DNA from: Conexibacter sp.
Lineage (GTDB): Bacteria > Actinomycetota > Thermoleophilia > Solirubrobacterales > Solirubrobacteraceae
Length of the DNA stretch: 42,641 nt
Assembly (NCBI GenBank): GCA_025964325.1
Contig: JAOPZA010000120.1
Span: 1-42,641 of the forward strand
Direction of reading: 5' to 3'
Shown: positions 1-42,641 of the stretch, piece after piece
Position numbering within the stretch: the first letter of the stretch is position 1
Layout: each line of letters begins with the position of its first letter
The notes under the pieces: model-generated
The model's database searches: none
What the model saw: only the letters and a program-made list of their open reading frames with translations
What the model was told of the DNA's origin: nothing
Translations under genes and position numbers: made by a program

Positions 1-318
1 GTCGGCGCGCGCCCGGTCTACGCCGCGGTCGGCCTGACGATGGCGGTCGGGACGCTGCCGGTCGCGGCGCTGGTCCGCCGCCTCGGCGGGCTGCGCGCGT
101 TGCGCCCGGCGCTGGAGCAGTACTAGCTCGCCCAGGCGCTCGCCGCCGCCCTCGCCCTCGCGTTCAGCATCTGGATGATCGGCGCGACCGGGAGGCCGAC
201 GGTCTTCGACGGCGTGATCCTCATCCTGATCGGCATCCCCGTCTACATCGCGGATCAATGGCGCCGGACCCGCCACGCAGCCGCGGCGGCGCTGAGCGAC
301 CCGGCCGCGCCCGGCTAG
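1..318 (+). pseudogene. C-terminal remnant of a membrane permease with an in-frame stop
   Basis: Reading frame 1 is open from the window edge to a TAG at 124-126. It then continues in the same frame as clearly protein-like hydrophobic sequence to a second TAG at 316-318. The part after the first stop has a Phe-Ser-Ile-Trp-Met segment and a Leu-Ile-Gly-Ile-Pro-Val-Tyr helix followed by Arg-rich residues, which resembles the last helices and tail of APC-superfamily permeases. No start codon with a Shine-Dalgarno site precedes the second part, so I read this as one gene broken by a nonsense codon. Alternatively the first TAG is a true gene end and the rest is debris. The 5' part lies outside the window. 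Confidence 0.4.
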
Positions 319-337
319 GAGGTGCGACTCAGGGGCG

Positions 338-1297
338 TCAAGCGCCGAGCGCGCGCCGACCGAGCAGACCCCACGCCGACTCGAAGCGAGCGCGCGACCA
401 CGTCTCCTGCGTGCCCTCGAGGGGGTTCATCACGCGGACCGCGCCGTCGGCGTCGATGCCGTCGAGCACGACCGCGTGCTCGCCGTAGTCGACGCGCACG
501 AGGCGTCCGGCCGGGCTGTGCCACTGCGCGTACGGGCCGTCGCTGAGCCCGATCCACGCCATCACGGCGTGGCCGAGGAGCAGCTGCTGGTAGAGCCGCG
601 CGGGGGCGGCGCGGGTGAGGTCGACGAGCTGCTGGCCGTGCCGTGCGGCGAGCGACTGGATCGGACGCTGGTAGACGCCGAAGCCACCGCTCTCACCTCC
701 GCCGTCGGGCCGCCCGACGAAGCCCGACTCGGGGTCCCCCCAGACTCTCTGCGCGCCTGCGCCGATCGGGTCCAGCGGCCCGCTGCGGGGGAGCTCGGCC
801 TGCAGCCGGAGCTGCGGGACGAGCGCGCCGCGCGTCGCGAGCAGCGACTGGAGGGCGGTCGCCTCGCAGTCGTTGCGCAGCGTCTGAGCGATCACCGGAG
901 CGGCGATCCGCGAGGCGAGCGCGCGCCGGCGGACCTCGACGACGCCGCCGGCGGCGCTGAGTCCGGCGACGGCGCGCAGCACGCCGGCGCGGTCGTTGCG
1001 GTACAGCACGCTGGAGGTTCCGCTGCGCTGCCAGGCGGTGGCCAGGACGGCGGCCTCGACCGCACGGGTCAGCGTCCGCTGGTCGAGCGACTGGGAGCCG
1101 GCCCGCAGATAGGGCCGCAGGCTGATGCGCGCAACGGTTCGCCCCGCCGTGCGCAGCTCCAGCGTCCCGACCGCCGCTCTGGCCGGTCGAGCCCCGACGC
1201 GCCCGGTCGGGGTCGACCGCCCGTGCGACCCGCCCGAGCCCGACCCGAGTGCCAGAGCGGCGACCACGGCGACGGCGAGAACGCCCAGAAGCCCCAC
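338..1297 (-). CDS. membrane-anchored C39-like (papain-fold) peptidase domain protein
   Basis: The C-terminal ~180 residues match the Peptidase_C39_2 pattern. There is an Asn-Asp-Cys-Glu-Ala nucleophile motif, then Gly-Glu-His-Ala-Val-Val-Leu-Asp-Gly carrying the catalytic His, and a Met-Asn-Pro just after it supplying the Asn/Asp position. A hydrophobic Ala/Val-rich N-terminal helix suggests secretion or membrane anchoring, with the catalytic domain outside. It probably cleaves peptides or cell-wall-linked substrates; the target is unknown. The start is uncertain. GTG at 1297 begins directly at the hydrophobic helix. The next in-frame start, ATG at 1510, would overlap the divergent methyltransferase by about 80 bp and adds antisense-looking sequence. 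The basic residues just upstream of 1297 hint that the true N-terminus is longer. Confidence 0.6.
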   Translation of the reverse strand: MGLLGVLAVAVVAALALGSGSGGSHGRSTPTGRVGARPARAAVGTLELRTAGRTVARISLRPYLRAGSQSLDQRTLTRAVEAAVLATAWQRSGTSSVLYRNDRAGVLRAVAGLSAAGGVVEVRRRALASRIAAPVIAQTLRNDCEATALQSLLATRGALVPQLRLQAELPRSGPLDPIGAGAQRVWGDPESGFVGRPDGGGESGGFGVYQRPIQSLAARHGQQLVDLTRAAPARLYQQLLLGHAVMAWIGLSDGPYAQWHSPAGRLVRVDYGEHAVVLDGIDADGAVRVMNPLEGTQETWSRARFESAWGLLGRRALGA

Positions 1298-1431
1298 CGC
1301 TACGCGGCGTCGGGGCGCGGAGCCGCGGCGTCGCGGGGGGACGTCAGATGACCGGTCCGGGGGTGCGGGGATGAGAGAACTCTGTTTCTGCGCTGACGTG
1401 GCGCTTACACGAGCCGTGCAAGGTGCGCCGC

Positions 1432-2178
1432 ATGCAAATGGCCCATAAGGACTGGGACGCCCACGTGGCCGATGCCGAGACGGTAGCGCGCGGCGCGGGC
1501 TTCCAGACACTGCGCGATCGCATCGTCGAGCTCGGCGACCCGCGCGCCGACGACGTCGTCGTCGACATCGGCTCCGGCACGGGGCTGCTCACGCTCGCGC
1601 TGGCCCGGCGCGTCGGCAGGGTGTGGGCGATCGACAGCGCGCCGGCGATGAACGACTACCTCCGCGTGAAGGCGGCGAGCGCCGGCTCGACGAACGTCGA
1701 GGCGGTGACGGCCTCGGCGACGAGCCTGCCGCTGGTCGACGGCATCGCCGACCTGGTCGTCTCGAACTACTGCTTCCACGAGCTCGGCAACGCCGACAAG
1801 CGCGACGCGCTCGCCGAGGCGATGCGCGTGCTGAAGCCGGGCGGCCGCCTCGTGATCGGCGACATGATGTTCAGCCTCGGCTCGCTGCAGGCCCGCGACC
1901 GGCGTATCGTCGTCGACAAGCTGCGCACGATCGCGGGCCGCGGCCTGCCGGGAGCCTGGCGGCTGCTCAAGAACGCGATCCGGTTGCTCGCCGGTCGCTG
2001 GGAGTCGCCCGCGAACGCGACATGGTGGGACGGCGCACTCCGCGAGGCCGGCTTCGAGCGCGTCCAGATCGAGACGCTCGCGCACGAGGGCGGCATCGCG
2101 AGCGCCCGCAGACCCGGCGCGCAGGGCCCGTACGGCTCACCGCGCCTCGCCGCGCTGCTCGGCCGCGCGCGCACGTGA
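1432..2178 (+). CDS. class I SAM-dependent methyltransferase (UbiE/Methyltransf_11 type)
   Basis: Motif I is Val-Val-Asp-Ile-Gly-Ser-Gly-Thr-Gly-Leu near residue 35-45. It is followed by the acidic ribose-binding Asp in Trp-Ala-Ile-Asp-Ser and by motif III, Leu-Lys-Pro-Gly-Gly-Arg-Leu-Val-Ile, typical of the Methyltransf_11 fold. The protein has 248 residues, normal for a stand-alone small-molecule methyltransferase. The substrate cannot be told from sequence. ATG 1432 is chosen because AAGGTG at 1420-1425 gives a 6-nt ribosome-binding spacing; GTG 1423 and ATG 1438 are alternatives. It is divergent from the C39-like gene and convergent with the MarR gene, so it is probably transcribed alone. 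Confidence 0.75.
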   Translation: MQMAHKDWDAHVADAETVARGAGFQTLRDRIVELGDPRADDVVVDIGSGTGLLTLALARRVGRVWAIDSAPAMNDYLRVKAASAGSTNVEAVTASATSLPLVDGIADLVVSNYCFHELGNADKRDALAEAMRVLKPGGRLVIGDMMFSLGSLQARDRRIVVDKLRTIAGRGLPGAWRLLKNAIRLLAGRWESPANATWWDGALREAGFERVQIETLAHEGGIASARRPGAQGPYGSPRLAALLGRART

Positions 2179-2258
2179 CCACGGCTCGTCATCGCGCGGT
2201 CGCGTCGAGCGCTACCTGATCACACGACCTCTCGACAAGCCGTGGATCCGTGGGCGTG

Positions 2259-2756
2259 TCAGGCCCGGCGGCCGATACGGCGGAAGCCGGGGTGCACGCC
2301 GGGCGCCAGGCCCTGTTCATCGGCGAGGCGCCGGAGCAGCGCGAGCAGCTGGGCACGCTCGTCGTCGTCGAGCGCGGCGGTGATCGCGAGCTCGTGGTCG
2401 CGGGCGACGCCCGCGAGCTCGGCGAGCGCCCGCCGGCCCGCGTCGGTCAGCGAGATCGCGTAGTTGCGGCGATCGTCCGGGTCGCGGTCGCGCGCGACGA
2501 GGCCGCGGTCCTCGAGCTCGTCGATCAAGGCGACCAGCCGTGGCGCGTGCATGCCGAGTGCGTCGGCGAGCCCGCGCTGGCTCTGTCCCGGGCTCTGCGC
2601 GAGGCGGCGGAGCACCCCGGCCTGGGGCGGGGTGAGCTCCAGCGGGCGGATGCGCTCGGCGAACGCGGCGGCTGCGTGCGCCCCGAGCTGCGCGAGCAGG
2701 AAAGCGACGCCGCCGTCGCGCGCGGCCCCTCTGTCGTCGGTGGGAGGCGAAGTCAT
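2259..2756 (-). CDS. MarR-family transcriptional regulator
   Basis: A 165-residue winged-helix protein. Its central region (Leu-Thr-Pro-Pro-Gln-Ala-Gly-Val-Leu, then Gln-Arg-Gly-Leu-Ala-Asp-Ala-Leu-Gly-Met and recognition helix) and the wing Asp-Arg-Asp-Pro-Asp-Asp-Arg-Arg-Asn are the signature of MarR dimers. These usually repress a divergent neighbour and release DNA on binding a small phenolic or lipophilic ligand. ATG 2756 is chosen; a longer open frame reaches 3005 but would read antisense through the neighbouring gene. It is divergent from the membrane protein/SDR pair at 2823, which is the likely target, and the 66-bp spacer carries repeats that fit an operator. Confidence 0.85.
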   Translation of the reverse strand: MTSPPTDDRGAARDGGVAFLLAQLGAHAAAAFAERIRPLELTPPQAGVLRRLAQSPGQSQRGLADALGMHAPRLVALIDELEDRGLVARDRDPDDRRNYAISLTDAGRRALAELAGVARDHELAITAALDDDERAQLLALLRRLADEQGLAPGVHPGFRRIGRRA

Positions 2757-2822
2757 ACGCCGACAGAGTACAGACAGCCGGTAACGAGTACAGAGAGTAA
2801 TCGTTATTGCTAGTATCGGTAT
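2757..2822. promoter_or_regulatory. divergent marR / membrane-protein promoter with repeats and a leaderless start
   Basis: The 66-bp spacer holds a 9-bp direct repeat GAGTACAGA at 2766-2774 and 2786-2794, exactly 20 bp apart (two helical turns). It also holds an inverted repeat TAACGA (2782-2787) / TCGTTA (2801-2806). Both are candidate MarR binding sites. A -10-like TAGTAT at 2811-2816 ends 7 bp before the ATG at 2823 and no Shine-Dalgarno precedes that ATG. The downstream gene is therefore probably read from a leaderless mRNA. The -35 would fall inside the second direct repeat, so MarR binding would block it. Confidence 0.55.
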
Positions 2823-3539
2823 ATGGCCTCCTCTCCCCGGTCCCCAGCCCCTCCCCCCCGGCGTCATGTCGGCCCGCCGCTGGTGCCACTGGCGCTCATC
2901 TCGGTGGCCCTGTTCGCGGCGAGCCTCGTCGTCGGCGCCACCGGCGGCGGCCCCTTCCCATCCCCCTACGACGCGCGCGACGTCCTCGCGTTCTTCTCCG
3001 CTCACCCCACGACGGTGCGGGTCGCCGCGACGCTGCAGTTCGCGTCGGCCGTGCCGCTGGCGATCCTCGCCGCCTCGCTCTCGAGCCGGATCCGCTACTT
3101 GGGATTCGCCCGGGTACCCGGCGTGCTGATCGCCTCCACCGGAGGCATCCTCACCACCGGCATGCTCGCGACGAGCGCCCTGACGCAGTGGGTCCTCTCC
3201 CGGCCCGCGACGGCGACGAGCCCGAGCGTCGTGCGGCCGCTCGCCGACCTCGCGTTCGCCACCGGCGGCCCCGGCGCCGTCGTGTTCCTCGGCCTGCTCG
3301 TCGCCGGCCTCGCCGTACCCGCGGCCGTCGGCCGGCTGTTGCCCAGACCGGTCTGGATCGCCGGCATCGCGTTCGCCGCGATCGCCGAGCTCTCGACGAT
3401 CGCCCTGCTCTCGAGGCCCGCCGGCGTCCTGCTGCCGATCGCCCGCTTCGGCAGCCTGGCCTGGCTCGTCGCCGCGGCCGCGCTGCTCCCCGCCTCACGA
3501 CGGGGCACGACCACCACCCACGAAGGGATCACACCATGA
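2823..3539 (+). CDS. uncharacterised integral membrane protein
   Basis: 238 residues with a short Pro-rich basic N-terminus and about six hydrophobic segments. An Asp-Ala-Arg-Asp-Val-Leu-Ala-Phe-Phe-Ser loop after helix 1 is reminiscent of DUF4386-like actinobacterial membrane proteins. I do not recognise a catalytic motif or transporter signature. Its stop (TGA 3537-3539) overlaps the ATG of the following SDR (3536), so the two are translationally coupled. Regulation is probably by the divergent MarR protein, and translation is probably leaderless. Confidence 0.7.
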   Translation: MASSPRSPAPPPRRHVGPPLVPLALISVALFAASLVVGATGGGPFPSPYDARDVLAFFSAHPTTVRVAATLQFASAVPLAILAASLSSRIRYLGFARVPGVLIASTGGILTTGMLATSALTQWVLSRPATATSPSVVRPLADLAFATGGPGAVVFLGLLVAGLAVPAAVGRLLPRPVWIAGIAFAAIAELSTIALLSRPAGVLLPIARFGSLAWLVAAAALLPASRRGTTTTHEGITP

Positions 3540-4324
3540 ACGGCACCCTCGCCGATCAGGTCGCCGTCGTCACCGGCGCCAGCCGCGGCATCGGCGCCGC
3601 GACCGCGCGCGCTCTCGCCGAGGCCGGCGCGACCGTTGCGCTGGCCGCCCGCGACGCGGCACGCCTCGAGCAGCTCGCCGCCGAGATCGAGGCCGCCGGC
3701 GGCACCGCGCTGAGCGTCCCGACCGACATCGGCGATCCGGAGGCCGTCGAACGCATGGTCGCGCGTACGCTCGATGCGTTCGGCCGCCTCGACATCGCCG
3801 TCAACAACGCAGCCGGCGGCGGCCATCCCCCCACTCCGTTCACCGACGTCGCGGTCGCGGACTTCGACAGCGCCCTGGCGATCAACCTGCGCGGGACGTT
3901 CCTCTGCCTCAAGCACGAGATCGCCGCGATGCTCGACAGCGGCGGTGGCGCGATCGTCAACATGACCTCGACGGCCGGCCTCGAGGCGGTCGGCGGCCTC
4001 GCCGCCTACGTGTCGACCAAGCACGGCATCGTCGGGCTCACCAAGGTCGCCGCACTCGAGTACGCCGCCCGCAACATCCGCGTGAACGCCGTCGCCCCGG
4101 GCCCGATCCTGACCGAGCAGCTCGAACGCGCCGGCGAGGCGATGCAGCAAGGCGCCGCCCGGACCGTGCCGATGCACCGCATCGGTCGCCCCGAGGAGGT
4201 CGCGGCCGCGATCGCCTGGCTGTGCAGCGACGCCGCCTCGTTCATCACCGGCGCCACGATCCCGATCGACGGCGGCAAGCTCGCCGGGATGGCCCCCTTC
4301 GCCCGGCAGAAGCCGGCCCGTTAG
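3536..4324 (+). CDS. short-chain dehydrogenase/reductase (classical SDR)
   Basis: 262 residues with all classical SDR landmarks: Thr-Gly-Ala-Ser-Arg-Gly-Ile-Gly cofactor loop (13-20), Asn-Asn-Ala-Ala (90-93), catalytic Ser145, Tyr158 and Lys162 (Tyr-Val-Ser-Thr-Lys), and a Pro-Gly motif after beta-6. Arg16 and Arg39 in the cofactor region suggest NADP(H), by family rule. It is cytosolic; the substrate is unknown. It is coupled to the membrane protein by an ATGA overlap at 3536-3539 and likely shares its MarR-controlled promoter. A degraded quinone-oxidoreductase gene follows immediately. Confidence 0.85.
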   Translation: MNGTLADQVAVVTGASRGIGAATARALAEAGATVALAARDAARLEQLAAEIEAAGGTALSVPTDIGDPEAVERMVARTLDAFGRLDIAVNNAAGGGHPPTPFTDVAVADFDSALAINLRGTFLCLKHEIAAMLDSGGGAIVNMTSTAGLEAVGGLAAYVSTKHGIVGLTKVAALEYAARNIRVNAVAPGPILTEQLERAGEAMQQGAARTVPMHRIGRPEEVAAAIAWLCSDAASFITGATIPIDGGKLAGMAPFARQKPAR

Positions 4325-4327
4325 TCG

Positions 4328-4711
4328 CCGCTCGCGACGAGGCCGGCGGCCTGCTCGCGCCCGACGGGGCCATCGGGCTGGGTTGGGACGTCGCCGGCAG
4401 CGTCGACGCCGTCGGCGCCGGCGTCCAGCGGTTCGCCGTCGGCGATGACGTGATCGGGCTGCGCGACCTGCAGTTCGCCTTCCCCGGCGCCCCTCGTCGC
4501 CCCGTTCGCCCCGCCCCCGGTCCGCGGGACGAAGGTCGTCGTACAGGAGGTCTACGCCGATGGCGGCCGGCTGGCCGAGCTGTCGGCGCTCGTCGAGGCC
4601 GGCCGCCTGAGCCTGCGCGTCGCCCAGACGCTCCCACTCGCCGAAGCGGCCACGGCACACGAGCTCGTCGAAGCCGGCGGCCAGCGCGGCCGCGTCGTCC
4701 TGCAACCCTGA
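4328..4711 (+). pseudogene. chimeric remnant of an MDR-family NADPH:quinone oxidoreductase
   Basis: Frame 1 (from about 4328) reads an MDR N-terminal piece: Leu-Gly-Trp-Asp-Val-Ala-Gly-Ser-Val-Asp-Ala-Val-Gly followed by Phe-Ala-Val-Gly-Asp-Asp-Val, the GroES-like lobe with Gly-Trp-Asp and Val-Gly-Asp-x-Val motifs. From about 4490, in a different frame, comes the MDR C-terminus (Lys-Val-Val-Val-Gln-Glu-Val-Tyr ... Glu-Ala-Ala-Thr-Ala-His-Glu ... Gly-Arg-Val-Val-Leu) ending at TGA 4709-4711. The whole Rossmann domain (several hundred bp) is missing and the halves are out of frame. This is an internal deletion plus frameshift. The gene probably once continued the MarR-linked operon. Confidence 0.75.
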
Positions 4712-5036
4712 GCAGCCGAACCGCAGCAACCACGCCGCGGCACGCGCGCAACGCCGCCCGGCAAGGGACGCGCACCTACGTCCTCATCGGCGACCCGGCT
4801 GAGGTGGTCGCTTCGCGATCGCGGCCACACCTGATCGCGCGCGAGGCTGCACCAAGCGGCATCGGTCGCGGCACACCCGCACGCATCCCACCGAACGACC
4901 ACCACCGCCTCATCATGGAACTCAGCACGGTCGCGAAGGCCCTCGGCGTCGCGTGACCGCAGAGCCGACCCTCGGGTCACAACCACTCGACTGCGCGGCC
5001 GCAGCACCCTGCTCCTGAGCCCTGCCCAGCTGGCAG
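4712..5036. other. gene-free stretch, no supported feature
   Basis: 325 bp between the oxidoreductase remnant and the cupin gene. A short frame ends at 4954-4956 with Ser-Thr-Val-Ala-Lys-Ala-Leu-Gly-Val-Ala, which looks vaguely protein-like but has no start, no ribosome-binding site and no recognisable family. I see no terminator hairpin with a T-tract. Probably more decay debris. Confidence 0.4.
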
Positions 5037-5450
5037 TCAGCGCTCGATCGGCGGTGCGGCGGCGTACTCGTCGTCGGTGACCTTCTCGCCCCAGTTGGCG
5101 GCGGGGTGGTCGTCGTCGACCTCGTTGAGGGCGAGGTGGGCCATGAAGCGGTTGGGCGCGGCGCCGTGCCAGTGGTCCTCGTCGGGCTCGAAGAAGACGC
5201 GGTCGCCCGGGCGGATGACCTCGATCGGGCCGCCTCGCTTCTGGCAGAGGCCGATGCCCTCGGTGACGTAGACCGTCTGGCCGAGCGGGTGCGTGTGCCA
5301 CGCCGTGCGGGCGCCCGGGGTGAAGTGGACGAGGTTGGCCTGCACGCGTCCGGGGGCGGGTGCGGCGGCGACCGGGTCGATGTAGACGTCACCGGTGAAC
5401 CAGCTGTCCGGGCCCTTGGCGGTGTCGATGCTGCTTCTCGTGATCTCCAT
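5037..5450 (-). CDS. small cupin protein resembling Mn-dependent cupin hydroxynitrile lyases
   Basis: 137 residues forming one cupin barrel. Motif 1 has Thr-Ala-Trp-His-Thr-His-Pro-Leu-Gly-Gln-Thr (metal-binding His-x-His and Gln). Motif 2 has Asp-His-Trp-His-Gly-Ala-Ala-Pro (third His). The N-terminal Gly-Pro-x-x-Trp-Phe-Thr-Gly and the Thr-Asp-Glu-x-Tyr tail match the compact cupin group that includes the Granulicella hydroxynitrile lyase. Many relatives are annotated only as cupins or carboxymuconolactone-decarboxylase-associated, so the reaction is not assured. GGAGG at 5460-5464 precedes ATG 5450. It lies 25 bp downstream of the aldo/keto reductase remnant on the same strand, a pairing common in such operons. 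Confidence 0.75.
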   Translation of the reverse strand: MEITRSSIDTAKGPDSWFTGDVYIDPVAAAPAPGRVQANLVHFTPGARTAWHTHPLGQTVYVTEGIGLCQKRGGPIEVIRPGDRVFFEPDEDHWHGAAPNRFMAHLALNEVDDDHPAANWGEKVTDDEYAAAPPIER

Positions 5451-5475
5451 GTCAGGTGAGCCTCCTGTGCGATGA

Positions 5476-6058
5476 CTATGACGTGGCCTGCCGCTGCCGC
5501 GCGGCCGGCTTCAGGGCCGGGCTGACCCACCCGGCATCGGCCGGGTTGAGGTTCGTGCCGGGCGGGACGATCTCGTCGATGCGGTCCAGCAGCGCCTCGT
5601 CGAGGACGACGTCGGCCGCCGGGAGCTGCGAGCTGCACGATGGTGCGCGGTCCGATGATCGCAGCGGTCACAGCCGCGTGGTCGAGGACGAACGCGATCG
5701 CGAGCTCGATCAGCGACATGCCCGCCTCCTCGGCGAGGCGGGCGAGCGCTTCCGCAGCTTCGAGCTTGCGCTGGTTGGCGGGAAGCGACATGTCGTAGCG
5801 GTCGACGAGCCGCTGGCGCGCCGAGGACGCGGGCGTCGGCACGTCGGCGCCCTTGCGCCAGCGGCCCGAGAGCCAGCCGCCGCCAAGCGGGCTGTAGGGG
5901 ATGACGCCCATGCCGTACTTCGCGCACGTGGGCAACACCTCGGCTTCGATCCCACGGGTGAGGATCGAGTAAGGCGACTGCTCGGTCACGTAGCGCTCGA
6001 GACCGCGGTCGCGCGCCGCCCACTGCGCCTCGACGATCGCCGATGGCCCGTTTGATCG
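5476..6058 (-). pseudogene. aldo/keto reductase, N-terminally deleted and frameshifted
   Basis: From about 6055 downward the frame reads the C-terminal half of an AKR barrel: Ala-Ile-Val-Glu-Ala-Gln-Trp, Thr-Glu-Gln-Ser-Pro-Tyr-Ser, Gly-Val-Ile-Pro-Tyr-Ser-Pro-Leu-Gly-Gly-Gly, and Ile-Ile-Gly-Pro-Arg-Thr (NADPH 2'-phosphate loop). At about 5635 the homology jumps frame and continues as Gln-Leu-Pro-Ala-Ala-Asp-Val-Val-Leu-Asp-Glu to a stop at 5476-5478. The first half, with the Asp-Tyr-Lys-His catalytic tetrad, is absent. Non-functional. Confidence 0.8.
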
Positions 6059-6166
6059 CGTGGATCGGAGGCACAGTGGTGGTGGCATGGACGGAGCGAG
6101 CGCACGACGCTCGAGCTCGCGCCGCGCCGGTAGTTGACCAACCCGAACGAGACAGGGGAAACCATC

Positions 6167-6901
6167 TTGAGCACCGATCAGAACACCGGCCCCGTCGCGG
6201 TCATCACCGGCGCCTCATCGGGCATCGGCGAGGCGACCGCCCGCGCACTCGCCGCCGACGGCTGCCGGCTCGCCCTGCTGGCGCGCCGTGCCGACCGCAT
6301 CCAGGCGCTCGCCGACGAGCTCGGCGACGGCGCGATCGCGATCGAGGCCGACGTCACCGACCGCGACTCCATCGTCGCCGCGGCCGAGCGCGTCGAGAAC
6401 GAGCTGGGCGGCGCCGACATCCTCGTCAACAACGCCGGCGTGATGCTGCTCGCGCCCTTCACCTCCGACCAGAAGGCCGAGATCCGCCAGATGGTCGAGG
6501 TCAACCTGCTCGGCGCGATGACCGCGACCGAGGTGTTCCTCGATCAGCTCCGCGACGGCGGCGGCGACCTCGTCAACCTGTCGTCGGTGGCCGGGCGCAC
6601 GGCCCGGCCGGGCAACGCGGTCTACGCCGCGACCAAGTGGGGGATGAACGGCTGGTCGGAGTCCCTGCGCCAGGAGCTGCAACCCGACATCCGGGTGATG
6701 GTCATCGAGCCCGGCGCCGTGGCGACCGAGCTGACCGACCACATCACGCACGCCGACACCAAGCAGGCCGCCGAGCAGATGTACGAGGAGATGTCCATCA
6801 CGGCCGAGGACATCGCCGAGGTCATCGCGTTCGCGGTGAACCGGCCGCGGCGCATGACGCTCAACGAGATCCTCATCCGGCCCACGGGGCAGGCGCTCTG
6901 A
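6167..6901 (+). CDS. classical short-chain dehydrogenase/reductase
   Basis: 244 residues. Thr-Gly-Ala-Ser-Ser-Gly-Ile-Gly cofactor loop (14-21), Asn-Asn-Ala-Gly (88-91), Ser140, Tyr153-x-x-x-Lys157, and Glu-Pro-Gly after beta-6. Arg40-Arg41 after beta-2 favour NADP(H). The Tyr-Ala-Ala-Thr-Lys-Trp-Gly-Met-Asn-Gly-Trp stretch is typical of the YdfG-like SDR group, which acts on hydroxy acids or small alcohols. The start TTG 6167 is chosen because AGGGGA at 6154-6159 sits 7 nt upstream; an in-frame TTG at 6134 lacks a ribosome-binding site. It is convergent with the ferritin-like gene. Confidence 0.85.
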   Translation: MSTDQNTGPVAVITGASSGIGEATARALAADGCRLALLARRADRIQALADELGDGAIAIEADVTDRDSIVAAAERVENELGGADILVNNAGVMLLAPFTSDQKAEIRQMVEVNLLGAMTATEVFLDQLRDGGGDLVNLSSVAGRTARPGNAVYAATKWGMNGWSESLRQELQPDIRVMVIEPGAVATELTDHITHADTKQAAEQMYEEMSITAEDIAEVIAFAVNRPRRMTLNEILIRPTGQAL

Positions 6902-7042
6902 TCCAAGCGCAGCGGTCAGGTGACGCTCGTGCTCCACGCCCCGGAGGCGCGTAGGCGCCCGGCGCTACCCGACGGCCGCTGCTCGCGGAGGCCAACAGCT
7001 CTCCCGCGCTCACGATGCCGCGCGATCGGATCGCCCATATGT

Positions 7043-8191
7043 CTAGACCCGCCGCGCCGCGTCCGCCGCGATCGCCAGCGCTCTCGCGGCGCGGAAGAAT
7101 CTCGGCGACTGACCGTTGAAGAGGCCGTCGGCGGTCAGCGCGTTGACCGCCGCGAGTGCGCCCGCGTTCTGGCGCGACGAGGGCCGGATGACCGAGCACA
7201 GCGGAAGGTTCCTGCGGATGAACTGCGTCGGCTCCGGCATGATCAGGTTGGTCTGGAACAGCTCGCCGCCGAACGGCGGTCTGTTCAAGTTGGGGAAGGT
7301 GACGCCCGTCTCGGGGTCGGTCACCCCCGCGAGCGGGTCGTTGACCGCGTTGCCGGCCTTGTCGTGCCAGACCGCGAAGTGGTTGACCTCGACGCCGCCG
7401 ATGCTGACGACGATCCGCAGCACCTCGAGGCTCGTGACCATCAGGCTGAGCGTGGTGTAGAGGCTCGACCCGCCCTGCTCGATGAAGGCGAAGTGGAAGC
7501 CGGCCGAGTTGGCGATCGCCTGCATGCGCCGCTGCTGGCCGTTCGTCGGCGGGACGGGCTGACCCTGGTTCGGCGGCGTGTCCGCGTCGCTGATCGGGAT
7601 CAGCGGCTCGTCGCGGATGTTGACCGCCTGCGGGAACGAAGCCCCGAAGTCGGGGTTCCTCCTGCTGCGATAGCGCGTGTACCAGCTCGTGTCGACCGTG
7701 TTGCGTTGCAGGTTCGTGAGGCGCCCGATCTGCCTGGCGCCGGTCGCCTTGCTGCTTGGCAGCGTGCGGAAGGCGTCGAGGTTCACCGGCTGGGCGCCCA
7801 TGGACGCCAGGTAGGCGTTGAGGAACTGTGCGTGACTGACCTCGTCGTCGGTGTTGTCGGAGATGTACTGCGGCATGTCGCCGTCGAGGTTCTCCAGCGC
7901 CGCGATGTAGGCGGGGTTGCCGCCGGCGACGCCGCCCAGCTCGGCGTACTGCTGCCACAGGTCGACCTCGATCAACTCGGCGGCCGCCAGGAAGCGCAGG
8001 ATCGCGATGTCACCTCTCGTCAGGCGAGCTCTTCTGGCCGCGCTCGCAGTGGCCGCCCGCGCAGCGCCGGCGGGCAGCACCGCAACGCCGGCGGTCGCGC
8101 CCGCGCCGCGCAGGAACGCGCGTCGTCCGACGACGCGGCTCCAAAGTCGGTCGACGTCCTCTGGCTGCGGGATGGGTCCCTGCTCCGTCAT
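7043..8191 (-). CDS. Tat-exported ferritin-like (Ferritin_2) domain protein
   Basis: 382 residues. A twin-arginine signal (Gly-Arg-Arg-Ala-Phe-Leu-Arg at 22-28, then a hydrophobic stretch ending Ala-Ala-Arg-Ala near 46) indicates export of a folded protein. The following helices carry Glu72, Glu75 and Glu117-x-x-His120, the metal-ligand pattern of ferritin-like four-helix bundles. Later Glu/His residues (Glu-Val-Asn-His-Phe) complete a second pair. Relatives are the desiccation-related or dessication-associated Pcc13-62-like proteins, of unknown activity. AGGAGG lies just upstream of ATG 8191. The 8192-8432 spacer has no convincing ORF. Confidence 0.8.
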   Translation of the reverse strand: MTEQGPIPQPEDVDRLWSRVVGRRAFLRGAGATAGVAVLPAGAARAATASAARRARLTRGDIAILRFLAAAELIEVDLWQQYAELGGVAGGNPAYIAALENLDGDMPQYISDNTDDEVSHAQFLNAYLASMGAQPVNLDAFRTLPSSKATGARQIGRLTNLQRNTVDTSWYTRYRSRRNPDFGASFPQAVNIRDEPLIPISDADTPPNQGQPVPPTNGQQRRMQAIANSAGFHFAFIEQGGSSLYTTLSLMVTSLEVLRIVVSIGGVEVNHFAVWHDKAGNAVNDPLAGVTDPETGVTFPNLNRPPFGGELFQTNLIMPEPTQFIRRNLPLCSVIRPSSRQNAGALAAVNALTADGLFNGQSPRFFRAARALAIAADAARRV

Positions 8192-8432
8192 GTCAGTCCT
8201 CCTCGGCCTCGGGCCCGATCGTCACGTTGGACCGGAAATCGGGCTGGCGGCAGTGCTGTGGCCCCTGTACCCGCCACGGCACGACAGACGACGAGTTCCG
8301 TCCCGCCCGGCGCATCGGCGCGCGGCATTTGGCGCATGCGCCCCTCGTGCTCGCGCCGCGCACTGGGCGAGGTCGTCGCCACCGCCACGAGCCGGGCGCG
8401 CCACGCGCCGCTCGCATGCTGAGACAGCTTCC

Positions 8433-8996
8433 CTAGGCGGCCGTGACGGCGCGTAGCTCTTGCAGCGACTCGCGGATGAGTCGCTGGAGGGGCTGCGGAT
8501 TGGTCGGATCGACCCAGCGCTCGAACGCCACCCGGAAGACGGCGATCCCCGCCTCGGCGGTGAGGATCGCGGCGGGGTCGCCGATCCCGCGGCGGCGCAG
8601 CGCCTCGGCCACCGCCGCGGCAAGTGAAGCGAGCTTGACCAGCTCGCGCTCCTGCAGCCCCGGGTTAGCGGCGACGATCTGCTGGCGCCGGACGGCGAGC
8701 TCACGTCGCTCCTCGAACATCGTGGCGGCGGCGTCCAGCGCCGCCGCCACGGCGTCGAGTGGCGCCGCGGACTCGGGGGTTCTGGCGACCTCGGTGACGA
8801 ACAGTTCCTCGAGCGCCTCCGAGCCCCAGAACAGCACCTCGCGCTTGTCGGCGAAGTAGCGGAAGAACGTTCGCTTCGTCAGCCCCGCGTGCTCCGCGAT
8901 CTCGGCGACGGTGGTGTTGTCGAAGCCGCGCTCGCCATAGAGGGTGAGAGCCGCGTGCTGGAGCCTGCCGCGCGCGTCCGGTTGCCATCGAGCCAC
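8433..8996 (-). CDS. TetR-family transcriptional regulator
   Basis: 187 residues. The N-terminal HTH (Thr-Val-Ala-Glu-Ile-Ala-Glu-His-Ala-Gly-Leu-Thr-Lys-Arg-Thr-Phe-Phe-Arg-Tyr-Phe, residues 29-48) is textbook TetR, and the C-terminal ligand domain is helical and diverged. GTG 8996 gives the natural N-terminus with Arg-Trp-Gln-Pro-Asp just before helix 1. It is divergent from the NAD(P)-binding oxidoreductase at 9118, with a twin palindrome in the spacer, so it very likely represses that gene and itself. Confidence 0.9.
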   Translation of the reverse strand: MARWQPDARGRLQHAALTLYGERGFDNTTVAEIAEHAGLTKRTFFRYFADKREVLFWGSEALEELFVTEVARTPESAAPLDAVAAALDAAATMFEERRELAVRRQQIVAANPGLQERELVKLASLAAAVAEALRRRGIGDPAAILTAEAGIAVFRVAFERWVDPTNPQPLQRLIRESLQELRAVTAA

Positions 8997-9012
8997 ACGC
9001 CGAGCGTAGTTG

Positions 9013-9059
9013 ATAGCACCAAGTGTCATCCCTGCTACCGTGATGACACCAAGTGACAT
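9013..9059. promoter_or_regulatory. twin TetR-type operator between tetR and the oxidoreductase gene
   Basis: Two 17-bp elements of the form ATGNCACNNNGTGNCAT: 9043-9059 is a perfect interrupted palindrome and 9013-9029 has one mismatch (ATA at its left end). They share the core CACCAAGTG and are 30 bp apart, close to three helical turns, so two dimers would sit on nearly the same DNA face. The location between the divergent tetR and oxidoreductase starts is the usual place for an autoregulatory TetR operator. Confidence 0.8.
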
Positions 9060-9117
9060 AAGGCGGTCCTCCCGGGCGCGAGCGTGCCGAGGACGATCGC
9101 CCACCCGGAGGTCTCTC

Positions 9118-10026
9118 ATGCGTGTTTTCCTCACCGGCGCGTCCGGACACATCGGCTCCGCCGTCGTCCCCGAACTGCTTGCAGCCGGCCACCAGGTCGT
9201 CGGCCTGGCCCGCTCCGAGCGCTCCGCCACCGCGTTGGCGGCCGCCGGCGCCGAGGTCCGTCGCGGCGATCTCGACGACCTCGACGGCTTGCGGGAGGCC
9301 GCCGCCGCGGCCGACGGCGTCATCCATCTCGCCTTCAAGCACGAGGCGATGCGCGCGGGCGACTTTCCCGGCGCGGTCGCCGCCGACCTCGCCGCCATCG
9401 AGGCGATCGGCACGGCGCTGGACGGCTCCGAGAAGCCGTTCGTGAGCACCTCGGGCACGCTGATGCTGACGCTTGCGGGCATCGCGGGCCGTCCGGGCAC
9501 GGAGCGCGACGTGTTGGAGGCCGGACCGCGGGTCGACGCCGAGAACACCGTGGTCACGCTGGCCGAGCGCGGGGTGCGCTCCTCCGTGGTCCGCCTCCCG
9601 CCGCTCGTGCACAGCACGCTGGATCACCACGGCTTCGGCCCGACCCTGATCGGCATCGCTCGCGACAAGGGCGTCTCCGGCTATGTCGGCGACGGGTCCA
9701 ACCGCTGGCCCGCCGTGCACACGCTCGACGCGGCGCGCGTCTACCGGCTGGCGCTGGAGACCGCTGCGGCTGGATCGCGGCTCCACGCGGTCGCCGACGA
9801 CGGCGTCCCCTTCCGCGACATCGCGGAGGTCATCGGCCGGAAGCTCGGCCTGCCGAGCGCCAGCATCGCGGCCGAGGACGCGAACGACGAGTTCTCCTTC
9901 CTGGGCGCCTTCGTGTCGCTGGACAACCCGACGTCCAGGGAGCTGACCCGCGAGTGGCTCGGTTGGGAGCCGACCCATCCCGGCCTGATCGAGGATCTGG
10001 ATAACGGCCACTACTTCGACCACTGA
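9118..10026 (+). CDS. atypical/extended SDR, NAD(P)-dependent epimerase-like oxidoreductase
   Basis: 302 residues. The N-terminal Thr-Gly-Ala-Ser-Gly-His-Ile-Gly (Gly7, Gly10, Gly13) is the GxxGxxG loop of extended SDRs, and Arg32 after beta-2 suggests NADP. The Arg-Leu-Pro-Pro-Leu-Val-His and Pro-Ala-Val-His-Thr-Leu-Asp-Ala-Ala-Arg motifs are typical of the NAD(P)-binding epimerase-like group that TetR genes often accompany. The usual Tyr-x-x-x-Lys catalytic pair is not visible in its expected place (Asp-Ala-Glu-Asn-Thr-Val-Val instead). A non-classical mechanism or a different role is therefore possible. GGAGG at 9107-9111 is 6 nt before ATG 9118. Confidence 0.8.
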   Translation: MRVFLTGASGHIGSAVVPELLAAGHQVVGLARSERSATALAAAGAEVRRGDLDDLDGLREAAAAADGVIHLAFKHEAMRAGDFPGAVAADLAAIEAIGTALDGSEKPFVSTSGTLMLTLAGIAGRPGTERDVLEAGPRVDAENTVVTLAERGVRSSVVRLPPLVHSTLDHHGFGPTLIGIARDKGVSGYVGDGSNRWPAVHTLDAARVYRLALETAAAGSRLHAVADDGVPFRDIAEVIGRKLGLPSASIAAEDANDEFSFLGAFVSLDNPTSRELTREWLGWEPTHPGLIEDLDNGHYFDH

Positions 10027-10283
10027 GCCCCGGCCCGCTACGTATGTGGCCGCGTGGACGGTGCCGCGCGCTGGGCCGAGCGATGCTCGCTGGGGGCCGC
10101 GGCACTTCACGGTGCTGAGCCTGGAACGGTTCGAGCAACTGAACGACGCTGCCGTCCGCATGGCGCACCTGGCGCGCTCGGGGGATTACCGAGCTGCCCG
10201 AGAGGCCCGGGCCCTCGACCGGCCGCGCCGGCGCCTGACGCTGCAGACCGGGCAGTGCGTGATGCGCGACGACGTCGGCCGTG

Positions 10284-11294
10284 TCACGCGGCGGGCACCG
10301 CGCGGTCCAGCTCCACCCCGCCGCCGTTGCGGATCGAGCAGCGTGCCGCCTCCAGCGCCTCGATGCAGGTTCGGACCTCGGCCCCCGATGCGATCGGGGT
10401 CCGCCCGTCGCGGGCGGCGGTCAGGAACTCGCGCATCTGCGCGTCGAAGTTCGGGCCGCCCTCGAGATAGGACCCGTACGTCTCATCGACGACCACCTCG
10501 TCGTTGACGACGAGACGAGTGTCATCGCTCATCCGCATGGTGAGGCCGTCCCCGATGATGAACCGCTCGTTGACACCTCTCCCCGTGGCGTTGAAGGACA
10601 CGTGTCCGACGGCCACGCCGCCAGACGGGAAGTCCAGGAGGATGGCCGCCTCGTCCTCACCCTCCCACTCCCTGCCGTGACGCGCAGCGCTGGCGCGCAC
10701 CCGTGTCGGGCGCTCGCCCATGAACCACAGGATCGTGTCCAAGACGTGCGGGGCGTTGAGGCCCAGCACCAAGCCGCCCGTCTTCTCCGCCGAGGACCAC
10801 CAATCGGTCAGCACGCCGGAGAACTCGACCGAGAGGCTGTGGACGATGCTGAACGGCCGGCCGGTCTCGTCGATGCGCCGCTTGGCTTCGAGCGCCGCCC
10901 TCGTGAAGCGGCGGCACTGGGCCGCCATCAGCACCACGTCGCTGCGCGACGCCGCCTCGATCATCGCGTCGGCCTCCGCCAGCGTGTTGGTCAGGGGCTT
11001 CTCGACGAGCACGTGACATCCGGCCTCCGCAGCCGCAACCGCCTGCGCGGCGTGGAGGTGGTTCGGCGAGCAGAGGACGACCGCGTCGAGCGTTCCCGCC
11101 GCGAGCGCCTCCTCCAGCTCCCCGTACACGTTCGACACGCCATGCCGGCGCGCGGCCTCCTCGCCGACTTCGCGGCGCCTGCTCACGAACGCCGTCAGCT
11201 CCGCTACGTCCGCGCAGGACTGAACCGCGCGGATGTGCGCCGGCGAGATCCTCCCCAGCCCGACCACTCCGACACGAAGTCGTTGCTCGCTCAC
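10284..11294 (-). CDS. Gfo/Idh/MocA-family dehydrogenase
   Basis: 336 residues. The N-terminal Rossmann fold has Gly-Leu-Gly-Arg-Ile-Ser (12-17), and the family hallmark Glu-Lys-Pro is at 98-100. The C-terminal half carries Gly-x-x-x-Asn-Ala-Pro-His-Val-Leu-Asp, where His183 and Asp186 fit the His/Asp catalytic site. Family members oxidise sugars, inositols or sugar acids with NAD(P). It is the last gene of the ten-gene operon, 11 bp after the SDR stop, with an AGGAGA site before GTG 11294. It probably performs one of the sugar-oxidation steps before the keto-deoxy acid dehydratase. Confidence 0.85.
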   Translation of the reverse strand: MSEQRLRVGVVGLGRISPAHIRAVQSCADVAELTAFVSRRREVGEEAARRHGVSNVYGELEEALAAGTLDAVVLCSPNHLHAAQAVAAAEAGCHVLVEKPLTNTLAEADAMIEAASRSDVVLMAAQCRRFTRAALEAKRRIDETGRPFSIVHSLSVEFSGVLTDWWSSAEKTGGLVLGLNAPHVLDTILWFMGERPTRVRASAARHGREWEGEDEAAILLDFPSGGVAVGHVSFNATGRGVNERFIIGDGLTMRMSDDTRLVVNDEVVVDETYGSYLEGGPNFDAQMREFLTAARDGRTPIASGAEVRTCIEALEAARCSIRNGGGVELDRAVPAA

Positions 11295-11305
11295 CGCTTC
11301 TCCTC

Positions 11306-12064
11306 TCAATCCATCAAGACGCCGCCGTCGACGCTCAGCGTCTCGCCATAGACGTAGCTGGCGGCGTCGGAGACCAGGAACACAACTGCCTGCGCAAGCT
11401 CCTGGGGCCGGGCGAACCGGCCCATCGGGATCCCGTTGGTGACCTGCTTGCGCAGCTCCGGGCCCAGCCCGTCGTGCATCGGCGTGTCGGTCGGTCCGGG
11501 ACAGATGCTGTTGATGCGGATCGAGCCCCCGGCCAGCTCCCGTGCGACGGAGCGGGTGAAGGCAAGCACGCCGCCCTTCGATGCCGCGTAATGCGACGTG
11601 GCGATCCGTCCGCCCCCTCGCTTGCCCGTGTCGGACGCGATCGTGACGATCCGCCCCTCCCCGGAGCCGATCCCCTCGACCGCGCGCTGCACGCACAGGA
11701 AGGTGCCGGTGAGGTTGACCGCGAGGACACGGTCCCACTCCTCGTCGGTGAGCGCCCCCAGCCGCGTCGTCCCGATGATCCCCGCGCACGTCACGAGGAT
11801 GCCCGGCTCCTCCCAGGCGCTCGCGACCTCGTCGAAGCCGGCATGGACCGACGCGCGGCTCGCGACGTCCATGACGACCGACATGGCGGCGGCGCCCGCG
11901 GAGCGGATCTCGGTCGCGACCCCGGCGGCCGCCTCGCCGTCGAGGTCGCAGACGGCCACGCGGGCGCCGGCGGCGGCGAGCTCGCGCGCCACCGCCCGGC
12001 CCATCCCGGACCCGGCGCCGGTGACGAGCGCCACCTTGTCGTCCAGCGACAGCTCGAGCGTCAT
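11306..12064 (-). CDS. short-chain dehydrogenase (FabG-like SDR)
   Basis: 252 residues. Thr-Gly-Ala-Gly-Ser-Gly-Met-Gly at 15-22, Asp40 and Asp42 at the end of beta-2 (favouring NAD), Asn117, Ser144, Tyr159 and Lys163, and Cys-Pro-Gly-Pro-Thr-Asp-Thr-Pro after beta-6. In sugar-acid operons such SDRs oxidise an aldose or a secondary alcohol of a sugar acid; the exact substrate here is inferred, not shown. Start ATG 12064 overlaps the aldehyde dehydrogenase stop (ATGA, 12061-12064), so translation is coupled. Confidence 0.85.
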   Translation of the reverse strand: MTLELSLDDKVALVTGAGSGMGRAVARELAAAGARVAVCDLDGEAAAGVATEIRSAGAAAMSVVMDVASRASVHAGFDEVASAWEEPGILVTCAGIIGTTRLGALTDEEWDRVLAVNLTGTFLCVQRAVEGIGSGEGRIVTIASDTGKRGGGRIATSHYAASKGGVLAFTRSVARELAGGSIRINSICPGPTDTPMHDGLGPELRKQVTNGIPMGRFARPQELAQAVVFLVSDAASYVYGETLSVDGGVLMD

Positions 12065-13593
12065 GCCCCAACCTCTCCGGTCGTCATCACGCCGTTCACG
12101 AGGCGTGCCAATCCACGTGGGTTCTCGTCGCGCAGCGCCGGCGGCAGCAGCGCGGCCGGGTAGTCCTGGAAGGTGACCGGGCGCAGGAAGCGCTCGATCG
12201 CAGCCGAGCCGACCGAGGTGTGCGCGGGGAACGTCGTAGCCGGCCAGGGCCCGCCGTGGTGCATTGCGTGGGTGACCGCGACTCCCGTCGGATAGCCGTT
12301 CCAGATCAAGCGTCCGGCCTTGTGCTCGAGCGCCTCGACGAGCGCCGCGACGTCCGGCGCCTCATGCGCCTCGGCATGCACGGTGGCGGTCAGGGTCCCG
12401 GGCAGCTCGGCGGCGATCGCCGTGAGCTCGGCCAGGTCGCGGCAGCGCACGATCACGCCCACCGCCCCGAAGTGCTCCTCCTGCAGGAGAGGGCTGGATC
12501 GGAACGCGTCCGCGTCGACCGCGACGACCGTCGCCGCGACGTCGAGGCGGCCGTCCTCCTGCTCCGGGAGCTCGCCCGCCAGCAGCTCGACGCCGCTCTC
12601 AGCGACGATCTCCGCGACCGCGCCGGCGAGCGCCTCCCGCATCCCCTGGTTGAGCATCGGCCCGACCCGCGTCCCGCGCGCCAGCCGCGCGACCTCGGCG
12701 GAGAAGGCGTCGGCGTCCGATGCCACGACGAAGACGACCCCCGGCTTCGTGCAGAACTGGCCGCTGCCCTGGGTCATCGAGGCGAAGAAGCCGGCGGCGA
12801 TCGCAGCGCCTCGCGCGGCAGCCGCGCCCGGCGAGACGAACAGCGGGTTGATGCTGCCCATCTCCGCGTAGACGGGAATCGGCTCCTGCCGCCCGGCGGC
12901 GGCGTCGAAGAGCGCGCGGCCGCCGCGCAGCGAGCCGGTGAAGCCCACCGCCTTGATGCCCGGGGCCGTGACCAGCGCCATCCCGATCTCGTGGCCGGCG
13001 CCGTGGAGGAGGGAGAACGTGCCCGCGGGCAGCCCGGTGCGCTCGACCGCCGCCTGGATCGCACGTCCACACAGCTCCGAGGTCTCAGGGTGCGACGGCG
13101 AGGCCTTGACGACGACGGGACATCCGGCGGCGAGCGCCGACGCCGTGTCGCCTCCGGGAACGCTGAACGCCAGCGGGAAGTTGCTGGCCGCGAACACGGC
13201 CACGGGGCCGATCGGCACGAGCATCCGGCGCAGGTCGGGCCGGTCCGGGTGTGCGGTGTCGATCGTCGCCTCGAGCTGCCGGCCGTCGTCGACGAGCTCC
13301 GCGAAGCCGCGCAGCTGCCCCGTCGTGCGACCGCGCTCGGAGCTGATCCGCGCGGGTCCGAGGGCGGTCTCGGCGTCGGCGACCTCCAGCAGCTCGTCGC
13401 CCAGGAGCTCCAGCTCGTCCGCGACCGTGCGCAGCAGCAGCGCGAGCCGCTCGGCCGGCAGGCGGCGCAGCTCGTCGAACGCGCTCGTCGCACGCTCGAC
13501 GGCGACCGCCACCTCCTGCGGGGTCGCCTCGGGGACGACGACGCCGCGCGCGAGCGACGTCCGGGCGTCGATCGACGCCAGCGTGGCGCTCAT
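12061..13593 (-). CDS. 2-oxoglutarate semialdehyde dehydrogenase-type aldehyde dehydrogenase
   Basis: 510 residues, ALDH superfamily. Asn138 (Ser-Asn-Phe-Pro), Glu244 (Tyr-Ala-Glu-Met-Gly-Ser-Ile-Asn-Pro) and catalytic Cys281 (Gly-Gln-Phe-Cys-Thr-Lys-Pro-Gly) match the subgroup called 2,5-dioxovalerate or alpha-ketoglutaric semialdehyde dehydrogenase rather than general ALDHs. Known reaction: 2,5-dioxopentanoate + NAD(P)+ to 2-oxoglutarate, the last step of Weimberg-type pentose or hexarate pathways. The dehydratase in the preceding gene makes exactly that substrate, which supports the assignment. It shares ATGA overlaps with both neighbours (13590-13593 and 12061-12064). Confidence 0.85.
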   Translation of the reverse strand: MSATLASIDARTSLARGVVVPEATPQEVAVAVERATSAFDELRRLPAERLALLLRTVADELELLGDELLEVADAETALGPARISSERGRTTGQLRGFAELVDDGRQLEATIDTAHPDRPDLRRMLVPIGPVAVFAASNFPLAFSVPGGDTASALAAGCPVVVKASPSHPETSELCGRAIQAAVERTGLPAGTFSLLHGAGHEIGMALVTAPGIKAVGFTGSLRGGRALFDAAAGRQEPIPVYAEMGSINPLFVSPGAAAARGAAIAAGFFASMTQGSGQFCTKPGVVFVVASDADAFSAEVARLARGTRVGPMLNQGMREALAGAVAEIVAESGVELLAGELPEQEDGRLDVAATVVAVDADAFRSSPLLQEEHFGAVGVIVRCRDLAELTAIAAELPGTLTATVHAEAHEAPDVAALVEALEHKAGRLIWNGYPTGVAVTHAMHHGGPWPATTFPAHTSVGSAAIERFLRPVTFQDYPAALLPPALRDENPRGLARLVNGVMTTGEVGA

Positions 13594-14570
13594 CGCGCCG
13601 GCTCCGCGACCGCGCGCCGTGGCAGCGGCGCCGCCTCGACCATGCGCACGCGATTGACGAGCGTCCCGACGCGGCCGACCGTGATCCGGATCTCGTCGCC
13701 CGGTTGCATCGTGTACTGGTTCGGCGGGACGAGCGCGGTGCCCGTCATGAGCCAGCCGCCGACCGGAAGGGAATAGGCGGACGTCAGCACCGCGACGAGC
13801 TGGGAGGGCGGGCGCACCAGGCCCTCGGTCGAGGTCGTGGCGGCGTAGACGACGCTGCCCGCGCGCTCGATCTCGATCTCGATCGAGTCCGGCGCGTCGG
13901 GGTCGGCGACGAGCGTCGCGACCGGTCCGAGCGAGCAGCTGAGGTCATACGTCTTCGCCTGCGGCAGGTAGAGGGGGTTCTCGCCCTCGATCTGGCGCGA
14001 GCTCACGTCGTTGCCGCACGCGACTGCGACGATCTCGCCGAAGCGGTTGACGAGCACGGCGAGCTCGGGCTCCGGGACGTTCCAGCTCGAATCGGACCGA
14101 TAGCCGACCTCGCCGCCGTGTGGGACGACCCGCCAGCCGGCGGCCTTGAAGAAGAGCTCCGGCCGGTCGGCCTCGTAGACGCGGGCGTAGAAGTCCTTCT
14201 CCTCCGCCTCGTCCATGCGCGCCTCGCGGCTGCGCAGGTACGTCACGCCGGCAGCCCAGACCTCCTGGGACTCGCACGGCGCAAGCCACGCGACGTCGCC
14301 GTCGATCGGCGGCAGCTCGTCGGCGTCTTCGAGCAGCTCGAAGATCTCGCTCCTCCTTCGCGCCAGCAACTGATCGAGCGTCGTGCGGCCGCTCAGGTCG
14401 AGCAGCCGGCCGGCTCGCCACAGCGCGAGCCGCGGAACGCCGTCCACGAGCACGCGGGCGAGCGCCGGGCCCTCGAAGCGCTCGTCGAGCGAGGAGCCGG
14501 CTTGCGGCTCGAAGCGCTCCCGGGCGCCGCCGGGATCGGGACCGTTGGCCTCGGACGGACTCTTGCTCAT
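13590..14570 (-). CDS. FAH-family 2-keto-3-deoxy-pentonate (arabinonate) dehydratase
   Basis: 326 residues. The C-terminal fumarylacetoacetase-like fold has metal ligands Glu167 and Glu169 (Val-Pro-Glu-Pro-Glu-Leu) and Asp188 (Gly-Asn-Asp-Val-Ser-Ser-Arg). It also has the Arg-Pro-Glu-Leu-Phe-Phe-Lys, Arg-Ser-Asp-Ser-Ser-Trp and Ile-Glu-Gly-Glu-Asn-Pro-Leu-Tyr-Leu-Pro-Gln-Ala-Lys stretches seen in archaeal 2-dehydro-3-deoxy-D-arabinonate dehydratase. That enzyme turns the keto-deoxy acid into 2,5-dioxopentanoate. The following gene is the matching semialdehyde dehydrogenase. ATG 14570 has an AAGGAG site upstream. The first ~45 residues are an Arg/Pro/Glu-rich, probably disordered extension. 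Confidence 0.85.
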   Translation of the reverse strand: MSKSPSEANGPDPGGARERFEPQAGSSLDERFEGPALARVLVDGVPRLALWRAGRLLDLSGRTTLDQLLARRRSEIFELLEDADELPPIDGDVAWLAPCESQEVWAAGVTYLRSREARMDEAEEKDFYARVYEADRPELFFKAAGWRVVPHGGEVGYRSDSSWNVPEPELAVLVNRFGEIVAVACGNDVSSRQIEGENPLYLPQAKTYDLSCSLGPVATLVADPDAPDSIEIEIERAGSVVYAATTSTEGLVRPPSQLVAVLTSAYSLPVGGWLMTGTALVPPNQYTMQPGDEIRITVGRVGTLVNRVRMVEAAPLPRRAVAEPAR

Positions 14571-14611
14571 GCTGGGATCTCCTTCTCGATGCTCGATGAC
14601 GTCGTCGGCGC

Positions 14612-15805
14612 TCATACGATCCCGTCGCGACGCAGCTCCGCGATCGCCTCCGGCGAGCAGCCGAGCTCGGCGAGGGTCTCGTCGGTGTGCTCGCCCAGCC
14701 GGGGCGGCATCTGCCGGACCTCCGGCGTGCCCGAGCCGTAGCGGACCGGGTGCTTGACGAGGCGGATGGGGCCCGCTTCGGGGTGGTCGATCTCGAGGAA
14801 CGGGTCGAGGTGGGCGACGATCGGATCCGTGACGACGTCCTCGTAGGCCTGGACCGGCGCGCACCACACGCCGTGCGCGCGCAGCAGCTCGACCCACGCG
14901 GACGTCGTCCGTCTGCGCATGATCGGGTTGAGTGCCCGCCAGATCTCGTCGCGTCGCTCGAGGGCCGTCGTCTCGTCCTCGAAGGGCTCGAGCTCCGGCG
15001 CGCCGCCGAGCGCGTCGCGGATCTGGCGGACCGGCGACATCGACAGCGCGAGGTGACCGTCCTCGGTCTCGTAGAAACCGTACGGCGCGCGGTGGAAGGC
15101 CGATCCGATCCGCTCGCCCGGCGTCTCCACCTTCCCGCCGTTGAGCCAGTACACGAGCGGCTCGGTCTGGAGATCGAGCGCCGCTTGCACCATCGTGACC
15201 TCGACCTTCTGCCCCGCGCCCGTGCGCTGGTGGTGGAAGAGGGCTCCCAGGATCGCCATCGCCAGCAGCGACGCTCCATGCTGGTCGACGACGGGGGCGC
15301 CCGCCGGCACCGGGGCGCATCCCTGCCACCCCGTGATCGACGGCAGGCCCGTCATCGCCTGGATCAGGAGATCCTGCCCGGGGAGGTCGCGGTAGGGACT
15401 GTCGCCGCCGTACCCGGAGGCGCTCGCGTAGACGAGGTCCGGCTTGATCGCGCGCAGGCTCTCGTAGTCGAGGCCGAAGCGCTCCATGACGCCGGGCCGG
15501 AAGTTCTCCACGACCACGTCCGCCGTCTCGATCAGCTGCCGTGCGATCTCCTGTCCGCGCGGCGACTTGAGGTTCAGCGTCACGCTGCGAGCGTTGCGGT
15601 TCGCGAGCAGGAAGAAGGCGCTCACGCCCTCCGGGAACGTCTCGCCCCCGGCCCAGCTCCGCTCGAACGCCCCGGTTCCCGGCGGCTCGATCTTGATGAC
15701 CTCCGCACCCATGTCCGCCAGGTACTGCACGCCCATCGGGCCGAGCAGGAACTGGGTGAAGCTGACGATGCGGACGCCCTTGAGCATCTCCAACGGCGCG
15801 CTCAC
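14612..15805 (-). CDS. CaiB/BaiF (class III) CoA-transferase
   Basis: 397 residues. Gly-Ala-Glu-Val-Ile-Lys-Ile-Glu-Pro-Pro-Gly-Thr-Gly, Ala-Asn-Arg-Asn-Ala-Arg-Ser-Val, Asn-Phe-Arg-Pro-Gly-Val-Met and Val-Val-Asp-Gln-His-Gly (catalytic Asp174) are the standard landmarks. Class III enzymes move CoA between acyl-CoAs and free acids through an aspartyl-CoA thioester. An acid activated here could be passed to the enoyl-CoA hydratase two genes upstream. GTG 15805 overlaps the hydrolase stop (15802-15804), so the genes are coupled. The acyl substrate is unknown, and this activity is foreign to ordinary sugar operons. Confidence 0.85.
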   Translation of the reverse strand: MSAPLEMLKGVRIVSFTQFLLGPMGVQYLADMGAEVIKIEPPGTGAFERSWAGGETFPEGVSAFFLLANRNARSVTLNLKSPRGQEIARQLIETADVVVENFRPGVMERFGLDYESLRAIKPDLVYASASGYGGDSPYRDLPGQDLLIQAMTGLPSITGWQGCAPVPAGAPVVDQHGASLLAMAILGALFHHQRTGAGQKVEVTMVQAALDLQTEPLVYWLNGGKVETPGERIGSAFHRAPYGFYETEDGHLALSMSPVRQIRDALGGAPELEPFEDETTALERRDEIWRALNPIMRRRTTSAWVELLRAHGVWCAPVQAYEDVVTDPIVAHLDPFLEIDHPEAGPIRLVKHPVRYGSGTPEVRQMPPRLGEHTDETLAELGCSPEAIAELRRDGIV

Positions 15806-17079
15806 GGGCGCGACGCGCCCTTGCGGCCCCGGCGCGCCTCCGGGTCGAAGCCGAGGACCGTCCTGAGGTCGAGGCGGCCATTGGCCAGCGCGAGCGCCAG
15901 GCCGAGGAAGTAGTCCCCGAATCCGGTGGAGCCGTCGACCCCGAGGTCGTGCGGCTTCGAGTAGCACGACTGGAGCAGGATCCCGCTCTGCTCGTCGTCG
16001 TCGTTGATGCACGCCGCGAGGTGGCCGAGCAGCGCGGTGCCGCGCGACCAGTGGACCGCCGCTGCGGCCTCATCTGGGAGCGTGCCGCCCAGGATCAGCG
16101 CGCCGAGCGCGGCGACGGCGGCGGCGCTGGCGTCGCAGCGGGCGTCCGGCGAGCTGTCCGAGAAGTCCCAGGGCGGGATCCCGTCCGCCGGCAGATGCCG
16201 CCAGAAGTAGGTCGCCGCTCGCGTCGCGGCCTCGAGCATCTCCATCTCACCGGTCGCGGCGTACGCCCAGGCGAACCCGGTGATCGCCCATGCCTGCCCG
16301 CGCGACCAGCACGAGCTGCCACCGGCCCCCTGGAAGGTTCCGCGGTCGAGCAGCTCGCCGCCGAGCGGGTCGTAGTGGTTGAGGTGGTACGTCGACCCGT
16401 CCGCGCGGAAGAACAGGCGCGCCGAGAGCCGAGCGTGGTGGCGGGCGACGTCGAACAGCTCCGCCTCGCCGTAGGTCGCTGCCGCCCACCACAGCAACGG
16501 CAGGTTGAGCATCGTGTCGATCGTGCTGGTGCCCGCGAAGCGGTGGTCGCCGATCGGCCCGAACGCCTGGATGTAGCCGCTGCTCGCGTTGCGGCGGCGC
16601 GCAAGCGTGCGAGCGGCCGCGAGGGCGGGGGCGGCCTCGGCGTCCGTGAGCCGGCCGGTCTCGAACGGCAGCACGAACGACGGGGAGAACAGGAAGCCGA
16701 GGTCGTGGGTCGTCGTGTCGACGGACCGCGGAGCGAGCGCCGCGAGCTGCGACGACGCGAGCTGTGCGGCATCGTCGTCGCCGTCCAGCGCGAGCAGCCA
16801 CATGACGCCGAACCAGAAGCCCGCGGTCCAGTTCCCATGCTCGTACGCCAGGCGCTCCGAGGACGCCGTCTCGCCCCAGCTCGACAGGGCGTCGACCGCG
16901 AGCAGGTGCCAGCGACCGTTCTCGGTGTAGTGCGGATACAGGCCGGGCTCCCGCTCGCGGGCGCTGTCGCGCTCGCGGCGCGCCGCGCTCAGGTAGGCCT
17001 CCCAGGCGGCGCCAAGGGCGCTGCCGTTCGAATCGGCCGGCGCGGCGAAGCCGGCGCCGACGGTCTCTCGGTCGCTCAT
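15802..17079 (-). CDS. GH88-like unsaturated glucuronyl hydrolase
   Basis: 425 residues, an (alpha/alpha)6 barrel of family GH88. Asp126 (Thr-His-Asp-Leu-Gly-Phe-Leu) and Asp188 (Thr-Ile-Asp-Thr-Met-Leu-Asn-Leu-Pro) match the two catalytic-site aspartates of Bacillus unsaturated glucuronyl hydrolase, and Cys-Trp-Ser-Arg-Gly-Gln-Ala-Trp is a family motif. Family members hydrate a delta-4,5-unsaturated uronate and so release it from an oligosaccharide or aglycone. I see no signal peptide, so it is cytosolic and acts after import. No polysaccharide lyase is present in the window, so the substrate may not be a lyase product. ATGA overlap with the enoyl-CoA hydratase (17076-17079). Confidence 0.85.
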   Translation of the reverse strand: MSDRETVGAGFAAPADSNGSALGAAWEAYLSAARRERDSAREREPGLYPHYTENGRWHLLAVDALSSWGETASSERLAYEHGNWTAGFWFGVMWLLALDGDDDAAQLASSQLAALAPRSVDTTTHDLGFLFSPSFVLPFETGRLTDAEAAPALAAARTLARRRNASSGYIQAFGPIGDHRFAGTSTIDTMLNLPLLWWAAATYGEAELFDVARHHARLSARLFFRADGSTYHLNHYDPLGGELLDRGTFQGAGGSSCWSRGQAWAITGFAWAYAATGEMEMLEAATRAATYFWRHLPADGIPPWDFSDSSPDARCDASAAAVAALGALILGGTLPDEAAAAVHWSRGTALLGHLAACINDDDEQSGILLQSCYSKPHDLGVDGSTGFGDYFLGLALALANGRLDLRTVLGFDPEARRGRKGASRP

Positions 17080-17885
17080 CGGTGCTCGAACCTCGGCTCG
17101 CGCTTCTCGAGGAACGCCGCGCGTCCCTCCTGGGCATCGCGACTCGCGAACACGTGCGCGGCCTCCTCGGCCTCGGTCTCGCGGCCCTCGTCCGCTCCCT
17201 GCAGGATGCCGGCGGCGATCGCGCGCTTGGCGGCCTGCACGGCCAGCCGGGGCTTTGCCGCGAGCCGCTCGGCGAGCTCGCGCGCTGCCGTCTCCACGTC
17301 GTCGCCCGGGACGACCCGGTGCACCAGCCGCAGGCGCAGCGCCTCCTCGGCGGTCACCGCGTCGCCGAGCAGGATCAGCTCCTTCGCCATCGCCTCTCCG
17401 ATCAGGCGCGGCAGACGCTGCGTGCCGCCGCCGCAGGGGAAGACCCCCAGGCGTCCCTCGGGAAGCCCGAGACGAGCATCCTGCGCGACGACCCGGAAGT
17501 CGCACGCCAGCGCCAGCTCCAGACCGCCGCCGAGCACGTGGCCGCGCAGGGCGGCGACGGTCGGCTGCGGCATCGCCTCGAGTGCGTCGAGGCACGCGTG
17601 CTCGGCGTCGGCCCGCTCCCGCCCCGCGATCGCGTCGGCGGGAAACTCGCGGACGTCGGATCCAGAGGAGAACGATCGCTCGCCGGCCGCAGTGACCATC
17701 ACCGCGCGCACCTCCTCGGACTCGGCGAGCTCGACGGCGATGCGCTCGATCTCCGTGCGCATCGCCATCGTGAGGAGGTTGAGCGGCGGGTTGTCGAGCA
17801 CGATCACCGCGACCGGTCCTGCGATCCCGAGGTGCACGGTGCCGGGAGCCGCGGCCACGGGGCGTTGCGTCGTTTGGAGCGACAT
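17076..17885 (-). CDS. enoyl-CoA hydratase/isomerase (crotonase family)
   Basis: 269 residues. The oxyanion-hole segments are Ser-Ser-Gly-Ser-Asp (73-77) and Leu-Gly-Gly-Gly-Leu-Glu-Leu-Ala (118-125). Glu123 and Glu143 (Leu-Pro-Glu-Gly-Arg-Leu-Gly) sit where the two catalytic glutamates of true hydratases lie. It adds water to a 2-enoyl-CoA, or acts as a related crotonase. It stands between the importer genes and the GH88 gene in one overlapping operon, so CoA chemistry is part of the imported substrate's breakdown. The start ATG 17885 overlaps the permease stop by one base (TGATG). Confidence 0.85.
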   Translation of the reverse strand: MSLQTTQRPVAAAPGTVHLGIAGPVAVIVLDNPPLNLLTMAMRTEIERIAVELAESEEVRAVMVTAAGERSFSSGSDVREFPADAIAGRERADAEHACLDALEAMPQPTVAALRGHVLGGGLELALACDFRVVAQDARLGLPEGRLGVFPCGGGTQRLPRLIGEAMAKELILLGDAVTAEEALRLRLVHRVVPGDDVETAARELAERLAAKPRLAVQAAKRAIAAGILQGADEGRETEAEEAAHVFASRDAQEGRAAFLEKREPRFEHR

Positions 17886-18877
17886 CAGCTCGTCCTCTTG
17901 CGGCTGGTGAAGGCGACGGCGGTGATGATGACAGCGCCGACGATCATGAGCTGGATCGTCGGGTTGACGCCCGTCAGGACGAGGCCGTTGTTGAGGACGC
18001 CCATCATGAGGCTGCCGACGAGCGTCCCGATGATCGTCCCGCGACCTCCGAAGAGGCTCGCGCCGCCGAGCACGACGGCGGCGATCGCCGTGAGCTCGAG
18101 GCCGGTGCCAACGTCCGGGCGCGCCGACTGGCCCTGCGCGCTCGCCAGAACCCCGGCGAGACCGGCCAGGACGCCCACGATGACGAACGCCGAGACCTTC
18201 ACCCGCGTGGTGTTGATCCCGGAGTAACGGGCTGCAGTCGCGTTGCCGCCGGTTGCGAAGACCTTGCGCCCGAAGGTGCTGAAGTGCAGCAGCGGGATGC
18301 AGACCGCGAGGGCGACGATCGTCCAGAAGATCCCGGCCGGGATCCCGATGATCGACGAGCCGAAGTACTGGAAGAACGAGTCGTTCACGATCACCACGGG
18401 CTGCGTCTTCGTCACCGTCAACGCGAGCCCGCTGGCAATGCTGAGGCTCCCGAGCGTCACGAGGAACGACGGGATCCCGAGGCGGCCCACGAGCGTGCCG
18501 TTGATGACGCCGACGGCCCCGCCGGTGACGAGACCCGCGAGCAGCCCGAGCACCCAGGAGTTCCCGAGATCCTTCAGGACCAATGCGGAGAGCATCGCCG
18601 CCAGCGACATCGTGGACCCGACGGAGAGGTCGATCTCGCCGGTCGCGATCACGAACGTCATGCCGATCGCGACGATCGAGACGAAGGCCGTCTGGCGCGC
18701 GATGTTGAGGAAGTTGTCCGCGCTGAAGAAGAACTCCGACGCGAAGCTGAAGTACACGATCAGCGCGATGAACGCCAGATACAGCGGATACGGCCGGTCG
18801 CTCGTGAAGACGTTTCTGAGGCCACCCGCGGATGGCCTCGAGACGCCCACTCGGGGGGCTGCGGCGGAACTGCTCAT
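17885..18877 (-). CDS. ABC sugar transporter permease (RbsC/XylH type)
   Basis: 330 residues with about 8-10 membrane segments. The Ile-Asp-Leu-Ser-Val-Gly-Ser (Glu-Ile-Asp-Leu-Ser) motif after helix 3 and the Gly-Gly-Ala-Ser-Leu-Phe-Gly-Gly-Arg-Gly-Thr coupling loop are diagnostic of BPD_transp_2 permeases for monosaccharides, polyols and autoinducer-type ligands. Only one permease is present, so it would act as a homodimer as in ribose importers. Its start overlaps the ATPase stop (ATGA 18874-18877). Confidence 0.9.
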   Translation of the reverse strand: MSSSAAAPRVGVSRPSAGGLRNVFTSDRPYPLYLAFIALIVYFSFASEFFFSADNFLNIARQTAFVSIVAIGMTFVIATGEIDLSVGSTMSLAAMLSALVLKDLGNSWVLGLLAGLVTGGAVGVINGTLVGRLGIPSFLVTLGSLSIASGLALTVTKTQPVVIVNDSFFQYFGSSIIGIPAGIFWTIVALAVCIPLLHFSTFGRKVFATGGNATAARYSGINTTRVKVSAFVIVGVLAGLAGVLASAQGQSARPDVGTGLELTAIAAVVLGGASLFGGRGTIIGTLVGSLMMGVLNNGLVLTGVNPTIQLMIVGAVIITAVAFTSRKRTS

Positions 18878-20571
18878 GACGGTCTCTCCTCCTCGAAGGG
18901 TCTCGTGTCTTCGTCGTGGTGATCGGGACGGGCGATCGTCCCCTCCGCCTCCTGGACGATGCGGTGGAGGTGCTCCTCGTTCTCGATCTCGTCGCGACGA
19001 ATCGACTGGACGATCCGACCGCCGGCCACGATCGCGATGCGGTCGCAGATCAGCAGCAGCTCGGCCAGCTCGGAGCAGACGGTCAACACGCCCGACCCCT
19101 CTCCGGCGATGCGGCGGATGATCCCGTAGAGCTCCTCGCGGGCGCCGATGTCCACGCCGACGGTCGGCTCGTCGAGCAGCAGGAGCGACGGACGGGGGTC
19201 GTGCCACTTCCCGAAGACGACCTTCTGCTGGTTGCCTCCCGAGAGGTCCTGCACGCGCGCGTCCGGCCCCGGAGCCTTGATGCCGAGCGTGGCGATCGCG
19301 GCCTTCGCGCGGTCGTAGGACGCGCCGCGGCGGAACGCGCCGAGCCGCCCGAGGTCGTCCGAGAGGCGGGTGAGGGCCAGATTGCGCTCGATCGAGTGCT
19401 CCAGCGCGACGCCCTGCACGTGGCGGTCCTCGGGGACGAGCGCGACGCCGCGCCGGATCGCGTCCGTCGGCCGGCGGAACTTGACGGGGCGGTCCTCGAG
19501 GCGCATCTCGCCGGACGCCACGCGGCGCAGGCCGAAGATCGTCTCGAGGATCTCCGTGCGTCCGCTGCCGACCATGCCGGCGAGTCCGACGATCTCCCCT
19601 GCGCCGACGGCGAGGTCGACGCCCACGAGTCTGTCGTTGCCGACGTCCCGCAGCTCGAGCACCGGCGTTCCTCCGTGCCGGTCGGCAGCGGGCCGCCGTG
19701 CGGGGAGCGCCGTGATGGTCGCGCCGGCGCCGTTCACGTCCTTGGGGTCCCCAAGCGCGAGCGCTTCGACCTCGTCGCGGCGGAGGTTCTCGTGCTCGGG
19801 GCCGATGATCGCCGCAACGAGCGAGTGCAGATCGGTCTCGGCGGTGTCGAACGTCCCGACGTTGGCGCCGTCGCGAATCACCGTGACGCGCTGCGAGATC
19901 TGGAAGACCTCGCTGAGGCGGTGGGTGATGTAGATGACGCCGACGCCGCGCGCGGTCACCTCCTTGATCGCCTCGAAGAGGATCTCCGACTCGGCCTCCG
20001 ACAGGGACGACGTCGGCTCGTCCAGCACGAGGACCCGTACGTCGCCGCTCAGCGCCTTCGCGATCTCCGTCATCTGCCGATAGGCGAACGGGAGCCGCTC
20101 GACGATCGCACGAGGATCGAGCGTGAGCCCGAGGCGCGCGAGCATCTCGCGCGCCTGACGGACGGCCTCGCGGCGCCGGACGAATCCGAGGCGGTTGTGC
20201 GGCTCGCTGCCGAGGCACAGATTCGCCGAGATCGACATCGACGGCACCAGGCTGAGCTCCTGGTAGACGACCGAGATCCCGGCGGCCCGCGAGTCGGCGG
20301 GAGTCCGGAAGTCGACCTCCTCGCCTCCAAGCAGGAGCCGGCCCTCGTCGTGCTCGATCCCGCCGGCGAGCACCTTGATCAACGTCGACTTGCCAGCGCC
20401 GTTCTGGCCCAGGAGCGCATGCACCTCTCCCGACCGGAGCTCGAACCCGACGCCCCGCAGGGCGTGGACGGCGCCGAACCTCTTGGTGATCCCCTCGCAT
20501 TGCACGAGTGCCACCCCGGGCTCCCCCCCGGCTCGGGGGGGAGCTTCGATCTCACGCGTGTCCACGCCCAT
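18874..20571 (-). CDS. ABC sugar transporter double ATP-binding protein (RbsA/XylG type)
   Basis: 565 residues with two nucleotide-binding domains. Domain 1: Walker A Gly-Gln-Asn-Gly-Ala-Gly-Lys-Ser (55-62) and Walker B Leu-Val-Leu-Asp-Glu-Pro-Thr (181-187), with Leu-Pro-Phe-Ala-Tyr-Arg-Gln (160-166) in the signature position. Domain 2: degenerate Walker A Gly-Met-Val-Gly-Ser-Gly-Arg (332-338), good signature Leu-Ser-Gly-Gly-Asn-Gln-Gln (443-449) and Walker B ending Asp-Glu-Pro-Thr (467-470). One good and one degenerate Walker A is the norm in this family. It is longer than usual (about 500) because of a ~35-residue linker around 265-300 and an acidic tail. Confidence 0.9.
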   Translation of the reverse strand: MGVDTREIEAPPRAGGEPGVALVQCEGITKRFGAVHALRGVGFELRSGEVHALLGQNGAGKSTLIKVLAGGIEHDEGRLLLGGEEVDFRTPADSRAAGISVVYQELSLVPSMSISANLCLGSEPHNRLGFVRRREAVRQAREMLARLGLTLDPRAIVERLPFAYRQMTEIAKALSGDVRVLVLDEPTSSLSEAESEILFEAIKEVTARGVGVIYITHRLSEVFQISQRVTVIRDGANVGTFDTAETDLHSLVAAIIGPEHENLRRDEVEALALGDPKDVNGAGATITALPARRPAADRHGGTPVLELRDVGNDRLVGVDLAVGAGEIVGLAGMVGSGRTEILETIFGLRRVASGEMRLEDRPVKFRRPTDAIRRGVALVPEDRHVQGVALEHSIERNLALTRLSDDLGRLGAFRRGASYDRAKAAIATLGIKAPGPDARVQDLSGGNQQKVVFGKWHDPRPSLLLLDEPTVGVDIGAREELYGIIRRIAGEGSGVLTVCSELAELLLICDRIAIVAGGRIVQSIRRDEIENEEHLHRIVQEAEGTIARPDHHDEDTRPFEEERPS

Positions 20572-20607
20572 GTCGCTTCCTTCTCTCGATCGCTCGCCGT
20601 CTGGCGC

Positions 20608-21879
20608 TCAGCCGGCGAGGTAGGGCTTGTTGTCCGCGCCCGCCGCGCACGCCGGCGTGGAGCGACACGCGTCGACCAGTGCCGCCGGCGGCTTCTGGTG
20701 CCAGAGCTTCTCGTAGGCCTTCAAGACGTTGTTCTGGACCGCGGGATAGGGCGGGGTGATGTAGTAGGGGGCCAGCTTCACGCCGAGTGCCGCGCGGATC
20801 GACGCAAGCGCCTCCCCGACGCCGCCGTCATAGGCGGCTTGGCCCGAGGCGCCTCTGAGCGCGCCGCCCTGCGCCAGGTTGATGGCGGCCGCGTTGCCCA
20901 TGTCGACGGTCGTGACCGGGAGGCTCTTGCCCTGCTGGCGCATCGCGGTGATCACCGCCATCGCCGGCGCGTCCCATGCGGCATAGATGCCGTTGACGTT
21001 CGGATGCGCCGTCAGGTAGTCGGCCGTGACCTGACCGGCCTTGGCCGCGTCGAGCCATTCGACCTTCTGCACCTTCACATCCGGGCGGTTCTTCGGCCAG
21101 TACAGCTGGAAGCCGCGCTCGCGCTCGTCGACGCTCCAGAACGGCGTCCCGAAGCAGGAGCACAGCACGGTTCCGCCCTTCGGGATGTACTTCGCCAGGG
21201 TCGCTGCGGCCGTCGCTCCCTCGCGAACCGGCTCGTTGGCCACCTGCGTGGCGTAGTCGGCGCCGTACTTGAGACCGCTCGGCGCCTGAATGATGGCGAC
21301 GTACGGGATGCCTGCCTGCTGGATCGACTTGAACGCCGGGCCCGTCGCGGAGGTGTCCACCGGGATGCCCGTGATGGCGTTCGGCTTCTGCTGCAGCATG
21401 TCTTGGATGTTTCCGGCCTGGGCCTTCGGGTCCCACTCGGCGACCGCCGGGCCGATCAGCTTGACGTCGTATCTGGCGAAGGTGTCCTTGATCCCTCGCA
21501 TGTGCAGCGTCGACCAATCCAGCTGCAACGTGTGCATGAGCACGCCGATCCGGAGATGAGCGGCCTTTGCTCTCGCCGCGAGCGCCGGCGTCAGCTCGAG
21601 GCCCTTCGTCGGATCCGTGTAGACGATCGGCTGCTGGCCGTCGGCTGACAGCCCGGTGCCCGGTCCGTACGACTCGACCTCCTTGCGCGAAGGCTCCAGC
21701 GAGCTGGCAGTGACGTTCGCGAGCGGGCTCGCGTCCTTGCCGCCCGACCCACTCCCACTGCTGCCCGATGCTCCACCTGTGCTCGAGGCTCCGGACGATC
21801 CGCAGCCGGCGGCGAGCGCCGCCATGAGTGCGATAACCATCCCGATTGCCACGACCTTCGTCCAACGACGACTTGCCAT
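20608..21879 (-). CDS. ABC sugar transporter substrate-binding lipoprotein
   Basis: 423 residues. A signal peptide ends in the lipobox Leu-Ala-Ala-Gly-Cys (22-26), followed by a Ser/Gly linker, so it is anchored outside the membrane. The body is a periplasmic-binding-protein-like type I fold of the ribose or autoinducer class (Ile-Gly-Val-Leu ... Gly-Ile-Pro-Val-Asp-Thr-Ser ... Asn-Gly-Ile-Tyr-Ala-Ala-Trp-Asp). The C-terminus contains a Cys pair separated by six residues near the end (Cys-Arg-Ser-Thr-Pro-Ala-Cys), possibly a disulfide. It is the first gene of the operon, 36 bp before the ATPase gene, and is preceded by operator A. Confidence 0.9.
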   Translation of the reverse strand: MASRRWTKVVAIGMVIALMAALAAGCGSSGASSTGGASGSSGSGSGGKDASPLANVTASSLEPSRKEVESYGPGTGLSADGQQPIVYTDPTKGLELTPALAARAKAAHLRIGVLMHTLQLDWSTLHMRGIKDTFARYDVKLIGPAVAEWDPKAQAGNIQDMLQQKPNAITGIPVDTSATGPAFKSIQQAGIPYVAIIQAPSGLKYGADYATQVANEPVREGATAAATLAKYIPKGGTVLCSCFGTPFWSVDERERGFQLYWPKNRPDVKVQKVEWLDAAKAGQVTADYLTAHPNVNGIYAAWDAPAMAVITAMRQQGKSLPVTTVDMGNAAAINLAQGGALRGASGQAAYDGGVGEALASIRAALGVKLAPYYITPPYPAVQNNVLKAYEKLWHQKPPAALVDACRSTPACAAGADNKPYLAG

Positions 21880-21929
21880 CGGTCTCTCCTCCTGTGCCTG
21901 GACACCCTCGCCCGTGCGAAGCTACATCG

Positions 21930-21978
21930 ATTGCGCAACGGATTGCGCCAGGCTAGATCAGGGCGTTTGGAAAGTCAA
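21930..21978 (-). promoter_or_regulatory. importer-operon promoter with LacI-type operator A
   Basis: Minus-strand promoter: -35 TTGACT (21978-21973), 17-bp spacer, -10 TAGCCT (21955-21950). Operator A (21930-21950) starts at the last base of the -10 and covers the predicted start site; it reads TGCGCAA-CGGA-TTGCGCC, one mismatch from a perfect inverted repeat. The left flank ATCGA is shared with operators B, D and E. Repressor binding here would block the ten-gene operon. The remaining spacer (21979-22203) shows no gene. Confidence 0.8.
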
Positions 21979-22203
21979 GGCAGGACGGCCGCTCCCGGCG
22001 CGATCGGCCGCCGGAAGGGCATTTGGGGGGGCGTCGGACGCGTAGCGCGGTCCGCGGCTTCGCCTCGATCGGACCGTCAGCCCGACGGCGCGGCAGACCG
22101 CGGTCTGCCGGTCACGGTCGCCGGGCGAGCGCGTGCGGCCTCGAGGGCGCCGGCAGCCAGATGGGTCGATGAGTCGCGCGGTCGCGCGACGGCGCGCGGC
22201 TGC

Positions 22204-23220
22204 TCAGGCAGGGACGCCGGCGACGAGCGAACTGGCCCGCGCCTTGAGCTCGAACGGGAACAGCCCGGGCGCCTCGACGTCCTCGTGGCGCGCCATCTGG
22301 ATGATGAGCCGAGCGGCCGTCTCGCCGAACTCGCGCCGCGGGAAGGAGATGCTGCTCAGCTGCGGCTCGACGACGGTCGCGATCGGCAGGTCGTCGAAGC
22401 CGATCACCGCGACGTCACCCGGGATCGAGCGCCCGTGCTTGCGGAGCGCTTTGATGGCGCCCAGCGCGGCATTGTCGTTGAAGGCCACGATCCCGTCGAA
22501 CTCGCGCCCGTTCTCCATCGCCGCGTCGACGCTGTCGTAGCCGCTCTCGAGGCCGAAGTCCCCGAGCCAGAGGAGCTCGGGATCGAGCTCCTCGCCGATG
22601 TCGGCGAGCCCTTGGCGCAGCCCCTCGAGCCGGACCTGGTGGATGGCCCATTTCGGCTGCCCGCCGATGCACGCGATGCGCGTGCATCCCTGCTCGGAGA
22701 GATGGTGAACGGCTGCGATGCTCGCGGCCCGGTTGTCGACGCCGATCGAGGGCAGCTCGAGGTTGTGGGGCCCGATCAGCACGACGTTCGCTCCGGCCCA
22801 GTCTCGCCCGCGCAGATGCTCGTCGTCGTTGACGCCGCCGCCCGCGAAGACGACCCCGGCGACCTGCTGCTCGCGCAGCGTGTCGAGATAGAACAGCTCG
22901 CGCTCCGGTTCGCGATCCGTGTTGCAGAGGATGACGGCGAAGCCCTCGGGCCGTGCCGCGTCCTCGACCGCGCGGGCGATCTGATGGAAGTACGCGTCGG
23001 CGATGTCCGGGATGATGAGACCGATGGTCGCGGTGCTCCCCTTGCGCAGCGACACCGCAAGCGAATTGGGCCGGTAGTCGAGCGCCTCGGCGGCCTCCCT
23101 CACCCGATCGGCCGTCATCTCGCTGATCGCCTCAACCTTGCCGTTCAGCACGCGCGAAACCGTCGTCGGCGAGACTCCGGCGCGGTCGGCGACCATCTTT
23201 GCAGTTGCCCGTACGTACAT
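22204..23220 (-). CDS. LacI-family transcriptional regulator
   Basis: 338 residues. The N-terminal HTH (Lys-Met-Val-Ala-Asp-Arg-Ala-Gly-Val-Ser-Pro-Thr-Thr-Val-Ser-Arg-Val-Leu-Asn-Gly) and hinge helix (Asn-Ser-Leu-Ala-Val-Ser-Leu-Arg) are canonical. The C-terminal domain is the sugar-binding type I fold with Asp-Asn-Arg-Ala-Ala and Gly-Phe-Asp-Asp-Leu-Pro motifs. It likely senses the imported sugar-like substrate or a product. It lies between the importer operon and the monooxygenase genes, and five palindromes of one type surround it, including one over its own promoter. ATG 23220 is preceded by a G-rich ribosome-binding site. Confidence 0.9.
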   Translation of the reverse strand: MYVRATAKMVADRAGVSPTTVSRVLNGKVEAISEMTADRVREAAEALDYRPNSLAVSLRKGSTATIGLIIPDIADAYFHQIARAVEDAARPEGFAVILCNTDREPERELFYLDTLREQQVAGVVFAGGGVNDDEHLRGRDWAGANVVLIGPHNLELPSIGVDNRAASIAAVHHLSEQGCTRIACIGGQPKWAIHQVRLEGLRQGLADIGEELDPELLWLGDFGLESGYDSVDAAMENGREFDGIVAFNDNAALGAIKALRKHGRSIPGDVAVIGFDDLPIATVVEPQLSSISFPRREFGETAARLIIQMARHEDVEAPGLFPFELKARASSLVAGVPA

Positions 23221-23295
23221 CACTACCCCCCTGCCTCTGCGCCACGATACACGGTCGCAGCACCCGGACGAACCCCGGGCCGGGTCGCACAATCG

Positions 23296-23344
23296 AATGC
23301 GCAAAACATTGCGCAAAAATAGCGCGTGAGGGCATCGAAGTCAA
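23296..23344 (-). promoter_or_regulatory. lacI promoter with LacI-type operator B
   Basis: Minus-strand -35 TTGACT (23344-23339), 17-bp spacer, -10 TATTTT (23321-23316). Operator B (23296-23316) overlaps the last base of the -10 and contains the perfect inverted repeat TGCGCAA-AACA-TTGCGCA, the best copy in the window. The geometry is identical to operator A, implying autorepression. Confidence 0.8.
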
Positions 23345-23370
23345 CGCGCACCGCATCCAATGGAGGGGGA

Positions 23371-23419
23371 TTGCCCCGGGTCCACCGCCGCGCGGTACTC
23401 TACGCAACGGATTGCGCAG
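23371..23419 (+). promoter_or_regulatory. maoC promoter region with LacI-type operator C
   Basis: Operator C at 23399-23419 reads TACGCAA-CGGA-TTGCGCA (one mismatch in the left arm). A weak -10 (TACTCT, 23396-23401) lies at its upstream edge and a -35-like TTGCCC at 23371-23376, with a 19-bp spacer that is longer than ideal. The operator is certain as a repeat copy. The promoter boxes are weaker than at the other sites. Confidence 0.65.
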
Positions 23420-23492
23420 ACGACAGGCGGCGTGGCCGCCCCTCCGCGCGGTCGACGATCCACCGCCCGTCCCACGGAGAAGGAGCGAGAGC

Positions 23493-23948
23493 ATGCCGGA
23501 ACGCAAGGTCGCGATCGCGATCACGCGCGAAGAGGCGGACGGTCCGCTGGCGATCGGCCGCGCGTACACGTTCAGCAAGACGGTCTCCGAAAGCGACGTC
23601 TATCTGTTCGCCGGCATCACCGGCGACCTGCACCCCAACCATGTCAACGAGGAGTACATGGCGGGCACGCGCTACGGACGGCGGATCGCGCACGGCGCGC
23701 TCTCCGTCGGCTACATGTCGAGCTGCTCGACGCTCGTGTGCCAGGCGCTGGACAACCGCCCGGCCGTCAACTACGGATACGACCGGATCCGGTTCCTCGC
23801 CCCCGTGTTCATCGGAGACACGCTCACGATGACGTACACGATCGCCGAGCGCGACGACCAGACGGGCCGCATCCTCAGCGAGGTGACGGCCACCAACCAG
23901 CGCGGCGAATTGGTGACGGTCGCCACCAACATCCTGAAGCTGGTCTGA
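23493..23948 (+). CDS. MaoC-like (R)-specific enoyl-CoA hydratase
   Basis: 151 residues, a single hot-dog domain. The hydratase motif Phe-Ala-Gly-Ile-Thr-Gly-Asp-Leu-His-Pro-Asn-His carries the catalytic Asp45 and His50, and Arg-Ile-Ala-His-Gly-Ala-Leu-Ser follows, as in R-hydratases. It hydrates 2-enoyl-CoA esters with R stereochemistry, opposite to the crotonase in the importer operon. AGAAGGAG at 23478-23485 precedes ATG 23493. Transcribed divergently from lacI under operator C. It is the only short plus-strand unit between the two minus-strand operons. Confidence 0.85.
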   Translation: MPERKVAIAITREEADGPLAIGRAYTFSKTVSESDVYLFAGITGDLHPNHVNEEYMAGTRYGRRIAHGALSVGYMSSCSTLVCQALDNRPAVNYGYDRIRFLAPVFIGDTLTMTYTIAERDDQTGRILSEVTATNQRGELVTVATNILKLV

Positions 23949-23963
23949 TCCTCCGGCCGTCTG

Positions 23964-24003
23964 CCGGTGCGCTCTCCACCGCGACCGAGGGAGAGCGCAC
24001 CGG
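23964..24003. terminator. strong bidirectional hairpin between maoC and the monooxygenase operon
   Basis: A perfect 14-bp stem (CCGGTGCGCTCTCC at 23964-23977 with its complement at 23990-24003) and a 12-nt loop, placed between the convergent stops at 23948 (+) and 24031 (-). No T-tract is visible on either strand, as is common in very GC-rich actinobacteria. It would serve both transcripts. Confidence 0.8.
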
Positions 24004-24030
24004 GACCTTCGAGGATCGACCGGCTCGCGC

Positions 24031-24393
24031 CTACGCCCCGGCGCCGACGGCGCCGCCCTCGAGTCCGTCCATGCCGGTGACCAGTTCCCGCGGGTCGGAC
24101 GTCAGCAGGAAGCTCGTGTCGCGGAGCACGAGTCCACCGATGTGCGTGGCGATCTGCCCTTGCAGCCAGTAGCCGTCGACCTCGAACCCGAGCTCGTCGC
24201 TGATCGCCTCGAAGTTCACCACCAAGCGGTCCTTGCAGCGGATCTCCACGAAGCTGTCGTTGTAGATCAGCTCCACGCCGTCGTTCTGCGAGAGGAGCGC
24301 GGCCAGCGCCTCGCCTTCCTCGGTGCGCTGCATGACGAGACCCACGTATGCGCTGCTCTCGCCCCAGCGGACGTCGCCGCCGTCACCGCTCAT
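24031..24393 (-). CDS. soluble diiron monooxygenase coupling/effector protein (MmoB/DmpM family)
   Basis: 120 residues. The core Val-Gly-Leu-Val-Met-Gln ... Gly-Val-Glu-Leu-Ile-Tyr-Asn-Asp-Ser-Phe-Val-Glu-Ile-Arg and Asp-Glu-Leu-Gly-Phe-Glu-Val region is the MmoB_DmpM fold. These cofactor-free proteins bind the hydroxylase and gate oxygen and electron delivery. Its ATG (24393) overlaps the beta-subunit stop (24390), as expected for stoichiometric expression. It is the last gene of the reductase-beta-coupling operon, matching the D position of prmABCD/mimABCD. Confidence 0.85.
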   Translation of the reverse strand: MSGDGGDVRWGESSAYVGLVMQRTEEGEALAALLSQNDGVELIYNDSFVEIRCKDRLVVNFEAISDELGFEVDGYWLQGQIATHIGGLVLRDTSFLLTSDPRELVTGMDGLEGGAVGAGA

Positions 24394-25436
24394 CGAGCCA
24401 CGGCCTCACGGTCGAGGGCCTCGAGCCCGAGCTGCGCCAGCAGGACGCTGCGATCGTGCTCGACCCGCTCCCTGACCCGCTCGAACGGGACGCTGGGGAG
24501 CGCGGCGAAGATCCCGCCGACGGCCTCGAGGGCCTCGTCCGCCATCGGCATCCACTCCGACAGCCAGCCGCCGATGACCTCGCGGTTGTGCTCCGCATGC
24601 TCCTGGTCCTCGAGCAGGTGGGCGACGAAGCCCGTCGCCCAGGCCTTGGCCCAGTCCCACTCCGCCTCGCCGGTGCGGCCGTAGACAGGTGTCAGCACGT
24701 CCCCGTTCGCGCTGGCGCCGTGCATCAGCAGCTCGCGCCGAAGCGCCACGCCGAGCAGCGGCTCGAAGACGATGTTCGACGCGACGATGATCTCGACCCA
24801 GTCGTGGACGGTCTCGAGACGCTCCAGATAGCGCCGGGTGGGCTGCCACGCGCCGTTCTCGAGGAAGTTGTGCTTGCCGCGCTCGGTGGGGAAGTCCCCG
24901 AGCACCTCATCGAGGTGCATCCCGTACAGCGCGAGCGCCTGTGCGTGTCGCAGCTTGAAGCCGCCCTGGAACGAGATGCAGTTGGCGACGCCGTCGCCCT
25001 CGGCCGGACGCATCGCGTGCGCCCACGGCATCACGAGCCCGTACTCGGCCAGTGCGATCGCCTGGAGGTTGTCCCGCAGGAACTCGACCCACGCGGGCGA
25101 GAAGCTCTCGTGCAGAGCGTTGGCGTCCGCAACGCTGAGGGCCGAGGATATCTCTCGGTCGGCGACCGCTCCCGCCTCGTAGAAATTGCGGCTCCAGAGC
25201 TCGCGCGGATCGGTGAACTCCCAGAACGACGTCGACTTGACCGCCGTCGCGTCCCAATACTGGGGGCGCCCGTCGGGGAACGCGACCTGGTAGCCGAACC
25301 TGAGATGCCGCTTCGTAGAGGCGACGACGTCGATCGTCACGTCCTCGTAGAGACTCCCGCGCTTGCGTTTGGGGTCGTACCAGTCGAACGATCGCTCGGT
25401 CTGGCGTGATTCCCTGCTGTTCAAATCCAGATCCAC
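24390..25436 (-). CDS. soluble diiron monooxygenase hydroxylase, beta subunit
   Basis: 348 residues with the ferritin-like helical fold of the hydroxylase small subunit. Recognisable stretches include Arg-Ser-Phe-Asp-Trp-Tyr-Asp-Pro, Phe-Gln-Gly-Gly-Phe-Lys-Leu-Arg-His-Ala-Gln-Ala-Leu and Trp-Ala-Lys-Ala-Trp-Ala-Thr. The beta subunit lacks the metal ligands and forms the scaffold of the (alpha-beta) dimer. GTG 25436 is chosen because an AGGAGAGAAGG site lies upstream; a longer open frame has no support. The order reductase, beta, coupling protein is that of propane/MimABCD-type systems. Confidence 0.85.
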   Translation of the reverse strand: MDLDLNSRESRQTERSFDWYDPKRKRGSLYEDVTIDVVASTKRHLRFGYQVAFPDGRPQYWDATAVKSTSFWEFTDPRELWSRNFYEAGAVADREISSALSVADANALHESFSPAWVEFLRDNLQAIALAEYGLVMPWAHAMRPAEGDGVANCISFQGGFKLRHAQALALYGMHLDEVLGDFPTERGKHNFLENGAWQPTRRYLERLETVHDWVEIIVASNIVFEPLLGVALRRELLMHGASANGDVLTPVYGRTGEAEWDWAKAWATGFVAHLLEDQEHAEHNREVIGGWLSEWMPMADEALEAVGGIFAALPSVPFERVRERVEHDRSVLLAQLGLEALDREAVAR

Positions 25437-25509
25437 TGCCTTCTCTCCTCCGTGTTGCTGCGCGTTGGTGGGAGCCTGCCCGAAGCGATCAGCCGGCCGG
25501 CACGGCGGT

Positions 25510-26577
25510 CTACGCCACTTCCTCCTGCGAGACCGCGCCGGTGTCGGTGAACGTGTCGTAGAAGATGTTGTCGGTGTCGATCCAGCGACTCCCCGAGAGC
25601 AGCTCGAGCGCCGCGTCGACCATGACCTGAGGGCCGGCGACGTAGGCCTCCCAGTTCGAGGGGTCCGGCGCGGAGTCCTCGAACGAACGGGCGACGGCCT
25701 GGTGCACGAAGCCTCGCTCACCGGTCCACGAGCCGTCGTCGTCGGCGAGCTGCGACAGGACTGGGATGTACTGGAAGTCCTCGATCTGACTTCCCAGCTC
25801 CTCGATCAGGTCGGTGTGGAACAGATCCTGCTGCTCGCGCCCGCCGTAGAAGAACCGCACCGTACGTCCAGCGCCGTCCGAGGCGATCTGGCGCAGCAGC
25901 GAGAGGATCGGCGCCATCCCAGAACCGCCGGCGACGAGCAGCTGCCGGCGGTCCGCAGACGAAGCGCGCAAGCAGCAGTTGCCGTACGGCCCGGTGAACT
26001 TCATCTCGTCGCCCACCTGCAGCGTGCCGTCGAGCAGTCGCGAGAACCGGCCGCCCGGGTAGCGCTTCATGATGAACTCGAGCTCACCGGTGTCGGACAG
26101 ATTCGCCATCGAGTAGGAACGCTTCTCGTCGGCGCCCGGGATCCACAGGTCGAGGTACTGGCCGGCCTTGAATCCGAAGTCCGCCGGCTGAGCGATCTCG
26201 AGCGTGAGCGACGTGATGTCGTGGGTGAGCGGCTCGATCGCGGTGACGCGTCCCAGCCCTTCCACGATCGGCCGCTCGAGCTTGTAGCTCTCGGCGTCGA
26301 AGTGCAGGAGCTCCACGCAGAGATCCGACTCCGGCATCGCGCGGCAGAGCAGTGCGAAGCCCTGCTCCTCCTCGGACTCGGAGAGCGCGAAGGTGGAGTG
26401 AGGCTTGTGATCCGTGTAGCCCTCGAGGACATAGCTCTTGCAGGCCGAGCACCGCCCCTCGCGGCATCCGGAGGCGAGGTTGTAACCGCTGCGGAAAGCG
26501 GCTGCGAGGACGGTCTCGTCCTCCGCGCACTCGAACTCGTCTCCGGTCTGCTCGATCCTGACGACATGCGTGTTCAC
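25510..26577 (-). CDS. monooxygenase reductase (2Fe-2S ferredoxin + FAD/NAD(P) oxidoreductase)
   Basis: 355 residues. N-terminal plant-type ferredoxin with cluster ligands Cys38, Cys43, Cys46 and Cys78. Next come an FAD domain with Arg153-Ser-Tyr-Ser and an NAD(P) domain with Ala-Gly-Gly-Ser-Gly-Met-Ala-Pro (216-223). It passes electrons from NAD(P)H through FAD and the 2Fe-2S cluster to the diiron hydroxylase. GTG 26577 is used. It is the first gene of its own transcript, with a consensus promoter and operator D, and is separated from the alpha gene by about 300 bp. Confidence 0.9.
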   Translation of the reverse strand: MNTHVVRIEQTGDEFECAEDETVLAAAFRSGYNLASGCREGRCSACKSYVLEGYTDHKPHSTFALSESEEEQGFALLCRAMPESDLCVELLHFDAESYKLERPIVEGLGRVTAIEPLTHDITSLTLEIAQPADFGFKAGQYLDLWIPGADEKRSYSMANLSDTGELEFIMKRYPGGRFSRLLDGTLQVGDEMKFTGPYGNCCLRASSADRRQLLVAGGSGMAPILSLLRQIASDGAGRTVRFFYGGREQQDLFHTDLIEELGSQIEDFQYIPVLSQLADDDGSWTGERGFVHQAVARSFEDSAPDPSNWEAYVAGPQVMVDAALELLSGSRWIDTDNIFYDTFTDTGAVSQEEVA

Positions 26578-26649
26578 GGTGTCCCCCAGCGCCGACTCTC
26601 GCGGCTGTTGGTGATCATCGGGTGGTTCGCGTTTCGACCAGGACAATCG

Positions 26650-26700
26650 AATGCGCAATCCATTGCATACGACCATAATGACTGTTTTGCCGTCTGTCAA
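26650..26700 (-). promoter_or_regulatory. reductase-beta-coupling promoter with LacI-type operator D
   Basis: Minus-strand -35 TTGACA (perfect, 26700-26695), 17-bp spacer, -10 TATGGT (26677-26672). Operator D (26650-26670) begins one base after the -10 and reads TGCGCAA-TCCA-TTGCATA (two mismatches in the right arm), with the ATCGA flank. It lies inside the monooxygenase cluster, so alpha and the other three components have separate controlled promoters. Confidence 0.8.
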
Positions 26701-26820
26701 GCGAGCGTTCGCGAGCATGTCCGGGCTCGCGTCCGCGCGCGGCGGCGACCTGGTCGAGCCGTCCGGGATCGGGCCACCGCCGCGATACTGCACGCGGCGA
26801 CGTCAGGCCCGAGAACGACG

Positions 26821-26852
26821 CAGCCGTGCCCCCGTCCAGGGAGGCACGGCTG
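26821..26852 (-). terminator. hairpin after the alpha-subunit gene
   Basis: A perfect 10-bp stem, CAGCCGTGCC (26821-26830) with GGCACGGCTG (26843-26852), and a 12-nt loop, starting 28 bp after the alpha stop. There is no T-tract. It would end the alpha transcript before the reductase promoter, or reduce read-through. Either fits two separately controlled units. Confidence 0.65.
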
Positions 26853-26880
26853 TCGAACGACCAGGATGTGACGGCGGCGC

Positions 26881-28602
26881 CTATCCGTGAGCGGCGAGCG
26901 TCTGCTCCCACTGCTCGGGCGACCAATGGCTGCCATTGCCCGACCGCCACGAGCTCGTGTGCTGGATCGCGTCCTCGGCGCTCGGGATGACGATGTTCGT
27001 GCCGTTCCCGTTCTTGGCGTCGAAGAAGCCATGGGGACGGGGCTTCCACGGCAGGCCCATCTTTTGCGCCATCAGGAAGTTGTTGCTCTCCATGTGGTCG
27101 CCGCAGGCCTTGATGTCGTCGAGCGTCCACTGCTTCGCGGGGTCGAGCTCGACGTGCGGCTGACCCATCAGGGTCTTCCCGTCCGGGCGCACGTAGCCGA
27201 GGTCGCGGACGATCTCCGAGTACTCCCAGCCGTGGTAGTACTCCTCCCACATCCGGTCGCCGATGTATCGGCCCGGATTGGTCTCGTCGATCCACTTGCA
27301 CTCCGGGGAGCAGTAGAAGCGCGTGTAGTCGTCCACGACCCGGTGACGCCGGTCTTCCTTGTGGTAGCAGCCGTTCTGGCAGGTCCAGCAGAGGGCGCCA
27401 GCCTCCTCGAGAGCGAGGCCGCCGACGATCTTGCGCTCATCCGGGTACTTCGCGTGCCGCAGTTCCTCCCAGAACCGTCCCCACCGTGCGTACCAGCCGG
27501 GGTACTTGTTCTCGAACCACTCGAAGTCGCGCTCGTCCAGAGCGTCCTGCTTGAACCACTGGAACGGCCAATAGGAATAGGCGCCGATCGCGGCGGCATG
27601 GCACTGGCCGTCGACGATTCGCTGCCGGGCCCGCTTGAAGATGTCCTCGGAGATGTTGATCCCCAGCTTGCTGAGGTTGCTGACGTAGGACCGGTAGTAG
27701 TCCTCCATCATCCAGCGGTCGAACTTCTCCAGCCAGCTCTCTTCCTCGGAGCGGTCCTTCGTCGCGTATTCGCACAGCACGCCGACGCCGGTGTCGACGT
27801 TGCAGTGCGACACCCAGTACATCTGCGTGATGTCCTGCTCGAGTCTCGGGATGTTCTCCGGCTCCTGCAGGAGGTAGAGCAGGGTGGCGTAGCCGTTGTT
27901 GATGTGGCGCGCCTCGTCGGATTGGATCGAGTTCATCATCGTCGGCATCGCGAAGTCGCCGTTGCGCGCCGCGACGTCCGGAAGGGCCACTGCGATCGTG
28001 TTCGTGAAGCCCGTCTCGATGACGACCTGCGTGCAGACGGCCGCCTGGATCGGGTCGCCAGTCATGAACTGGCCGAAGATGTTGAAGCCCCCCATGTTCA
28101 CGAACGAACGACCCGTCGCTCGGTGGCCCGCGTTCCAACCCACGGGCTCCGACAGGTGCTTCGTGTACCACCGGTACAGCGCCATCATCAGCCCGGTGTG
28201 ACGCTGCTCGTCCAGCATCTGGACGTAGTAGGCGTTGCGCAGTTCGTTGTCGGGGATGGCGTCGATCAGCAGTGACATGCAGCGGAGGGCGCCGGCCTCA
28301 CCCCCGGCGATGTTCGTGACGAACGGCTTGATCGCCTCGTGAAAGCGCAACGGCGCCGTGTTGGGAAGCCCCGCGCGCACGCCTGCATCGAGTCCGCCGA
28401 ACACGCGGTCGTCCTTCTCGAGCTGCATGTTCAGGTAGTCGCCCATGATCTGGCGCATCGGATCGCGGCCAGTCGTTCTCGGGATCTTGTACCGGGTGGG
28501 ATAGCGCGGCTCGGATTCGAAGTACGTCGGTGTCCAGCCGAGCTCACGGACTCGTGCGTGACTCGCGCTGATGCTTCTTCGTCGCGGGGCTGCAATGGCC
28601 AT
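26881..28602 (-). CDS. soluble diiron monooxygenase hydroxylase, alpha subunit (propane/THF monooxygenase-like)
   Basis: 573 residues. The diiron ligands are visible as Glu102, Glu132-x-x-His135, Glu196 and Glu230-x-x-His233 (Asp-Glu-Ala-Arg-His). A C-terminal Cys-rich segment (Cys-Trp-Thr-Cys ... Tyr-Cys-Ser-Pro-Glu-Cys) and Lys-Thr-Leu-Met-Gly-Gln-Pro-His are typical of the PrmA/MimA (group 5/6) hydroxylases. These hydroxylate propane, acetone, phenol, tetrahydrofuran or related substrates. The length is slightly above that of PrmA (about 545). The dedicated GroEL-like chaperonin that usually follows such clusters is not in the window. GGAGG precedes ATG 28602; its own promoter carries operator E. 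Confidence 0.9.
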   Translation of the reverse strand: MAIAAPRRRSISASHARVRELGWTPTYFESEPRYPTRYKIPRTTGRDPMRQIMGDYLNMQLEKDDRVFGGLDAGVRAGLPNTAPLRFHEAIKPFVTNIAGGEAGALRCMSLLIDAIPDNELRNAYYVQMLDEQRHTGLMMALYRWYTKHLSEPVGWNAGHRATGRSFVNMGGFNIFGQFMTGDPIQAAVCTQVVIETGFTNTIAVALPDVAARNGDFAMPTMMNSIQSDEARHINNGYATLLYLLQEPENIPRLEQDITQMYWVSHCNVDTGVGVLCEYATKDRSEEESWLEKFDRWMMEDYYRSYVSNLSKLGINISEDIFKRARQRIVDGQCHAAAIGAYSYWPFQWFKQDALDERDFEWFENKYPGWYARWGRFWEELRHAKYPDERKIVGGLALEEAGALCWTCQNGCYHKEDRRHRVVDDYTRFYCSPECKWIDETNPGRYIGDRMWEEYYHGWEYSEIVRDLGYVRPDGKTLMGQPHVELDPAKQWTLDDIKACGDHMESNNFLMAQKMGLPWKPRPHGFFDAKNGNGTNIVIPSAEDAIQHTSSWRSGNGSHWSPEQWEQTLAAHG

Positions 28603-28671
28603 GCTTTCGGGACCTCCTCCGTGGTGTGCTCGAGCGCGCGGCTCGCCGCTCTGCAAATAGGGCGCAAATCG

Positions 28672-28725
28672 AATGCGCAACCCATTGCGAAGGTCGACGG
28701 TAACTGTCACTATGACCGCTGTCAA
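28672..28725. promoter_or_regulatory. divergent alpha / ALDH promoter region with LacI-type operator E
   Basis: For alpha (minus): -35 TTGACA (28725-28720), 17-bp spacer, -10 TACCGT (28702-28697), with operator E (28672-28692) just downstream. It reads TGCGCAA-CCCA-TTGCGAA (one mismatch). For the divergent aldehyde dehydrogenase (plus): a weaker -35 TTGCGA at 28685-28690 inside the operator and -10 CACTAT at 28708-28713, also 17 bp apart. One bound repressor could thus silence both directions. Confidence 0.75.
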
Positions 28726-28836
28726 GCGTCCTGGAGAGCTGGCACGTTCAGCCGTCGAGCCGTCGCCGCTTCGTGCGGGGCGTTCGCCGACGTGAACGTC
28801 CGGCGGCCATCACCAACGAGCGAGTGGAGATTTCTC

Positions 28837-30318
28837 GTGAGCGCGATCACCGCAGACGTACGGACGTATGGCCACCTGATCGGTGGCGAAGAGAAGCCCG
28901 TCGAGCAGCTGATCGACCGCGTCTCGCCCGGCACCGGCCAGCTCGTGGCGCGGTTCGCCGACGGCACGGTCGCGGACGCCCAGCAGGCGATCGCGGCCGC
29001 TCGCGCGGCCTTCGACGACGGACCGTGGCGTCACACCACGGGCGCTGAGCGGTCGCGCATCCTGCTCGACCTGGCTGCCGCCATTCGCGAGCGCCGCGAG
29101 CAGCTGGCTCTTCTCGACGCCGAGGAGGTGGGCAAGCCAATCCACCTCGCCCGCGGCGACATCGACGGGACGATCGGGCACTTCGAGTATGCGGCGGCCC
29201 TCGCGCAGCAGCTCCACGGGGACGTCCACACGAACCTCGGGCCGAACTACACGGGGCTGACGATGCGCGAGCCTGTCGGCGTCGCCGGCCTGATCGTGCC
29301 GTGGAACTTCCCCGCGCTGATCTACTCGCAGAAGGTCCCCTACGCGCTCGCGGCGGGCTGCGCCGTCGTCGTCAAGCCGTCCGAGTTCACCTCGAGCACG
29401 GCGATCGAGATGACGAGGTTGGCCGCCGAGGTCGGCGTACCGGCAGGTGTCATCAACGTCGTCACGGGCTACGGCATGCCCGTCGGCCAGACGCTCGTCG
29501 ACAGTCCCGACGTCGACTTCGTCTCCTTCACCGGCTCGACCGCGACCGGGCAGCGCGTGGCCACCGGCGCCGCGAAGACCACCAAGCGAGTCTCGCTCGA
29601 GCTGGGCGGCAAAGGCGCGACGATCGTCTTCGAGGACGCCGACCTCGACGACGCGATCGACGGCGCCCTCTTCGCCGTGTTCTTCAACACCGGCCAGTGC
29701 TGCGTCTCCGGATCGCGCCTGCTCGTGCAGGAGTCGATCGCCGACGAGTTCCTGGCGCGCCTGACGCGGCGGGCGAAGGAGCTGCACGTCGGGCCGCCGA
29801 CCGACGAGGATGCTCGCCTCGGCGCCCTCATCCACGAGCAGCACGCCGAGAAGGTACTCGGGTTGATCGAATCCGCCAAGCAAGAGGGCGCGACACTGCT
29901 CACGGGTGGCCGGCGCCTCGAGGGCGAGCTCAGCGACGGCGTCTTCGTCGAGCCGACGATCATCGACGGCGTCCGTCCCGACATGCGCGTCTTTCGCGAG
30001 GAGATATTCGGTCCGGTGCTCTGCGCGATCCGGTTCAGGGACGCCGAGGAGGCCATTGCGCTCGCCAACGACACGACCTACGGGCTCGCGAACGCGGTCT
30101 GGACCAAGAACATCGACACGGCGATGCGGCTCTCGCACGCCCTGCGCTCTGGCACGGTCTGGGTGAACACGACGATCGACGGCGGCCCGCAGCTGCCCAT
30201 CGGCGGCGTCAAGGGATCCGGCTACGGCCGCGAGGCAGGACAGGCCGGCCTCGAGGAGTTCACCGAGCTCAAGGGCTGCCTCATCCACACCGGCAAGCGC
30301 GTGCCGTACTACGGCTAA
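28837..30318 (+). CDS. NAD(P)-dependent aldehyde dehydrogenase
   Basis: 493 residues of the classical ALDH fold. Pro-Trp-Asn-Phe-Pro (155-159), Lys180-Pro-Ser-Glu (cofactor), Phe-Thr-Gly-Ser-Thr (231-235), general base Glu255 (Leu-Glu-Leu-Gly-Gly-Lys) and catalytic Cys289 (Gly-Gln-Cys-Cys). It is divergent from the alpha subunit and probably shares operator E. This suggests it oxidises the aldehyde that follows hydroxylation (alcohol to aldehyde to acid). No alcohol dehydrogenase of the usual PQQ or zinc type is in the island; the SDRs could fill that step. GTG 28837 has a GGAG at 28826-28829; upstream in-frame codons overlap the control region. Confidence 0.9.
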   Translation: MSAITADVRTYGHLIGGEEKPVEQLIDRVSPGTGQLVARFADGTVADAQQAIAAARAAFDDGPWRHTTGAERSRILLDLAAAIRERREQLALLDAEEVGKPIHLARGDIDGTIGHFEYAAALAQQLHGDVHTNLGPNYTGLTMREPVGVAGLIVPWNFPALIYSQKVPYALAAGCAVVVKPSEFTSSTAIEMTRLAAEVGVPAGVINVVTGYGMPVGQTLVDSPDVDFVSFTGSTATGQRVATGAAKTTKRVSLELGGKGATIVFEDADLDDAIDGALFAVFFNTGQCCVSGSRLLVQESIADEFLARLTRRAKELHVGPPTDEDARLGALIHEQHAEKVLGLIESAKQEGATLLTGGRRLEGELSDGVFVEPTIIDGVRPDMRVFREEIFGPVLCAIRFRDAEEAIALANDTTYGLANAVWTKNIDTAMRLSHALRSGTVWVNTTIDGGPQLPIGGVKGSGYGREAGQAGLEEFTELKGCLIHTGKRVPYYG

Positions 30319-30340
30319 GTCGTCGGCCATTGAACGTACC

Positions 30341-30365
30341 GCGGCGCACCTCACGGGTGCGCCGC
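30341..30365 (+). terminator. hairpin downstream of the aldehyde dehydrogenase
   Basis: A perfect 10-bp stem, GCGGCGCACC (30341-30350) with GGTGCGCCGC (30356-30365), and a 5-nt loop, 22 bp after the stop at 30318. No T-tract follows. This hairpin marks the right end of the co-regulated island. Confidence 0.7.
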
Positions 30366-30389
30366 CGGGAGAACACGCGACGCCCTCGG

Positions 30390-30629
30390 TCATTTGAAGC
30401 GGTTCTTAGCCTGCTGGACGTGCTCGCGTTTCGCCGCTGCAGTCGCCGCGGCGCTCCCACGAGGTCTCGAGCGATGCGCGGTCTGCAGCACGTGGAGGAT
30501 CCCGTTGCGCACCGCGCGATCGGGATCGCCTTGCATCCGGGAAACCGCTTCCGACGGTTCGACCGGAATCAGGGGCTCGATCTCTTCCCACACGTCCTCA
30601 TCGAGCTCGAACCAAGACACCATCTCCAC
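30390..30629 (-). pseudogene. N-terminal remnant of an IS5-type transposase
   Basis: 79 residues: Trp-Phe-Glu-Leu-Asp-Glu-Asp-Val-Trp-Glu-Glu-Ile-Glu-Pro-Leu-Ile-Pro followed by Arg-Asn-Gly-Ile-Leu-His-Val-Leu. This matches the N-terminal DUF4096 region of IS5-family transposases (Trp-x-x-Ile-x-Pro-Leu-Leu-Pro ... Leu-Asn-Gly-Ile-Leu). After residue ~55 the match fails (frame disturbance and stop), and no DDE domain or terminal inverted repeats are visible. A small intact protein of other function is less likely. Confidence 0.5.
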
Positions 30630-30746
30630 GGCCTCGCGTTCTCGGGGATGCCGCCCCGGCGCTAGCTCCCTGGGCGTACATCACGAGACCACGTTCGCCC
30701 GCCCTCGCTCTCACGGGCCTAGCGCTCGTGAGCGCGGTCCCGCGTC

Positions 30747-31916
30747 TCAACCGGGGCGAGATGTCTCAGCCCGCGGGGTGGCATACCCGCGGACAGCCAC
30801 CAGGATCACGACGGAGGTGACGGCGAGCAGGAGGAACGGCACGGCATCCGAGCTGGATTGGGCGGTCGCCGCGGCGACGAGTGCGCCAAGCGTCTCTCCA
30901 GCGGCGATCACGACATTGACCAGCGAGGCGCTCTTCCCGAGCGCGACGCCGAGTCCCTCCGCCGCCTCGGTCAGCAGTGCAAAGGCCGGGGCCGCGTAGA
31001 GCCCAAGGATCGCGCCGAGGACAACGACCATCGCCGCGACCAGCCACGTCGCGTGCACCAGTGCGAGCGCGGTGAGCGTCGGGACGATGGCGCAAAGGCC
31101 GAGCTGCATGATCGGTAGGCGTCCCAAGCGGTCAGACACTCGCCCGAACAGAGGGCTCATCACGCTCGAGATGAGCGCAGACGCAAGAAACGTGACTCCT
31201 ATCACTCCGGCGCCGGCGCCCGCAAGTCGAAGCGGGATCAACACGTTGAGAAAGCCGAACGCAAGTCCGGGCAGGAGGGCGAAGGCAACGACGACGAGAA
31301 GTGCCGGACGACGGAGTGCAAGCATCAACGGCGTCTGAGGGCCGGTAGCCGGTCGCGGCCCCTCACGGAACGCGAAGAGCCAGAGGAACATGGCGGTTGC
31401 GCATGCGCTGAGCGCCACGAAGACCGTGAACGTCCCGATGACAACGGCAATCGTTCCAACCACGGGCCCAACCAGCGTTCCGAAGGTCGCAGCACCGAAC
31501 GCGACACCGATCATCTGGCCGCGACGGCTCTCGGGCGCGGCGCGGATCAGCCACGTCAGCAATCCCGACCAGATGCAGCCGGCCCCAAAGCCCTGCACGA
31601 GCCGCGTAACGTCGAGCAGCGCGATCTGGCCGATGATGGCCACCCCAAGACTGCACACGGACAGCAGGCCGAAGCCCAGTGCGACCGTGGCACGTGCTCC
31701 TATCCGCTCCGCGAGCGCGCCTCCTGCGAAGGAACCGGGCAGCATCCCCGCCGTGTACGAGGCGATCAGAACACCCGCGGCGGTCTTCGAGAGATGCAGT
31801 TCGTGCGTGTAGTGCGGCAGCAGGGGGACCATCCCCGAGTACAGCGCCGCCTCGAGGCCCATGCCGACCACCGTGAGGACGGTCAGTCGACGCAGGTCCG
31901 CTTCGTCGTTATCCAC
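30747..31916 (-). CDS. major facilitator superfamily transporter
   Basis: 389 residues with about 12 hydrophobic helices. The loop between helices 2 and 3 has Gly-Gly-Ala-Leu-Ala-Glu-Arg-Ile-Gly-Ala-Arg, an MFS motif A variant, and Phe-Gly-Arg-Val-Ser-Asp-Arg-Leu-Gly-Arg repeats it between helices 8 and 9. This is typical of drug/metabolite:H+ antiporters; the cargo is unknown. GTG 31916 is the likely start (Asp-Asn-Asp-Glu-Ala-Asp follows), though no good ribosome-binding site is seen and TTG 31922 is possible. Confidence 0.8.
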   Translation of the reverse strand: MDNDEADLRRLTVLTVVGMGLEAALYSGMVPLLPHYTHELHLSKTAAGVLIASYTAGMLPGSFAGGALAERIGARATVALGFGLLSVCSLGVAIIGQIALLDVTRLVQGFGAGCIWSGLLTWLIRAAPESRRGQMIGVAFGAATFGTLVGPVVGTIAVVIGTFTVFVALSACATAMFLWLFAFREGPRPATGPQTPLMLALRRPALLVVVAFALLPGLAFGFLNVLIPLRLAGAGAGVIGVTFLASALISSVMSPLFGRVSDRLGRLPIMQLGLCAIVPTLTALALVHATWLVAAMVVVLGAILGLYAAPAFALLTEAAEGLGVALGKSASLVNVVIAAGETLGALVAAATAQSSSDAVPFLLLAVTSVVILVAVRGYATPRAETSRPG

Positions 31917-32357
31917 GCTCAACCGAGGTCCCGCAGCGGCGCAGCCGCGTGCGCTGACAGCGATTGACGTCGAGCGCGCGCGGACCCGCGAGACGAGGAA
32001 TGCACTCGAACGCCTGCGCCGCGCACCCCCACCGCCCTCCCACCCTGCACGCTTCACTCCGTTCGGTACGGTTGGCGCCGGCGCGCCTGGGCTCAATGCG
32101 ACGAGCACCCGCCGCGGCATCGTATACGCACAGAGCAGCACCAGGCCTGCGACGTGACGGGCGGTCGTGCCGGCGACGTCGACCGACCGTCACGCCCGCG
32201 CGCGCGGCGCCGGCGCCCAGCGCCGCCGGCCGATCGCGGTGACCTTGAAGCGCTCGAGTCCGCGGCGCTGCGGCACTGCTGTGGGGCATTGCCGCGGCCG
32301 TGGGAGCGGTGCATCATGTCCCTGTCGACCCGACGAGACGTGAGGAGTAGGACGCGC
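31917..32357. other. 441-bp divergent intergenic stretch, no gene recognised
   Basis: It lies between the MFS gene (minus) and the creatininase-like gene (plus), so it must hold both promoters, but I cannot pick convincing -35/-10 pairs. Open frames here have strongly Arg/Pro-biased composition typical of non-coding GC-rich DNA. An AGGAG at 32343-32347 serves the ATG at 32358. Confidence 0.4.
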
Positions 32358-33122
32358 ATGAGGAAGGGATCGCCTTCCAGGCTGCTCGACCAGATCGGCC
32401 GCGACGTCGACGAGGGCGCGCTGGCCGGGAGGGTCGCGCTCTTGCCCACGGGCAGCGTGGAGTACCACGGCCCCCACGGGCCGCTCGGGACCGACACGTT
32501 CATCGCGCGCGAGCTCGCGGAGCGCGTCGGCGCACGCCGGCCCCGGCTCGTCGTCCTGCCCGAGCTCGCATACATGCCGTGCCCCATCGAGACGCGCCGC
32601 CACGCCGGCACCGTCCAGGTCGCTCCGAGCGTTGCGGCCGCGCTGCTCGAGCAGCTCTTGCGCAGCCTCTTCGCCGCCGGGTTCGCGGGCGTCGTCCTGC
32701 TCAACGCGCACGACGGCGCGATCACGCCCGCGACCGTCGCCGGCGACGCCGTGAGCGACGACTTCCCCGATGCGTTCGTCGCGCTCGTGAGCTGGTGGGA
32801 GACGCTCCCGGCCGACGAGGCGCGCGCGCTCGCGGGCTTCAGCGACAACGGCGGGCACGGGCACGGCGGTCCGCTGGAGATGTCCGTGACGCAGGCGATC
32901 GTCCCCGAGCTCGTCAGGCCCGAGCTGGCGCAGGACGTTGACGAGGCCGAGGCGCCACCGCCGAACGTCGTCGTCGTGCCGCACGCGCGCGTCCCGCCGC
33001 GCGGGTACCACGGCCGCGTGAGCGAGATCGACCGCGAGCACGGCCGGCTCCTGCTCGACCTCGCGACCGACCGCGTCGTGGCGAGAATCGACAGACTGGT
33101 CGCGCGCCTCGGAATCGGCTAA
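32358..33122 (+). CDS. creatininase-family (creatinine amidohydrolase-like) protein
   Basis: 254 residues. Glu35-Tyr-His37-Gly-Pro-His ... Thr-Asp46 matches the metal-binding Glu-x-His-Gly-x-His ... Thr-Asp signature, and Gly-His-Gly-Gly-Pro-Leu-Glu174-Met-Ser corresponds to the His-Ala-Gly-Glu-x-Glu-Thr-Ser motif. The usual Asn-Gly-His-Gly-Gly-Asn loop is Asn-Ala-His-Asp-Gly-Ala here. The family hydrolyses cyclic amides, formamides or mycofactocin precursor peptide (MftE); no mycofactocin genes are seen nearby. ATG 32358 is chosen for its AGGAG; ATG 32316 adds 14 residues. Confidence 0.75.
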   Translation: MRKGSPSRLLDQIGRDVDEGALAGRVALLPTGSVEYHGPHGPLGTDTFIARELAERVGARRPRLVVLPELAYMPCPIETRRHAGTVQVAPSVAAALLEQLLRSLFAAGFAGVVLLNAHDGAITPATVAGDAVSDDFPDAFVALVSWWETLPADEARALAGFSDNGGHGHGGPLEMSVTQAIVPELVRPELAQDVDEAEAPPPNVVVVPHARVPPRGYHGRVSEIDREHGRLLLDLATDRVVARIDRLVARLGIG

Positions 33123-33252
33123 CGCACCAGACGTCCCGCCCCCGGTCGCCGACGCCGGATACGTCGGCTCCGTCGTGCCCGAGGCTCCTAGACGGTCAGA
33201 TCGTAGTCCTCCTCCCGCTGCTGCTTTCGTTCGGGCGCGGCGCTCGGCGCCG

Positions 33253-33375
33253 CTACTTCGAGCGAGCGCGCTGGTAGTGCTCGTGCGGATCCGTCGTCAA
33301 CGGCGCGCCCTTCTCCTTCAGGCGCGCGAAGTCCTCGACCATCTGCTTGGCCTCGCCGGGCGTGACCCCCCGCAC
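33253..33375 (-). CDS. small conserved-looking protein, 40 residues
   Basis: GTG 33375 has a strong AAGGAGG with a proper spacing just upstream, giving a 40-residue protein with a helical Glu-Ala-Lys-Gln-Met-Val-Glu-Asp-Phe-Ala-Arg-Leu-Lys-Glu-Lys stretch and the tail Asp-Pro-His-Glu-His-Tyr-Gln. A longer start, ATG 33417, is possible (54 residues). I do not recognise the family. Codon pattern and ribosome-binding site argue that it is real. Confidence 0.5.
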   Translation of the reverse strand: MRGVTPGEAKQMVEDFARLKEKGAPLTTDPHEHYQRARSK

Positions 33376-33577
33376 GTTGTCACCCTCCTTGCGCACCCCG
33401 CGGACGGGCGCTCGCATCGCGTGCGCACCCGTGATGTTCGACTCCGAACGCGACGCGGACCGGCGCTGACCCCGGTCTGACAACGACCTTCTCCCGCGCG
33501 CGGTCCGATGTCTGCGCGGGACGCGCGCGGGGGAGGACCGCCGTGTGGCGGAGGACCGCCGCGCGCACGATGCAGCG

Positions 33578-33754
33578 TCAGCGCTCGGCGGGCGCGGGCT
33601 GGGGCTCCTCGGCCTTCTCGCGCTCGTCCCCCTGCAGCCGCACCTCCTGCTCGCGCTGCTCCGGCGGCACGCCCGTCTCACGCTGGAAGGCCTCCCACAG
33701 CTTGCGTGACTCCTCCTCGTCTCGCCGCTGCCGGGTCCTGCGGTCGTAACACAT
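33578..33754 (-). CDS. small highly charged helical protein, 58 residues
   Basis: Starts Met-Cys-Tyr-Asp-Arg-Arg-Thr-Arg and continues with Glu/Arg-rich helix (Glu-Glu-Glu-Ser-Arg-Lys-Leu-Trp-Glu-Ala-Phe-Gln-Arg-Glu), possibly a coiled coil, ending in a Pro-rich tail. GGAGG is well placed before ATG 33754. Function unknown. It is divergent from the 3D-domain gene; its start codon region overlaps an alternative start of that gene. Confidence 0.6.
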   Translation of the reverse strand: MCYDRRTRQRRDEEESRKLWEAFQRETGVPPEQREQEVRLQGDEREKAEEPQPAPAER

Positions 33755-33782
33755 GTGCCCACCTCCACGATGGTCGGATCCG

Positions 33783-34802
33783 ATGCCGATCCATCGTCCT
33801 GCCGCCCCGGTGGCCTGGCAAGCGGCGAGGTCCGACGAAGCAGGGGATCCGGCGCGCGCCTCTCGCCCGCGTCGTCGCGCCGCCGGGGCGCGTTCACGCT
33901 CCCGCCGCTCGCTACCGTGCGCTGGAGTGCTTGGGGTTATCGGCCGGCGTGGGATCGCGTGCGCGGCAGGCGCGCTGATGACGGTGGGCGGGGCGACGCT
34001 GGTCTTCTCCGCCGGGCCCTCGCGCGCCCCGGCCCCACCCCCGACCCGGCCGCCAGCGCCCGCGCACCGCGCGGCCGCCGCGAACCGTCCCGTCCACTCC
34101 TCCGCGAAGTCGCCCGACTGCCAACCCGGCCGGCCCGTCCACGAGCACCTGATCACGCGCCCCACCTGGCTGCGAGACGTCTCCATCACCGAGTACTACT
34201 CCTCCCCCGAGCGGTGGTTCGTCGGCCGGCGCGTCGCGGCGCCGGGCCTGGCCGGACGCCATCGCGTCGACTGGCTCTACTCGGCGCGCGGCGTGGCGAT
34301 GGAGGGCGACGGCATCGGCCTCGACGGTCGCCACCACCACATCGACGCGCTCGGCTCGGGCGCCTGGGTCAACGCCGACGGCCGGCGCACGACGCCCGGA
34401 CGGTGCGCCGCGCACTGGTCGCACGGACTCCCGTCCTGGCTGCAGGGCGGCTGGCGCAACCGGCTCGGGCACGTGACCTTCCCGCTGGCGGGCGGCGGGT
34501 GGTCCAACGGCACCGGCGGGCCGCTCCTCTCCTACCGCGGCGTCACGTTCGCGCCCGGCTCGTCGCTGCCGCTGCACCCCTACCGCACGCTCGCGGTCGA
34601 CCCGCGCCTCATCCCGCGCGGCAGCCGCGTCTACGTCCCCGCCTACCGCTCGATCAGCGGCGGCTGGTTCCTCGCCCAGGACACCGGCGGCGCGATCATC
34701 GGCCAGCACGTCGACGTCTACCGGCCGCCCACCGCCGCGCCCACCGACGGCGGCCGCTTCCTCCAGCACGAGCGCGTCTACGTCGTGCCGCCCGGACGCT
34801 GA
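33783..34802 (+). CDS. exported 3D-domain (MltA C-terminal/double-psi-like) protein
   Basis: 339 residues. An Arg-rich N-terminus and a hydrophobic segment (Gly-Ala-Leu-Met-Thr-Val-Gly-Gly-Ala) suggest membrane anchoring, then a Pro/Ala linker. The C-terminal domain has the three aspartates that name the 3D fold: Leu-Ala-Val-Asp-Pro-Arg-Leu-Ile-Pro-Arg-Gly, Ala-Gln-Asp-Thr-Gly-Gly-Ala-Ile and His-Val-Asp-Val-Tyr. This domain occurs in lytic transglycosylases and Rpf-like cell-wall proteins, so a peptidoglycan role is plausible. The start is uncertain: ATG 33753 is in frame but overlaps the divergent small gene. Confidence 0.75.
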   Translation: MPIHRPAAPVAWQAARSDEAGDPARASRPRRRAAGARSRSRRSLPCAGVLGVIGRRGIACAAGALMTVGGATLVFSAGPSRAPAPPPTRPPAPAHRAAAANRPVHSSAKSPDCQPGRPVHEHLITRPTWLRDVSITEYYSSPERWFVGRRVAAPGLAGRHRVDWLYSARGVAMEGDGIGLDGRHHHIDALGSGAWVNADGRRTTPGRCAAHWSHGLPSWLQGGWRNRLGHVTFPLAGGGWSNGTGGPLLSYRGVTFAPGSSLPLHPYRTLAVDPRLIPRGSRVYVPAYRSISGGWFLAQDTGGAIIGQHVDVYRPPTAAPTDGGRFLQHERVYVVPPGR

Positions 34803-34813
34803 AGCGGATCGCG

Positions 34814-35155
34814 AGCTGATCCTCCCGGATCACAGGATCGTCACGGCGCCCGGCCGATCGAGCGGTCACCTCGGGCTGTCCCTCGACGACGGCTCGCTCG
34901 TCGCGCGGACCGTCACGCTCTACGCCGGCGGCGGCGCGACCCACGACCTCGCCGTCGACGTCGATGGCGCCGCGCTGCCGACGCAGCCCCAGCGACAGCC
35001 CGTCCACGGCCGTGACGTTCCAGACCGACGAGATCCAGTCCGGCAGCCAGCGGCTGTTCGACTCGGTCTCGGTCAACCTGCCGATGGTCACCCTGCTGAG
35101 CGACGACGAACGGCTGTGCGCCGATCCGACCCCGTGGCGCAGGAGACCGCTCCGC
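34814..35155 (+). pseudogene. decayed gene of unknown family
   Basis: Two protein-like stretches in different frames. From 34814: Leu-Ile-Leu-Pro-Asp-His-Arg-Ile-Val-Thr, then Gly-Leu-Ser-Leu-Asp-Asp-Gly-Ser-Leu-Val-Ala-Arg (beta-rich). From about 35005 in another frame: Thr-Ala-Val-Thr-Phe-Gln-Thr-Asp-Glu-Ile-Gln-Ser-Gly-Ser-Gln-Arg-Leu-Phe-Asp-Ser-Val. Neither has a start or a clean stop. Probably a frameshifted remnant; no family recognised. Confidence 0.4.
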
Positions 35156-35267
35156 ACCCGGAGTTGAGCACGACGACGTGCCAGGCACCGAGGTCGTACG
35201 CGTACGGGACGACAGTGGGCCGTCGGTCACGCAGGAAACCGTGCCGGATGAGGGTTGTGGATCGCGG

Positions 35268-36503
35268 CTACGGCGACAGGATCAGCCCTGAGCGCACGAC
35301 CGCACGCCACTTCTCGATGCAGTTGTTGCCCATGCCGAGGTAGTTCCACTGTGTCTGGGCATCGAGCGGCTGCATGTTGCCCGCCGCGTCCGTCGCGCGA
35401 CAGGCAAGGACGTAGTCGCCGTCCGACGGGCTCCAGTCGACCGCCCAAGGCGTCCAGCTGTACGGTGACACGGGGCTCCCAAGCTTCGCTGGCGTCCACG
35501 TGCGGCCGTCGTCGGCGCTGAAGTCGACCCTGGCGATCGGCCCCGACCCGGACCATGCCTTGCCGACGACCGTTTGCGGACCGGGCTCGACCCAACGGCT
35601 GGCCGTGCCGGTATCGGTGACCCCCGGCGGCTTCATCGCCGCGCGCACACGAACCGCCGTCACAGGCTGACCGGGATCGACAAACGGGTCGTGCTGGGTG
35701 TAGCGGTAGCCCCGCAGCCGCTCGTAGCCGGTAAACGGCCGATCGAGCACCTCGATCTCCTTCAGCCACTTGGTGCTGTGCGTGCCGTACCAGCCTGGGA
35801 TGAGCACCCGCAGCGGGAAGCCGTGCGCCGGCCGCAGGGCCTGACCGTTGGCCTCCCAGGCGAGGATGACGCCGTCCTCCAACGCCTTCTCGACCGGCAC
35901 GCTCTGGGCGTACTCATGGAAGTCGAGGCGGCTGACGCCACGGTCGTGGCCTCGGAACACGACATCGACAGCACCGGGGCGTACGCCGGCCTCTCGCAGG
36001 ATCGGCGCGAGCGGCGCGCCGACGTATTCGAAGGCACCGATGGCTTCCTGGAACCAGGGGACGAACACGGGCCGCGGGTCCAGCCACGCACGACCGTTGC
36101 CCGCGCACTCGAGCAGCGTGACCTGCGTGACGTTCTCGCGCGCCTGCAGGTCCGTGAGCGGGATCCGCATCGGGCGCTCGACGTGACCGTACACCGCGAC
36201 GCTGTATCCGGCGCCGTCAAGCCTCGGGATGTCGAAGTGGTGCAGCTGGTAGTGGTCGTCGAGGGGCGTGACATCCTCGCCCAGCTGCTCCAGGTGGAAC
36301 CCGTGGTCGCGGAAGGCGCTGCGGACCTCCTCGTAGGCCACCACCCCGCCAGTCCAGCCGATCTCGGTCTGCTCGGGTTGCGGAGGCGGGTCCTGCGGGC
36401 CGGGCGGCGGAGTGGGGAGATTGGCGGCGCGCGACGTGTCATCGAGCAGGAGCCCGCCAGCGCCGGCCATCACAGCTCCGCGCAGGAACTCACGACGTCT
36501 CAT
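35268..36503 (-). CDS. Tat-exported sulfite oxidase-family molybdopterin enzyme
   Basis: 411 residues. Twin-arginine signal Arg-Arg-Arg-Glu-Phe-Leu-Arg-Gly at the very start. The molybdenum-ligand cysteine is Cys133 in Leu-Leu-Glu-Cys-Ala-Gly-Asn-Gly-Arg, followed by Phe-Arg-Gly-His-Asp and Gly-Phe-Pro-Leu-Arg-Val-Leu-Ile-Pro-Gly-Trp-Tyr-Gly, all typical of the oxidoreductase molybdopterin-binding domain. The C-terminal Mo-co dimerisation domain (Ala-Arg-Val-Asp-Phe-Ser-Ala-Asp-Asp-Gly) is intact. No heme domain and no partner cytochrome gene nearby. GGGAGG precedes ATG 36503. The physiological substrate may be sulfite or an S/N-oxide. Confidence 0.85.
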   Translation of the reverse strand: MRRREFLRGAVMAGAGGLLLDDTSRAANLPTPPPGPQDPPPQPEQTEIGWTGGVVAYEEVRSAFRDHGFHLEQLGEDVTPLDDHYQLHHFDIPRLDGAGYSVAVYGHVERPMRIPLTDLQARENVTQVTLLECAGNGRAWLDPRPVFVPWFQEAIGAFEYVGAPLAPILREAGVRPGAVDVVFRGHDRGVSRLDFHEYAQSVPVEKALEDGVILAWEANGQALRPAHGFPLRVLIPGWYGTHSTKWLKEIEVLDRPFTGYERLRGYRYTQHDPFVDPGQPVTAVRVRAAMKPPGVTDTGTASRWVEPGPQTVVGKAWSGSGPIARVDFSADDGRTWTPAKLGSPVSPYSWTPWAVDWSPSDGDYVLACRATDAAGNMQPLDAQTQWNYLGMGNNCIEKWRAVVRSGLILSP

Positions 36504-36532
36504 GCGTCGCCTCCCTTCTAATCGAGGCACCG

Positions 36533-36787
36533 AAGCGCCTGGTCGTCAAGATCACCTCACGGCAAGTAGACCTGCGGGCGGTGACGTCAACGCCTTGGTC
36601 ACCCAGCTTCCTCGTCTGGACGGCGCTGCTCGACCAACCCATGGAAGTCCTCGGTCCGCCCGAGCTCGGCGAAGCCAGGCGCGCGCTCGTCGCGCGATTC
36701 GGAGCGGCAGCACCTCGAGACACCGCGCGACAGCGGCTGACCTCTATCCCCGTCGAAATAGACTGTCCGAGGATCTGTGGTGAATAG
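36533..36787 (+). pseudogene. possible C-terminal scrap of a WYL-domain regulator
   Basis: The frame reads Lys-Arg-Leu-Val-Val-Lys-Ile-Thr-Ser-Arg, then Met-Glu-Val-Leu-Gly-Pro-Pro-Glu-Leu-Gly-Glu-Ala-Arg-Arg-Ala-Leu, which resembles the end of YafY/WYL-type regulators (Val-Leu-x-Pro-Pro-Glu-Leu-Arg-x-x-Leu). There is no start and no HTH, and the middle looks deleted. Low certainty. Confidence 0.3.
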
Positions 36788-36849
36788 TCACGGATCGACG
36801 GGATTACGTTCCCTTTTTCCCTGCGCTACCAGCAGGCACGACGACGTCC

Positions 36850-36960
36850 TGGCTGCAGGTCCACGCCAAACGCGGCCGCCGCGAGGGTTCCGCTCACGCG
36901 CGACGCGCACGAGGCGCTGCAGGACTGGTTCGACGTTCGTCCCGAGTGCGCCAGGGGGGC
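36850..36960 (+). pseudogene. fragment of a tyrosine recombinase core
   Basis: Leu-Gln-Val-His-Ala-Lys-Arg-Gly-Arg in one frame is followed, after a frame change at about 36885, by Arg-Val-Pro-Leu-Thr-Arg-Asp-Ala-His-Glu-Ala-Leu-Gln-Asp-Trp-Phe. This is the Lys-Gly-Gly-Lys ... Val-Pro-Leu ... Glu-Ala-Leu pattern in the catalytic core of phage-type integrases. The Arg/His-x-x-Arg/Tyr parts are not visible. The fragment is 230 bp from a tRNA 3' fragment, where integrases are normally found. Confidence 0.4.
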
Positions 36961-37190
36961 GTTGGCGCGTCCCCCGGGCGACCGCCCATCTGGGACGGCG
37001 CAACGAACATAGGTGGAGCGACGCAGCAGGCCAAGACCCGCGGCGCATACTCAGGAGCGCCGACGCGTTCGCCTCCGCCGCCCGTTGGGCCACGATTGGG
37101 CCACGAGCCTCCGAGCTGGCACCGTGGCGCTCAAAAAATGAGGAGCGTATGAGACCGCAAGCCACCCCGTTTGCAGCGCATTTCGCCGCA

Positions 37191-37232
37191 AGCCGACGCC
37201 CGGACTCGAACCGGGGACCCCTTCATTACGAG
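37191..37232 (-). repeat. 3' half of tRNA-Thr(CGT), probable integration attachment scar
   Basis: On the minus strand this reads from the anticodon loop (CTCGTAA, anticodon CGT at 37230-37228) through the anticodon 3' stem TGAAG and a perfect T-arm (CCCGG-TTCGAGT-CCGGG) to the acceptor strand CGTCGGC. The 5' half is missing: upstream of the anticodon the 27-31 position bases cannot pair with TGAAG, and no D-arm or matching acceptor strand is found. This half-tRNA shape is what integrases of the tyrosine family leave at element ends. Confidence 0.7.
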
Positions 37233-37331
37233 GCGCGCCTGGTCGACCAGACTGGTGTGTCGAATTGCAGCGGCTTCGCGTTCTCGACCGCAGCGCAGAC
37301 TGCAGCGATTTGAAGCGGTTTGAAGGGGGTT

Positions 37332-37372
37332 TGGGCCACGAGGAAGGTGTCCGTGGCCCATTGAGCTCAATG
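37332..37372. other. hairpin and 14-bp palindrome near the attachment scar
   Basis: An inverted repeat TGGGCCACG (37332-37340) / CGTGGCCCA (37352-37360) with an 11-nt loop is joined directly to the perfect palindrome CATTGAGCTCAATG (37359-37372). No T-tract follows, so it is not a clear terminator. It may be a protein-binding or transfer-related site of the element, or chance. Confidence 0.4.
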
Positions 37373-37455
37373 AAGTCACGGGTGACTCGAGCGCTCGGGC
37401 TTCACCTCGCACGTCGTCCGATGCCGACCGAGCGATAGCGCACGATCGACCACGT

Positions 37456-40204
37456 CTCGGCGACGAGCAGGTCAGCCGGGCGACGCGCGAGGCCCACGAG
37501 GCCGCCGTCGACGCCGCGCTCGAGTACATGGAACGCCACGCCGCAATGGGCCGTCGCGGCAAGGGCGGCTCGATCTCCGTACTCGGCAACGGCTTCATCG
37601 GCGCCGGCTTTCGCCATCGCACCAGCCGCACCGGCGACCCCCAGCTCCACACGCACGTCCTCGTCGCCAACATGACCCGCGGGCCCGACGGCCGATGGAC
37701 CGCCCTGGACGCACGCCGCCTTTACACCCACGCCCGCACCGGCGGCTTCCTCTACCAGGCCAAGCTGCGCCTCGAGCTCACACGCCGGGTCGGCGTCGAG
37801 TGGATGGCGGTGCGCAACGGCGTCGCCGAGGTCGACGGGATCCCCGCCGCGGTGCGCCGCGCGTTCAGTCGACGTCGCAGCGAGATCGAAGCCGAGCTCG
37901 AGCAGCGCGGCGACCACTCCCCCGGCGCGGCACAGGTCGCGGCGCTGCACACGCGCCAAGGCAAGGACTACGCCGTCCCGGTCAACCAGCTTCGCGAACG
38001 CTGGACCGACCGCGCCCGCCAGCTCGACCTCACCCCCGAGCACGTCGACGCGCTCACCGAACAGACGCACATCACGCCACTCACCCCGGCCGCAGCACAA
38101 GACGGCCACCAGCAGCTCGCATCGCCCACCGGACTCACGCAGCGCCGCTCCTCCTTCACCCGGCGCGACGCCGTCCGCGCGTGGTGCGAGCAGCTGCCCC
38201 ACGGTGGCGACGTCCACGAGATCGAGGCGCTCGCCGACGACCTGCTCGCAAGCCAGGCCGTCGTCGCGCTGCTCCCGTATGCCGCTACGCCGACCGTCGG
38301 AGACGTCGTCCGTCGTGCCGACGGACGCCTCCTCGCCGCCGGCAGCGCGGAGCGCCGCTACTCCACACCAGAGCTGCTCGCCCTCGAAGCCCCAGATCAT
38401 CGACACCGCCCGCGACGGCCGCGATCGCGACCGCGGATCCGTCCCAGCGCCGCACACCGAGGCGGTCCTGGCCTCGCGGCCTGAGCTCAGCGACGAACAG
38501 ACCCAGATGGTCGCCCGACTCCTGCATGACGGTGACGCGATCGCCGTGGTCGTCGGCCGGGCCGGCACCGGTAAGACCTACGCACTGGACGCCGCGCGCC
38601 AGGGCCGGCAGGCGGAGGGCTATCAGGTCATAGGCGCGGCGCTCGCTCGCCGCGCCGCCCTCGAGCTGCGCGACGGCGCCGGGATCGACGCGACGAGCCT
38701 GCACGCGCTCCTGGCCGACCTGCGTGACCGCCCGGATGAGTTGCTGTCGCGACCGACGGTGATCGTCATCGACGAGGCGGGTATGGTCGGCACGCGCCAG
38801 CTCGCCGAGCTCACAGCCCACGCCAAGCAGCACGACGCCAAGCTCGTCTTGGTCGGCGACCCGCGCCAGCTGCCCGAGATCGACGCCGGCGGATCGTTCC
38901 GCGCGCTCAGCATGCGAGGAGACCCGATCGTCCTCTCCGACAACCGCCGCCAACACCAACGGTGGGAACGCGAAGCCCTCGAACATCTCCGTAGCGGGCA
39001 CGCCGAGCAGGCGATCTCCAGCTACGCCGAACACGGTCAGCTCACCGTGGCTGACACCAGCCCACAGCTGCGCGACCAGCTTGTGGCCGACTGGTGGCAG
39101 GCTCGCGAGACGGGTGCCGACGCGGTGATGATCGCCCTGCGCCGCGACGACGTCGCAGACCTCAACGCCCGCGGTCGCGCCCGGATGCACCACGCTGGCC
39201 GTCTCGGATCCGATGTGCTCGCCGTCGCCGGGCATAGCTTCGCCGTCGGCGATGAGGCCGTCTGCCTGCGCAACCACCAAGGACTCGGCGTCACCAACGG
39301 CACCCACGGCACCGTCACCCACATCGACGCCAACCGCGGAGCGCTACGCCTCGTCGACCGCGCCGGCCGCGAGTATGAGCTGACCGCGGACTACCTCGCC
39401 TCGACCACCCAGCGCGGCGGTCCCGTGCTCGACCACGGCTACGCCCTGACCGGCCACAAGGCTCAGGGCCTCACCGTCGATCAGGCGTTCGTCCTCGGCT
39501 CCGATCAGCTCTACCGCGAGTGGGGATACGTGGCCATGAGTCGTGGCCGCGCAGGCAACCACCTCTACCTTGTTAACGCGCATGACGACGACCGCGATCT
39601 CGCCGTGGCGCACGCCGACGAACGCCGGCCCGCCCCGCTTGAGGCGGCGGCCCGGTCGCTGAGCCGAAGCGCTGCGCAGACCAGCGCCATCGACGCCACG
39701 CTTGCTGCGAAGCTCTCGTCCGCGTCGACCCCGGCGCTGGAACGTCGCATCGAGGAGCTGCGCCGCGATGACGCCACCGCGCAACGTCGCGAACGTCGTG
39801 ACAAGGCGCTCGCCCACCGCGCCGCACGCCTGACCGGCCGGTCGGCGACGCCCCCACAGCCCACCACGCCGGAGAGTCACGCGGTCGAGCGCGCATTCGT
39901 TGCCGACGAGCTCAGCCGGCGACGCCAGCGTGCGGGCACCGCGCGCACGAGTGATCCACCCCGGTACATCGTCGGCGCGCTCGGTCCCGTTCCTGACTCA
40001 CTCGTGACCCAGCGGCGCTGGCGCGCCGACGCCGAACGCATCGAGCGGCTGCGCCGCGACACCGGATTCACTGACCCCGAGCACGCGCTGCCCGGCCGCG
40101 CCGACGCCCAGCACCGCGCCGACCTCGACCGGTTGCGCCGGGATATCGCGACAGGCGAGCGGCCGATCGATGCAAGGGAAGCCACACGCGAGATCGAGCG
40201 CTGA
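37456..40204 (+). pseudogene. MobF (TraA/TrwC-like) conjugative relaxase-helicase, 5'-truncated and frameshifted
   Basis: From 37456 the frame reads Leu-Gly-Asp-Glu-Gln-Val onward, including the metal-binding His-x-His motif (Gln-Leu-His-Thr-His-Val). The N-terminal catalytic tyrosine region upstream is gone. Near 38388-38394 the homology moves to another frame and continues as the RecD2-like helicase: Walker A Gly-Arg-Ala-Gly-Thr-Gly-Lys-Thr, Walker B Val-Ile-Asp-Glu-Ala-Gly-Met-Val, later Gly-Asp-Pro-Arg-Gln-Leu, and a C-terminal Arg-rich tail to TGA at 40202-40204. The helicase half is still fully open (about 600 codons), but transfer ability is lost without the relaxase tyrosine. Confidence 0.85.
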
Positions 40205-40209
40205 CGAAG

Positions 40210-40419
40210 TCAGAAGATCGCCAGGAGAAGACGGACGGTTGCGCCGGTCAAGGCACCGAGTAGCGACCAGGTCGCGGTGATCGCCCACGGCTCGGTCACC
40301 GCCCACCGCCGCACCCGCGCGCGGGTCAGCACTGCCGCGGCGACCAGCCCGCCGAGCGCCGCCCCATGCAACACAGCAGCCAGCAGCGACGATGAGGCGG
40401 AAAGAGAGGTCGTGGTCAT
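40210..40419 (-). CDS. small two-helix membrane protein, 69 residues
   Basis: ATG 40419; two hydrophobic segments (Leu-Leu-Ala-Ala-Val-Leu-His-Gly-Ala-Ala-Leu-Gly-Gly-Leu and Trp-Ala-Ile-Thr-Ala-Thr-Trp-Ser-Leu-Leu-Gly-Ala-Leu) separated by a basic loop. No family recognised. It is convergent with the relaxase remnant, ending 5 bp from its stop, and probably belongs to the same mobile element. Confidence 0.5.
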   Translation of the reverse strand: MTTTSLSASSSLLAAVLHGAALGGLVAAAVLTRARVRRWAVTEPWAITATWSLLGALTGATVRLLLAIF

Positions 40420-40512
40420 GCGCCGCCCCCGCCAGCCCCGGCTGGCAACATCGCAAGCAGCAACCACGGCCGACGACGCCTCGTCGCCGCTATGGCGTCG
40501 CTTTGCCCGGGG

Positions 40513-40911
40513 TCAGTCGGGCTGGGTGAGCGCCATCAGCCGGCGGGCGTGCTTGCCCGCGCCGCTGTAGGCGACGGCGGCCAACCGAGCCACCTCACGA
40601 TCAGCCAAGACGTAGAGAACGAAGTTGCCGCGGCGCGAGCATTCGACGACCGGTGCGTCGTGTAGCACCCGCAGGTGCCGCGACACGGTGGCCGTTGCCA
40701 TGCCTGTCGCGGCAGCGATCTCGCTGAGGTTCTTGCCACCGCCGGCCAGCGCCACGACGATCCGCAGCTGATCGGGGTGACCCAGCGGCTTCAGCCGATC
40801 CGCCGCGACCGACCTCACGAACTCCGGAGCCAGCCCGCTCCACGACGGCACAGACCGGCCCGGCGCCGAACCGCCGTCTCCTCGGGCGAATCTAGGGCTG
40901 TGCTCGGGCAT
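40513..40911 (-). CDS. ArsR-family transcriptional regulator (first of two)
   Basis: 132 residues. Winged helix: Pro-Asp-Gln-Leu-Arg-Ile-Val-Val-Ala-Leu, Leu-Ser-Glu-Ile-Ala-Ala-Ala-Thr-Gly-Met, Thr-Val-Ser-Arg-His-Leu-Arg-Val-Leu-His. The recognition helix lacks the Cys-x-Cys of metal-sensing ArsR/SmtB proteins, so it may sense something other than arsenite or zinc. ATG 40911 has GGAGG upstream; ATG 40947 is possible. Transcribed after the second ArsR gene, about 50 bp downstream. Confidence 0.8.
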   Translation of the reverse strand: MPEHSPRFARGDGGSAPGRSVPSWSGLAPEFVRSVAADRLKPLGHPDQLRIVVALAGGGKNLSEIAAATGMATATVSRHLRVLHDAPVVECSRRGNFVLYVLADREVARLAAVAYSGAGKHARRLMALTQPD

Positions 40912-40959
40912 CGCGTCAGCGACCTCCAATGCCCCAGATTCCCGCATGCGTTACACCAT

Positions 40960-41364
40960 TTATTGGCCGCCGACCTCGCGGCGGCGTCCATCGCCCACGC
41001 CGCCAAGTGACTCTGCCACCCGGTCGTCCGGCACTCCGGAAGCCAATGCAGACATCTCCCGAAGATGCTGCGCGACGCTGCCGACAACATCCTCAAGCAA
41101 CTTCACGGTCGACTGGTCCTTCAGCGCGTCGAACACGTTCGCCCCGTCCGGGCGTCGCGTCACCAGCCCCGAGCGATGCAGGATCTGCAGATGCTTGGAC
41201 ACATTCTGCTGGCTCAGGCCGAGCGCGTCCGCCAGCTCTTGAGGCGTGGCCGCGCCACCCGCGAGCTGCTCAACCAAGCGCAGCCGGACGACCTGACCCA
41301 GGATCGCAAGGCGCTCAGCGACCCGTGTCATCAGGCCCTCTGCGATCAACGCGCGCTCGCTCAC
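40960..41364 (-). CDS. ArsR-family transcriptional regulator (second of two)
   Basis: 134 residues, GTG start at 41364. HTH: Thr-Pro-Gln-Glu-Leu-Ala-Asp-Ala-Leu-Gly-Leu-Ser-Gln-Gln-Asn-Val-Ser-Lys-His-Leu-Gln-Ile-Leu-His-Arg-Ser-Gly. No Cys pair for metal binding. It lies 18 bp after the antiporter stop and in line with the first ArsR gene, so the three probably form one transcript, with one or both regulators controlling the antiporter. Confidence 0.8.
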   Translation of the reverse strand: MSERALIAEGLMTRVAERLAILGQVVRLRLVEQLAGGAATPQELADALGLSQQNVSKHLQILHRSGLVTRRPDGANVFDALKDQSTVKLLEDVVGSVAQHLREMSALASGVPDDRVAESLGGVGDGRRREVGGQ

Positions 41365-41382
41365 CGCCCAGAGGGGTGTGCG

Positions 41383-42641
41383 TCAGCCGGCCGTGGCTGC
41401 GGGAACCGGGTCGCCGCTGCGGGCGGCCACCGAATGCTCGCGGCTGTCCCGCGAGGAGATCAGCGCGAAGGCTAGGATCGCACCGGCGCCGGCGAAGCCG
41501 GCGCCGACCAGGAACGCCCGGTCGAACCCCTTGGTCAGGGCAACGGAGGGGTCGTGCACTCCGGAGTGGAGGAGGCTTTGGGTGCGGCTGTTGGCGATCG
41601 TCGCGAGGATCGCCAGTCCAAGCCCCCCGCCAATCCGCTGCGCGGTGTTGATCAGACCCGATGCCAGCCCCGCCTCATGCGGCCTGGTCCCGGTGACCGC
41701 GGCGATCGTCACCGACACGAACGCGAACCCGAACCCCACGCCCGCAAGCAGCGACGGGCCGAGCACGTCAGCGGCATATGAGCCTCCCGGCGCGGGCACT
41801 CGCGAGAACCAGGCCAGGCCGCCGGCGATCATCAGCAGCCCGGCGATCAGCGTCGGCTTAAACCCGATCCGCGTGACCAGCTGGGACGCGAGCCCGGCCG
41901 CGATGACGATTCCGACCGCCAGCGGCAGGTACGAGAGGCCCGTCTTGATCGGCGAGTAGTGCAGGACGTTCTGGAGGTACAGGGAGATGAAGTAGAACAT
42001 CGAGAACAACGCCATGCCGAGCAACAAGCCGACGAGGTTGGCGCCGCGCAAGGTCCGCAGCCGGAAGATCGAGAACGGCATCAGCGGGTGGCGCTGGCGC
42101 CGTTCGATGACCAGGAACGCGAGCAGCAAGAGCACGGCCCCGCCGATTTTCAGCAGCGTCGTCGAGGATCCCCAGCCGGCGTTGACGGCGTCCACAATCG
42201 CGTAAACGAGTAACGAGAGGCCGGCGGTGACGGTCACGGCGCCCGGCAGGTCAAAGGTGCTCGTGCCGTTCTCGGCGCGGCTCTCGAGCAGCGTCCGAGG
42301 CGCGGCTGCCGCCGCGGCGATCCCGATCGGGACGTTGACGAACAGCACCCAGCGCCAGCTGAGACCGCTGGTTAGGATCCCGCCGAGGAGCACACCGGCC
42401 GCGCCGCCGGCGCCCGCCACCGCACCCCAGATTCCGAGCGCCCGGTTGCGCTCGGAGCCCTCGGCGAAGGTGGTCGTGATGATCGACAGCGCCGCCGGGG
42501 AGACGATCGCGGCGCCGAGGCCCTGGATCGCCCGCGCCGCAAGCAGCCATCCCTCGGACTGGGCGATCCCGCCGGCGAACGAGGCGAGCGAGAACACCAC
42601 CAGGCCGAGCATGAACATGCGCCGGCGCCCGAGCAGGTCGG
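41383..42641 (-). CDS. MFS drug:H+ antiporter (DHA2/EmrB-QacA type), 5' end beyond the window
   Basis: The visible part (about 419 codons) starts at the end of helix 2 (Asp-Leu-Leu-Gly-Arg-Arg-Arg-Met) and covers the remaining ~12 helices of a 14-helix exporter. It includes motif C-like Gly-Pro/Gly-Gly segments and Trp-Arg-Trp-Val-Leu-Phe-Val-Asn-Val-Pro-Ile-Gly, which is nearly diagnostic for this group. The C-terminus is complete. Exports lipophilic compounds or antibiotics with proton antiport. Start codon lies outside the window. Confidence 0.9.
   Translation of the reverse strand, partial: DLLGRRRMFMLGLVVFSLASFAGGIAQSEGWLLAARAIQGLGAAIVSPAALSIITTTFAEGSERNRALGIWGAVAGAGGAAGVLLGGILTSGLSWRWVLFVNVPIGIAAAAAAPRTLLESRAENGTSTFDLPGAVTVTAGLSLLVYAIVDAVNAGWGSSTTLLKIGGAVLLLLAFLVIERRQRHPLMPFSIFRLRTLRGANLVGLLLGMALFSMFYFISLYLQNVLHYSPIKTGLSYLPLAVGIVIAAGLASQLVTRIGFKPTLIAGLLMIAGGLAWFSRVPAPGGSYAADVLGPSLLAGVGFGFAFVSVTIAAVTGTRPHEAGLASGLINTAQRIGGGLGLAILATIANSRTQSLLHSGVHDPSVALTKGFDRAFLVGAGFAGAGAILAFALISSRDSREHSVAARSGDPVPAATAG

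What the first reader, a model, noticed from the sequence alone, without database searches (positions are those of the whole stretch)
37191..37256. Half tRNA-Thr(CGT) marks an integration boundary
Only the anticodon-to-3' half remains, with a perfect T-arm. It is directly followed by two overlapping palindromes, AGGCGCGCCT (37231-37240) and CTGGTCGACCAG (37239-37250). By the usual rule for 3'-half duplications, the element lies on the upstream side of the fragment (higher coordinates), which is where the relaxase remnant and the antiporter are. The nearby integrase fragment at 36.85 kb is on the other side, so a second element or a deletion between att sites is possible.
Basis: partly seen in the sequence, partly recalled or inferred. 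Interest (0 to 1): 0.6.

Follow-up and report, generated by a model that had tools for sequence, protein, structure and literature searches.

The report
tRNA-Thr fragment at a mobile-element junction
The half tRNA gene is a real scar left by mobile DNA that inserts into a threonine tRNA gene, but it joins the ends of two inserted elements rather than an element and plain chromosome; this is a known kind of hotspot in a poorly studied soil-bacterium group.

Summary
The fragment is real: window 37191-37232 (minus strand) matches 41/42 bp of the 3' half of the genome's own intact tRNA-Thr(CGT), which lies on another contig (C16:10670-10742) beside a glpD-like gene conserved across the genus. The break lies exactly at the anticodon loop (CTCGTAA), as in most tRNA-Thr 3' halves I found in relatives. 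It is therefore the core of a tyrosine-integrase attachment site.

The 'boundary with chromosome' reading is only partly right. Both sides carry element-type arms. The left side (36955-37190) is 77% identical to the DNA next to the intact tRNA on C16. It belongs to a portable block (paired GGGCCACGA sites overlapping an integrase tail) that also sits beside tRNA-Thr(TGT) and tRNA-Phe in other genomes. The right side (to about 37365) resembles the far end of C16's 10.4-kb element, which carries a complete Hachiman defence system. The window thus shows an attP-like arm-core-arm junction between two decayed elements, most likely part of a tandem array. The 'second element' alternative is favoured. 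The array model is directly supported in a congener (G004 against the empty site in G002). The palindromes are real but unremarkable. C53 could not be linked physically to the tRNA contig.

The parts
37191..37232 (-). att core: 3' half of tRNA-Thr(CGT), from the anticodon loop to the 3' end
   Evidence: 41/42 identity to intact tRNA-Thr(CGT) at G000:C16:10670-10742; same 5' break point in fragments of other genomes
36955..37190 (+). left attP-type arm of the element lying to the left; in the reading frame with WATIGPR it looks like an integrase C-terminal tail
   Evidence: 77% identity over 283 bp (core included) with the flank of the intact tRNA on C16; alignment of five loci; tail of a real integrase in G123, and 55% identical to that tail at G003
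37087..37106 (+). two direct repeats GGGCCACGA, 11 bp apart (proposed integrase arm-type sites)
   Evidence: conserved in all five aligned loci, the second copy as GGCCACGA in one; motif scan; TTGGGCCACGA occurs only 6 times in the 4.3-Mb genome, all at such sites
37233..37365 (+). right attP-type arm of the element lying to the right, with an inverted pair GGGCCACGA (37333-37341) / CGTGGCCC (37352-37359)
   Evidence: 71% over 105 bp to C157 and 74% over 54 bp to the arm at C16:422-473
37231..37250 (.). overlapping palindromes AGGCGCGCCT and CTGGTCGACCAG
   Evidence: present as stated, but 146 and 44 such palindromes occur in the window and they are not conserved at sister sites
36840..36960 (+). 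possible integrase remnant, frameshifted
   Evidence: Phage_integrase E=0.095 on a hand-joined reading; weak
37456..38272 (+). MobF/TrwC relaxase remnant lacking the N-terminal part
   Evidence: TrwC E=2.6e-56 covering profile positions 92-285 only; MobF
38423..40204 (+). relaxase-associated helicase part, in another frame
   Evidence: AAA_30 E=1.7e-53; TraA_Ti E=8e-94
40513..42639 (-). probable cargo: two small regulators with ArsR-like helix-turn-helix and a DHA2-type MFS pump cut by the contig end
   Evidence: MFS_1, EmrB-like; the regulators are read by eye from the translation
35268..36530 (-). nearest intact gene on the left: sulfite dehydrogenase-like molybdopterin enzyme
   Evidence: Oxidored_molyb E=4e-48, below the cut-offs of SorA/SoxC models; only 43% to the best gene in the genus

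Best explanation
The window contains the junction of two decayed integrative elements that used tRNA-Thr(CGT) as their attachment site. A tyrosine integrase exchanges strands in the anticodon loop (CTCGTAA). Each element carries the 3' half of the tRNA in its attP, so each insertion rebuilds the tRNA and pushes the previous 3' half outward. Repeated insertions leave a series: tRNA, element, 3' half, element, 3' half. At 37191-37232 such a displaced 3' half sits between the right arm of the element at higher coordinates (relaxase remnant, regulators, efflux pump) and the left arm plus integrase tail of an older element at lower coordinates. Shown: the core, its break point, similarity of both flanks to element arms, and the array pattern in relatives. 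Inferred: that GGGCCACGA is the integrase arm site, that this junction belongs to the array at the C16 tRNA, and the order of events.
For: Core 41/42 identical to the genome's intact tRNA-Thr(CGT). Break point at CTCGTAA shared with displaced halves in G004, G009, G012, G018, G023, G034, G035 and a shorter piece in G007. The left flank matches the flank of the intact tRNA on C16 and in G001; the block occurs in only 6 of 146 family genomes, beside tRNA-Thr(CGT), tRNA-Thr(TGT) or tRNA-Phe in most of these places, so it travels. In G123 it is the 3' end of a tyrosine integrase gene running into tRNA-Phe. The right flank matches C16's far arm and C157. TTGGGCCACGA occurs six times in the genome, all at these arms. 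C16:282-10670 is a 10.4-kb element with integrase and HamAB, bounded by the intact tRNA and a degenerate 3' half. G034 has two elements with 92% identical integrases, one directly after the tRNA and one directly after a 3' half, the same geometry as here. G004 versus G002 gives the filled and empty site.
Against: The contig cannot be joined to C16 or C227: its right end has no overlap with another contig, and its left end continues into C88. The next chromosomal gene of the genus at this site (RecD2-like) lies in G000 on C125 with no fragment nearby, so the locus is rearranged. No second 3' half is found further left in the window. The integrase remnant is weak. The genome is a draft of 251 contigs.
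Confidence: 0.68

Rival explanations
1. Simple island boundary: the element lies on the right and chromosome on the left; the similarity of the left flank to C16 reflects old chromosomal DNA downstream of the tRNA, duplicated along with the 3' half.
For: The left flank at C16 also directly follows the tRNA 3' end; in G004 the duplicated stretch extends about 46 bp past the tRNA into the terminator.
Against: The same flank occurs beside tRNA-Thr(TGT) and tRNA-Phe in other genomes, in only 6 of 146 family genomes, and is an integrase tail in G123. The empty site in G002 has a terminator and the RecD2-like gene instead.
Confidence: 0.12
2. An unrecombined attP: the window is, or derives from, a plasmid-like element with its own attP (left arm, core, right arm of one element), integrated elsewhere by homologous recombination or transposition, or free.
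For: Both arms are present around a full core and a MobF relaxase lies beside it. The contig has no proven link to the tRNA locus.
Against: The relaxase lacks its N-terminal part and is frameshifted, and no working integrase was found in the stretches of the window that were searched. The DNA to the left holds catabolic and transport genes without plasmid functions among the genes scanned.
Confidence: 0.17
3. A chance tRNA-like fragment or an assembly artefact.
For: Draft assembly; some contigs share 127-bp ends.
Against: E about 1e-11 for the core alone, a matching break point in independent genomes, and matched arms on both sides.
Confidence: 0.03

Closest known systems
tRNA-integrating genomic islands as catalogued in Islander (PMC4383910)
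   Same: 3' tRNA fragment displaced by a tyrosine-integrase island; crossover at the anticodon loop (site class A, 2083 of 3919 islands there); tandem arrays known (125 with two or more); integrases extending across attP known (Mx8, SSV).
   Different: Only the degenerate junction is seen here, without a functional integrase, and the link to the intact tRNA is not assembled.
Actinobacterial integrative conjugative elements and mobilizable elements in tRNA genes
   Same: Site-specific insertion in tRNA genes by tyrosine integrases and a relaxase gene beside the site (general knowledge; related literature located, not read).
   Different: The relaxase is a broken MobF type and no transfer genes were found among those scanned; C16's element carries integrase, regulators and Hachiman but no relaxase among the genes scanned.
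Hachiman (HamAB) defence islands
   Same: The element at the intact tRNA on C16 in the same genome carries HamA and HamB.
   Different: It is not in the window.

Membership tests
tRNA-targeting integrative element att site | 3' fragment of a tRNA gene nearly identical in core to an intact copy in the same genome | tested here: met
   41/42 bp
tRNA-targeting integrative element att site | fragment and intact tRNA on one replicon, same orientation, element between them | tested here: inconclusive
   intact gene on another contig with no overlap to C53
tRNA-targeting integrative element att site | functional tyrosine integrase in the interval | tested here: not met
   only a weak remnant in the window; an intact integrase occurs on C16
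tRNA-targeting integrative element att site | empty site in relatives | tested here: met
   G002 empty, G004 filled with two inserts, at the tRNA locus; not shown for the left flank of this contig
tandem array | each member has its own fragment and integrase | tested here: inconclusive
   fits in G034; in the window only arms and remnants
integrative conjugative element | intact relaxase and transfer genes | tested here: not met
   relaxase truncated at the N-terminus and frameshifted; no other transfer gene among the genes scanned

The most novel reading that the evidence does not exclude
A family of Solirubrobacterales elements keeps one set of integrase arm sites (paired GGGCCACGA, written into the integrase's own C-terminal codons as WATIGPR) while switching core targets among tRNA-Thr(CGT), tRNA-Thr(TGT), tRNA-Phe and perhaps tRNA-Val and tRNA-Asp. 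That would allow the arms to outlive the integrase and serve related elements.
Probability: 0.3. Interest if true: 0.4.

Novelty: new member of a known kind. Interest (0 to 1): 0.22.

Why it matters
It documents tRNA-Thr(CGT) as a recurrent insertion hotspot in Conexibacter-like bacteria, with at least ten of 61 genomes compared carrying extra 3' halves and one element carrying Hachiman defence. It also gives a short sequence tag (paired GGGCCACGA) for finding related elements.

Tried and rejected
Palindromes as functional sites: not conserved at sister sites and common in the window. Joining C53 to C16 or C227 by 127-bp contig overlaps: C227-C16 and C88-C53 join, C53's right end does not. Placing C53 by the genus's chromosomal neighbour: the RecD2-like gene is on C125 without a fragment. 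Placing it by the 3D-domain gene at 33753-34802: relatives share a 56% similar protein but no neighbouring genes and no tRNA there. The scan of public genomes for the paired motif gave 10 stretches: 5 have a tRNA 3' end close by in the expected orientation, one more has a tRNA-Asp fragment on the other side, and the rest look unrelated.

Full report
What is there. The window is the whole contig C53 (42,641 bp) of a draft genome of 251 contigs. The minus strand of 37191-37232 reads CTCGTAATGAAGGGGTCCCCGGTTCGAGTCCGGGCGTCGGCT: anticodon loop, one stem strand, variable loop, T-arm and acceptor strand of tRNA-Thr(CGT). No complete tRNA is in the window. One intact tRNA-Thr(CGT) was found by this search in the genome, at C16:10670-10742 on the minus strand; the fragment differs from it at one position.

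Is it more than chance? The core alone scores E about 1e-11. Displaced 3' halves starting at the same base, CTCGTAA, occur in G004 (two, one with changed bases in the loop), G009, G012, G018, G023, G034 and G035, and a shorter one in G007; a few others extend further 5'. The wider search lists extra 3'-half matches in at least ten of 61 genomes, this one included. The shared break point is what a tyrosine integrase with its crossover in the anticodon loop would leave; Islander counts 2083 such anticodon-centred sites among 3919 islands (PMC4383910).

The left side. The 236 bp left of the fragment match the DNA next to the intact tRNA on C16 (77% over 283 bp including the core) and on G001:C124. 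Aligned with two further places, beside tRNA-Thr(TGT) in G001 and tRNA-Phe in G003, they share two GGCCACGA sites exactly 11 bp apart, plus TGGCAC, CGCTCA and TGCAG blocks. The block is in only 6 of 146 genomes of the family, some by short matches only. In G123 the two sites are the 3' end of a tyrosine integrase gene (Phage_integrase E=6.4e-16) that runs into tRNA-Phe, coding WATIGPR; the G003 copy is 55% identical to that tail. In the window and C16 the same frame is open through the core. So the left flank is the end of an element, not plain chromosome. The integrase-like stretch further left (about 36.84-36.96 kb) is weak.

The right side. About 130 bp right of the core resemble C157 and the far arm of the C16 element, with an inverted GGGCCACGA pair. 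Beyond it lies a MobF/TrwC relaxase that starts at profile position 92, so the N-terminal part (which holds the catalytic tyrosines in this family, from general knowledge) is missing, and whose helicase part is in another frame; then two small regulators and a DHA2-type efflux pump cut by the contig end. TTGGGCCACGA occurs six times in the whole genome, all at these arms: C16 (2), C53 (3), C157 (1).

The intact locus. C16:282-10670 is an element of about 10.4 kb: integrase (5509-6993), regulators, and HamA and HamB of the Hachiman system, bounded by the intact tRNA and a degenerate 3' half with about 17 extra bases in the anticodon arm. The same altered half occurs at C227:19735, and C227's last 127 bp equal C16's first 127 bp, so the two contigs are probably neighbours in the assembly graph: at least two inserts in a row. 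The glpD-like gene on the 5' side of the tRNA is conserved in G001-G006.

In G002 the tRNA is followed within about 650 bp by a RecD2-like gene (empty site). In G004 an integrase-bearing 6-kb insert, a 3' half, a 1.5-kb insert and a second 3' half lie between them, and the flank of the outermost half aligns with the G002 empty site. In G034 two elements with 92% identical integrases follow the tRNA and a 3' half respectively: the same half-then-integrase geometry as in the window.

What could not be shown. C53's right end joins no other contig; its left end joins C88. The RecD2-like gene of this genome is on C125 with no fragment near it, so the genome is rearranged or the array ends elsewhere. 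Whether C53 is part of the array at C16, or an attP carried elsewhere, is open; I give the array junction 0.68.

Verdict. Real, and a known kind of thing: a displaced tRNA 3' half between element arms.

Noticed in passing
L008 (G000:C16) 282-10670: A 10.4-kb element at the intact tRNA-Thr(CGT) carrying integrase, helix-turn-helix regulators and a complete Hachiman (HamA, HamB) system.
   Followed up: yes
L071 (G020) 6648-9313: A host 5' half of tRNA-Thr(CGT), then 9 bp later a different intact tRNA-Thr(CGT), then about 2.5 kb away a chimera of the new 5' half with the old 3' half: an element seems to have brought its own whole tRNA and replaced the host's.
   Followed up: partly
L066 (G036) 13037-13074: A 38-bp 5' half of tRNA-Thr(CGT), 100% identical to the G000 tRNA, about 10 kb from an intact tRNA of another sequence; a displaced 5' fragment rather than the usual 3' one.
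   Followed up: no
L008 282-330 and L009 5736-5783: Two tRNA-Thr 3' halves share an extra stretch of about 16-17 bp (GGCCCAATTCGCCCGA) in the anticodon arm.
   Followed up: no
L010 7990-8094 (G000:C157): A right-type arm without a tRNA core, abutting what looks like a truncated helicase gene: possibly an element end at a non-tRNA site or a deletion scar.
   Followed up: no
L118 1810-1993 and L113 7515-7713: Paired GGGCCACGA sites beside a tRNA-Asp fragment (Actinomycetota MAG) and a tRNA-Val (Patulibacter), suggesting further targets of the same arm type.
   Followed up: partly
window 24390-28725: Two Phenol_Hydrox-family hydroxylase subunits with an FAD/2Fe-2S reductase: a soluble diiron monooxygenase cluster in a lower-GC stretch.
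   Followed up: no
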